Of a stretch of DNA of 64,000 bases, positions 1 to 64,000 are shown piece after piece. The DNA is taken from NCBI GenBank assembly GCA_030272585.1, contig BSYQ01000010.1:3844001-3908000 (forward strand). Reading direction: 5' to 3'. Within the stretch, counting starts at the first letter, position 1; the number at the start of each line of letters is the position of its first letter. Both the position numbers and the translations under genes were made by a program. A model generated the notes under the pieces. It was not told the DNA's origin. It saw nothing but the letters and a program-made list of their open reading frames with translations, and ran no database searches. Origin of the DNA: Bryopsis sp. KO-2023. Lineage: Eukaryota; Chlorophyta; Ulvophyceae; Bryopsidales; Bryopsidaceae.

Positions 1-1812
<1,812 letters not shown>

Positions 1813-2034
1813 GGTGGCTGTCTTCTTTGCGCAAAAAGAGGCGAAGCTTTGTTGAGTGGGAAAAAGCACGTTCCTGGGATGCAAAACGAAACACGCAGAA
1901 AATAAGTACTGCCTTGCTGTACGGCAGAGTGGCGTCGTACACACGCAATTTAGTTTTTGCGCACCACTCCAGTCGCAGTACTCAGCACCTCGTCCCCCTG
2001 CAAGCATTTTCCGTCCAGGTCGACGACACGAGGT
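1813..2034. promoter_or_regulatory. Shared intergenic promoter region of CDC5 and the galactosyltransferase gene
   Basis: Only 222 bp separate the divergent start codons of CDC5 (minus, 1812) and the galactosyltransferase gene (plus, 2035). Both 5' UTRs and both core promoters must therefore lie here or inside the neighbouring genes. The stretch is more GC-rich than the introns. I could not pick out a TATA box or other specific element. Confidence 0.45.
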
Positions 2035-3831
2035 ATGCGGTGTCCACACACACCTCTTCGGCTCGTAGGGACCTTGGTCGTTTTGCTACTTGCGCGTTTC
2101 TCGACCGTTTCTGGGAGGAGGCAGGAGGATGATGACGACGTAATCCCAGGAGCTATCCACACAATCATATCGACCGAGTGCACGCCATACTTTTCTTTCC
2201 AGACCTTGGCGCTGGCGTATACTCACCGCGCCGTCGGGCAACCCGGGCCTCTGACACGAATCCTGAGCTGCGAGCCCGAAGACTTGGCGGAGTTCTCCCC
2301 AGAAGATATGTCGATAGTGGATACTCACGTTACACCATCATTCACGCACAACCCAAAGAATGGCGACGATTACTCCCCCTACAATAAGCCTTCTGGGGTC
2401 ATGCATTGGCTGGACAAGGTGAAGCCCAAGGAAGAGTGGATTCTGATCATGGACGCCGACACTGTCTTTCGTCGGCAAATTCTCCCAGGGGATTTGGATG
2501 AGGGGTGGCTTGCCGCGTCGCAGTATATGTACATGATCGGGGGTCGCAATGCCTTGGCCGACAGACACATCCCTGAAGTTCCGAGAAGGAAGGATGCGTA
2601 CGGCGGTCGAATAGGGAGAAGAGGGGACGAGGCTGGTGCCTACTACATGATTCGGCGGAAAGATCTGCGAGCATTGGCTCCGTTGTGGTTGAAGTATACA
2701 GAGGATGTCCGCGATGATCCAGCCGCTTGGAATTTGACGGGGGATGCTTACGTCAAGGAAGGGGAGAAGGCTTGGATCTCGGAGATGTATGGATGGGTTT
2801 TCGGGGCTGCCAAACTGGGGTTGAAACACAGGCTGGACCCCACCGTTCAGGTCTACCCGGACACATCGGTCAGAGATGTCCCCAGAATCATTCATTACGG
2901 ACTGGAGCATAGGGTTGCAGGCTTTCGATTCAACAAGCATGAGCACAAGGGTTTCGACTTCACCCGGTGCCCTCCCTGGGACCTCAGCGTCAATCGAAGC
3001 CAGGGTGGGGACGCTGGGTTGTTTCCCCACCCGCCATATCCATCGGAGGTGCCAAAAGAAGCCAACACAACTGAGGAAAGATACGGAATGCTGCTGAACA
3101 TCGAATTCATGAACACGGTGAATGCAGCCCTGTGTGAACGGCATCGGAAAAAGTGCCCTGATTCTGTTGAGCTGCAGGAGGAATGCGGAAAAGTGGACGG
3201 GATCGCTGAAGCCTTGAGATTGGAGTATTTGGCCTACGATGGGAATATCTGCAAAGACGAGGTCACGAAAGAGTGCCCAGGGTGGAAAGCGAGAGGGGAG
3301 TGCGAGGCCAACTGGATGGCATTGCAGATTCTTTGTCGAAAGACGTGTGGGGGATGTTCTCCACAAGATGCTCCCGAGAATGCACCCCATTTGAACGTCA
3401 CAAGTTTCGCAGTCCGCACCAATGCACCTAAACACAAGAGCACCCAAATGGATCGAGAAGTGAAGCGCAGCAGGGACAACGGCGTGGCGGTGCATGAGGA
3501 GCCGGGGGATGGCACTACGATTGCTGCCACCGAGTTCGAAATCAGCAATAAGAATAATAATAATCTCTTCTCCGGAAAAACGGAGTTTGCGCTCCGGGTC
3601 CGCTGCGAAAGGATCAAATCGACCAAATTGGCTGAAACTCTGGAATGCTCAAAATTGGTGTTGGTTGCAGAAACCCCAAGGCACATTTCGGGGGACGTGC
3701 ATAACATCAATATGAACTGGATATGGATAGAGGTCGTTTGTTTGGTGGTGGCTCTCGTGATATTTTTCATATATGTCAGACGAGAAAGGTTTTGGAGGAA
3801 GCATAAAAGCCCCCGGCTCCATAATGTTTGA
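2035..3831 (+). CDS. SERGT1: Peptidyl-serine alpha-galactosyltransferase-like protein with ShKT domain
   Basis: Likely transfers galactose to serine residues of secreted hydroxyproline-rich glycoproteins in the ER/Golgi lumen, as SGT1/SERGT1 does in plants and Chlamydomonas. It is a single exon of 598 codons. I chose the ATG at 2035 because it begins a clean signal peptide (basic start, then LVGTLVVLLLARFS); the same frame is open upstream to 1957. After it come the family start HTIISTECTPYFSFQTLALA (residues 42-61), the nucleotide-sugar metal motif MDADTVF (DAD at 140-142), and conserved WISEMYGWVFGAA and IIHYGLEHRV. A ShKT cysteine domain lies at about 406-441 (CKDEV...CPGWKARGEC...CRKTCGGC). 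A C-terminal membrane helix at about 565-585 (VVCLVVALVIFFIYV) is followed by a basic tail. The topology therefore looks like a luminal enzyme with a C-terminal anchor. Other members of this enzyme family also carry ShK-type domains. The substrate is inferred. Confidence 0.82.
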   Translation: MRCPHTPLRLVGTLVVLLLARFSTVSGRRQEDDDDVIPGAIHTIISTECTPYFSFQTLALAYTHRAVGQPGPLTRILSCEPEDLAEFSPEDMSIVDTHVTPSFTHNPKNGDDYSPYNKPSGVMHWLDKVKPKEEWILIMDADTVFRRQILPGDLDEGWLAASQYMYMIGGRNALADRHIPEVPRRKDAYGGRIGRRGDEAGAYYMIRRKDLRALAPLWLKYTEDVRDDPAAWNLTGDAYVKEGEKAWISEMYGWVFGAAKLGLKHRLDPTVQVYPDTSVRDVPRIIHYGLEHRVAGFRFNKHEHKGFDFTRCPPWDLSVNRSQGGDAGLFPHPPYPSEVPKEANTTEERYGMLLNIEFMNTVNAALCERHRKKCPDSVELQEECGKVDGIAEALRLEYLAYDGNICKDEVTKECPGWKARGECEANWMALQILCRKTCGGCSPQDAPENAPHLNVTSFAVRTNAPKHKSTQMDREVKRSRDNGVAVHEEPGDGTTIAATEFEISNKNNNNLFSGKTEFALRVRCERIKSTKLAETLECSKLVLVAETPRHISGDVHNINMNWIWIEVVCLVVALVIFFIYVRRERFWRKHKSPRLHNV

Positions 3832-4706
3832 TCAGGGAAAGGTTCAGTGATGGGGTTTCTGCCCTGGATCATTGACCTTGAGAAAATGCATCATTTTCAC
3901 TGCAGATTCTTGTGCTATTTTTCATCCATTCTTCTTTTTCTTTTTTTTTTAATAGAGAACAGGGGGGGAAGGGGGGGTAGATTATTGAAGTGCTCAAGCA
4001 AAAGTTGTGTTTATTCAGGTTTTAGACAGAAGTGATTCTCGCCCAGTGGCCAGTGCAACTGGTGTTTTAACCGGGGTGGGGATGTGCAAGTATTTCATGG
4101 ATTTTATTGTACATAATCGATCGTTTCATTTCATGGATCGATTATTTGTTATGTTTAGAAAAGACTGCTTGTATTGCGTTTAGAAACCAAACAAAAGAAC
4201 CCTCAACCACAGATCTCCAGGAAACTGATCAAAACAATTAATGAGATGACTGATTGTGCAGGAAAATTTACCCTGCCCAGATGAACCGACTCCGGGAAAA
4301 AATATTTATGAACAGATGTGTGCTTGTGTTTTCAGAGTGACGAATAAATGGCTATCTGAAATAGGATTACGGACATTCTACCGCTTAATAAGCCCGACTA
4401 TATTTGTTGAGGTTTTTTTTGGGGGGGGGTGGCCTCCTTTTACTGTTTTGCAAACATTGATTGACTGACTGCGGAAAAAAAAATGGAAAACCGCTTGCTT
4501 TTGCTGGCATGCGTTCTGTGCCAGCGAGGATTCCATTACAACGCTTTCGGATGGATTTGGTCGTGGCTGGCGAAAGATCGCTCGATTGAATTCACAGCGG
4601 ATTAGACGTGAAGCGTACCCACGAACAAACAAAAGAACTCGACAGCCCTCCCAGGCCTAATCCACAACTTCGTCTTGATTGCGCGAGCTGTTGCTCTTTC
4701 CTTACA
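3832..4706 (+). other. Intergenic stretch between galactosyltransferase and ferredoxin genes
   Basis: These 875 bp hold the 3' end of the upstream gene and the 5' region of the ferredoxin gene. Visible are homopolymer tracts (T10 near 3945, G runs near 3962-3976 and 4420). No open frame here has splice-compatible or family-like content. Confidence 0.5.
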
Positions 4707-6708
4707 ATGAATTCCATCTCTTCTGTCGGCCGGCTTCAAATCAGCACGAAATTTGCAAGAAACGTCCGACGTCCGAGGCAACCTCGTCCTTCACGGACAA
4801 AGATTTGCGCGTATCAGGTAGAACTGCCGACCTCCAGGGAAATGCACCTCCGCGAGGCTGGAGGTTGGAGGTAACTTTTGAGCTCCACCTCCCCTCACCT
4901 CCGTTAACCTCCGTGGCGGCTCTTGTTGTGAAAGCGATCGATTAAAAAAATTCCATAAGAAGATTCAGCTTGACCTGAAATGCTCAACACCCAATAAAAT
5001 TTCAGAAAACCGATCTTCCAGGCCAAAACAAATGGCAACTGAGTTTTTCAGATTCCCTCAAGTTATGAAAGCAAAAAGATTGTATCAAGGTTGAATCGAA
5101 ATACATGTTGATGCATCTAATCAGGGTTTGGTATCAATTCCGCCCAAAAACTGGGGTTTTTTAGGGGGAAGAGGGAAAAGATCTAAATATTGCAAGGGAG
5201 GTTATGGGAGGTTGGAGGTTAGTAGTTATCTTTTTTTTGAAGTGGAAGTCGACGGCTGTAGCTATCAGGTGATATGGCGACCACTTCAATGAGAAAATTA
5301 CCGGTGTGGGGTGATCCTTCAAAAAACAAATTGAAAAAACCTTCAATGTGCGCTTTCGTGATTTGTTTTTTTCTTTTTTTGCGTTATGAAAAATTAGATC
5401 ACTTTCATTGCCTCTGATGGTAACAAGGTGACTGCTGAAGCAGAGGAGGTGAGGGGGAAAAACTAGCTTTTTTTTGTGGAAAAATGGATTTTGTCAGCGC
5501 ACGACTGCACTACCGTGTGTTCAATTTAAATGGGGAGGTGTCATATCTGTTTTTTTTTCTTTTTCTGGGGAGTTGTCCTGGGGTTCTTTTTTTGCTCTTT
5601 CTTTCAAACAGTGGTGTAATTTAGATTGCTTTCCTGCCAGAGTGATTTGTTGCTGGATGTGGCCGAAGAGAATAACGTCGACATCCCAGCAAGCTGCCGG
5701 GGGGGCATGTGCGGGTATGATCGCCTTTCTTGATTTCAAAAAAAAAAAAACTTAAGAAATGCAGATATCTATGAATTTGCTGCCAGGTCATCTCAGCAAA
5801 CCCAGCACACGAAGGGTGGGTTGAAAATAAAGGGTTAAAGAAAAATGCGGCAGCTGAAAAAGAAACAAACAAAAGTGAAAATGTGGCACTGGAAATATCT
5901 ACTTTGACTTGGACCATACTCAGGGCAGCCCCTCCAGCAAACGAGGGTTGTTAGGTGGTTGGTGTTTAGAAAGCCTGACTTTTCTTTCTGATGGATTTTT
6001 TTGTTTATTTTTGGGTGAGTAATAGGACGTGCGTGTCAAAACTGATATCTGGGGAGGTCGATATGAGTGCAGCGATGGACCTCGAAGAATGTTTAACTCC
6101 GGAGCAGATTGCAGAGGTGGGTTGAAACTGCCAGTTTTTTTTTTTTTCGATGAAGCAAAAAATTTCTGATTCTGTATGGGTGGTGTTATGGGGCGACCAA
6201 ATCTTTAATGTATATCCATGCATCATAACCTCGATACCTACCACCAACATCACCACAAGACGCTCACAGGATTTGCCAGAATTTTACAAATGCAAAATTG
6301 ATTGGTTGTGAGGGTGAAGAACAAAAAAGTGTTGATTTTTTTTGTATCTTTCGCAAAGATGCGTGGTATCTCCTTTTTTTCGGGATGTCTTCAGCTTGTG
6401 CTGTGAGTTTTTTTTCAAATGTATTGCCTCGGGGTTGAATTTTTTTTTTTCTGTAGCCATTTAAAAATGAAAAAATGAGTTAAAGAACACTGAAATGAGG
6501 GCTCACCACCTGAACAATGATATGCCCAGTTCTCCGAAGTTTTGTTTGAGGTTCATCTGCCTCCTCCTGTCGGCTTATTGACTTTTGTCTTTTCTGGGAA
6601 AAAATCTTGTAGGGTTATATACTGTGCTGTTCGGCCACTCCACAGTCTGACTGCGAAATCGAGTGGAAAGAAGACTGGGGCGTCTCAACTTTGGAGGAAT
6701 GGAAATAA
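4707..6708 (+). CDS. Plastid-type [2Fe-2S] ferredoxin with extended loop and C-terminal tail
   Basis: A plant-type ferredoxin, a small plastid electron carrier. Five exons join in phase: 4707-4817, 5398-5448, 5641-5714, 6026-6116 and 6613-6708, giving 140 aa. Residues 1-34 are basic and Ser-rich with few acidic residues, as in a stromal transit peptide (MNSISSVGRLQISTKFARN). The beta strand AYQITFIASDGNKVTAE leads to the cluster loop PASCRGGMCGTC (Cys 73, 78, 81); the fourth ligand is probably Cys115 in GYILCCSA. Two features are unlike classical photosynthetic ferredoxin: the third and fourth cysteines are 34 residues apart rather than about 30, and the protein ends with an acidic, Trp-containing tail (EWKEDWGVSTLEEWK). 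Extra cysteines occur at 101, 114 and 123. It could be a specialised FdC-like isoform rather than the main photosystem I acceptor. The fold assignment is strong; the partner is unknown. Confidence 0.85.
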
Positions 6709-7569
6709 AATTTCCAAATTGTTCATCTTCCATCTGTCCTCAATGAGCCCGCCCGTTTCGTTGTTGTTTTTTTCCTTTCAATTAAAAAAACAGAAAACCG
6801 AAAAAAAAAAAGAAAAGAAAAAGGAGAAAAGTTTTCTTGTTTATGTTGTATCTTCCCAATGTTGAAGCAGTGATTGGCTTTATGATATTGCACTGTGAAT
6901 ATTCACCACGTTGAAAAAAAAATTGGATGATTGCTTAGCGCAAAGAATGAATGTGGCAGTTCCTTGGATGGTGGGCAACGGCGCTTTTGCCGTTCTGATT
7001 TTTTTTTTTGTTGAACTGTTTTTTTCTTCTTTTTTTCTCATTCCAGTTTGATTGTAAAACATTGATGAGCTTTTTTTTGCCCATGGCAAGATCAAGACCT
7101 TCCATGGTTGCGATTTTCTTTTTCCATTTTTCTTTTTATTCACAGAGGTAAAAAACTCAAATTCTTGTCCATTTTCTTAAATGTCCTGCCTCCCTTTCAC
7201 CAAAATTAGGCAGAGAACAGATTTTTGAAAAACAAAACCAGCAATTTCCAGCAAATACACCCATCCACCAAAGTCTTGACCACCGCCACACCACAAAAAC
7301 GTAACTTTTTTTGATTTTCTTTTTTCAATATTGTCTCCCAACGTTTTTTTTCCTCTCCGAAAAATCCAACATCTCTTCTGACCCCCCCCCCCCCCCTTTT
7401 TCCCTAATCTTGACGTTGGTATTGTCTGCAACTTATCAGCGGCCAAAAACTTCCAGCAGCTAATGAAACAAAGAAAGAAAGAAAGAAACAAGAAAAAATC
7501 AGCTCACACACACTGCAGAATAAAATATTATATGTACAATTAAGAATGCAAAGAATATGACCCCTCGTC
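6709..7569. other. Intergenic stretch between convergent ferredoxin and ZIP genes
   Basis: This is the shared 3' region of the ferredoxin gene (plus) and the ZIP gene (minus). It is dominated by A/T homopolymers, a C16 tract near 7382 and a short (gaaa)n run near 7470-7490. I see no coding signal beyond low-complexity frames. Confidence 0.5.
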
Positions 7570-9528
7570 TCATCCTCTGACAAAAATCGGCAAGACGGCC
7601 ATCGAACCAAATCCCACAACAAGAGAAAACAATTTCTTGAGACGGTGGCAAGGCTCCAGCATTTCGGTGGGAATGATTTCGTTGAACGACACGAAGAAAA
7701 ATGTGCCAGCTGACAAAGCACTCAACACTCCAGCGACAGGGGCTTCGCTCAAGTCTGCCATGAAGAAACCTAAAGGAAAAAAAAAATCTGAAAAATTCAT
7801 AAAATCTGCACTTTGTAAAAAAAAAAATGAATAGATTGAGACTTCAGCTTGTGCCCAAATATCAACTCAATAGCAACTCACCAGCAAGCACCCCACAAGG
7901 CAATGTAAAACAGTAGGTCATCACGATGACCCAGAACTTTGCACCAGAAGTCCTGCTTTCCACCAAACTGGTGCCCAAAGCGTAAGCCTCCAGCCCTTTA
8001 TGCCCAAGAACGGCTAGCATCACCTCCTTAGCCACCACCAGGTTTTTCTGAGCACCGATCGCAGCACCCGCCATTACAGAATGGTAGGACAAGGCAACGC
8101 TCAAGATCACCGCCGCTACGAAAGTAACTTTTGGAGGTTCTGGAGTGCAATGGTGCTCCTCCTCGATTTCTTTCCCCTGTCCGGCTTCCAACTGCCCAAG
8201 CAGGGGTTCATCGTTGTTTTTCAAGCCTGAGCAATTTATCGAGCAAATGAGCAGAGGTTATGCATGACCAACACCCCCCGCCCCCCCTTTCACCCCAACG
8301 CGGTTGGCCACTGGTTTTCGACATTCACTGCACAGTGAGTTCTTGTGTGGGAGCTGCTGCTTTCAGACCAAATAATTTAGAGTTTTAATTCATTGTATTG
8401 GTTAAAATGACCAGTACAAATCTCGAACATCGACTGGTTGACACTCGAAGACACTGTGACTGACATATCGCACATAATTATCCGACGAATTCGCCATCAC
8501 TTGCAAATGGGGTTTTCTCTATGTTGTCGATGTCAAAATTTGTGATCTCAAAAAACATGTCACCTTCCAAGCCTTTCTCAATCGACGCAAGACTCGAGTT
8601 AATGGTTTTCCCCTGGCCACGACCATCAGAAAGAGAAGTGATCACCACCTCCATCAAAAGAGTCAGAATGTAGCCCACGCCAGACAGGCACAAAGCCATA
8701 GGATAATCTTCAAACGGAAGCAGCTCCACAGCTTCCGGCAAAAGATCACAGAAGGCCGTTCCCAGAATAGCTGCAATGTAACGAAACACCAGGCACAGTT
8801 TTCTTTCCGTCTGATGAAATGTTTGAAAAATCTTTGACCCCGTACGAAAATGAAAATAAGTGTTTGGACACACACACACACATCTGCATGAGGTAACCAG
8901 TTTGTATGAACTGCAAATGCTACAAGAGATTTCTTATCTGGGTTGCTTTGGGGGATTCATATATGAAAACAAACGCATAGATTTTCCAATCGAGATTGCG
9001 ACACCTCACCAGTGTATTTTTTTTCAATTTCGTTGGCCTAAAAGTGGCTATTTCACCTTATTTTGGCCTTTTTGTGGCCCCAATTTGTACCAAAATATGA
9101 GAATGAGGCCCCAAATTCGATGATACAAATTTTTGGGCCACAATGGGCCACAAAAGAATACACCACACCTCACCTCCGGCGGCCAACATATTTCCCAAAT
9201 GGAACAGCATCGAACCCGTCGGGCTGAGACGATCTCCATTCCCAAAACACCATCTCGGAAGAAGAGCTCCTGCACGACCAACGCACCGAATCCGTGGAGC
9301 GACCAGACAAAAATTGAACACCGAGTCCAGATTGCATAGCACGCCCAATCACACAGAGACATCGGTCGCAACGCAACGCAACGCAACGGAAAGGCATTTC
9401 GCCCACATTGCATGCACCACATACTCTGTTTTCTTTCTCCACCCACTAAACCCTCGTGACCTACCAAAAAGCGTGACGATGGTAATAACAGCCACGAACC
9501 CAAAATCCAGCGCTGCTCGCGGACTCAT
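7570..9528 (-). CDS. ZIP-family divalent metal transporter
   Basis: Predicted zinc/iron (ZIP/SLC39) transporter moving divalent metal into the cytosol. Five minus-strand exons join in phase (9528-9465, 9269-9174, 8770-8501, 8226-7882, 7769-7570), giving 324 aa, normal for the family. TM1 is near residues 9-25. TM2-3 carries LGNMLAAGAILGTAFCDLLPEA (47-67, first part quoted loosely as two motifs: LGNMLAAG and GTAFCDLLPEA). A variable cytosolic loop with an acidic/His stretch (EIEEEHHC) spans about 100-175. The metal-site helices are HSVMAGAAIG (192-201, TM4) and HKGLEAYALG (219-228, TM5). TM7-8 contains SAGTFFFVSFNEIIPTE and ends at VLPIFVRG. The HKGLEA form of TM5 resembles metazoan ZIP1-3 more than land-plant IRT proteins. 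The exon-3 donor (8500/8499) was chosen because it avoids an in-frame stop at 8480 and matches the phase of exon 4. The exact metal and membrane cannot be told. Confidence 0.9.
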
Positions 9529-10697
9529 TGGAACTTTAGATCGTGAATGCTATGGAGAAGGGCGTCCGTTTGGGCTGGGGAAGCTGTTCGTCGTACGGTG
9601 CGGATAGTTCCCCTCAAGGTACAACACTGACGAGACTTGCTGCTGGAGAATGGGCTTGCGAATCGTTGAACTCGCACACGCCAAAAGTCACACTTTTAGT
9701 GACCAATAATGAGAGAGTGCTGCCAGGGCAGCATGTGTCGGTCACGGAATGACGACCTGCGCAGCGTGTGTGCGCATGGGGCAGGAGGCGTCGATGTCGC
9801 AGCAGGCCGACTGGGCAACGCGAAACGCGAAATATGTAGAACAACTCCGAAACAACTTCTCTGCCATATGATCTCGCAGTCCATATTGTTTGCCAGCCTC
9901 ATATTCTCATCAACAATTCGCATGCACGCGCACGTACCAACAATTTGCTGTTGCTTCCTCGTCCTTGCGATATCGAGCAAAGGTTATAGGTTGCAATCCA
10001 GCTTAATGAGAGATCACAAAACAATGACAAGCGAGACTTGCCCAACCGCCTCAACTGAACCCCTGATTTGGGTTTTTGACGTGGTGGCGGCGTCCGTTTT
10101 TGTTTCATGACATCTGGCGAAGCGCTCTGTTCTGGGTTCCAGTGTCTGTAAAGAGGGTTATGGATGCTTTGAAGGTGTGCTGGAAACCCTAGTCAGCTCT
10201 GCACGGTTCTATTGCCACCAGAGTCGAAATCCAGTTCTGACACTCCCTCACTTGAGGATGGTCCCAAAGTCGAGAATAATCAAGTACTTAAGCATGCTTA
10301 AGGATGCCACTGTTCTGATCTGAACACAAGTACATTGGATCTATCATCAACCAGCAACCCAAGCACATTTTCAAAGGCCATGTCGAGCGAAGGACAAACT
10401 CGACACCACCAAAAACACAGTAGAAGGGTCAAAAGAAATGTTTAAGTTGGCAGCGACGAGTCGCTTGTATCTCAATGCAGGAAGTCATGCTGTGCGACCG
10501 GCCAAGCCAATCGCCCTCGACTCCGCAGCCGTTTTTGCCGTCATCCACATCAAGAACTTTCGATCCACCGGGACTTGGACGCACCACGAAGGTGGGATTT
10601 CGTTTCAGTGAAGGATGTCTCTGTATTCAGAGAATTCAGCAACGTCACACGAGTTCCGCTCCAGAGACTCAGTCAGGCTAGTATTCTGGAATTGTAG
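9529..10697. other. Region upstream of ZIP (minus) and of the unknown gene (plus)
   Basis: This stretch lies between the ZIP start codon and the first exon of the next gene that I can support. It probably holds both promoters and one or more unresolved 5' exons of the plus-strand gene. An ATG at 10380 opens a 21-codon frame, and segments around 10475-10590 are open and proline/serine-rich. None could be joined with confidence. Confidence 0.35.
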
Positions 10698-12154
10698 ACA
10701 ACAGGATGCAGGAGCAAGCTTCGCAGAAAACAGGCCATGTATCAGAAGCGGCACAGGCAATTCTTAAGAAGTTTAAGGGAAACTATCAAGGCACGGGATA
10801 CCGTGGATACTCGATCAGAAGAGAAGCGACTCAAACTGGCAAAATTCTGCGCTTCCCTGAGATCGACAATCCTCAACAGAAAGAGTGTGCCAAAGTTGGG
10901 GAAACTTGCGAGAGCTGGTGCGCCACTGGCGGAAACAAGCGCATCTCAGGCACAGACAGTTCAGGGTGATTGCACTGAGCCTAAAGGAGCTAAAGAAAAT
11001 CTAAACCCAGCAGCGACTGTGAATCCCTGGGAAAAAACGCCCAAGACAGGTATTAGGAACCACACTGGACATCATATCATATCTGAAAAGCACTCTTGAC
11101 GTAAGATCGCTGAGGGCGGTTCCGTGCAGTTCAGCTGCCCGAAGAAGAGCTGAAGGAAATCGATGCAGAAGTGGAAGCATGGGTTGACAATTTGCTCAAA
11201 AACGCTCCTCCTGAAACGGAAGAGGTGTCTTCCCCACAAGATTCTTTCGTGAAACCATCGGACCTACCAGTTGATGAAACAGAAACGTCGAAGACAGCTG
11301 AAGACAGACCCAAGAAACAAAAGGTTAGTCAAAGCTAGCTCTTTGGAAGGAAGTACGAGTTAGTTCGGGCATCATGCACAAATGGAATATTGAGGAAACT
11401 GCTCTTTCAGTAGACTGTTGCGGGCACGACACCAGCCTGGGCATTGACGACGGAAATGGCAAAAGCAGCAGAGTCTATGGAGGAGAATGATCTCTTAAAG
11501 TTTGCAGAAGGCCTGGATTTCGACAGATTCGTTTCAGACATGGACGACGTAGAGGTCAAGGAGGCGCTACAGGTTGGGACATGACACTTGCGGGCTACCT
11601 TCACTCTTAAATCCCTTGTTCATTTTCGTTATATGACTTTGTTAATACTCCAGGCAATACAGACCTGCGAAGGTGAAGACGCCAGGAAGGAGTGGAAGAA
11701 GCAATTTGTTCGAGCACTGAACCATATCACAGCCAAGCAACTTAACTCTGAAAACGGGGAAGCAGTGGAGAGCGTCCGCAGTGTCTTGGGCGGCCTGGAT
11801 ATTGATGATAAAAAGAGCGACATAACAAGGTATGAATGTTGTTCACATTCATCCCCAGTTGGATTTTTGTTGGGCTGGCATTCCACACTTCACGTATTGT
11901 GATGCAGAGCGACAACCTCTTTTCGGTCGAAGATATCGCAGCCGGCCAAGTTAAACTATCCTTGTCAAAATGACGAGTCGAGGTGGGACGCCTCCACACA
12001 GATGGGAGATAATGAGCAGACTTCGCAAGATAAATCCAGCACGAGAATGGCAGAGGAGATATTGTTTCTCAACCCAGAGATGAAGACAGTTCACTCGATC
12101 GCAAGCGCTAGATCCTTGGTCGAGCAAAACGAAAGAGTGAACTGCGAAACCTGA
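10698..12154 (+). CDS. Unrecognised acidic multi-exon protein, 5' end unresolved
   Basis: I do not recognise this protein. Five plus-strand exons join in phase: about 10698-11049, 11130-11323, 11414-11572, 11654-11829 and 11908-12154, with a stop at 12152. The first segment is very basic (KRHRQFLRSLRETIKARD...). The middle is acidic (LPEEELKEIDAEVEAWVDNL). Exon 3 has a motif-like block, TPAWALTTEMAKAAES followed by LLKFAEGLDFDRFVSDMDDV, which looks like a conserved helical element. The last exon ends with EEILFLNPEMKTVHSIASAR. It has no signal peptide or membrane segment. Codon use and splice phases support a real gene, unlike the surrounding random frames. The 5' acceptor at 10697 is only the first plausible one; upstream exons are likely. 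A cytoskeletal or ciliary role is possible but is not shown by anything I can see. Confidence 0.6.
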
Positions 12155-13410
12155 GCCCCAGGAGAAATATTTGATGATGCGGATGGTTTTGCCGTAAAAG
12201 GATGGCCTTGCTTGTGCGTTGATTTGGGTTTTTTTGTTTTGTTTTGGCTCTGGGTTGCCTAGAGTCTTGATGCACCACTGATAGGAAGAAGATTTTGAAC
12301 ATATTGTAACTTGGAGTTACTATCTTCTATCTGTAAGAAATCAATCATCGTGCTTCGATCAATCCTATCGATCTTTCTTTGTTCCAAGGAATATCCAGCC
12401 TTCCACACTTGCTAAACACTTACGTTCAACATAGGTTCGCATGGAATTTCCATGGCATCGAATCACTGACATTCAAATTGAGTTTGAATGTCTAGAGCCT
12501 GGGGCTAGCTTGTTGACTGAAATGGAGGTACCTTAGTAGACAACCAGCAAGAAAATTGCATATGTTTTCCGTAATCTCAAGGCTTTGAGAAGCATCCAAA
12601 GCATCCAAGTATTTCTGGTGATAAGAAAAGGAAATGCATGCTATTCAAATGCTGTATTTAAAGTTTTTTTGCATCGTTCTGGAAACTTGCAACTCCTCAG
12701 CCATTTTCTGGAATCGTTTTTGGATCCAAAAAAAAAAGTGAACCAAGATGACTGCAATCTTTCAACCTGAGGATCAAGTATTCTGGCAAAGACTGGAAAA
12801 GAAAAGACAGATATTCTCAGCTGCAGCTTTTTTTTGACACATCACGTCCCGGCAAATCTATTCCAGCATCGTTGGAAAAGTTTGAAAAAGAATAAGAAAA
12901 AAGTTTTTTCAAAAACGTTGTTCAGCGATCGTGGGGAATCTTTCAGCCCAAATCAAGGTTTCCAGGTGTTATCAAAGAGAGCAGAAAGTGCACCCTCTCC
13001 TCTCCAACTCCATCATCGCCGTTGAAAATTCACGTTTTGCGGTTCACGATGATTAAGCAACAAAGGCCCAAGGAATTCTATTATAGTTTGAGATAGTTTT
13101 TAAATACAAACAAACAAACATCAAATTACATTGTGTAGGAGATGCAACTTTATTTGTTTTTAAATAAAGTGAGGAAAGACAACTGAAATGCCTCCACGAA
13201 ATGCAAATCCTGCTTGAACCGTTTCACACTCATTCTAATAATAGCCAGGCACTCTCCCGTACACACGGTACAACATGCCGTGCAATATTCGAAGCCAATT
13301 TGTTTCTGGGCTCCTTCCTGCACACTTTTTGTTCGTTCTCGCTATTCTCACTCGGTTTCGCTGAACTCTGTCGGACACACTCGTTCGCCGCTAGAGCATC
13401 TTCCTCCGAA
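12155..13410. other. Intergenic stretch upstream of RPN1
   Basis: About 1.26 kb with no family-like or splice-compatible coding segment. The last 210 bp are open in frame with RPN1 (from 13201), but they encode a composition unlike the family N-terminus. I treat them as 5' UTR and promoter. Confidence 0.45.
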
Positions 13411-16400
13411 ATGGCGATTCCAGACGAGCAGATGGCCGGTGCTGAAGAATCCACCTCAAAAGATAAGAAACACCTCAAGGATGGGAATGCCGAGGCTGAC
13501 CCCGATGCCGATCTATCCGACGAAGACTTGGAACTCAAGAAAAGTTTGGAATTGATGGTGGAGAGAATACGGGATCCCGACGAGGGTGTGAGGAAATTGG
13601 CGCTGGGCAGCGTTGGAGAGGAGATCCGATCGGCGACGACGTCGATGACGTCGGTGCCCAAGCCTCTGAAGTTTTTGCGACCCCACTACGAAACATTGAA
13701 GGAGACGCTGGATAGTGTGAAAGCTCCAGAAAACAAGGTCTCTTTAGCTGACGTTATTTCGATTATGGCATCCACCTGTGCAAAGGCAGGAGAAAGAGAA
13801 ACTCTGAAGTATCGACTGCTTGGGTCTGGAGAAGATATTGGTAAGAGGGATTTAATAGTACTTAACATAAACATTTTTTGTTTAAAGTTTTTTGTTACCC
13901 TTGCAACAGGGACTGCAAGAAAGTTGCACTAAGGATATTTTTTTCCTTTCATTGATTCATTTTTTTTTTTCAATTTGAGGTATCGTTAGGGTAGGGCTGT
14001 TATTGTTAAGAAAAGAGCTTAAAACCTACCACTGGATTTTTTTTTCCACTATGTACAACACTTGTAGATTCTTTTTTTTTTCAATTGTCGACCAATGATG
14101 TTGTTTTTCTTTCTTTTCAATTCCTGGTGATTTCCAACAATAACGACTGCATCCCCATAGAATTTGAATCTTTCACTCTCTTTGAAAAACACGAACGTAT
14201 TGATTAATGTTTCTCCAAAAATTGATGTGACGATCAAGGGCTGTGATATACACCCTGCCACTATCTGTCAGCATAATTCAGAATAATGCATGATCTGTGT
14301 GTTGATTGCCTCCAGACCTAACAACAAAAGCCGAGGGATTTTCTTTCCACAATTTTTCATTGTTGGCTTCCCTCATTACTACTCTTAGTATTATTTTTGG
14401 CTAAAAAATATACATTTGTGCTTTATATATATTTTTTGTTTGGGGGGGGAGGGACTCCCCACCCCCCCTGCCCCTGCGCTTACCTCTAGGGGCCTGACCT
14501 GACCCACTTGTTTTTTCTGTTTTTTTTCCAAAAAGGTTCATGGGGGCACGAATACGTTCGCAACCTGGCTGGTGAAATCTCGGAGGCTTACCACGATCGC
14601 CAGGATGCGGACGAACCCGTGGAGGACCTGCTGAATCTGGTGAAACAAATCGTCCCCTACCACATGACCCACAACGCCGAACCCGAGGCCGTCGATCTGC
14701 TCATCGAAGTGGAGCGACTGGAGCTGCTGTCCCAATACGTGGATGAAGGCAACTGCCGAAGAACTTGCCTGTATCTCACCAACTGCCATCTGTACCTCCC
14801 CGAACCCGAAAACTCGATAGTTCTCGAGACCAGCCATGCGATATATTTGAAAATGGGGATGTTCCACGATGCTCTCCGGGTAGCCCTCAAAATCAACGAA
14901 AAGGGAGTGATCGAGCGGACGTTCGCCGCTTGCGAGAACCCCTTGGAGAAGAAGCAGCTCGGGTACTTGCTGGCCAGGCAAGGGGTGGTGGTGAATTTGG
15001 AAGAGGGGGAAGCTGCCATCGAGGACGAAAACCTCCAGGCCATGGTGCAGCACATCATCAGCAATTCGAACTTGAGCGAGTTGTTCTTGGAGCTGGCCAG
15101 GGATTTGGACGTTATGGAAGCCAAGGTATTTGTGTGCCAGCTATTTTTGGATACTGACCACTAGTCAGAATACAGCACTCGTCCTTTCAGGGCTTGCACC
15201 CTTCGTCGCTTCAGGCAAATACAAATGACTAAAATTTGTTGAACCAAGGAATATTTGCATATGCCTTGTGAGGAGGGGAAAAAAACAACACCACTTCTTT
15301 GGGGAGGTGTAGTAAATGAATAAGTGTGAGTTTGAAAATGGATGGATAGGTTCCGGAAGATGTGTACAAAGTGCACTTGGTTGAGGGTCGAGCGCCAGCA
15401 GGCAGGGCGATGGATTCGGCCCGCCAGAATCTTGCGAGCACATTTGTGAATGCTTTCGTAAATGCTGGATTTGGCCACGATAAACTGATGACCAAACCTG
15501 AAGAAGCTGATGGGGCACAGGTGGGTTCGCAATGATGAATTACACTCATTGTTCCTACAGTTTCGAATCCCTTTCGACACGCAAAAAAAAAAGCTTTTCA
15601 GTCTATTTTTCAAATTAGCATTTCGTATACTCCTTCGTCTGTGTGTACTGTAATTTCGATTTCGCGACCTGCTTAGCGAATCGCGAAATTTTGAAAACAC
15701 TTATTTTTGAAGACGAAAATGATCACCAGTGGGTTAAAATCGAAGTTACAGTATTGTCCGCCACTTTACAAGCCATTCTTTTTTTGATTTTTTTTTTTTT
15801 TTTTCTGGATGGGCATCAGGTTCAATGGATTTTCAAAAACAAGGACCACGGTAAAACCAGCGCCACCGCCAGCTTGGGAATGATCACGATGTGGGATGTG
15901 GAAGGGGGTCTGCCCCAAATCGACAAATACTTGTACACCACGGACAACTACATCGTGGCTGGGGCTCTGCTTGCCATCGGAATGGTGAATTGCTGCGTGC
16001 ACAACGATAACGACCCAGCTTATGCACTCATTTACGATAAAGTGAATCATGAAGATCCTACCGTTCGAATCGGGGCGGTCATGGGGCTGGGGTTGGCTTA
16101 TGCTGGGACTTGCCGGGAGGAAATCGAAGAAATATTGATTCCGTTGGTGGTGGATCCTGATGTGAGCATAGAGCTGGCTGGATTCGCTGCCCTGTCGCTT
16201 GGGTTGGTTTTCACGAGCACCTGCCACAAAGAGTGCGTCGAAGCCATTTCACAGGTGACCGTTTTTTTTATTTTTATTTTTTGAAAGCAACAAGTGTGAG
16301 TATGAACACATGGGGAAGATTAGGTGTGTTTCATTGTAAGGACAAAAAAACTGAAGAAAAGAAATCTGAACCATTATCTGAAGAATTGAAATCACATTCG

Positions 16401-18785
16401 ATAGCTCCTGCATGCATTGACAAGTGCATGGCGATCCAGAGGACTTAAGAATATATATTACTTTTTATTTATATTGCTTATCGATATGGGTTGAGGTTCT
16501 GGGTCAGTCTGACAGAAAAGAGTGAGCACCTGATGTCTGACAAAATTGACAACATGGATATCCAGGCATTGATGACTCGATCGGAGGCCCACCTATCTAC
16601 CCCTTTCGCTAAAATGTTGTGCTTGGGGCTGGGGATGCTATTTTTGGGAAAGCAGGAGCTGGTGGAAGCCACCCTTGAGGTAAAAAAAAAAAAATTGAAA
16701 GGAAAATAAATCGTCATACTGTGAGGAAAATCGATGCTTGCTTATTCTCTGGGGGCGATTGAGTTTGGGGCTGAATCTAAAGGATGTTGGGGTGTAAGGA
16801 TTTTCTTTGCCAGAATTTTCCATGCCATCCTTGATATAACCATCCGTGGAACACGAATGTGAAAAGCTTTATGGATGGTGATGTACAGATTGCAAAGGCA
16901 TTGAACCAGCGGATATCTAAGTTTTGTCAAGTTGTGCTGGACACTTGCGCATATGCCGGAACAGGCAACGTCTTGAAAATTCAAGAGTTGCTGGGTCTTT
17001 GTGGGGAGAAGATTGAAACGGATAACACCAGTGGATGGAAGGTACGTTCGCAAGCAAATTGCAACGCTAGTCAGACATAGATATTTTTTCCCCTCCCTCC
17101 CTTTCCTTTCCTTTTTTTTTTTTTTTTTTTAAACGGTGGCATCCAGGGCAGAAAGCCCATCCATCGTGCTGGTGAGTGAGTTGCAGCTTTCGAATCTGGG
17201 AAATCCTCGCAATTTCGAAGTGGAAAACTTGATTAGCTCCATGAATGATCGGAAAGAATATGAAAAAAAAGCCTCAAGTTTTTTTTGTGTGTGCCTTTTT
17301 TCATATCACCAGTCCAGCCACCAAAGTGCAGCGGTCCTAGGAATTGCCTTGATATCGATGGCCGAAGAACTGGGCTCCAAGATGGCCCATCGATCACTGG
17401 AGCATCTGCTCCAATACTGTACTTCTTCCGTAAGGACGGCAGTGCCCCTAGCACTCGCTCTGCTGAACGTCTCCAGCCCAGATATCTACCCGATGGACAT
17501 CCTCAGCAGATTGAGCCACGATTCCGACTCCAGCGTTGCCCAGAATGCGATTTTGGCGCTGGGCGTCATTGGGGCAGGGACGAACAATGCTCGATTGGCT
17601 GGGATGTTGAGAAATTTGTCGTCGTATTACTACAAGGACCCTACCATGCTGTTTTTGGTGAGAGTCGCTCAAGGGCTGGTCTACATGGGCAAGGGTTTGA
17701 TGACGCTGAACCCATACCACACGGATAGGCAACTATTGTCAGGTAAACCTCTGCATATTTTTGCCGCTGAGTCACGATTGTTTTGGGTACGTGTGGGGGG
17801 GGGGGGGGGGGGGGCGGCTGATTCTTTCCCGGAACGTTGTACGGGGTCAAAAATTTCGGAGCTCGACTTATTGTTGAGAATCCACAGACACTCCCTGCCG
17901 GTTAACCCGACTGTGTTCAGTTTCAGCTGTTTTAGTCTGGGGCAGAGAAATATTTCCTTTTTCCCCTGCTCGCTCCGGGAGTGTGCATTTGCTTAGATCC
18001 TGGTTTCTGTCTGATATTGTGGTGCAAATCATTCACGTAGTTTGAATTATTTTTTTTTGTAAACCCACCTACAGGTGTCGCCGTCTCTGGGCTGTTGTGC
18101 GTCTTGCATGCCTGCTTCGATATGAAAGAAACGATCACTGGAAAACACCACTACATGCTCTACTTCTTGGCAACTGCCATGAAACCCAGGTGTGGAATTG
18201 GCATCATTTATTTTATGTCGAGGCTGAAACTCTCATGGGGGTATTCTCCATCGTGTATTTCAGCCCACTGCTTGAAAAAGCATCATCGATTGAATTGCTT
18301 TTACTTTTTTTGAATTAAACCCGACGGTTGCAAAACCAATTTCGCTTTAATTTTTTACGAAAAATCTCTCTGGCTCCTGCTCTTAATAATCCACCTTTGG
18401 CTGGATTATTATCGACTTTCCCTCTGGTTAAATCTTGCCGAAATGGAATCGACATCAAAATTACACCGTTTTTCGAGGAAAAAAGAAAAAGAAGAAAAAA
18501 TTATATTTAATAATAAGTATGTGAAACAACAGGTACTTGATGACGGTCGATGAAGAGGGCAACATGCTGCCAGTGCCTGTCAGAGTTGGGCAAGCTGTGG
18601 ATGTGGTTGCTCAAGCGGGGAGGCCAAAAACCATCACAGGATTCCAAACGCACAACACCCCTGTTCTCATCGCTGTGGGAGAGAGGGCCGAGCTGGGTAC
18701 AGAAAAATACATACCGCTTTCGCCAGTTCTGGAAGGGGTTGTGATTCTGAAAAAGAATCCTGACTTCGCTGATGTGGATGAATGA
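13411..18785 (+). CDS. RPN1: 26S proteasome base subunit RPN1/PSMD2
   Basis: RPN1 is the largest non-ATPase subunit of the 19S base; it docks ubiquitin shuttles, ubiquitin and Ubp6/USP14. Ten plus-strand exons join in phase: 13411-13840, 14536-15125, 15350-15520, 15820-16254, 16566-16679, 16889-17041, 17147-17175, 17318-17742, 18075-18189 and 18533-18785. The product is 904 aa, about the family length. Landmarks are [20 protein letters not shown] near residue 71, [15 protein letters not shown], the PC-repeat solenoid ([32 protein letters not shown]), [17 protein letters not shown], the [10 protein letters not shown] region, and the C-terminal [20 protein letters not shown] with ILKKNPDF. Exon 5 starts at 16566, not at the longer open frame upstream, because only that acceptor gives both phase and alignment. 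The tiny 29-nt exon 7 encodes part of the variable linker that is Lys/Glu-rich in animals. Confidence 0.95.
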
Positions 18786-19554
18786 GCTGTGTTAAGTTGG
18801 GGAAATTGTGAGGGTTCTTTTCTCCTAGAGAAAAAAGTCGGGAAAAAAGGGGTGCTGGGCGGATCGATGGGGCTATATATGTAGTGAGTCATTCTATTTG
18901 CCATCGAGGAATGAACGATGCGGCTTGCTCTTGCAATTTGAATTGTTACAATTATGAGGGGGATGGGGGGGAAGGAGGAGGGCTTGGGGGTTTGCTGGTT
19001 AAAAAAGGGGCACGGGGATCAAATGGTCGAAAAGGGAAAAAAAAAAGCAAAAAGGGTGATGACAGGCGCAAAGAAAAGAGATATAGGGTGGATGTCATGC
19101 ATGGTTCGATTTGTAAATTGGAATTGGTTTCTTGTCGTTCTTGCGAGAAGCTGTGTGCCGGGCTGATGCTCTCCGAATTTCCCCACCACTTGTTCTGAGT
19201 GAAAGCCTGGCGGCGTCTGGGTAGCTATTTTCTTCCAGCAGTTGATCAACCCCTCCACAAGTCCATATCCATCCCAAAACGCAAACAAGTTCAAAAAAAT
19301 TGATCTCTTCCGAAAGAATATACATTACATGTATATTTTTTTGCGGCGAGTCGAACATAGGGGGGCAATCGACTGAGGGGAAGGTGTTGAAGAAAAGTTT
19401 AAAATAGATCGCGTCGCTGCCTATTAGATTCCGTTATCTTGGCTCTTTCGATCCACTCTTTTGCAACACACTCCTGGCTTCGGGACCGAAAAAAAGAAAC
19501 GAAACGCAAGTTCGTGGCTGCGCAACAAACTTCGTTTTTGAAAGCAAAGAGAAA
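18786..19554. other. Intergenic stretch between RPN1 and NTF2
   Basis: This holds the RPN1 3' region and the NTF2 promoter. It is G/A-rich at 18950-19080. The open frames over it are low-complexity and have no recognisable motif. Confidence 0.45.
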
Positions 19555-20835
19555 ATGACGACCCCAGAAGAGCAAGTCGGAAAGGTACTTGACTCGAGCA
19601 TCCCGTGGATCCGAAGTCTTCCCCCCCCCGGTTGAATTCTCGTCTAGAACCATCGCTTGTTTTGAGGATTGTCTGGCTATCGATCTGCGGAAGCGATCAA
19701 GCTCCAGTGAGGGCTCTCTTAGAATGCTTGTTTTTTTGTCCGTTCTTTCAGATGTTCGTTGAACACTATTATAACGCGTTCGATACAAACCGCGCAGCCC
19801 TGGCTTCCCTCTACCAGCCAGATTCCTACTTGACCTTCGAGGGAAAACACTTCGTCGGGACACAAGCTATAATGGAAAAGCTGACGAGCTTGCCGTTCGC
19901 CCGCTGTGCGCATCAGCTGGATACCTTGGACGTTCAACGCTCACCTACAGGGGGTCTGCTGGTGTTCACTACAGGGGCTCTGAAGGTAAATCCCCAAAAT
20001 AGAAACTCTCCAAAATAAAACAGGTAGAAAAAGGAAAGAAAGAAAGAAACAGAATCCCCAAAAAATAAAATAACATGAAATAAAAATAAATAAAATGCCC
20101 ACACCAAAGTTGGTCCACGTATAGTGAAACAGAGAAAAAAAAACCCAAGAAATTGTAAATCATAAAATGTATGTGTAGTTTTTTGGTTAAATGGAAATCA
20201 CAAATTGAAAAAGTGCTGATTCTTTAATTATTATTTATTATTTATTGTTATTTTTTTGGGGGGGGAGTTAGAGAGAAAATGATCTGTGTTCAACCTGATG
20301 CGATCATCGTTTCTGGTTGGGTTTTCTGCTGGTACGTTTTTGTTTTCAAGTTGAATTTCTTTTTGTTTTAAATCAGGTTGAGGGAGAAGCAAATCCAATG
20401 AGATTCAGTCAAACCTTCCATCTCAGCCAAGTGGGGAGCAACTGGGTGGTGACAAATGGTAAGATTTATTTTTTTTTTCTTTTTATATTTTTTCTCTCTC
20501 TACATATATATATATTTGTTTGGGGGGGGGGGAGGGAAACCGTATAATGTACAATAAAGTGGTAAAGATAAGGTGATATCTGGCTGCAATTTCGAAATAA
20601 ATCAATCTAGTCATATTCCTTTGAAAAAATTTTGCTGTTTTACTTCTAAGAAACTATTGATTTTGGTCCGGCTATTGTAGGACAGAGATTTCGGTTCACA
20701 ATTATGGGATGAAATCACCGAAAACTGTTTTGGCAGTGGGGAAATTTCATTCTGGGTATGAATTTGTTAAAATGGGGCTGATTTTTTTTCCCTTTTTTCT
20801 TGGTAGATATGTTCCGGCTGAATTTGTCTGGTTGA
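19555..20835 (+). CDS. NTF2: Nuclear transport factor 2
   Basis: NTF2 is the small homodimeric carrier that imports Ran-GDP through the nuclear pore. Four plus-strand exons join in phase: 19555-19584, 19752-19985, 20377-20458 and 20807-20835, giving 124 aa, the usual length. The protein starts MTTPEEQVGK and continues MFVEHYYNAFDTNRAALASL, with the typical core YLTFEGKHFVGTQAIMEKL, LPFARCAHQLDTLDVQ and the Phe-Gly-binding face FSQTFHLSQVGSNWVVTND. It ends MFRLNLSG, like the family's NDxFRLNY end. Exon 4 is only 29 nt and would be missed by an ORF scan. Nothing suggests damage. Confidence 0.95.
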
Positions 20836-23506
20836 TGAATCGTGGCTCTCTTGGGCAATTGCCAAGGCTATTGCTGCTGCTTCTTTTTTCTTTTTTTTTT
20901 TTTTTTCAAAGAAAAAGCAGACCAACCTTAAAATACAACAAAAAAAAGGGGGGTAAAAAAAAAACTGTGCCAATATCACCCTCTCGAGAGGAAGAAGCTT
21001 CGGACGAAGAGGGGAAAAAAAAAAAGAAGGAAAGAAAATCTTTCAGAACTCATATATAATATTTTTAATCTTGGGATGATAAGGTTTGAGGCAGGGAGGG
21101 AGGACGCACGTGTGGGTGGCAGCGTTTGTTATTTCGATCTGTTTTGTATTAATGGTTTCAGCAGTGAAATTAGTTCGATAGCGAAAGAAAAAAAAAAGAA
21201 AAAAAGGAGAAAACAGGGGGGATGGGCGGGTTTTTTCCAATCTCGTTGCTTGACTGTGTTATCATGGTTTGTGAGTGGATTTTACCCTATCATGAGTGAT
21301 GCCTGTTACTTCAACAAATTCAAATGTTACACCTTTTTAAAAAAATTTGAGAGTTGAGGCTCTATGAAACACCACAAACAAGAATAAGAAAAAGAATGAT
21401 CGACTGGTTCCGTGAATAAGAAATTTCTTTGAAAGCCTGCTCGGCCTTGGGGGAATTTCCTGGGAGAACACACCTAAGCCAATCTGAGCAAGCTGGGTTG
21501 GGGGAAGGAAAAGCATGGATATTCCAGTGTAGAACTCAGTGTAGCAGAACACAGATTTTGGAAAAGAGGTAGAGGGACATCATGTAAAATGTCCTTTTTA
21601 CGCATCAAGCCAGGCTGCTGCGGAAGACCTCTCAGCGAAATTTCACAAACAAGCACCAGGGGAAAAAATCATCAAAATCCAAATTTTGGTACACGTAGTC
21701 CCACGATATAAAACATTATTCGCTGACTGAAGCGAGCTATCAAGGCTGAATATTGTTGGCTGACTGAACCAAGCATCCCCCCCGTTTTTAGCCGTCGATC
21801 TGGATTTCTGCAAGCTTGTCACATTTTTCACGACACCCCCAAAAGAGTGATATACACGCACTTCTTATGGCCCAATGCCTCTCGGGTGTTTCACCAAATT
21901 GTGTTTGCGCGCAGGCAGGTTGCGAAAAAAATTCACCACTGCGGTTTTTCGAAACGGGCACCATCGCACCTCTACAAGCGTGACAAGCGGTAAGGTTCCA
22001 AAGAATCATGAAACAAACAACGATGCAAGGAAGGACCAGCCGAATAAGAATCCTCCCCTCCCTTCCCCCCTTCCCTTGCCAATGCTTTCGTTTCCACCGG
22101 CTTCGTTCGTGCCGAAAAAAGCAGCCATCTAATTTGCGAGGTTGAAAGAAAAAGAGGGGGATTCTGTTGCGGTGAAGATTATGGCGCTGTTTGATTGGGG
22201 TCCAAGGTTTTGCAAAGCTCAGAGAAATATATCGAGGTGCCTTGAGGCTTTTTTTTGTTTCTTAGTGACGTGGTTTTCTTTTTTTGTGCTGCGGTAGACA
22301 GTGAAGTTCTATCGGAAGATCCGACCTGTGGGAACGAGGACGAACTGCGAACTGTCCGGGGGCTGGTAAGAATCGAAGCAAAAACCCTCCTAAAAAAAAA
22401 CAAAAACACCACGATAGGAAAGCTTCGAACGTTCCAATCTGCGTGAGACCGCGATAGGGTTGGTTTGGACTTATGAACGTTTTTTTTTTGCTTTTGGATG
22501 ATGTCGCCTCCCCCCCCCAGCGCTATCTTCGAACGAGATACATGCGCGACCGTTTTGTTTAGGGGTTAGGTCGTTTTGCTGTTCGCTCGACTGGAATTCC
22601 AGCCGGGTATCGGTAACGCTTCCTCGATTGATCTGTTTCGGATGGCGTGGAAAACTCTGCTGTCTTCCCTGGAATTTTATTCCACCTAGATGGACTCATT
22701 TCAAAATCTTCCCAAAACTAAAAAAAAAAACAAATGGAAAATGGAAAGAATTGTGGGGCGATGGTTGGGGAGAGGGAATATGTCCGCATCTGTCCAGTTG
22801 CACGTCGAAGCATCTTGGTTTTATTGTAATAATATTAATAATCATATTAAATGGCTGGGGCTGAACGCCCCATGGAAGCAGATTTTCTGTTAATTTTTGA
22901 GTTTTACAATGGTCTAGGCCCTAGACTCTAGGGCTTCCATGTGAAGTGTGGCATTTGTTGGCAGCTGCTCGAAAATATCTTTTTATCAATTACATAAGGA
23001 AAATCATCTGGTGTGTTGTGTTTTTGCTTTCTATTTTTTCCCAGGTGCATCATCTCAGAAGGGAAAAAAAAGAAATCAAAAAAAGAGGAGCACCACCACA
23101 ACAGAAACGAGAAGAAGTCGAAGAAAAGTTTCTGGAGAGTTCGAGCGCAACCTTTCTTTTTTCCATCCTCAATAACAGGAGGAAAAAAAAAGGGAGACCC
23201 CCCATTCAACCACCACACACTCTAACAAAAAACCCACTGCAGCAAACCGCACACACACAAACAACAGTTTGAAAGGAGGGGGAAAAAAACAAGAAAAGAA
23301 AAGAAAAAACCAAGTTCGAGGGGTTTTTGGAACATCGAGGGGAGAAGGAGGAGTTTGAATTGAAAGAAAAAAAAAAAGCAAAAAAAAAGAAACAGAAAGG
23401 TGAAGAGGGAAGTTTTTTCCTTCTGACAGAGAATCGGACGTGATAAAAGAAAGGCAACAGCCTGGACTTTCTACGAGAATTTGCACATGACTTACCGGAC
23501 GCCGGG
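20836..23506. other. Long intergenic region with no confident gene
   Basis: About 2.7 kb between NTF2 and the receptor kinase gene. It holds many poly-A/T/G tracts and some GC-richer islands (21400-22120 and 22280-22640). Minus-strand frames at 21643-22009 are open with an acceptor-like ttgcag near 21810, but I could not build a phase-consistent protein or see a family. A small gene on either strand cannot be excluded. The last few hundred bases are presumably the kinase promoter and 5' UTR. Confidence 0.4.
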
Positions 23507-26500
23507 ATGCTTGCAGTCCAGCAACTGCCGTTGCCATGGATGCCCCTTCGGTGTTTGAATCACAAAAGATGTTTCGGAATCGCACTGCTTCTGTTGTTTT
23601 TGTGCCTGCGTGGAGAAGCTGCCGGCGCCCCCGCATGGAAAGTCGCTGTGTCCGATGCGGTGGCCCAAGTTTACAATGCACAGGTATGTATGTATATATA
23701 TATATATATTTGCTTGCATAAGTGTTATCTGCCTGGGTGGGTGGGTTGACTCATCCATGGAAAAGCCGTTCGAATATATCTGAAAGTATCCACAAGATTA
23801 CTAGAAAATATATTTAAAAAAAAAAAAAAAAACAGTGCCTGATTGGATTAGATGACTCATATATTGAATTGAATTGAAAGTATTTTACGCAAAAGCAATC
23901 GGTTGAGTGCAGCCCGTTCACGGAAATGTGTATTATCGGCTGACCTGTATGCATTGACTTAGATATATGTATTGACTTGGATATATGTTGGGATTTTCGC
24001 AGGACTTCTACGAGGCATTGGCTTTGGTGGAGCATGGCAGCATCAAGGTCGACACGATTTCCCTCAAAAGCAATTTCACAATAGTGGGGGCGGTGTGGTC
24101 CCCAAGAATTACGATATCGAAGAATTTGACAATCGCTGGGGAAAACTCGGATATTCGCATCATGGTGGCCAAATCGACGACGATCTTGTCGGTAAAAGAC
24201 AGCCATTTGGTCGTCCGGGGGTTTCATTTTTTACCAATCGACAAAGGCCTCGGCTCGTTTGAGCGTCTGGAATCATCAGCCCCGTCATGGTTTGACCTGC
24301 AAGATGGTGCTAGTGTACATTTTAAGGATATGGTAAGCAAACGTCCTGCAAATGCACTATTTTGATCAGTAAATCTTAACTCGTCAGTAATATTGGATGC
24401 CTTTTTTGACATTCTCGATGTTCGTTTTCAGAGAGGGCATTGCTGAAATGACCAATTCTGCATTTCCCTCCGTTTCTGGAATTTGTTTATTGGTGGTGGG
24501 GGGGCAAGGGGACTGAAATGCGCCCCCCTTTTGTTGCTTTTTGTGCGTTTTCAGGTTTGGGAAATGGGAAGCAATTTTGCATTGAAGAATAGACCTACGC
24601 GAATTGATCCGCTGCATCCCGATTATCTGGCCGATGTGCTGAAAACGGATAACGCTGTGGTGTTTCGAGAAGTTGTGATGCCTCCATGCACCTACACAAA
24701 CGTTCACTTCCAGGTCAGCCTCTCCGCAGGTCGTTGTTTTTTTTCGTTTTTTTTTTTCTCTTTAAATTCCTCTGTTGAATCAACTATTTTCAGTAGGCAT
24801 CGTTTGTGTAAAATGCTTGTGTTTTATTTTGTATGTCTGACAACACAAAGCCTGGCCTTTTTTTTTTTCTCCTTGAAAAATACTGGGAAAAAAAAGGATA
24901 TCCTAGCAAAATATCATTTCACCATAAGATATTTTTTTACAACCTTCATTCATTCCTCTTGATGACTTTTTTTACCCATTTCTTTACCCCCTTTTTTTTT
25001 CTCTTGTTTTGGGATACAGCATGAGTCGACGAAACGGCGTCCTTTGCCGAAATGGACTCGACCTCACCGTTTCATAGCAGCCAACCCCCCCCAGTTCAAA
25101 AATGCTTTGAAAAGCTTGAGGGACAACAGCGATCGGGATGTCGAAATCACAATGACCGCCAACATGGCCATGAACACCGGTCAAATTTTTCGTTCGATAG
25201 GACCTGGAGTGAACCTCACCAAGACTCTCGTTTTCAAACAAAAGGGGGAGTCGGTGCTATGGCTGACCCAGAGCAAAAACGAGGAGCAGTTGATGGATTT
25301 GTCAGTCACGGGGCGAGTTCACCACCAGAACATAGCTGTTGCATTGAAACACAGGGGCAATCGTGACCGGAGGTCGGAAGAGAGCGATATGTGCGACTGG
25401 TTTCCGACTTTTGCTCGATTTCCAGATGTGAAGCTTGGGCCCAGATGTCTGGTTTCGTTCCGGGATTCGTTTCTGTTCGTCAAGGACTGTTCGGTGTTTT
25501 CTGATTTGAGCAAAGCGGTGCTGAGGAATGACACGAACGTGGTGTTCTCGGTCCAACAGAATCAGGTCACCGTGAAACGCATGATCAGCAAGGGTTACTG
25601 CATGGACAATGTGATAATCAGTTGTCAGGAAGCTCGGTTGAAAGAATTCCTCCACAAGAGAGAACAAAGGCCGGTGCAGAAGCCGAGGCTGTTTCGGGTC
25701 ACCTCGACCAACGTGAATGACAGACATCCGGACGCCACCGACGGAGGCAAAACCATGTATGCAATGGTGGTGGTGTTCGGGGTTTTGCTGCTGGTCAGCG
25801 TGGTGGCGATGTTGGCTCATTGGGGAGGTTTCGGAATGCCGAAATCCATAAATCGTAGGGTGAACACCGTGTGGAAAAGAGGCCGTAAATTATCTGGGAA
25901 AGAGCGAAAAGTGCCCCAGATGATTGGTGGCGGCGGGGGGGTTGGTAGGCCAGAGACGGATGGATTCGTTATAGTGTCGGTTTCCTCCGACGGAACGGGG
26001 GTGTACAATACGGGGGATTATATTTACGACAGTCGATGTTTAGGAAGTCAGCCTCTTGCATCTCAACCCCCCATGGGCGAATTCGAAGCCGAAAAAATTG
26101 ACGACTGCTCCGAGTTACAACGTGGCTTGGCTGAAACGGCCGTGTGGGCCCAACCGGTCGGATTGGGAAGGCTCAACGAGGAAGAGGTGGTGGAAATAGA
26201 ACAGTTCATCGGGAGGGGGGGCTACGGGGTCGTGTACAAAGGGGTTTGGAAGGGGGAGCCTGTTGCGGTGAAAACGCTGGTGTTCGAAGAAACCCGCAGT
26301 TCGTCGTGTCCGAGAAAACAGAGGGCAATTCTCGAGGTGAATGCCTTTTTTTAGTCTTTCCTTGAAAAATATCACAACTCCTTTGTTCAAAATATTGCTT
26401 GTGGGAATTCCTTCATAGATTTTAAGTTAATCTTTTTTTTATGGTGGGGGGGATTTCGGAAAAACAAAAAGCAATCAGACAAAAAATAAAGATTAAATTA

Positions 26501-28289
26501 AAGTAAATAACAACTTCGGTTCATTGTTTTGTGGGGGCAGGCTGGAATCGGCTCCATTGTGTGTCATGCCAATATCGTGCAAACCTACACCTACACCTTC
26601 GAACCCAGCGATTTCGGACCCTTGGTTGAGAAATCAAATACAAGGGTCTGCAAAATGCACATGATCCAAGAGTACTGCGAAAAAGGCCCTCTCAGGACAG
26701 CCATGGAGCAAAACAGTTTCGTTTGTTCTCTGGCGAAGCAACCGAATCTTAGGTAAAAAAGCAGGGGGGTTGGCTGCGGGAAAATCAAGCAAATAAGGAT
26801 TGGTTTTTTGGTCATGGTGGAAATCCCCATTGTCATTAGCTTTGCGACCCGCCCCTAAATTTTTCTTTTTCCAAAAATAGATCTTACGCGCTATTCAAAA
26901 GATCCACAAATTGTTGTGGAGGGAACATAGGATTTTATTTTCAGGGACTATTTGGGGGGGGGGGGGGTCTTGAGAAGTTTTTAACCCCCCCCCCCCCCCC
27001 CAAAAAAAAAAGAGGAAAAAATGCAGGGAAAGTTTAGGGTTTAAGAGTTTTCCTGTCTTTTTGGGATCTTAAAACTTTTCGTGCCCATGTCTGCCTGACC
27101 TTTATTTCTTGATGTGTTTTTCTGTTGCAGGTGCATGTTTGATGTGGCTCAAGACGTGGCAAGGGGTATGTCTTACCTACACAAAAGAAACATAATCCAC
27201 GGAGACCTTTCATCGAAAAACATTTTGCTTAGAGAATGTAAATCCGACGAGCGCCACACGCCCGTCATTGCAAAAATATGCGACTTCGGCCTCAGCGTCA
27301 AACTGCAGACCGCTCAAAGCCAGTTGGAGAACTGGAAGGCCGGCACCCCACTGTACATGGCCCCTGAAGTCGCGAAGTTCGGGATTCTTTCCAAAAGAGC
27401 AGACGTGTATTCATTCGGCGTGGTGCTTTGGGAATTGTATCGCAGTGCGTTAAACACTTGGGGCATCGATCGAGGGCAGGGGATAATGGATTTGCCTATC
27501 GAATGCCCGCTACCGCTTGCACTGTTGATATGTCTGTGCCTGTCGCCACGACCCTCCGATCGCCCGAGTTTCCAAGACATTGAACAAATTCTGGAGTGGA
27601 TGATGACTCAAGTGGATACCCCACAGTTCGGCCAAGCCAGGCGTGCCAAGCGGAGCAATCGGAAATTCGCTTCCAAGAAAATCGCGGCGAGCCCCCAGCA
27701 TTTGAGGGAGTTCTTGCTGCGAGGGGCCACGGATGATCAGCTGTTGATGGGGGGGTTGGATGTGCCGGTGGCCAACACCGCTTCCAGCAGCGATCGACAC
27801 CATTTCGTGTACTGTTTGATGGTGGATGTCGTGAAGCTGGGCGGCTCGCAAATGCTGTCCTTAGCGTGGAGGGCCAGCTCCCCTTCGACTTTGTCCATGG
27901 TTTCGGTTCCACCGACGCAGAAATCGGCCGAACTGAAGAATGAGGGGGGCGATACGAGAGGTCGAGAACCCATAGAGGGGGGAGCCTCAGCCAGCCCTCG
28001 CGGCCGATCGGCTGATTTCGGGAAGAAATCGACTTCGGTGGGGTTGGATCGAGGGAGCTTGTCTAGGCAGATTTCGAGCGATGTGGATGCGACTGTGGCA
28101 TGGGTGGATTGGTTGGTGGGGCTGGATTCTGATCCTGGCTGGGTGAAAGGTCAAAGGGGGGGGCCTTCAGTGGGGTATGTCGGAAATCAAAATAATTCAG
28201 GAGAAACGCCGTTACGTCATTTTGATCGAAGGAGAGCTGCTTCGATGAGCCCTACCTTGGAGAAACAGTTGTTCTCTGCCGAAATTTAA
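23507..28289 (+). CDS. Single-pass receptor-like protein kinase (TKL-like)
   Basis: Predicted membrane receptor kinase, 1117 aa, from six in-phase exons: 23507-23683, 24003-24332, 24555-24713, 25020-26336, 26541-26752 and 27131-28289. A signal peptide follows the second Met (residue 12; CFGIALLLLFLCL). The ectodomain (about 45-465) has beta-rich repeating text such as NFTIVGAVWSPRITISKNLT, suggestive of a parallel beta-helix, but I cannot name it. One membrane helix is at about 469-490 (MVVVFGVLLLVSVVAMLA). The kinase domain has the glycine loop IGRGGYGVVYKG (from 619), VAVK (Lys640), catalytic loop HGDLSSKNILL (His755, Asp757, Asn762), DFG at 783-785, GTPLYMAPE, and DVYSFGVVLWEL. HGD in place of HRD and the TPLYMAPE segment fit the TKL group found in green algae. 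About 250 residues after the kinase are low-complexity and Ser/Gly-rich. All catalytic residues are present, so it should be active. Confidence 0.88.
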
Positions 28290-30172
28290 AAATGTATCTA
28301 TCGTGCTAATGCGTTGTATTTTTCTTTTTCTTGTTTTTTTTTTAATGGTTTTGGTGAAGTCGATCCAGCACTTGTTTCCTTTTTCTTTTCGAAAGAAAAT
28401 TTATAATCATAAGAAAAGAAAGAGAGCAAAAAAAAAAGAAGGGGGAAAAAAAAAGAGGGAAAAGGGGAGGGGGGGGCCCTTGAGGAAGAATCTGTATCAA
28501 TTTTATTTAATGTATTGGTTTCATCTCATGTCATATCATCCCCTATTTTTATTTTTTTTTCGTTTTCTTCTTTTTCTTTTTTTTTTCTCTCTCTCTCTCT
28601 TTTTCTTTTTTTTTTTTTGAGATACCTTGCCAAGTTGAAAAAAAAAAAAAGAGGAAAAAAAACATCCACTCGAAAAGAAAAAAGATAAAAGGGAGAAAGA
28701 TGAAGAAATTGACTGGAAGGTTTCTTAGCACAATGGAGTTCAAGAGAGAGAATGCTATGTCGAAAGGAGGGAATCCTTATCACATCATTATGACAGTAAT
28801 CAGTTTTTTTTTCTGTTTTTTCTTTTGGTTATGGTTTTATTTTGTTTTTGTCGGGGAAGCGTTTCGTTATCTATATCAATAGCTAGAATGTAAAAAGCAA
28901 GTGCATGACTCTTTTTGTCAGATTTTGATTTGGGGGAGATGGTGGGGGGGTGTTGGTGGTGATCGTCGTCTTTTTTTTTTTTTTGCTCCTTTTTTGTATC
29001 TTTTTTTTTTCCAAAGAACAAGTGAAAGAAGAAGGGGGGGGGAGGGAGTTTAGCGTGTGTGTAGTGGTGGTGGTGCTTTTGCCAAGTCCATTATTTGCAA
29101 TCATATTTATCTATACATATATATATATAAGAATTTGAGAATGTAGGAAGAATAAGACTCGTTTGCCCTTTTCGACTGTCCTGAAATGATTTTATTTTTA
29201 ACAGGAAAAAAAGAAGAAAACATGCTCAAAAGATTCGGTTGGGTGGGAAAAGGGGTAGGGGGTTCCAAAATCAGAAAATGGGGTTTTTTTGTTTTTTTTT
29301 TGGAAAAGAAACAAGTACAGGAAGCCACTGCGAACAAGCACATCGTGAAAAAAAAAACGAAAAAATTGACAAAAAAAAGAGAGTCTTGGATGGTCTTAGG
29401 ACAACAGATTGGTTCTATTCGATGTATGGAAAAAAAAGGTGGGGGAGGGGGGGGTAAAATGTTTCGCAGGGAACAAAGCCTGCTGTTTGTGAGGGAAAAA
29501 AAAACATAGGATGAAAATACAAGCAAGGGCTTCCCACAGCTCTATTTTTTTGGTTTGCTTCCTCCCTTTTATGGTTTTCTCAACAGAACGATACGTGGTT
29601 GTGGTGGTGGTGTGAGGCTTTTCGTTGTGATGTAATATTTCGATATTAGTTGTTAAAAAACCTTGTGGAAGGTAGGATCCTGTTTATGATCCTGCTTCAG
29701 TGCTCCCCCTTCCCACCTCCGGACATATTTCCCTCTAAATGCCAGCATCAATTTAGTTCAGCTCTTGTTAGTGTTTTTCCGAAAATCCATTTTGGTTGGT
29801 TGTTTCTTCCAAAGGTAAAGGGGGGAGGGGGTGCATGTCCAATATATTATATATATTGCTGATTTGATGTATTTAGACAATTGTTTCAATGGAGGATCAA
29901 GGGGCCAGAGTTGGTGGTTATATCAGGTGCAGAATGTCGTCATCAAATGGAATGGAATGTGCCTAGCAGAGCAAACAGAGTTTTGTTGAATGTTTTGTTT
30001 TCTCCTTTTTCTCTCTGATCTGAAGCAGTATTTGCTAAAAGATGGAAGGGGCCAAAAATTGGGAAATCCACTTCAGGGGGCAATTCACTCCCACCAGTAC
30101 ATCATGAATTGCCTTCAGTGACTGCTGTCATGACTCCTGTAAAATACAGGCTCCTTTTCTACAAATTCAAGA
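28290..30172. other. Homopolymer-rich intergenic region
   Basis: Nearly 1.9 kb of poly-T, poly-A, G-rich and short dinucleotide runs (TC repeats near 28590, TA repeats near 29125). All open frames are Lys/Phe low-complexity artefacts. I found no exon here. The region ends at the TIR of the DNA element. Confidence 0.5.
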
Positions 30173-30840
30173 TACTGTAATACGCAAATCTTTCAGATTG
30201 CTTTAGGATGGCTAGTCTTTATTTTCGCCTGCCTTATTTTCGCGCTTTGGTCCGCGCGCGAAAACAAGGTAGCGCGAAAATAAAGCAGGCGCGAAAAAAA
30301 AGCAATGTGAAAGATTTGCGTGGCGTCAAAAAGAACACTCTCAAAGTCAGAGTGTGGAATGTGTTTCCACACATTCTGTGGCTGTGTTTTGAATTCGCCC
30401 CTAGACTGGGCTGTGCCTCCGTAGTTGTGCCTAAAACGGTTCTACAGTCACCGAAACGATGAACTGTCTGAACAGAAGGAAAGAGACCGAGCATGTTCTT
30501 GTGGTCTGTGTGCGTCAACTCGACGCATGTGACCCCACCGTCGAGTCGATGGACGCGACATCAACAGTGCTTGTGCGTTGAATCGATACTTTGGGTTTTC
30601 TTGTGCTCGAGGGGTACTTTTGCGTCGAGTCCACACGCGCGTGATTGGGAAAACCTGTAGCTACATACTTGCGTATCTGAATAGCCCTTTCTTTTCCGCC
30701 TGCTTTCTTTTCCGCCTGCTTTATTTTCGCGCCTGCTTTATTTTCGCGCCTGCTTTATTTTCATTTTCGCCTGCCTTATTTTCGTGCTTTGGTCCGCGCG
30801 CGAAAATAAGGTAGCGCGAAAAGATTTGCGTATTACAGTA
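30173..30840. mobile_element. Non-autonomous TIR DNA transposon (MITE-like)
   Basis: The ends are a perfect inverted repeat of about 21 bp: TACTGTAATACGCAAATCTT at 30173 and its reverse complement ending at 30840. If the outer TA is the target duplication, the element runs from CTGTAATACG to CGTATTACAG, in the manner of Tc1/mariner-type elements. Inside each end is a long subterminal palindrome built from repeated gcgaaaataa/ttattttcgc units (about 30223-30300 and 30700-30820). The centre (about 30310-30690) is GC-richer and has no transposase-like frame, so it must depend on a transposase made elsewhere. It ends 143 bp before the start codon of the HAD gene. Confidence 0.75.
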
Positions 30841-30983
30841 CCTTTTTTGTAATTTATGGAGGACTCTCTGAAGTGGCAGCCTCAATTTTTGACACGCTTT
30901 TCAAATCCACTCTGTATGTTCAATGTATAGGAGCCATCCTATATAAAAATATATAATTCGTTCGTCTTGTTTTTTCAACCGCG

Positions 30984-32982
30984 ATGGCACCCCCTGCGAC
31001 TCCAATGGTGCGAGCAAGTCCGTCTCAATCCGGGAACAGACCATTCCCAGGCCGTTTTCGTCGCGTTGTGTCCCTGGGAAGACGACCCATGCCTGCTACA
31101 AGCAAAGTAGTTACCTCATTTTGCCCAGTTGGAGTATGCTCCACAGTGAAGCTGTTGAGAATGCCTCTCACAGTCTTGTTAACGTTGCTAACAGGGAGCC
31201 CCCGCTTCGAATATCGCCCCTGCAGTAGCGACCAAGCCAATCAAGCTGATTGCGACTGATGTGGACGGGACGCTGTTAAACTCGGAACAGCGTCTGACGC
31301 CCGGCGTGCTCTCGGCGCTCACTCGTGCCGCGGAGGCAGGCGTTCCGGTAGGTAAGGTCGTTGAAGGTCTAGTTTTGGGGGACAAAAGACGTCGGCAATT
31401 CATCATCGAACGTCACTCGTCAATTAATCCTAGTCGCATTCAATTCTTGAAAAAATGGCTGGAGTTTTGTCAGATTTTCTGGTTTCCCGATCGTGTCAAT
31501 GCATTCATGTTATTAAGTGTTTTTGTTCGGTTTTTTTGTCCAGACTGTGTTGGCGACAGGCAAGGCTCCGGGGCCTTGGTTGAAATATGTGCTGCCACAG
31601 CTGCCCCAATCGATGCCCATTGTCTTTCTGCAAGGTCTGCTGGCATGGGATGCCGATGGCAATGTATTGTATGAAAGGTGCCTGGAAAACGACATTGTCA
31701 CCAGGTGCATCCGATTTGCAAAAGAGCATGGTGGGTGGGTGGGTGTGCAACTCTTGGTTCTCCGCTTGATTTTCTAAAAAAAATAATCCGAGGGGGGGGA
31801 AAGTAATGAAAAGTTTGAAAACCGTAGATTTCTCTGAGATGTTTTTTCTTTTTTTTTTTTTTTTTTGGGGGGGGGGAGTTCAGTGGAGGCTGAGTAAAGT
31901 CACCGGCCCTCCCTCCAAAGTTACAGAAATTATATTATAAAATTAAAAAAATAAATAAAAATTCTCTCTTTTCTGTTTCTCCCAGAAAAAAGAAAAGAAA
32001 AAAGAAAACAGACTAATAAAATATTGGTATCTAAAAATACCATTTCTAATTTGCCAGCATCATCACAAGCGACTCGAAAGGGCATGGAGGGGTTTGCCAT
32101 TGACTTATTTTTTTTCTTTTCAACTCGCGCAGGCCAAACAGTGACTCTGTATTGTGGCAATCGAATCCTTTGTGAAAGTACTGACGAGCACACAGATCGC
32201 CTCATTTTTTACAGCGAACCCACGCCGGAGGCTGTGGGTCCGCTGGAAGATTGGGTTGGTAAAATCTCTGTGCATAAACTCATTTTCATGGCACCCCACG
32301 ACCGGATTCTTGAAATGAGGCCGCATGCACAAGAGGCCTTCGGAAAAGATGCCTCGCTCACTACTGCCTTGCCCGGGATGCTGGAGGTGAAAACATAGAA
32401 AAAACCAAAGCAAAATGTTGAAAGAACAGTGAAAACTCCGATTCAGAGAGAGAGAGGGAGGGAGGGTGTCTTTTTTTGCATTCTGGTTTGGATTTCGGGG
32501 TTTTTGACGTTTTGTTTGGGCGGATCAGGTGCTGCCGCCTGGTGCCAGCAAGGGGTCAACCCTGGAATTGGTGTTGGAAAAGTTGGGGGTGGATGCGGAG
32601 AATATGATGGCCATGGGGGATGGAGAGAATGACTTGCAGATGTTGAATCTTGCTGGGGTGAGTAAATTATTAATGCTTTCTTTCTTGTTCAATCGACCCA
32701 GAAAATTCTCCCCCAGCTAGAAATAAAAATAAAAAAAAGCGAAGCAAAGTATGGATGATTGAATAATAAGGAGGTGCTCTTCTCTAAATGATTTTTGGTT
32801 TTTGATTATGTTGTGTGTTTTTTTCTTGTTTCGGAAAGGTTGCAATTGCGATGGGAAATGCTGGTGCCAATGTTAAATCTGTTGCAGACTTCGTGGTGTC
32901 GACCAATGACGATGATGGAGTTGCAGAAGCCATCGAGCGATTTGCCTTATCGCCACAGTCAACACCAGAAGCCCTTTCTTAA
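30984..32982 (+). CDS. Cof-type HAD phosphatase, probably plastid-targeted
   Basis: A HAD-superfamily (subclass IIB, Cof-like) hydrolase that dephosphorylates a small metabolite. Six plus-strand exons join in phase: 30984-31106, 31195-31347, 31544-31730, 32133-32386, 32529-32657 and 32839-32982, giving 329 aa. Exon 1 encodes a basic, Ser/Pro-rich presequence with no acidic residues (MAPPATPMVRASPSQSGNRP), typical of plastid import. Motif I is IATDVDGTLLNS (nucleophile Asp63, acid Asp65). Motif II is TVLATGK. The cap region contains STDEHTDRLIFYSEPTPEAV. Motif III lies around PPGASKGSTLELVLEKLGV and motif IV is MGDGENDLQML, followed by VAIAMGNAGANVK. All catalytic motifs are intact. Family members act on sugar phosphates, PLP or flavin nucleotides; the substrate here is unknown. 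The TIR element sits just upstream. Confidence 0.9.
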
Positions 32983-33978
32983 AAAAGAGAGAGAGGGGGG
33001 GGGAAATATCAAATTTGCATATTGGCATCGACTAATTTCTCAATTGTTTTTCATTGTTCATTCCTTGTAGAGTTGGGGTTCTGCAGTTTGACCCTCTCGC
33101 TACTATTTGTAAAAAAAAAATTGCAAAAAAGGAGCTTAGTTGTCTCCTTTGCTCAATAACAATGTGGTACAATTGAGAGGCTCAGACAAAATACAAAAAA
33201 TACAAAAAAAGCATCCCCCAAAAAAATAAGTAAAGATCTCGCAGAATCAAAAAGCTAACATATTTATATATTTGTCCATGAGATTCCCCTCTCCAGAGGA
33301 GGATTCGCTCCTGGTCCGGCCAATGAAATGATGTGATTCGTTAAGCCAAGTGTTAGTTAGGCATTAGGGGGCGGAGCTTTTCTGTTCCCTGCTTCTGTAA
33401 GAAGAACTGGATGGAGTCGGCTTTCCCAATAACAAGCGTTTGGAAACCAGCTGATGTGCTGGTGGAATAGTCGATTGGGAAAATTGAGGAAAGTCAAGTG
33501 TTTTCATGCAGAAGAGGATAGGATTTCTTCTTCAAAGTGATTTTTCTTCTATAGTTTGAGTTCCGGTGACATTCTACCATGCCTCTCAATTATCATCAAT
33601 TCATGCCAACATGATGCAAAAAGGATGCTGTGTTGGCAGATATTGGGAAAAAATAATTAATTTATACAGGGCTTTCCTTTGGTGGTGGCTTTGATCCAAC
33701 CTTTCCAATGATCCATCGATCAATCGATCAATATTGCACATTTTCCAACCACTCTCAGTGGGGATAATACATGCTATTATCACAGAAATAAATCACTGCT
33801 CCATATTTATTGACACTTAAAACCATCCCCCCTTCACGTCCAAATTCAAGTCTTTGCCCAGTTGTCAGCCCCCCCCCAATAAACATTTCATCACCACACC
33901 CATTGTTGTTGTTGAGTCAAATTTGCCTCCCACCAGTCAAAAAAATTCCGGGAAAATAACAGCGATGAAAATAAAAAA
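32983..33978. other. Intergenic region between convergent HAD and sulfatase genes
   Basis: About 1 kb of shared 3' sequence between the HAD gene (plus) and the sulfatase gene (minus). It is AT-rich, with a short (gatcaatc) repeat near 33710-33730. No coding exon is supported. Confidence 0.5.
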
Positions 33979-36235
33979 TCAGCTGAACGTGCCCAGGAAA
34001 TTTCTGAGATCGTCCAGAGCAGCAGAAGCTTCGGATGACAAAGGCGTTCCGTTCAGCAAATTGCTTGCCTCGAATGGGTCCAATTTCAAATCATACAACT
34101 CTTCACCACCACTTCCGCTGAAATCAATGAGCTTGAACCTGATGAGAAGACACCCAAACAAATACTTAGAAACATGTCAATCGTTTACTCCAAAACTTTC
34201 CTGAGAAACACGAAGTCGACTTTCTCGGACATGCACAAAGTGATCAGGGGTAGAGTCCGGAGTATATCCTGGACCAACTATGTAAGTGGTCATAATGCCA
34301 TAATCTTGCACCTGTCATTTCGGGCCACTCGACCCTCCTTCCCATCATCACCATCGTCGGTGGTCCTGCTAGTGGCTCCAGTCTGACTTCTTCGATTGCC
34401 TCCTCTTCCTCCAGCTCTGCCGCCAGCTCTACCACCCCCCTTCATGGGACAATCAAACACTTCGCCATAGTTGTATTCTCGGCCGCCGATGCCCCCCTTC
34501 AACACACTGTCGAAGCTCAGGGAGTCCACCTTGACTCCTGCAGGAACCGCCTCACCTACATCCACCCCAACGAGCTCCAAAATCGTCGAAAACAAGTCGA
34601 CCGTGTGGATCAAAGCATCTGATCGACTGCCTTTGGATGCCACAGCTGGTCCAGAAACTATGAACGGGACGTTGATGCCCCCTTGATACAGACTGCCCTT
34701 TCTCTTGCCGACATCATAGGGGCCCTCCCCGACTCTAGTGGGCCCTCCATTATCCCCGATGAATATGATATTGGTGTCGAGCGGAAGGGAATTCAGCAGC
34801 CGTCCGATCTCGGTGTCCAGAGCCTCCAACATCGCTTTGAACATGGCGCGATTCTTGTTCCTGACACCCCTGGCCCCATCGATTTCTCTTGCCAAGCTGT
34901 GCAGTTCAGAAGGCGGGGAGTGAAACGGAGAATGCACAGCGAAATGAGCCAACCATAAGAAGAACGGCTTGTCACCTTGCTTCTCGACCCACTCAATTGC
35001 GTCGTCTGTGAATTCCGACGTCAGGTAATTAGTGGATTGGGACGTTATTCCGTTGACGGTTTTTTCCCAGTCGAAGTAATCACTGGCGTTTTCCAGGACT
35101 CCAGCATAGTAATCAAAACCCATTTTGTTGGGACTGGAAGTGCCTCCGTTCTCCACCGTATTTACATGCCACTTTCCTACGCATGCGTTTGGGATCTTTG
35201 TAAAAAGAAGAAGAAAAAAAAACACAAGAGAAAGTGAGCACGTCTTTCTAAAAATAGAAATGAACAGGGATCGAGCTGGTAGCATTACATTCAGAACGAA
35301 GCTAGCAGCCATATTGATTTAAATTCGTCGACCCAAATTAACAAAGAAGGAACTGGCCTCACCCCAGCAGATCCCATGGCTTTGGCAATCGTGAATTCTG
35401 TGCTCTTGGGGCCGTTTCGAAGACAACCCACTCCGGTTCGAAATCCAAACCTCCCAGTCAGAATTGAGGTTCGTGTGGCGGTGCAAACGGGGTAACTGTA
35501 GGCATTCTCGAAGGTCATCCCATTGGCAGCCAGTTTGTCGATGTTTGGGGTTTTTGCAAAGGTGCTTGCTTCTCTCAGTCCATAGAGCTTCAAGTGGTCC
35601 AGTCCGAGGTCATCGATGATTATGAGAACGGCATTGTCAGCTGAATTCCCCCCCCAAAAAAAGAATAAAATAAAAGACAAGACAAAAAAATAGTGAAGGA
35701 AAAGACTTTCACCCGCACTCTCCCCCAGCTATGACTCACTCCTAAATGACTGACTGATAAAACTTAGAAATGGTGGAAAGAATCTCCCTGTTCAAACTAT
35801 ATGTGCTCTTGCAATTTTCCCAGCTTTCCCCATCAAGGCTGTCAGACTTCGTTATCGCTCGCTAAATTTATGGAGAGCAAAAATAGTAGGCACTGGGATT
35901 TGAACCCATGTCGCCTCTTTTTTCAAGCCAAAAACTACCTCAAACTGTAAGATTTTTTTTCCAGAAGGAATTAGCTGAAATGGTTTTCGATTCCCTCAGC
36001 TTATTCTAGTTTTCATGAAAAAACTGAAAGCAGAAGTCGAGCCCAAAATTAGCGTTGCCAATTTATCAGGCCGTTTTGTTTTCAACAAGAGCGTGTTGTG
36101 CCGGGAAAAAAAAAAATAAAGCGCGTTCCACGGTTTCGCGATCCCTCCCACAGAGATCCCACGACTACCTTCGACGAGCTGGCTCACGAAGATGGCGAGG
36201 AGCACAGAGGCTAATATATACTTCGTCGAGGTCAT
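33979..36235 (-). CDS. Secreted Cys-type sulfatase
   Basis: Formylglycine-dependent sulfatase, hydrolysing sulfate esters, probably in the secretory pathway or outside the cell. Four minus-strand exons join in phase: 36235-36169, 35640-35363, 35195-34312 and 34138-33979, giving 462 aa. Residues 1-20 form a signal peptide ([17 protein letters not shown]). Metal-binding Asp32-Asp33 lie in [13 protein letters not shown]. The modification motif is [13 protein letters not shown] with Cys75 as the future formylglycine and Arg79. Also present are [18 protein letters not shown] and [17 protein letters not shown]. Near the C-terminus a Gly/Arg-rich insertion ([14 protein letters not shown]) interrupts the domain before [17 protein letters not shown]. 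The Cys-x-Ala-x-Arg form needs a formylglycine-generating enzyme. The physiological substrate, such as a sulfated wall polysaccharide, is a guess. Its start codon is 297 bp from that of the divergent HERC-type gene. Confidence 0.92.
35885..35935 (-). other. tRNA T-arm-like fragment inside sulfatase intron 1
   Basis: On the minus strand the text CATGGGTTCAAATCCCAG followed by TGCCTACT resembles a tRNA T arm plus the 3' half of an acceptor stem. I could not find a matching 5' acceptor strand (AGTAGGCA) or a D arm in the adjacent bases. It may be a tRNA relic, the head of a tRNA-derived SINE, or chance. Confidence 0.2.
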
Positions 36236-36532
36236 TCCACAAACCAGCCTCTTTCACGGGTCCAGTATATCCTTTCACAAGGGCTGCATTTTTATGGCCT
36301 GAAAGCTATTACGTAAAAACACACCAGTTTTGCTGTGTCAGTGTTTGAGGAGGGACTCGAAATGTGTTGGAAGCCGCAAAACCCGCTGCTATTTTTACAC
36401 GCTTTTACGCCCGATACCTTGTCGATAGCTCAGGTGGATTGAAACCGGAGCTGTTGGTTGAATGCGCTTTTTCGTTTTTCGTTTTTAATTGATTCTTGCC
36501 GCGAGAAAGGAGGGTGCCAAAAAAAAAAAGAA

Positions 36533-39500
36533 ATGTCGAGTTTGGAAAAACGGAGTTCGACGACAGGTCGATACCCCAGTCTGTTGGCGAGCCCCCCGAG
36601 AAAAATGAAGCTTCAGATTTTTGGTTGGGGAAGAGGGGATTTGGGGCAGCTCGGAAACGATTCGGAAGGCAACGTTTTGTCCCCCCAGAGGATTCCACAG
36701 TTTGAGGGGAACGACTTCGTACTATTGGCTGGAAACGTTTACAACACTGCAGCCCTCACTGGTAGGTGGGGCCTCTGTTTGAATCCTTATGGTGTCGTTT
36801 CTGATCACTGGAGCCAGGCCAGATTTTCATACTTCAGAAAAAAAAAATAGTTGGATCAAATTCATCGGTTGGGGAAGTATCCACCGACAAGTAAACTATT
36901 TAACTATTAATTTAGCAAGTAGTTAAATAATTGGGGTTGAGGATGCCCTTTTTTTTTCCCCAATCCAGATGATGGGGAGGTCCATATGGCTGGCAACAAT
37001 GATGCTGGTCAGTTAGGAAATAAGGATCGAACGACGAAATTCATTGCCAGTAGAATACAAGCCCTGGATTTGCATCGGGTCGTGCATTTGGCCGTTGGCC
37101 AGCAACACACACTGGCAGTCACTGAGAAGGTACCAGCGAACATTTCTCAACCATTTTCATTTCATTTCTTGTACGTTTTTTCTCTTTCTTCACATAATGG
37201 GGGGAGGTAAAAGTGGGGAAAGATAAGGGATCCTTCGTTTGGAAAGAAAAGCAGGGTTTAATCCACTCTGTTCATTTGATCGAAGTTTCTGTGGCAAGTT
37301 GTTCGGCCTTATGTCAAAGAGCGATTTGATGTTGAGAATTTTTTGCAGTGTTTGTTTCCAGGGATGTTTGGTTGCGTGGGGCGATGGTGAATTTGGGCAA
37401 TTGGGCCATGGGGGCAAGATCATTGAACAGGCAATTCCAAAACCGGTAAAAATGGAAGGAAATAGTCATTTTGTGAGGTAAGCCTCCCAACGTTTGACTG
37501 TGATGTGCTTTCAATGAAGGGCAAACCCACCGGATGCATTCCTTATCTCAGAATCCTGCCGATTGAAAATCGTTATGTTCTTATTTCTTCTTTAATTGTG
37601 CTGGTGGGAGGAATGACACTTGAGAAATAAATAAATAAATAACGCCAATTTTTGATGCATAATCAGAGATCAAACCAATACGGATGTTCTATGTGTGTAT
37701 TTGTGTAAAGTTGCCATAGTGCTGCTGCATTGTCACACTTTCATGTACTTTCATGTCAGACTAAGTTACTGACAAAAGAGTGACACTGAGGCCAAGATTT
37801 TGAAGTTGCAGGTGTGCTGCTGGAAATTATCACAGTCTCGTTTTAGCATCGAACGGGGAAGTTTTGTCGAGCGGAGAGGGGGCATACGGAGCCTTAGGGC
37901 ATGGCGATTTGTGCAATGCCAATTTATTCACCAGAATAAGAACGCTGTGGAGTGTGGGGGTGGTACAAGTTGCATGTGGAGAACATCACAGTGCAGCCCT
38001 ATCTGTGGATGGACGGGTCTTCACGTGGGGAAGGGGAAAATATGGGCAGCTGGGGCTAGGAGACTTCAATAGCGTGGATGCTCCAAAATTGGTCACCATG
38101 AATGGAGTGAGAGGACGACAGGTGAGTGGAATATGTGTGGGGAAAGGTTCAGGTTTTTTTTCTCGTTTTTACTGTAAGATTGATGGGGATGGTTTTTTTG
38201 GGGGGCTTTTAACAAACGCTGGCTGTTCAGCAACCTTGCCCTTGTTTTTTTTTGTTTTTTTTTCTCTGTTTGTTTTTTCCGGGCAAGATACAGTTGGTCA
38301 TCGTCAGTTAAGATTCAATGAAACCGGTATGGGGAATGATGACCATTAAAAAAACAGCTACTTCTGACTGTCAGTGAAGAGGTACCATGTCTGACCCAGC
38401 AGCCCGTGTATTTTCTCAGTCTCTGTTTTGTGAAAAAATTGAAGGGGAGTGAATGGGGGGGAAGGGGAATGATGACGATAAAAAAACAGCTACTTCTGAC
38501 TGTCGGTGAAGAGTTAACCATGTCTGACCCAGGAGTAATTGTATTTCCTCAGTCTCTGTTTTGTGAAAATTCTGAAGTGGAGTGAATCGGGGGTGGGGGT
38601 GGGGGGAATGATGACGATGAAAAAACAGCTACTTCTGACTGTTAGTGAAGAGTTAACCATGTCTGACCCAGCAGTCGTCGTATTTCCTCAGTCTCTGTTA
38701 AGAAAATTTTGAAGGGGAGTGAATCAAGGGGGGGGGGGGTGATGACGATAAAAAAACAGCTACTTCTGACTGTCAGTGAAGAGCTAACCATGTCTGACCC
38801 AGCAGCCAGTGTATTTCCTCAGTCTCTGTTGTTAAAAGTTCTGAAGGGGAGTGAATTAGAGTGGTTTTCTGAACATCGATCCTTTCATATCAAATGCTAT
38901 TGATCTCATCTGGGGTTTTGGGGTGCAGGTTGCTTGCGGGGGTGATCACACTTTGCTGCTGGGAGATCGGGGGGAGTTGTTGTCTTGGGGAAGGAGCACA
39001 TGGGGCCAGACAGGTTTGGGAACAACAGAAAACCAACCTATTCCAGCTGCAGTGGTGGGTTTGGAGAATGAATACATCATTCAGGTAATCATCCCTCTTT
39101 TGTTTAGCCCCCCATTTTGACCAAGTGTCCATTCGATGTGCGATTTCTTGTTTTTGGTAATCTGATTTGGGGGAGTAAGAAGAACCATAAGGGAAAGGAA
39201 ATGTTTGAGAGCTCCAGGAAAATGTGCAAGAACTAGAAAAACAGGTAAAAGTTATATATATATATAGAATCAGAATTGATGTTTTTCCTCGGAATAATGT
39301 TCCCCATCGTCCCATGTGTAGATCAGTGCGGGGAGGGGCCATTCTTTGGCGGTTGCCAGGAGAGGTGTTTTGTTTGCATTCGGAAACGGGGAGCAAGGTC
39401 AGCTGGGCCTGGGCATCATGACGAACGAAAAGCTAGCATTGGAAGTGAAAGGCCTTCCCGAGTTTCCAATTCTGTATGCTCTAGCAGGTCAGTGGTGAGC

Positions 39501-42500
39501 TTTGGTGTGGATCCAATAGTGCGCTTTGTTTTCTGAAGACAAGGGCATGGTCTGGATTAAAGAATGATCTGTCCATCGATGTGCAGCTTTTGCATGCATT
39601 TCAGAATGTTGAAATGTAACTTAAACTAAGAAGAACCTGGGATAGATATGGGGTTTGAGAATCTGCTTAAGGAAATGCTGGTTCTAACATGCTGTGTTTA
39701 TTTTGTCTTTGTTTTTTCCCTCCTCCCTCCTTCAGCTGGAGACCATAGCTTTGCAGTTTTCGGTGAGCCGGACGAAGCCAATCCTCTGTTCAGTGCGCTG
39801 GTTGATCAGAAACATGGCCAGGGTTTTCGGTCCGTCACTGTGCCGAAATTCTCGCTGCTCCTGGAAGCTGTGAGGAAATCTGGAACCGAAGAGGGAGAAG
39901 CCCAGTCTTCTCTTCTTGCAGCAATCGAAGACGTTTTTTCCTCACCCGGTAATTAAATGCATGCGTCCGAACAGCCAGAGTATAAGTGTAAAAAGAATTG
40001 AAAAAAAAACAAAAAAAACAGCCAGAACTCAACAGCACCAAGGCCTCTTTGTTTTGGCTGCTGTCACCATCTATTGACTAGTACCTGGGAATAACACCCT
40101 AAAAGATGGAATGTATATATGTTTCTTTGAAAGCTGTTGTTGAAGGCTGCCTGTCGAAAAGTGGTATGGTGTGATGATCATGTTTCTTGGAGAAGTTCTG
40201 GATGTTAGCTGAAAAAAAGAAAGAATTCAACCAGTTGGCTTTTGTTTTTGTTTTTGATGGAAATACGTTGATATGTTCATGGGCTTGAAATAGAAATGGC
40301 TCCATTTTGGAATCTGGTAACAGATTACTTGTTCAGTGCTGCCCTTTTTGGAAGTGTTTTTTGTTTTTGTTTTTTTTGGACAGCAAAATATGGATTGGAC
40401 CTCACTTTTTTGAGCATGATCAGGTTATTGCCTGAATGCGTTTTCACTACCGGGCCCCCCCGAGGGAGTTCACTTAGACATCGCCACAATCATCAAGACG
40501 TACGAAATACTGCTGAAATTATACAGCCCCGTGGTGGTGAAATTTCTGGGTCTGTCATGCTTGCGGATGCTGGATGGGTTCATGGACGATTTACACCGCT
40601 CCGAGGAAGCCAAAAAGAGTGAGGTCGAGGCCGAATGGTTGAGGTGCCTGTTGGTGTTGTGGTTGAACCCGCTGCTCGGGGAAATGCAAGGTTCGGGAGG
40701 GGAAATGGTGGAGAGGCTGGCCGATGTCGTGCGCAGTCTGTCCCCGGGCTCGTTGAAGGTAGCACAGCTTTTTTTAACGGAAAGTGGAGAACTAACTGAT
40801 GACTTTGCATTTTCTATTTAGGGAAAGAAAATGTATGAAGAGAAAAAGTTGCGTGGAGGAGTTTGTTAAGACTGTATGTGGGATTGTTCGAATATGGCCA
40901 TGAAATGATAAAGGACTGGATAACACTCCGATGTTCCGATTTTTTTTATTTTTTTTTCGAAGAGAAAGTGTTTTCAGATCGTGTTTTTGCTCGGTGATGC
41001 TGAGTTCCAGCTGTGCAGCTTCTTACAGGCTGGCTAGGAGTACTTCAGGTGGATTTGTTGGGAGGTCGAATCATCGGCAGCGTCCAAAGACATCTTGGCC
41101 ATTTGACGTCGTTGCACGATCCTGAAACCAACAATATCAACCAAGACAGGGGAAAGCGTCAAAAAATGCTGAAAGTGGGGAGGCTGTTGGCAACAATTCA
41201 TGATGCAAATGTGGAAGCAGGAGAGCCAGTTCCCTTCAGCAGGTAAGTGTTTTCTTAAAAAAAGTGTTTTCTTAAAAAATTACAAGGAAAAACTGAAAAT
41301 AATAGAAAAAAAAATCAAGGATTTTTCCACCAGCAGATTTTTTTTAAAGGATTTTTCTGCTGGTGGAAAAATTCTTGAGTCTTGGTGGCTTGGTACCCTC
41401 CTGTTTTTATTATTTTATTTCTAATATATTTAGTATCTATATATTTTTTGTTAAGATGCCAAAAAATATATATTTTTTTTATTATTTTTTTATTTTATAT
41501 ACATACCCGGTGTCCTGTGTTTTGTGATTTCTTGATCGATCAAGATCGTTGTTTTCGCCCTTCTTCGAAAAAAGATTAGAAGCCTGTTTTAAGATGGAAA
41601 CAGGTTGTTTTTGAAAGGTTTGCAAATGTGGATGTGGCCAAAGCAATCAATTGGCAACAAGAGTATTTCATTTGGAGAAGTCGACCGAACGAAGCTGTTG
41701 GGGAAAGCGGATTGGTTTCGCTGTGCGAAACGCCATGTGTTTTGACCCCGGGTGCCAAGTCCAAGGTTATTCAGGTGAGCAGAATATGTTTTTCTGGTCA
41801 AGTATCTGGCAGCAACTTTTGTTTTTTTGCATTTTGGATCTATAGGTAGGGAAAAATTTCCTGTAAAGTTGCAGCGTAACCTCGTAGCTGGGGGATGTTT
41901 CAAACCAAAAATCAAAAACTGTCGTCTACCCAAAAAAAAATAGAGCTCAAAATATTACGGTAATTATTGCAGCATGATTTGATAGTATTGACCAGTTTTT
42001 GTCGGTAAAATGAGTTCTTCTTCTTGCTCATTTTGAAAAAAAAAAGTTGAATTGAAAGAATCAATCAGGTCGAGAGAAATTCCACACAGCTGAATGAAAA
42101 GCTGGCAGACATGGAAACACTGAGTGGTGGTGGTGGTGGTTTCACAGAGTGAGGCTTTCTTTCAGAAGCATCAGCACATTCACCAGAGTCAAATGCAAGC
42201 GTATTTCCAGGGCATCCCACCATCCTTGGTTACTTTCCTCGAAATCCACATCCGGCGGGACCATATCGTGAAAGACACTTTGAATCAGATCAAGTTGGGC
42301 GAGCAAGATTTGAAAAAGCCACTCAAAGTGACGTTCATTTCGAACAACGTCCATGAGGAAGGGGAAGATGCTGGTGGACTTTCGAAAGAGTTTTTTCAAC
42401 TGTTGGTAAGGCGGCCTCAAGTCGCATCTGTGCATGAACCAGTAACATTTTGAAAGAAAACTGGCAGCAGTGTGTGTGGTTGAATTTCTGCAACCAGAAA

Positions 42501-44138
42501 TGAAGGCAGGCAAACGAAAAACGTGGCATGAATCCTCACAAACATGTTAAAAGCACAATATACATTGTTAAAGAAAACAATCAAAAGTTTCTGAGGTTAT
42601 GGCACGTCTAAACCACTGCTGTTGTTTTCTTTTTTGCAATTCTGCAAGGTCCAGGAGTTATTCACAGAGAATTATGGCATGTTTGTCTACAACCAATCCA
42701 ACCGAACCTTTTGGTTCAATTCTCGTTCTCTGGAGCCTGGCGAAAACTTCGAGTTGGTCGGAGTGATCCTGGGGCTGGCAATTTACAACAGCGTGATTTT
42801 GGACGTTCATTTTCCGCTGGCCGTATACAAGCGGCTGCTGGGATTCGAACTCACGTTTTCTGACCTCAAGGAAGCCATGCCGGAACTGGGAAGAGGATTA
42901 CAACAGCTGCTGGACTTCGAAGGCGACGTGGAATCGACTTTTTGCCAAACTTTCGAGGTCCGTGCTTTTAGTCATCAACTCATTTCCGGCCCAAGATTCA
43001 ATGAGTCTGACATGGCAGTGAACCCTCAGATCCCTTCGTTTTCTTTGGTAGTTTTTCAGCTTGTTTTCTGACCTGGAATGCCTTTCGTTTTGACCAGGTT
43101 GAATACGATTATTTTGGCGAAATGCGGACCCATGAATTTATGCCGGGGGGAGGCAATATTCCAGTCACGAACGAAAACCGCGAGGAATATGTCGAACTTT
43201 ATTCAAAATACACCCTGGAGGGGTCTGTCAGCGCACAAATGACACCATTTATCAAGGGGTTTTCTCAGGTGATCCACAGCTGTGAGGAATCCTCTCTTAC
43301 AACCCACAGGAAAACCCCTTTGCTGTTTTAGCCATTTGAAACTGGCCATTTCAGCTTCTCCTTTTTTATCATTATTTGTTGATTGCATTTTAGAATGTCA
43401 AAAAAGGAATGGCACCTGTTTGTAGTCATGCAAAGAAAACTGCTGCCCATGCATCCTGTTCACCAGAGACATGTGGTTTTATTGCCAGTTATGTTTGTTC
43501 ACTATATTTCGTCTATTTTTTTTTTCAGATGTGCGATGGCCCTGCATTGAAACTCTTTCGATACGAAGAGTTGGAGCTCCTGGTTTGTGGACTGCCCCAC
43601 CTCGATTTTTCAAAACTGAAATCCGGTGCCAAGGTGCGGCCTCACTTCTCTTCCAAACTCTATAGCTTTCCAGTTTATGGTTTTCCAGCTTTCCCGATGA
43701 AAACACACTCATCGATAAGTGTGTTTTCCTGAAATTGTTGATATATCGTACCATCGGTGCTTTCCGGTCCATGGTTCTTTACTCGCACGTTTTCCCCATT
43801 TTCCACCACTGTTTAATATCTATCCATGTGTGCAGTATGAAGGAGGGTACCATGCCGACCACAAAGTGATTCAATGGTTTTGGGATGTGTTGGCACAAAT
43901 GCCACTGGAAAAGAAAAAGCGATTCTTGGCTTTCACGACGGGGTGCGATCGGGCTCCAGTGGGGGGCCTTTCAGAACTCACTTTGACGATTCAAAGGAGT
44001 GGGCCCGATTCCGTTCGACTGCCATCTTCTCACACATGTTTCAACGTGGTGTTGCTGCCAGAGTATGCTTCGAAAGAAAAGCTCCAGGAGAGAATAACTC
44101 TAGCAATCGAAAATGCACAGGGGTTTGGGCTTCAGTGA
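36533..44138 (+). CDS. HERC-type E3 ubiquitin ligase (RCC1 repeats + HECT)
   Basis: Small-HERC-like ligase: RCC1 propeller followed by a catalytic HECT domain that transfers ubiquitin through a cysteine thioester. Fifteen plus-strand exons join in phase: 36533-36761, 36969-37129, 37362-37477, 37812-38121, 38929-39084, 39322-39487, 39736-39948, 40469-40758, 41019-41242, 41594-41774, 42166-42405, 42649-42957, 43098-43268, 43529-43633 and 43836-44138. The product is 1057 aa, matching human HERC3/4. RCC1 blades show as IFGWGRGDLGQLGN, AWGDGEFGQLGHGG, TWGRGKYGQLGLGD, SWGRSTWGQTGLG and AFGNGEQGQLGLG (about 25-395). The HECT N-lobe contains DLKKPLKVTFIS, EDAGGLSKEFFQLL and FELVGVILGLAIYNSVILDV. The C-lobe ends LPSSHTCFNVV with catalytic Cys1025 and a terminal FGLQ. 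The linker (400-650) is poorly conserved, and the acceptor at 40468 is the least certain splice. It may be cytosolic or nuclear; the substrate is unknown. Confidence 0.92.
38320..38860 (+). repeat. Intronic minisatellite, four units of about 130-140 bp
   Basis: Intron 4 of the HERC-type gene holds four diverged tandem units. Each contains aacagctacttctgactg, then a block with gaagag..accatgtctgaccca, then tcctcagtctctgtt (tttctcagtctctgtt in the first unit), and finishes with a G-rich joint. The core recurs near 38354, 38487, 38625 and 38757. Substitutions and G-tract length differ between units, so the array is not a recent exact duplication. It has no open frame of note. Confidence 0.85.
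41316..41377 (+). repeat. Near-perfect hairpin in HERC-type gene intron 9
   Basis: A 22-nt arm (41316-41337, containing tttttccaccagcaga) and its inverted copy (41356-41377, containing tctgctggtggaaaaa) pair with one mismatch across an 18-nt T/A-rich loop. It lies between exons 9 and 10, whose splice sites it does not overlap. It could be a relic of a small inverted-repeat element or a structured RNA segment. Confidence 0.8.
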
Positions 44139-47100
44139 AATTTGAAGGAAGGGAGGGGGGGGGGGGGGGTATTTGTCCCGTCAATTTTGGAAAATTACTA
44201 AAGCCAACGGAGTGTCTCGGAGAATGGGATTTTGAGTGGTGGGCTGGGGTGTTTTGATTTGTAGAATATTGTCAGTGTCAGTGGGGATCACTGGCTGGAA
44301 TTTTGGTGGAACAAAAATGGAATTCGTGAGGCAAGAGAAGAATCATCATTCTTGACATTCCAGATCAATATTGAACATAAATCGATGCTCTGTCTCATCC
44401 CTTGTGGCGTTGGCTGATCTATAAATGGACCCAAAGAAATGTTATCTATCTATAACATCAGCATCGATGGTTGAACATATCCCGAGATCAACACAACAGA
44501 AATTTTTTTTCTGGACCAACCATCTTATTCCAGAAAGCTTTCTTCGTCCAAGTTCGTCTGATTGTTCTTTTCTGTGGGTTTTTTTTTGTTTTTTTTTTGT
44601 TTTTTGTTTTTTTTTTGTTTTCTGTGTTTTTTACATCTGTGTAGCTCCTGGAAGTTCGATCCAAATGACTGGTGTTGCGTCAGACCCAATTGAATGAGAT
44701 TATTTATAGTACAAGGTGGCAGGTAGTACGAGGTGGCTCTCGTGTCGGACGAGAAAGAGGTTGGACTCCTCTAGCCACCCATCCTCTCCTTTTTCATCTT
44801 CTCTCTCCTACCTCTTATTTGAAATCTCACTCTTTCTCAAATCCTTTATCATGCCGTTCAGTTAATTAATCATGGATGTGAACGGAAACCTTAATGATTG
44901 GATATCGTTCACAAAGCAACAGCTTCTGGAGTTTAGTCCAAGTTTCTGGCACGACTGAATTTATCAATCGAGCCTCATTTCACAGAACAGGAAGACGAGT
45001 ACTAGAACTGCTACAGGCGATTTAATTGGGGGTTGGGAGGGGGGTTCATGGTCCTGCAACTCCACTCTTTCTTCTGATCCTACTTAATGACACCTGAGTT
45101 ACTATAATATATAATATTTGTATTTCTGCCATTTAAACACTAATCTCTTTCTAAAAATCTTCCCAGTTGATGTACAGAATGCAAACAGGCTGCTTTTGAC
45201 TGAGATAGGCATTGTGAGTTTCTCATAAAAATTCCGAGAACCTTTTCTTGCCAAGACTGCTTGTGGAGAGAAGAAAAAAATGGATTAGGATTAGGGTGGA
45301 AAACCCAACACTGGTATTTCCAGCACAAATCAATCGATCACACCTGTGCCATTGATACAACGGAGTTTTTCTTTACTTTGTTTCTTGGTCCCTTTCTGTC
45401 TCTTTCCCCAACAGCTTTTTGAATTGGTAATCACCCAAACCATATTTATTGTTGCTATCATATCGGACAATTCTTTTTTTGAGCTACAGTTTTTCTTTTT
45501 CTTTTTCTGGTTACTCTCCCTCCCTCGAACAGAACGAAACAGAACAAAAAAATCATATTTCTTTTTCTGCTCGTTCTCTCCCTTGAACAAAACAGACGGG
45601 GAAAAAAAATCATATCTGGTTCGAATCCAGCCCATTTTTTCTCACTTTTTCTTTTTTCTCTTTTCTTTTTGTCTTTATTTTGTCAAAGACTGGACTATAC
45701 CAAATCCACGGAGTCGAAAACATTCAGCTGTTCGAAAATATTGACCTCCCGATTTTAGCTAGGAAAATGTCGAAATGAATTCGATCGCAAAAATTGACTA
45801 GAGCCAGAAAGATTTTGGAGTGAAAGACCAACCCAACAAGTTTGGAACAAGTCAAAAGAAAGAGTGGTTCCAATTTTCTTTCTTTGTTTTTCATCAACCC
45901 TCCACTTGATAAAAAAAATTCTTTTTGTTTTTTTTTTTGTTTTTTTATGAATACAACCAGAAACCAGAAACACAAAAGCAATTTACCCCACCCCCAAAAT
46001 CCCCATCCAATACCAATACTCCACTTGCTGATAATGCAATAATAACGACAATTGTAGTTGCAAACAAAGGGAAGAACAAAGCTCCGACTTTCAAGAAACA
46101 ACAAAAAGCATCGATTTTCTTCTTTCTTTTTTTTTATCTTTCTTTTGAAACAGTTCCCAACACGATTGTGTGGGTTTCTGCTGTTTTTTCATAATTATAT
46201 CCAATGCCATCAAAATGCCCCCCTCAGTCCAGCTCCATTTTTTTTTCCAGCCTTGCAACAAACAAAAACTTTTTTTTACTTGTTTTTTTTCTTTCTTTTT
46301 TCTTGTTCCCCTCAAACCCCATCTCGATAACGACTTGCACTTCAGCACGCAAAAAAAAAATACAAGCTCCCAGAAAATTCACCAAAAAAAAAAGCTAACA
46401 CAGAAACCTAACACCAAATATAAAAAAAAGTAAACAGTAAAAGAAAAGGATGTTGATTAATATCAAAACAAACCTTGTGAATTTTTCGTATGTTTTTCCT
46501 TTGCCAAACACAAATGAAATATATATATATGTGCTGCGTTTTTTTCCTGTGTCGATTAGAATCTCATGATCGATCTGACATTTCTTTTCCCTTTTTTTCT
46601 TTTCCGCTTCGGAAAAAAACAGCAAAAAAAAAGCCAGAGCTTCACATAAAGGAAAATCGCATAGCTGCACTCCCCCGACTTTTGGAAAAAAAAAATAAAA
46701 AATTGTGGGGACTTGGAAATAAAAGAAACGGGCTCCTTTCCCGATGACCATATTTGTGCAATCCATCCCAAAATATATTTTGGAAAAACAACAGCAGTAA
46801 CCTCACACACACACATAAACATATATATAGATATAGATTGATTATATAACCATGATATTTCTTTTCAATCAGCTGGCACAACATTGGGAAAATCAACCAA
46901 CCAACCAACCAACCAAACGAACAAAGACAGAGCCAACATTTTTGACTACACAAAATATCAATTGATTCTTTTCAAAGGAGATTCTCGACCTGGCTCCTTT
47001 CCCTTCAACGAAAACTTGAGGAAAAAAAGAAAAAAAGAAAACATACGGCCCAGATCATTTCTCCTTCTGGATATTTGAAGCTGGTATATGGATTTTCCAT

Positions 47101-49679
47101 TTTTTTTTTCCATTCCCCCCCCCCCCCTTTCAGCCCCCCCCTGTCTCATTGGCGTCAAAACATCCCTCAGTCCCTTTGATCACATTCTCTGTCAAAATTT
47201 AGGCCACAGTCATATCATGTCTCCAGGTTAATTAAAACAAAAAAAAAAAGCTCTGTCAGTCATAGGGGTCTCTCGACACGGGCTCCTTCTTTGTTTCCTT
47301 TTTTGCCAAAAGATCCCCCCCCCAAAAAAAAAACTGTGTCGAACCTTCTTTTTTTTTTCAGTTTTGACCTTCCCCCAAAAAGAACCGAACGTCTTTTAAA
47401 TATACCAGCGACATAATGCAACTTGCAAATATTGCAGACCCAAGCAATCATTCCCAAACGAGCAAAAAAAAGGAAAAAAAAAGATTCCTTTTTCACTCGT
47501 AAACTCTTTTATCATATATATTTCTCTCTCGCTCACTTACTCTCTCTTTTTTTTTCCTTTCCCTTTTTCACAAACCCTTTTTTTATCTTGAAACAGAAAA
47601 AAAAACAAAAAACAATCAACACGTAACCCAAAAAAAAACCAAAAAAACCAAAAAAACAAGTGGAATATGACTCTATTCCACAGATGATCCCTCTCAATAA
47701 CAGTCGCAGTTCGTTGATAATTTACCATGAGCAGCTAAGCAAAATTATGAGGGGAAAAAAAAAGCGTATGTTACGTACATATGGTCCCATTATGCCCGCT
47801 CCCCCTCTATCCCCAAATATTTCAAAACGCAAGATGCAAAAATCGATGCAACGAAAGATGACTCATCTATCCAGAAAAGCAAAAGTATAAAAAAAAAAAT
47901 GCAAAAAAAGAGGGAGGGATCGGTTTCTCCTCAGCCACCCAAGTTTTTTTAAAATATTATTTCACATATTTTCACCAAGGTATAGAGTGCCCCCCGCCCC
48001 GCCCCCCCACCCCAATCCCCTCTCCCCAACTTTTTTTGATAGAATGTTGTTTTTGTTTTGAAACAAACAAGAAATATCCCTTTTTTGAGGTGCGATTGTC
48101 ATTTTTTTCCACCTTCCGCTTACCCCTCTCTTTGCCAAAGGAAAAAAAAAGAAGAAAAAAAAACCCTCGAAAACCCCTCACATAACTTGACCATCATGAT
48201 TTTCTATTTGAAAAAAAATATATATATATACCAATAGATCACAGAGCATCTTTTGCTGATTTTAACCCAACCTCTTCAGGATCTCATTTTTTGGGGGAAA
48301 AAAAATCAACAGGGCCAACTCCACAGCAAATGCGAAAATTTCACTCGCAACTTTCGACATACTGATGACACTCATCATTGATTCATTTTCTTTTTCTTTT
48401 TTTCCCTTTTTTTTTTTCATTCACACATTTTCTACAGGAAAAGCTTTCGGTTCTTCTTCGACAGACTTCCCCCCCTCAAATTAATTTACCTAGAAATATA
48501 TCCCTCTCTCTCTCTCTCTCTTTTTTTCCAGCAAGCCTCCGACCCCATCCCAAAACCATTTAAAAAAAAAACGAAACGAAAAAAAAAACAAGGAAAAAAG
48601 AAAACGATTAACTACTCAATTTTTGCTTTCTATGCTTGTAATGCTTCAGCACAAGATAAATTGCTGGTTTTTCTCTTCTTTCTTTTTTTTTTTTGGTTTA
48701 GTTTACTTTCATTAGGATAAATACCCAGCTTCTTTCAATTGAGAACAGGTATTATTCCCCCCCCTCCCCCACAATGACACGTATTCTTGATGTGAAATTA
48801 TCTTCGATAGAGATGTTTTTTTTTTTAACCCCCAACCGATGTTAGGACAATAGCTGGCAAAAACCTTGAATGCTTTTTAGAGAAGAAAAAAAAAGAAGAA
48901 AAAGTTCAGCAATATCTAAACCCATGCCCCTCATATATATAAATATTCCTTTTTTTTTCCATCATACTCTTCAATATTCAACTATCAACCATCAGCTTCC
49001 TTTTTTTTCGCATCGAAAAAAACAGATGCAACAATACTCTCTTTTTTTTCCATCCAGGGTGCGTAATTGCCTTTCTTCACATGAATCCACTCCCCCCATT
49101 TTCTGCAATCTAACGTGGTGTTTTCTTTTACTTTTTTTTAATTTCACTCATATTGATTTCCTTTTTTTTGCCCCCTTCTCCCCCCCAACCCCCCCTTTCT
49201 CTCTTTCTTTCAAACAATCCCTTGATTTTCGAAAAACCTCGACCAACTTTCTGCGAAAGCAATGTTCATTTCCTTCCTTTTTTTTTTCCTTTCCTTTTAG
49301 GGTTTCTGTTTCAACTTCATAAATGAGCATTTTTTTTCCAAAATAACTGTCCTTTCAGTTTGTTTCTTGTTTTCAGAAAAGTGCCATACGCACAATTTTT
49401 TTTTCTTTTTTTTTTTTGGGTCCTTCATCTGAAACTGCTGTCTTTCACACAACAAGCTGGATGAGAGCACAATTTTATTATATCCACATATATATCTTTC
49501 TTTTTTTTTTCTTTTCGGGCAAGGGACAATATGGAAACCAACCAAAAATGCGCCCATTTCCTCGCCCCCTCCAAATTCACCCCAACCCTCCCATGAAAAT
49601 TCACCCAAAAGAAAAACACGAAAGAAAAACAAAGGACAAAAAAACTCACGAAGGGATATTCGAATCCAGGCGATTTCGA
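44139..49679. other. Gene-poor homopolymer-rich region between convergent genes
   Basis: This 5.5-kb stretch separates the 3' ends of the HERC-type gene (plus) and the RING gene (minus). It is packed with T, A and C runs (poly-T/G text near 44580-44625, C-rich at 46950-48020, several TA and TC micro-repeats). Every open frame is Lys/Phe/Ser low-complexity. I could not find a motif, a splice-linked exon series, a tRNA or a repeat copy shared with the rest of the window. Confidence 0.5.
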
Positions 49680-51505
49680 CTACTGTCTGCCCAACTGCCA
49701 TCGGCCAGGCTTGAATAATCTGGGCTTCTTCGTCATTTCTGTCCTGCAGAGAGGGCATTTTCTGGTGGAAAACCAGAGTTTTTTGGCGCAAACGCCACAG
49801 AGAACCGAATGTCCGCAAGGGTAGAGCGCGTGTCGGCATCTATCCATATGCTGGGCAGACAGGAGGTCTTCCGCCGTGAAATCCTCCATGCACACAACAC
49901 AGGCTTTGTTGTGCAAGCCGTGGCGAGACTCCAAGATGTCATCCACCATCACCTGGTTGAAAAATTGACAAAAAAAGTAGACTATAGATATAATTTCCTA
50001 TCTTTTTTCTGAAGAAAAAAAAATGCGGGGAAAAAAAATGCTGGAAAGTGCGGAGATATGGTCCTACCTGCAGGTCTTCTGGGACTTCAACATTATTCTT
50101 TACTTCTCTGCACAATTCGACAAAAACAAAAAAAGCCAATCAGAAACAAGACGGCAAAATAAAAATAAAATTTGAACGCACACAGCACAAATGTAGGACG
50201 GAAACGTAATTTTGCCTGTTTTTTCAACATCCTTTATTAAAGGAAAAAAAAAAAACCCAAAAAAAATTTGCTCATCATCAGTTTTTTTCCTTAAAAAAAC
50301 AAAAGCAAACCAAGAAAACTCTGCAAAAGAGCTAGGAGGTTCAACCGACCCTCCACAAAAAAAAAAAAAAAATCTTTCCGACTTAGGAGTACATATATGT
50401 TGCTATTTCCATCGAACATATCGAAAAGACAGCGAGCGGCCCCACCTGACCACCCCGGCCAAGTTTTGACGATTGTCCATCGATTGATTCGATTGATGCA
50501 ATTGAAGCAAACTTTCGTTCTCTTCCCGCTCCCGGACCGCATACTCCAGCCTTTGCTGAATGCTGGACAACTCGTCCAGCCATTTGGCCTTCAGGCTCTC
50601 CATTTCCTGCATCACTTGGGCACACAGAACCTCCTGTCTTTGCAGATTTTCTTTTTCCTTGTCGAGCTTACGCATGCAATCCATGCTCCGGACGTCCCTC
50701 TCTACCGACGGTCGTGAAGGCATGCGATCATGGAAGTCGCTCCTGTCATTTTCACAACAGATAAAAAAAAATCAAACTCAGAACCTCCATTTTGCCATCA
50801 ACACAAAAAAGTTGGCAATTCCAAAAAGCAGAGCGCTCCAGTCTCAACTCCCCCCACAGGGGCAAAATAAGCAAAAAAAGACAATCGAAATACTAATAAT
50901 GATGATAACAGGCTACAGTTCAGAAAAACTGACCTCAACTGCCTGGTTGGCGATCTGATTTCGCCTGAGTTCTGTGCGTCCGTTGATGCAACGTAACGGC
51001 CAAGCCATTCTTCCACCCTGTGATTCATGTAGCCTGTCTGCTGGCCATTAGTCGAACCGTTGTCAGGATCTCGGAGCCGCTGGCCTTGCAAATGGGATCC
51101 CTGCCATTGAATCACAACCACAAAACTCAAAACCAAAGTCACTCCCACTGATCAAGCCCCCATGCCCGGAAGAATTGCAAGGGTTAGAAATCACAACAGC
51201 CCCAGAAAACCGAAGTCCCCAAAATCGATCAAGAGAGAGGAAGCAGATCGATCCCCACTGTGGCAACTGCGTGAAATTCTTTCTACGCCCCCCATTACGT
51301 AATCGATGGAAGAGGCAGTCGCTCGTCAAGCGATCTCGAGATCCTTCATTACCCTGCCATTCTGCGCATCCATGCTGCGCCGAACTTCTTCCAAAACCGA
51401 GTGGCCGCACAGGCGCGCCCCCACCCAATTACGCACGCGGCTCCGCATACCCTTCCGCTTGTGCAACGACGACGGAGAAGATGCAGCGTGCGAGTCGAAC
51501 ATCAT
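49680..51505 (-). CDS. Coiled-coil RING-finger protein
   Basis: Predicted E3 ubiquitin ligase. Five minus-strand exons join in phase: 51505-51353, 51100-50934, 50742-50446, 50107-50068 and 49952-49680, giving 309 aa. Residues up to about 105 are basic and not recognised. A heptad-rich helix covers roughly 115-205 (RKLDKEKENLQRQEV, QEMESLKAKWLDELSSIQQR), consistent with dimerisation. The C-terminal RING (237-288) reads CVVCMEDF ... CRHALYPCGHSVLC ... CAKKLW ... KCPLCRTEM and has the full set of zinc ligands of a C3HC4 finger. A 40-nt exon 4 links the two halves. The start is one of two adjacent ATG codons at 51505/51502; the frame is open further upstream. No partner is evident. The 5' end lies 264 bp from the Ngaro-type retrotransposon. 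Confidence 0.82.
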
Positions 51506-51769
51506 CCTGGCCAACCCCTCCCTTCGAATGGAGAACGCTGACCCAAAACCCGCTCCAAAATGAAAAAAAAATCTAGCGTCGCTCCTCCACGCAGCCTTCT
51601 TGTTTGCTGGGAACACGAGGGCGGTGAATTACGTGTGAATATGATTCCGATGAAAACTACAATCACGCCTGTCCACTAGAGAACGATGGGTGTTTCACGG
51701 CTGCACAGGCGACACAAAAAACCGGATCGAAGCATGACTCAACGAAAATCGGGCCAGCCCCCCACAGCG

Positions 51770-51929
51770 AATGAAAGCTTTACTTGAGAATTAAGTAAAG
51801 CCTGTTACAGGGGTTCATGTAAAGCGAACAAGAGCCTGAAATAGCTGCGGTTACTCATGACTATTCAGAGTAACGATTTAAGCAGCAAGAAAAACAAGCA
51901 AGGTAATTCTTGTTTTCCTTTTTGTTTTC
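51770..51929 (+). repeat. Ngaro-type repeat A1
   Basis: 160-bp left terminal repeat, starting aatgaaagctttacttgag and ending with a T-rich stretch (ccttttt, then gttttc). It matches A2 (57856-58015) with no difference I can see, and the match stops abruptly at 51929/58015. Confidence 0.9.
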
Positions 51930-53074
51930 GCCTGCTCGCCTTCGGCTTAGGTCGCTGGCGTTGTGGGTGATATTCACTCAAAACAAAACAAGTTCTCTCT
52001 ACCACCGACAGTTCAGTCTGTTCCGTGGTTTTCGTCTACAAGTTCCGCAAGCGTCCAAGACTACTGCTGCACGACCATCAACAAATTGCTGCTGCGCTCC
52101 TGTCAACACCACCTCCTACACGGACCTCGGTGGGCTCCTCTTCATTCCAGTCAACAACCAACCGCTACAACATCGTCCACTACCCCTGGCTAGCGTGTCC
52201 GCCATCCTTGAAGTCCAGTTCCGCCATCTACTCCGTTCCGGCTACCCGTACCTACCTTTGTTCCTAAGTCCGATTCCTTGGCAACCAGCCAGGTTTCAGG
52301 CATTCAGTCCAGCGTTCCTGGCACTAAGTCCGGCATTACCGGCATAAAGTCCAGCGTTCCTGGCACCTATCCGGCATTACCGGAAAACAAAAGTCCAGCG
52401 TTCCTGGCACTAAGTCCGGCATTACCGGCATCAAGTCCAGCGTTCCTGGCACCCATCCGGCATTACCGGAACAAAGTCCAGCGTTCCTGGCACCAAGTCC
52501 GGCATTACCGGCAATACTACTCTTTCTTCGCAAACCCCCAAGGGTTGTAGTCCTCACTTGAGGCAAAGTCCCTGTGCAAACAGGTTCCCCAAGTCCAGTC
52601 AACTTCCTGGAATTTTCTGACACAGATAGTGGTTCCCAGGAACCCTGCCACTCTTACAGAGGCTGGCTTTGCCTCAGTGGCTACAGTCTGGCAATTTGGA
52701 GCCTCTCAGCTCCTTCAGCTGAGTGCACATATCGACTTCACAAATTCATAGTGTTGTCATTCACAAATTCCAGCTTGGATATCGAATTTCCTGGGGTCTT
52801 TGTGAAAGTTTTCCCTGTGCACAATCAGGCCCAGTTGACCTGAGTTTCCAGCCAGTCCAGTTAACCTGGCACAAGTCCAGCAACCTGGCAGTACACAGTT
52901 CGTTGACCTTCGTCGGGACGGCTGTAAGCACGTTGTTTCTGGCGACTCTTTCGGTCCCAACTCAACTTCCATTTCACCTCAGCCAAGTCAATCCAAGGCC
53001 ATCTGTCGCAAGCTGCCAGTCCAGCTGAAATACTCTCCCGTTCACGCCCACTGCTATCTCGGTCTCACGTGTTG
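51930..53074 (+). other. Leader of the retrotransposon with a short-unit tandem array
   Basis: This part precedes the pol frame. It contains a minisatellite at about 52305-52515 built from alternating blocks agtccagcgttcctggca and agtccggcattaccggca, repeated with variation. The frame at 51910-52347 is open but looks like a product of the repeat; I cannot confirm a gag-like protein. It may function as a 5' untranslated leader or encode a fast-evolving gag. Confidence 0.6.
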
Positions 53075-56000
53075 ATGTCCACGGGGTTTTGGTCCAGAAT
53101 TTCCCCAACTCGAGCAAATATGCCAGAATCCACGCCAGAGGTTCATGATATCGAGGAAGAAGTATCTGCTCCGGCTACGGCCGAACAACTGTCTCAGCTC
53201 ATCGCCCATGTATCGGACATTGCTGCGGTGCAAAATGATATTCGCCGGGAAAACTCGTCTCTACGAACTGAACTCGCACGTATGAGTGCAAACACCACAC
53301 AGGAGAGCCTTACACCGCTAATCCATTCAACCTTTCTAGGACCAGCAGCCGCTGCGTCGCTAGAAATGGACAAAGCGTTCCAACAGTCCCGGGAGATGCC
53401 TTTGGCAGACGGACAGGAACTAATCCGTGGTAGTGCTGCTCTGGTTCGAGCTATTCTGGTGAAAGGGCATGGCGCCGGGTGGAAAAACCCACAAGTGACA
53501 CAGATAATTGGCCGCATCTCCGACGACGATCGGGTCAAAGCCTCAGAGGACAGTAATTTTCCAAGCCAATGGTTGTCTACGCAAAATCTGCCAGAAGCCC
53601 CACCCATGCAACGAACGTTTTCGGGCAGGAAACAGCCGGCGCAGTCACAGGAGTTATCGCTTCTCCGGAGGTTACTTCCAGCAATCAACAAGCGCAATGC
53701 AGACAGGGAACCCGACAGCCCTCGAAAAAGTAAGTTCCCCTGTTTGACAAATGCTGTTCATTGCGGGGGGACGCTGGTTCCCGGCGTGCCCCAGCTGCAT
53801 GTCGCACCTATAGCGACGGTAGTTCCGGGCATCCAACAAAACGCAGACGTCACTGTACAGAAACTGACGTCCCTGGTCGATTCCCTTCAGTTTCGCCACA
53901 ATGGGTTACTGGTGCGGCGAACTATCCATGGGACGTTTCTCGGTGTCCTAAACAAACGTCCTGCGTTGCGACCGTCAGTCGAATACGCGGATGCTCAAAC
54001 GTGGGCTACTAATTATCAGTTACCTTTGCGTTCCGGGCCATTCAAAACCGGCGACATTAGCCGTTTTTCCGAACAATGGAAAACCTTGTGTTCTCCAGGT
54101 TCGCCTGTACCTAGTTGGGTCAAACATGGTTTTCGTGCGGAACTGCACGGTCTGAACACTCTGATCGCAAAGAAACAACTAAAACAGTATCGCCTTAGCG
54201 ATTCCGAATGGAAATTTCTAAGAACAGAAGTCAAACGAATGTTAGAATGGGGCGCCGTCGAAGACGTTACCCATCTCAAAGACCAACCACACGAGGTTGC
54301 TTTCTTATCGCCGCTCCAGACAGCGCCGAAACCGCCTCCTGACTTATTTCGATTCTGCTTCGACGCACGAGCAGTGAATGACTGTCTTCAAGCTCCCAGC
54401 TTTCGCCTTGAAGGCATCAAAGTCGTAAAGGAAATGCTCCGCGCAGGGGATTTCCTTTGGGGCTTTGATTTTAAGAAGGGCTATTTTCAATTACCCCTTC
54501 ACCCGGACTTGCAGCGCGTCTGCTGTTTCGAACTCGACCGCCGAGTTTATCGATTCAAGTGCGTGCCCTTCGGATTGTCGAACGCACCTTTCGCTTACAC
54601 AAAACTTTTGCGGCCGCTCGTCAGAAAATGGCGGAGCCTCGGAATCCGGGTTGTCCTGTATTTCGATGACGCCCTGTTTTTTAACACGTCTCTCGCAGAC
54701 GTCATTGAAACGCAAAAGATTGTTTTCGCCGATCTGTTTGAGCTAGGTTTGCGGCTAAACATGGATAAGTCTAACCTGGTTCCCACGAAAAGGGTTAAGT
54801 TCCTTGGCTTTATCGTGGAGTCGGAACCAATGGCGCGAGTTTCTGTTAGCCAGGAAAAGCTCGAGAAAATTGAAAACGCAGTCGGAAACTTGCTGCGGAT
54901 GCCACATTTTTCCGGACAGCAGGCGGAGCGTGTGGTCGGCTACGTAGTCGCCACCCTCCCTGCGATTCCTTTGGCTCGATTTTTTTCCAGGTCGATGTTT
55001 CAGCTCTTGAGTAAATTGCCAATCTCGTCGAAGGGGGTCCGTAATAACACCTTCTTGTTACACCCCTCACCGGAGGTGCGTGACGACTTAAGGTTGCTCC
55101 AGGCAAATCTCGATAAGCTGAACGGCATGTCTGTTGAGCCTTCGGCTCCCCGTGTAGTTCTCTACACCGACGCGTCCGGACTTGGATGGGGAGCTAGACT
55201 TTTTACAGCATCCCATAATGTGACGCCACTGCGCGGCCAGGGACGTTGGCCGACTCTTACGGCGACCGATTCCGTTTGGACGGAGCTGAAAGGTGTGTTC
55301 GCGGCGCTTGTGGCTTTTTGGCCTCATGTTGTCGGGAAACGCATTTTAGTTCGCACCGATTCTACAGGTGTTCGTGGGTTTTGGAAAAACGCTGGTTCTC
55401 CTTCTCTTAACGACGGAATCAACCTGCTTGTGCTCGCCTTAGCTACCCTCGAGTTGCTTGGAGATTTTTCCTTGACTATTGGGTTCGTTGGGTCTGCGGC
55501 GATTATCGATTCCGGTGCTGATGAAGAGTCACGGGTTTTTCACCCAGAGGACTACAAGTTGAACCCGCTGTGGTTCAACTACGTGTGGTTATTATGGGGA
55601 CCGTTCACGATCGATTTATTTGCGTCGAACCTTAATCGGCAACGGAATCCAGAAACGGAAGAACCTCTGCCTTTTTGTTCAGAGAGTCATGACGTCGGCG
55701 CTTTTGCCGTCGATGCCTTGTCTTTCGCGTGGACCCAGGGAAAGTTTTACGGCAACCCCCCCTTCTCGATGTTGGGCGACGTCGTCCGCCACTTACTGTC
55801 GCATGGCGGAAGTGGTGTTTTGGTCATTCCTTGGTGGCCCGCAGCTCCCTGGTTTGCCACTCTAAAGCCGTATATCCGTGATACTTTCAGCTTGCCACAG
55901 CAAGCAGATACCTTTTTACCAGGCACGATGCGAAATGATGTGGGGACGGGGACACCCCGAACGAGTTCAGGTCACGCTATGCACTGCGCGGTGGTATCAG

Positions 56001-57073
56001 TCGTTTTCCCCAGCCCGATTCATTGTTCGACGAAGACGTTACGTCCAGCTCCGACGGTGCCAGGGAGCCCCAAACGGTCTCTTACCGCCATTTTCCAAAA
56101 TCCTGTTCTACGAGAACAGGCGTTGGATTGGCGCGCGTTAGCCAAAGCGCATCTGGAAGCAAGTACGCAGCAGACATACGCTTCCAGGGTCAGACAATAT
56201 TCGCAGGTCTGCAACTTGGCGCAGTTGGCGCCATTTCCTGCTTCGGAGCATTCTGTTGCAACTTGGATTTCGGTTCAAGTCGTGATGGGGTTGGCGTTCA
56301 ATACGATCGCGACAGGAATGGCCGCCCTTGCCAAAACAGTGTGGCTTCAGCAAGGGGAGGATCTTTGGACGTGGACTGGCGTTCAGCAGTGTTTGGAAGC
56401 AGCAAAGAAAAAACTCGGGACAGGCACGCAGCAAGCGAAGCAGCCCTTTTCCTTGGACCAGCTCTGCAAGCTGGTCAAGGCGGCTGATGCGGTCTCATCG
56501 ACGATTGGCGCTCGTGACGCCTTTGCTTTTTGCTTAGCTTTTTTCGGCCTGTTGCGAGTTTCTGAGCTCGTTTGTGTTCGCGCAGAACACTTAAAATTGG
56601 CAAGTCCAGACGGACTTGAATTATTTCTACCGCAGTCAAAAACAGATACCCATCGGCAGGGGACATGGGTACGTTTGCCTCGACTGCCAGACAGTTTAGC
56701 GGCAGTTTGTCCTGATCGGCGGGGGCGAGCGTATCTGCTGCAGTTACGCAGTGTTTTTGTGTTTCCGCTGGCGAGAAATGCGGCGAGACACCTCTCGCCT
56801 CGCGGTTTTGCTGACCGTGTTTCTGGGTACATCGCATCGGCTATGCCGGAAGTACCCCGCCACCTCTACGGCACTCATAGCCTACGCAAAGGGGGCGCCA
56901 CTCTTATGAGTCAAGCAGGCGCCCCTGTGAGACAAATCAAAACACAGGGGAGATGGCGGTCGGATGCCGTCTTCCGATATGTTCTCGACACCGAGGCCGA
57001 CGCCTGGCGAGAACTTCGAACACTCGCCCAACGTTTCGTGTTCGACGACTTAACGCGGGATAGGGCGACCTAG
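53075..57073 (+). CDS. Ngaro/DIRS-like polyprotein: RT, RNase H, tyrosine recombinase
   Basis: Replication and integration protein of the retrotransposon: it copies element RNA and inserts a circular DNA product by recombination. From the ATG at 53075 it is 1332 aa with no stop or intron (an alternative ATG is at 53120). The reverse transcriptase spans about 390-650 (LWGFDFKKGYFQLPL, FGLSNAPFAYTKLL, catalytic VVLYFDDALF with YFDD at 529-532, KVKFLGF-like motif VKFLGFIVE). RNase H follows (LYTDASGLGWGA, Asp699; ELKGVFAAL; LVRTDSTGV). A DIRS-typical linker contains YGNPPFSMLGDVV and LVIPWWPAAPWF. The tyrosine recombinase occupies the last 300 residues with Arg1161 (GLLRVSELV), SKTD, His1268-x-x-Arg1271 (GTHSLRKGG), GRWRSDAVFRY and nucleophile Tyr1302. 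All catalytic residues are present. Codon use is smoother and less T-biased than in the surrounding non-coding DNA. Confidence 0.93.
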   Translation: MSTGFWSRISPTRANMPESTPEVHDIEEEVSAPATAEQLSQLIAHVSDIAAVQNDIRRENSSLRTELARMSANTTQESLTPLIHSTFLGPAAAASLEMDKAFQQSREMPLADGQELIRGSAALVRAILVKGHGAGWKNPQVTQIIGRISDDDRVKASEDSNFPSQWLSTQNLPEAPPMQRTFSGRKQPAQSQELSLLRRLLPAINKRNADREPDSPRKSKFPCLTNAVHCGGTLVPGVPQLHVAPIATVVPGIQQNADVTVQKLTSLVDSLQFRHNGLLVRRTIHGTFLGVLNKRPALRPSVEYADAQTWATNYQLPLRSGPFKTGDISRFSEQWKTLCSPGSPVPSWVKHGFRAELHGLNTLIAKKQLKQYRLSDSEWKFLRTEVKRMLEWGAVEDVTHLKDQPHEVAFLSPLQTAPKPPPDLFRFCFDARAVNDCLQAPSFRLEGIKVVKEMLRAGDFLWGFDFKKGYFQLPLHPDLQRVCCFELDRRVYRFKCVPFGLSNAPFAYTKLLRPLVRKWRSLGIRVVLYFDDALFFNTSLADVIETQKIVFADLFELGLRLNMDKSNLVPTKRVKFLGFIVESEPMARVSVSQEKLEKIENAVGNLLRMPHFSGQQAERVVGYVVATLPAIPLARFFSRSMFQLLSKLPISSKGVRNNTFLLHPSPEVRDDLRLLQANLDKLNGMSVEPSAPRVVLYTDASGLGWGARLFTASHNVTPLRGQGRWPTLTATDSVWTELKGVFAALVAFWPHVVGKRILVRTDSTGVRGFWKNAGSPSLNDGINLLVLALATLELLGDFSLTIGFVGSAAIIDSGADEESRVFHPEDYKLNPLWFNYVWLLWGPFTIDLFASNLNRQRNPETEEPLPFCSESHDVGAFAVDALSFAWTQGKFYGNPPFSMLGDVVRHLLSHGGSGVLVIPWWPAAPWFATLKPYIRDTFSLPQQADTFLPGTMRNDVGTGTPRTSSGHAMHCAVVSVVFPSPIHCSTKTLRPAPTVPGSPKRSLTAIFQNPVLREQALDWRALAKAHLEASTQQTYASRVRQYSQVCNLAQLAPFPASEHSVATWISVQVVMGLAFNTIATGMAALAKTVWLQQGEDLWTWTGVQQCLEAAKKKLGTGTQQAKQPFSLDQLCKLVKAADAVSSTIGARDAFAFCLAFFGLLRVSELVCVRAEHLKLASPDGLELFLPQSKTDTHRQGTWVRLPRLPDSLAAVCPDRRGRAYLLQLRSVFVFPLARNAARHLSPRGFADRVSGYIASAMPEVPRHLYGTHSLRKGGATLMSQAGAPVRQIKTQGRWRSDAVFRYVLDTEADAWRELRTLAQRFVFDDLTRDRAT

Positions 57074-57513
57074 GCGTCGTTTTTTCGGGATAAAAATTTA
57101 TCTCCATGCTTCCTGTGTTGTGAAGTTGTTTTTTCTGAATGTGCCATTTTCCTTGCAGGGCACAAATCCGGATCCAAATCCAGAAAGTAGAGAAATGGTG
57201 CATGCAAATGGGACAGGCTGCTGTCTGTGACGGAATTTTCGATTCGATGTTGAGGATGGAAATTGGGGGTGTTCTGGATTCCGATTGATTTCTTTTCCTG
57301 GATTGTAACCATGGTGTTTGGTTTCAAACAAAAAATTGCATGTCTGCAATCGACTGTGTTTTTTCTGGCTGGATGTCTTTCTTTAGCCATCCTGTTTCCT
57401 TCTCCCTTTTCATCTCCACTACTCAATTGTCCTTCTCGAAGTCCATTCTTATCCTTCTTCTTTTAAAACCACAAAAACTCCTAAGGTCTGGGCACCAAAT
57501 CTCTTCTGTCATG
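57074..57513 (+). other. 3' non-coding part of the retrotransposon before B1
   Basis: Between the pol stop and repeat B1 lie about 440 bp without a convincing frame. It presumably includes the 3' untranslated sequence of the element. Confidence 0.6.
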
Positions 57514-57855
57514 GAGAGAACTGGAGTGAAGTTTACTAAGTTAAGGAAAGAGTGTCTTATTCGAGTGAGTGGCCAGTAACTTGAGTGGAGTGTAGGAGTG
57601 GAGATCAGGAGAAGGAGGCAAGGAGGGAGGCAGCAGCCAGTGCCAGCAAAATGGAGAAGAAAGGAACTGCAAAGCTGCAGTGGAGAAGTTGAGTCAGAAG
57701 AAGGTATCCTTATGAGACCATCCTTAAAGAAGTGAAGGTACATTGGATTGGTCTGACAAACTGGAATAGCTGATTGTTAAAAGCAAGCATGGAATCCATC
57801 TGTGGATGAATGGAAGTATATTGATTGGATCTGACAGGTTGGAATAACCAACTGT
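57514..57855 (+). repeat. Ngaro-type repeat B1
   Basis: 342-bp repeat starting gagagaactggagtgaag and ending ataaccaactgt, directly abutting A2. It recurs as B2 at 58034-58375 at a constant offset of 520 bp, with no difference that I can see. Confidence 0.9.
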
Positions 57856-58015
57856 AATGAAAGCTTTACTTGAGAATTAAGTAAAGCCTGTTACAGGGGT
57901 TCATGTAAAGCGAACAAGAGCCTGAAATAGCTGCGGTTACTCATGACTATTCAGAGTAACGATTTAAGCAGCAAGAAAAACAAGCAAGGTAATTCTTGTT
58001 TTCCTTTTTGTTTTC
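57856..58015 (+). repeat. Ngaro-type repeat A2
   Basis: Internal copy of A1, immediately after B1. It is separated from B2 by 18 bp (58016-58033, ccgaccctatccctccct). The junction is the site where the circular replication intermediate would be rebuilt. Confidence 0.9.
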
Positions 58016-58033
58016 CCGACCCTATCCCTCCCT

Positions 58034-58375
58034 GAGAGAACTGGAGTGAAGTTTACTAAGTTAAGGAAAGAGTGTCTTATTCGAGTGAGTGGCCAGTAAC
58101 TTGAGTGGAGTGTAGGAGTGGAGATCAGGAGAAGGAGGCAAGGAGGGAGGCAGCAGCCAGTGCCAGCAAAATGGAGAAGAAAGGAACTGCAAAGCTGCAG
58201 TGGAGAAGTTGAGTCAGAAGAAGGTATCCTTATGAGACCATCCTTAAAGAAGTGAAGGTACATTGGATTGGTCTGACAAACTGGAATAGCTGATTGTTAA
58301 AAGCAAGCATGGAATCCATCTGTGGATGAATGGAAGTATATTGATTGGATCTGACAGGTTGGAATAACCAACTGT
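58034..58375 (+). repeat. Ngaro-type repeat B2 (right end)
   Basis: Right terminal copy of B1. The element ends at about 58375-58378 (ctgtaat); the host sequence cgtcgttggc follows. Confidence 0.88.
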
Positions 58376-58378
58376 AAT

Positions 58379-60235
58379 CGTCGTTGGCATGTGATGGATG
58401 CTCAGTAATCTTTGCGTAAGGCGTAAGATCTGCGGCAGCTTGGGTTTGAGGCTGGCAGCCCAACGAGCTGGAACTCGCGTGAAGTGGGAAAATCGACGTT
58501 ATCCGCTCGCTACCTGTTTTTCCTCTCGGTACTCAACCGCGACAGTAACGGCCACTCCAGCTTTCAACGACGGACAACTGGGGACGGGTGGGTTCTTCAC
58601 CACCTCGACCACTCAACCACTCAACCACAACAAGAAAGACGCCGCTCACAAGCGAGTCTGGCGGGGGCTGCGGCCCACTGTGCAGATTTGCTCGGAACGG
58701 AACAAATCTGACGACAGCCAACGGAGAGCACTGCGTTTGTGGGCGGCGTCTTTAGGGTAGTTCCCTTGATTTCCGACTGGGCTTGATGTAGGGAACCCAT
58801 TTGGTCTCCTCTCACGCCAATGATCTTTTCCCGTGAACCGCGGACCCCGTTTTAAGCCCCATCCCATAGAAGTGCGTCTCGACGGGACCGTCATCCGACG
58901 AACGCGGATGTTCAACAATAGGAGGGATTGCAACGATCTTGCGAGCCGTCCAGCAGCAAGAGAGGGTGGGTGGGTGGCCCGTCGCGAAGCTCAAAACTTC
59001 ACCACGGGAACAGTTCGATTTTGCCGAGCATGCGTTACACGTCCGTTACGTTGGCACTTCGATCAGCAATCAAACAGCACCCACTGTGTCGGAACCCCAC
59101 ACCGGCATTCGTTTCTTGGTTGTGATGACCGATTTTTTGTTTTGAATCGTCCCACAATTCTGATTTCATTCCGCAAGATGGGTGCTTGAAAGTGACCTGC
59201 CAGCAACTGCTTTCAAGAAGAAGATCTCAGCACAATCATAAGCCCAGTTTCCTTCCAACTGATGCACACACCCCTGGCAGCAATATTTTCCCTCAAAAAC
59301 GTATGACAAAAGACCGGGCAAGATTATTCCTGAGGAACACTGTATCAGCTTGTAGTTGACCTTACGGCATCAGATTTTGCAAGGCTTACATGTGGACAAA
59401 GTGGGCAGCCTAACATTGATCAAATCCTGTAACACAACATGTAACTACCACTTCCATCCCATGACACATAACACACACATTGCATGCTGGTTTGGTGTGA
59501 GGCAGGATGAATAAGACAGCCCACAGAAGGAAAAAAAGGGAAAAAAGATTGGTGACCCAGCAATTCTCGTGTCTCCATCGACCAACAGCTCTCTTCTCCA
59601 GGGGCAGGCTTGCTTGACAGGTTCCTCAGGTCTGACAGGAGCAAGCCTGGAATGAAAGGGTGGCAAAGAAACTTTGATTAAAGAACTTGAAGTTTTGCCC
59701 TAGCCTTCCAAACAACCCACCTGGATGGGTGTTTGAATCCACTAAACCAACAACCTCAACATACACAGTCACATAACAGGAGCCAGGATTTGAAGAGATC
59801 TCACGACAGCCATCTGGCGCATTATTCACTTGAAAAAAACGACGAGTCATCTTCAAATTCTCGTACAATAACAGGCTGTCGAGACGAAAATCATCTTGAG
59901 GAGGGGGTCACTGACAGTTGGACCGCATGCAGGATCTCCATCTTGATTTAAAAAGATAACCTACCGTGTTTTTCAGCATCTTGCGCCAATGACACGAGAA
60001 GAATTCGACCACGTGCTCCCCACATGATAAGGAAATTCGTTCACAGCGCCCCCAACTCTCTTTTGATCGGACACGACAGGCTGCATATCAGTGGTTTTTC
60101 GTGCCATGTGCACCCCATAATAGCCTCATCAGATTCCATCCAGGAGCTCAAATTCCAGCATGGCGTGGTGGTGGATGTTCAGGTTCACCATAGGGTTACG
60201 ATATGTCGGGAAGACGACGGTGGGGAAAGCTGACA
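58379..60235. other. Unresolved region with coding-like islands on both strands
   Basis: Right next to the retrotransposon a plus-strand frame (58398-58760, 120 codons) starts with a basic, Ser/Arg-rich sequence like a mitochondrial presequence (MLSNLCVRRKICGSLGLRLA). A possible next exon from 58855 reads HPIEVRLDGTVIRRTRMFNN. On the minus strand, 59868-59700 encodes REISSNPGSCYVTVYVEVVG and LGQNFKFFNQ, faintly like the end of an OB-fold protein such as the small RPA subunit. I could not build either gene in full, so these are leads only. Confidence 0.3.
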
Positions 60236-62023
60236 TCAGTGCCGCCAATACCTGGGTGAAAAATTCGAGGCTCTGGCCTCCACTTCTTCATGCAGCCTGG
60301 TCAGAACAGGGTCTACCCAAAACTTCAGCCTCTGAAAACCATCCACAATCATATCAAGCTCTTCTTGGCTGTATTTCCCCAAGCGCTCTCCCTTCACAAT
60401 TTCCTGACCCAGGCATGTCAGCAAATCTCGATCGTGGTAGTCCAAATCACCCAGAGCCGAGATTATTCTTCCCAAAGCCTGGCCCTTGAACCTCGACAAT
60501 CGCCTTGGTTTGGAGATTTGACTTGTCAAAGCTGCCAAGACGCCATTATCCTCCAGTCCCAATAACCCCACCCCAAAAAGCACGTTCGCGAGCTCTTGCT
60601 GTTTGAACCCTTCCAGACGGTCGTTTTTTGAAATTTCCTTGGCCACCCAAGTCAACGCCGGAAGATTGTCGAACCCCATCAACCCCAAGCCTTCCACCAG
60701 ATTGGCCAGCTCTTGGTCGCTGAATCCCTCCAGCCGCCGCTCGCTGGATATTTGACCTGCCAGAGTCTCCAGCAGATCCTCGTCCCCAAAGCCCATCCTC
60801 CCCAGAGCCCACACCGAATTCGCCAAAGCTTGCTCCCCCATTCCATCCTTGTTCTCGATTTCATCGACCAACAGCCCACAAATTTGCGACAACAGATCCA
60901 AATTCTCAAACCCGGCATATGCACAACCCAGCAAGAGATTTGAAAAAGATTGAGGCTGAATTTGTTCCTCCCTGGCGCTGTCGACAAAGGCCTCCACGAT
61001 TTCGTACATGATCGATTCCAGTTCAGGGTCTGACTCAGACCCATCTTGAGAAAACAACAAGCCGATGCCATGCATCGTGTTGGAAAGCTCCCTGACACCG
61101 TATTGCTGCGATTTAAACAGCCCCCTCTCGATGCAGTTGCTCAGCAAAGCTTCGGCAAATTCCCTCACGGTCGTCTTAAAAAAAGTCGACGCCTCCACCA
61201 GGTTTTCTTTCTTTGCAAAGCGAGCCAGCATCCCCAGCGATTGAACACTCATACTGACCCCAACAGGAACGAAACTCTGCAAAATGTCGGGATTGCCCAA
61301 GGCGCTTCTGATCAAACAGTGGCATAATTCTTCGTCCAGAAACGAGCCATCCTTGCAGCATTTCAGAACGTGTGCAATCCTGTAGGACGACGTGGATGTG
61401 AGGTTTTCTATTGCGAAAGCCTTGCATTTTTCCCATGTAATGGCATCGGGTTCATCTTCGGCATGGGCAAAACGATAGCTCCTGTGGCTGGAAATCGCAA
61501 CCATTTCTTTGAACATTTTCACCACTCGATCTTCCCTTGGGATGCTTTGACCAGGGAAACGGGATTGGTAAGCAGGCACCTATAGGATATGGATCGATGC
61601 AAAACATATTTCAGGCTGGAAAAAGAAAGGGGGATGTTGTCTCCAAGGAAAACTTGAGAAAAATGGAAAAGAAAACAGAAAGTTGAAATAAAGACATTCC
61701 AAGAAAAAAGGAATTAAGAAAAGCATCTCTGGGGACGTCTTTTTCTGACGATACAGGGTGGTTTTCACTACCCTGAAAACCAATAAGAATAAGTTACAGA
61801 AAGGGTCGACACAGTCGTGTCTCGAGCATACCTGTTGTCTGAGCGCGCCTTGGGCCCGGATCCCTTCGTTTCTACCCGCAACGTCTAAATTGTTGCTGAC
61901 GGCTCTGCACTGGGACAAGGCCTGCTCACGCCGTGAAGCGATCCCAACTCTACCAGAAGTTTCGAGTGAAAGCGCCGTGGAGACGACGCCAACCCTGCGA
62001 AACCTCCGAAGAGCAGACAACAT
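60236..62023 (-). CDS. Organelle-targeted helical-repeat protein (OPR/TBC2-like)
   Basis: Two minus-strand exons join in phase: 62023-61832 and 61579-60236, giving 511 aa. Exon 1 is an Arg/Ser-rich presequence without early acidic residues (MLSALRRFRRVGVVSTALSL), suggesting import into plastid or mitochondrion. Exon 2 is a run of about 38-residue helical repeats with recurring cores: QALANSVWALGRMGF, QELANLVEGLGLMGF, QELANVLFGVGLLGL and QALGRIISALGDLDY. These resemble the octotricopeptide/TBC2-like and FASTK-related repeats that bind organelle RNA in algae. The role would then be processing or translation of one organelle transcript (inference). The stop at 60236 follows a donor-like GTATTG at 60248, so a further 3' exon, such as a RAP domain, is possible. 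Neighbours do not inform the function. Confidence 0.7.
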
Positions 62024-62690
62024 CTCGCAGCGGTGTTCGACCCCTCGTCAGAGAAACATCCACCGCAGAAACTAATGCAATGTAGTTTTTGCAGTTTCTC
62101 CATCGATCGATCGCGTCGTACGCGTTTTCGCGTTTTGGTCGGGACTAGGACGAGACTGAATGCGCCATAATCTCCCTGCATGATCCAACTCTAATGTCGG
62201 CATGGTCTGGATAGGAACATGCACCTTGGGAAAAATGCTCTTCGTGGAGTTGCGACTCCAGATGGTTCTGAGATTTCGATCAGACCCGTTCAAATCGAGA
62301 AACAAAAACGATCATAACTGGTATGAGTGCTGCTCAAATTATGTTACACCGTTGCTTGACCAACAAGACACCAACTGTTTCAAGTGTGCAGAATTTTCAG
62401 CCAGACACCACCAATATCTAACCATTGTTGCTTTTTCCCCTCCCCAAAGAACAGCAACAACAATATCAAACAACACTTCCTTTCTCTTTTGGCTGGAAAA
62501 AGCTGAGCCGCAATGTCAAAATCAAAATCGTTCTTTGAACACCCCTTCCCAAAGTAAAACGCAACGCATGATGGCACTCGAAAAAGCAGGGCTGTGCATT
62601 TCACACCAGAATCAAAACCAACCCAACTTCACACAAGTCGCTGCCTTATTTCTCACTGTTGTCATTTGCTTTTCGAGGAGCCAACATGCA
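62024..62690. other. Intergenic stretch between acyltransferase and repeat-protein genes
   Basis: This holds the 3' end of the minus-strand acyltransferase gene and the promoter of the repeat-protein gene. A plus-strand frame at 62202-62753 is open, but it overlaps the acyltransferase end and has no motif, so I treat it as chance. Confidence 0.45.
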
Positions 62691-64000
62691 TTACGAGGCT
62701 GGTTTGTGGTTTTTGATCATTGCATGGTATACTTTCTTGTCGCTCAGCCCTGAATCTGACGATTTGAGCTGGCTGAATTTGAGCATGTAATCTCGGACGT
62801 TGTTGGCGAAAAGTTGAGGGTCTTTCTTTTCCTCCTCCGAAGGCACATAGACGGGGAGAACAAATATTGTCACCGAATGCCAAGGTGAAGTTAATAGAAG
62901 GAACACATGGTCCATTCCTACATACACGCACACATTAATCAGATATAGAAACACAAAAGCCTCAATTCGGATGATGAATATCCTCCAGAGTCTCAACAGT
63001 CCGAAACATGAGGGTGTGAATTCTTCCTAATTGAAAATGGAAGCTTCCTCCCCACAGAGGGGGACCAGCTGATCGAACTGATCCGAGTCCTAAATATATT
63101 TCCAAAGACGGATACGCACATATTTATTAGAGAAGCCCTGAAAATAGCCCTGCTGGAGTTTTGCATCGTTGCGCAATCCTGCCCAATCAGTTCTTTGTGT
63201 CGCTCGCAACGGGAGTGCCCCTTTAAAATATGCATGAAATCAGTCCTCACCTCCAATAGTTTCCCAAGCTGGAGACATCCATTTTGAAGTGTATTTGATA
63301 ATTGTGGGTTGGACTGGCACTCCAGCCAGAAAAGCCCCCGTTTTAAAAGGAAGCAGGTAGTTGCCATTTGTTGTCGTGCCCTGAACCACATCATCCATCA
63401 GTTAATCAGTGATAGTGTTTTTTTCTCAGCCTACCGCTCATTGTATTTTTTCCTCGGTGTAATTCTTGGCACAGGAAATTTGGAAAAGCAACGGCCAAGG
63501 CACTGAACTTTTCTAAACGAGTCCATTTCCTTCATCAGACCACTCAAGTTCATCAAAAGTTGATGGCTTCTATCAATTTTTCTACCTCTGGGAACAGCAG
63601 CATGCGGCCATAAGGAGATCCTGATTCATAAGTTTCCAACATTCTTTGCTTCACTTGCCCCGCCACACCCTGAAGTCAGACATGCACAAATCCTTTGCAT
63701 TGATCCAAAGAAAAAGAAAAAAGTTCGAAAAAAAACTGCCCTCGTATCCAATCGCAACAATCAAACGGATCAAAGAAGCTGTTTGTTACATTTAGAATAA
63801 ATTACAGTTAAATTGTATTGTTACATTTCCAAGAGCGATTCTGGAATGTAGGCATGCATGCATGCACCCATCCTTCCTATTTTCGATGGAGTAAATTGAA
63901 AAAACTCCAAAAGATAACTGAGAGAAGATTAGCTTTTCAGCCCAAAACCCACCACTTCGCCTTTCACTTTGTTTTCTCGCTTCACGTAAATGCATCCAAG
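62691..64000 (-). CDS. LPEAT/LPCAT-type lysophospholipid acyltransferase, 3' part
   Basis: Membrane enzyme that re-acylates lysophospholipids with acyl-CoA, probably in the ER. Visible minus-strand exons are 64000-63953 (continuing off the right edge), 63669-63586, 63380-63251 and 62917-62691, all joining in phase. The order is CIYVKRENKVKGEV, then RMLLFPEGTTTNGNYLLPFK, the PlsC acyl-acceptor motif, then GAFLAGVPVQPTIIKY and MSPAWETIGG. Next come LLLTSPWHSVTIFVLPVYVP, a membrane-associated stretch, and EEEKKDPQLFANNVRDYM. The C-terminus is short (SDKKVYHAMIKNHKPAS), like plant LPEAT1, without the EF-hands of LPCAT2-type enzymes. The N-terminal membrane helices and the catalytic HxxxxD motif must lie to the right of the window. 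The lysolipid preference cannot be told from this part. Confidence 0.88.

Follow-up and report, generated by a model that had tools for sequence, protein, structure and literature searches.

A very probable PAT/TOC3-like tyrosine-recombinase retrotransposon with one open reading frame in Bryopsis sp. KO-2023

Tyrosine-recombinase (YR) retrotransposons are sorted in published schemes by their repeats and by a methyltransferase (MT) domain: elements with split repeats belong to Ngaro or VIPER if they lack the MT and to PAT, TOC, or kangaroo if they carry it, and inverted repeats together with MT indicate DIRS1 (PMC4157794, PMC3266345, PMC6681497, PMC9210276; these and all sources cited below by PMC number were available in part, and the statements drawn from them are limited to that text). 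Three open reading frames (ORFs) are the customary description in this literature. Absence of an MT is the published criterion for Ngaro (PMC4157794, PMC3266345, PMC9210276), and it has been cautioned that structure alone misleads (PMC4157794). A Dam-like MT in DIRS elements is already in print (PMC3783388); its function is stated as unknown in the available text of PMC3266345 and PMC9210276. No published YR retrotransposon with a single ORF was found in the literature searched, which included the available parts of PMC2996953 and PMC9210276 and lay outside Poulter and Butler (2015) and Goodwin and Poulter (2004).

The window analysed here is a stretch of 64,000 nucleotides of the Bryopsis sp. 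KO-2023 genome (C10:3844001–3908000), and the whole assembly (91.1 Mb, 28 contigs) was searched for related copies. The assembly also carries rbcL, which we read as the green type, on a contig of 91,672 bp, as well as a Pfam HPAT hit. Judged by its sequence features, the window very probably harbours a complete, recently inserted PAT/TOC3-like YR retrotransposon.

Layout and reading frame of the element

The element spans positions 51770–58375 of the window (6606 bp) in the order A1 - leader - one ORF - B1A2 - B2. Its features are as follows (RT, reverse transcriptase; RH, RNase H):

51770–51929, plus strand: A1 repeat, 160 bp; starts AA-TGAAAG, with a predicted hairpin at 51777–51801
51930–53119, plus strand: 5' leader; two short ORFs are listed inside it (145 and 101 aa)
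52299–52513, plus strand: tandem array of 42-bp units inside the leader
53120–57073, plus strand: single ORF Gag-RT-RH-MT-YR, stop codon included; 1317 aa from the ATG at 53120
53120–54103, plus strand: Gag-like N-terminal region, residues 18–345 of P0001, named Gag by position only
54179–54868, plus strand: RT region, residues about 371–600; Pfam RVT_1 at 461–583
55151–55558, plus strand: RNase H region, residues about 695–830
55562–56008, plus strand: Dam-like MT region, residues about 832–980; NPPF at 55754–55765
56159–57028, plus strand: YR region, residues about 1031–1320; Pfam Phage_integrase at 1130–1300
57074–57513, plus strand: stretch separating the ORF from B1
57514–57855, plus strand: B1 repeat, 342 bp; A2 adjoins without a gap
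57856–58015, plus strand: A2 repeat, 160 bp, equal to A1
58016–58033, plus strand: 18-bp spacer from A2 to B2
58034–58375, plus strand: B2 repeat, 342 bp, equal to B1
58376–58377, no strand: AA to the right of B2, the same as at the B1/A2 junction; putative recombination core

The A1 - pol - B1 A2 - B2 layout and its coordinates, as given in a preliminary description of this locus, were confirmed. The repeat pairs, which had looked identical in that description, agreed base by base at 160/160 positions for A1 and A2 and at 342/342 for B1 and B2, with AAT directly after each B; the sole mismatch printed for the B pair is the base preceding B. Inverted repeats of at least 20 bp were not found in 50500–60000. 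A terminal hairpin is predicted in the first 46–48 bases of A in all three families of this genome (described below), despite their differing sequences. The z values were -2.05, -1.35, and -4.47, with 12, 18, and 0 of 200 shuffles equally good, and only the last clearly exceeds the shuffles. The leader of family 2 also contains a repeat with similar AAGTCC units (L034, 1364–1537), a likeness judged by eye.

The reading frame runs uninterrupted from 52928 up to its stop codon at 57071–57073. The 1332-residue RT/RNase H/YR frame reported previously holds from the ATG at 53075. We take the ATG at 53120, which gives 1317 residues, as the probable start, because the methionine there aligns with a methionine of family 2 in a full-length alignment. 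The residues listed for RT (D467/D533/D534), RNase H (D701/E739/D764/D818), and YR (R1163/K1191/H1270/R1273/W1296/Y1304; all in P0001 numbering) are in place, and we assume that they have the catalytic roles ascribed to them. The Gag-like region had no Pfam match, and no Gag zinc finger of the form C-X2-C-X4-H-X4-C was present in residues 1–420 of the window's family. The pol and YR frames do not overlap in the window's element; an unusual trait is that Gag, RT, RH, MT, and YR form one frame in all three families of this genome.

The methyltransferase region and the class of the element

A Dam-like adenine MT region sits between RNase H and the recombinase. The link of the window's MT to Dam runs through relatives: the MT profile matched phage Dam (PF05869) in hhalign (97.7%, E 1.6e-12), pol relatives matched PF05869 below the family cut-off, and the window's own MT sequence alone matched no Pfam family and PHROGs only at E 0.12. 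The RH+MT model (pLDDT 74.7, pTM 0.51) returned RNase H and RT among the matches listed, and the MT was therefore modelled separately. Alone it gave a confident methyltransferase-like model, for which Foldseek found nothing in the PDB at E 0.001 or better (best 1.3e-3). PCIF1 (CAPAM), a cap-adenosine methyltransferase, was considered as the source of the MT: it was the top-ranked fold match of this model, and 1/13 MT members matched it at E 0.039. In hhalign, the MT reached 2.9% against a PCIF1-like protein of the host and 13.0% against a gypsy Dam-like protein, scores that are depressed by the single-sequence side. A PDB sequence search with the MT alignment yielded two weak matches with other names.

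The motif [DN]PP[YF] characterizes the Dam class of adenine methyltransferases. NPPF occupies residues 896–899 in the window's element and is found in 5/5 rows of its three families in a 13-row alignment; the phage rows have NPPY (5/5). Phage Dam adenine-N6 methyltransferases (PF05869) thus share the profile match and the NPP(Y/F) motif with the window's MT, which differs in being fused within a retrotransposon polyprotein. The eight other DIRS-type rows of this genome, so labelled from their RT-RH-MT order and overlapping frames, not from terminal repeats, read HPPI, HPPI, HPPV, HPPW, HPPW, FPPF, SPPL, and NPPW. N opens the motif in one of these eight rows, which is one of seven families by our grouping, and D/N is missing in six of the seven.

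By the features given in PMC4157794, the element resembles the TOC3-like kind of PAT-group elements, which belong to the DIRS group and are described from algae: split direct repeats, an MT (Dam-like through relatives), a YR in direct orientation with the internal repeats downstream of it, no Gag zinc finger, and an algal host. It differs from this group in its one fused Gag-RT-RH-MT-YR frame. In kangaroo, the YR is not in direct orientation and the internal repeats are not downstream of it; the Gag of Pat1 has a zinc finger, and the internal repeats of nematode-form Pat1 are not downstream of YR. The Ngaro elements of Cafeteria burkhardae (PMC8547959) share the repeat layout (split direct repeats in the order A1-[ORFs]-B1A2B2, where the internal repeats lie downstream of YR), a length of about 6–7 kb, RT/RH/YR, and solo A-B repeats, but have three ORFs and, by definition, no MT. 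DIRS1-like elements share the RT-RH-MT order and the YR; they differ in their inverted repeats (PMC4157794) and in overlapping pol/YR frames, neither of which is seen in the window's element. Within this genome, the RT-RH(-MT) frames of L045–L047 are each overlapped by another long frame. Over the whole alignment, the window's protein shared 25% identity with each of the three pol proteins from DIRS-type elements in this genome, and an unrooted RT tree of 10 in-genome rows formed three groups without placing the window's RT. No relatives were found in viral contigs, and in a tblastn search of plasmids the eight records listed out of 40 matched in the recombinase part only.

The name 'Ngaro/DIRS-type' in the preliminary description is retained in its second half. 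Since an MT-like domain is present, the published definition of Ngaro does not apply, and since split repeats combined with an MT mark the PAT/TOC-type members of the DIRS group, 'DIRS-type' stands. It is quite unlikely that the element descends from true Ngaro elements and either acquired an MT or never lost one. Such a descent would fit the A1-ORF-B1A2B2 layout, which is that of Ngaro (PMC8547959), and an RT that differs from those of the DIRS-type elements in this genome. However, lack of an MT defines Ngaro (PMC4157794, PMC3266345, PMC9210276), and the split-repeat layout is common to PAT/TOC elements (PMC4157794) and therefore does not favour Ngaro. The MT would most likely be active as an adenine-N6 methyltransferase, with the nucleic acid of the element itself as its substrate. 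The view that it is a dead remnant retained as a structural spacer, which we consider rather unlikely, gains from the other DIRS-type rows of this genome, where N at the motif start is confined to one of eight, and from the literature that calls the function of the DIRS MT unknown (PMC3266345, PMC9210276). Against it, NPPF is retained in every row of the three families, and MT identity to families 2 and 3 is 70% and 53%, with 72% and 45% for YR. The codon changes also speak against a remnant: when 10 further copies were compared with the window's copy and each variant codon was counted once, synonymous/nonsynonymous changes numbered 15/1 in MT, compared with 67/32 in Gag, 72/21 in RT, 17/2 in RH, and 25/8 plus one stop in YR. 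For random single changes the ratio of synonymous to nonsynonymous would be 1 to 2.93.

Copies, repeats, and junctions in the genome

With the 862-base B1A2B2 block as query, 39 DNA matches were obtained in the organism's own genome; six of these were full length at 98–100%, and the layout therefore exceeds chance. A protein search gave 37 matches, and as 35 of 1759 candidates were scored, the counts are lower bounds: at least 10 loci at 97–100%, at least two at 66% (family 2; L034 and L035), and at least one at 44% (family 3; L036), plus fragments. Families 2 and 3 share the plan A1 - one ORF - B1A2B2, L034 and L035 are 99.83% identical across 6496 bases, and inverted repeats of at least 25 bp are absent from L034–L036. 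The claim that such complete elements are uncommon is qualified by these three further loci of two further families with the same layout in one genome.

In the window's family, the 3' end was read in 11 copies, six of which carry B1A2B2 and five a single B at the end; solo A-B copies are present too. Three of the six B1A2B2 copies are 5'-incomplete: the C26 copy runs off its contig, the C15 copy has an insertion in A1, and the copy at C1:1.41 Mb a large insertion in the ORF. Divergence is uneven along the copies. Between the window's copy and that at C1:4.0 Mb it is 1.1% over internal bases 1–500, rises to 9.2 and 10.8% in 2000–3000, and falls to 0.8% near the end. The copies are mosaics, which arose via template switching or conversion.

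B1 and B2 showed no differences per 342 positions in 6/6 B1A2B2 copies. For the A pair, the three copies whose A1 is uninterrupted showed no mismatch per 159–160 positions compared, nor did the two pieces of a fourth copy. Between B1A2B2 copies, B differs at 3 to 6 of 343 positions and A at 0 to 2 of 160, with two pairs of copies identical in both. Matching repeats inside a copy, combined with differences between most copies, are the pattern predicted if both pairs are renewed in every replication cycle.

The left ends read A-N-T in 16/16 insertions (nine of the window's family, five solo or older A-B copies, and two of family 2), N being A in 10 and G, C, and T in two each. The base preceding A-N was A in 13/16 (P 1.2e-5 at 27.6% A, for a position picked after looking), and A-N was followed by TGAAAG in 15/16, the copy at C5:4.13 Mb having TCAAAG. 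All 15 right ends of the window's family and the solo copies were TGT-AA. The sole left end of family 3 has TT instead of AA and does not fit A-N. For the 11 insertions compared, no flank matched those of another. The C5 copy sits in repeated DNA, since its left flank is similar (81–87%) to DNA inserted within the C8 copy. The junctions suggest insertion at A-A-N with no target duplication. We read this as recombinase exchange across a two-base core, in which the target bases would stay on the left and the element bases on the right. Transfer RNA genes were considered as targets from one flank that appeared T-arm-like by eye; ARAGORN found none in 20 loci, the window, and nine joined sites.

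A proposed replication cycle and the origin of short copies

In the cycle that we propose, RNA running from A1 into B2 would be reverse transcribed, with Gag, RT, RH, MT, and YR produced as one polyprotein. The B1/A2 block, in which the right end abuts the left end, would bridge both cDNA ends to give a circle, and bridging at this junction would renew the equality of A1 with A2 and of B1 with B2. The recombinase would swap the B-AA-A junction of the circle with a genomic A-N dinucleotide, preferably one following A. After this exchange, the insertion would be flanked on its left by the dinucleotide of the target and on its right by AA from the element, and the target would not be duplicated.

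Repeat identity yields no absolute date; the element is complete, recently inserted, and apparently young, in support of the earlier account of a complete and apparently young YR retrotransposon. It is highly improbable that this is an old copy whose repeats merely look young through gene conversion or an assembly artefact. The mosaic copies imply that exchange between copies occurs, but the closest copy to the window's, a single-B copy at another locus with other flanks, differs at 15/5356 sites, and the B pairs are identical in all six B1A2B2 copies although B varies among most copies. The short forms bear on the same cycle. Copies without A2B2 most likely stem from recombination between B1 and B2, and solo A-B copies from recombination between A1 and A2. 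It is somewhat unlikely that both short forms, the single-B one (A1-pol-B) and the solo A-B one, come directly from the recombinase as primary products, with a circle carrying equal junctions B2/A1 and B1/A2 resolving into A-pol-B and A-B circles that integrate separately. Such an origin would agree with the five of 11 copies that lack A2B2 yet still end in TGT-AA, and with two single-B copies that differ at 19/5353 sites and have unrelated flanks. However, homologous recombination between B1 and B2 or between A1 and A2 gives the same products, the expected permuted form A-B-A-pol-B was not apparent among the positions of the 39 matches, and other single-B copies have a B1A2B2-bearing copy as their nearest neighbour.

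This genome brings together several families whose termini are clean and whose frames are open, along with many separate junctions, which makes three questions testable: the role of the DIRS/PAT methyltransferase, the renewal of split repeats via a circle, and the target bases that the recombinase needs.

Methyltransferase motifs in the host and in other elements

The motif of animal PCIF1 is NPPF. At the corresponding position, the host protein encoded at locus L062 (C1:2009000-2011200), which was matched to Pfam PCIF1_WW (7e-47), carries GPPY. In the same genome, the DIRS-type elements L045, L046, and L047 have an RT-RH(-MT) frame and a second long frame overlapping it. Most rows sampled from DIRS-type elements such as these showed a degenerate NPP motif in the alignment.

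A Dam stretch above the Pfam cut-off was also found inside a many-copy gypsy-like element (L044, C11:2588401-2591637; L041). It is flanked on one side by a zinc-knuckle-like Gag motif and on the other by the RT (non-Dam domains assigned by eye), an unusual location for an adenine methyltransferase.

Genomic surroundings

Pfam searches identified five host gene pieces in the window; these and a further ORF of the window are listed here:

1957-3828, hydroxyproline O-arabinosyltransferase
13171-13929, RPN1
27102-28286, protein kinase
34293-35318, sulfatase
37807-38346, RCC1 repeats
60239-61579, - strand, 447-aa ORF

The 447-aa ORF had no Pfam match at E 0.001; by eye, it contains repeats of ~37-39 residues.

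One diverged copy of the window element's family lies on contig C3 (7906837-7968151), its pieces in order across 61 kb and apparently split by large insertions. Several gypsy matches were located nearby (C3:7.78-7.87 Mb).

Terminal hairpin and leader array

In all three families, although their sequences differ, A is predicted to form a hairpin immediately inward of its left end. The hairpin positions, followed by that of the leader array in the window, are:

window 51777-51801, predicted hairpin
L034 (family 2) 805-830, predicted hairpin
L036 (family 3) 1198-1229, predicted hairpin
window 52299-52513, array of 42-bp units in the leader

The family 2 leader also carries a repeat, with units similar to those of the window's array. 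These leader arrays may possibly serve as an RNA signal.
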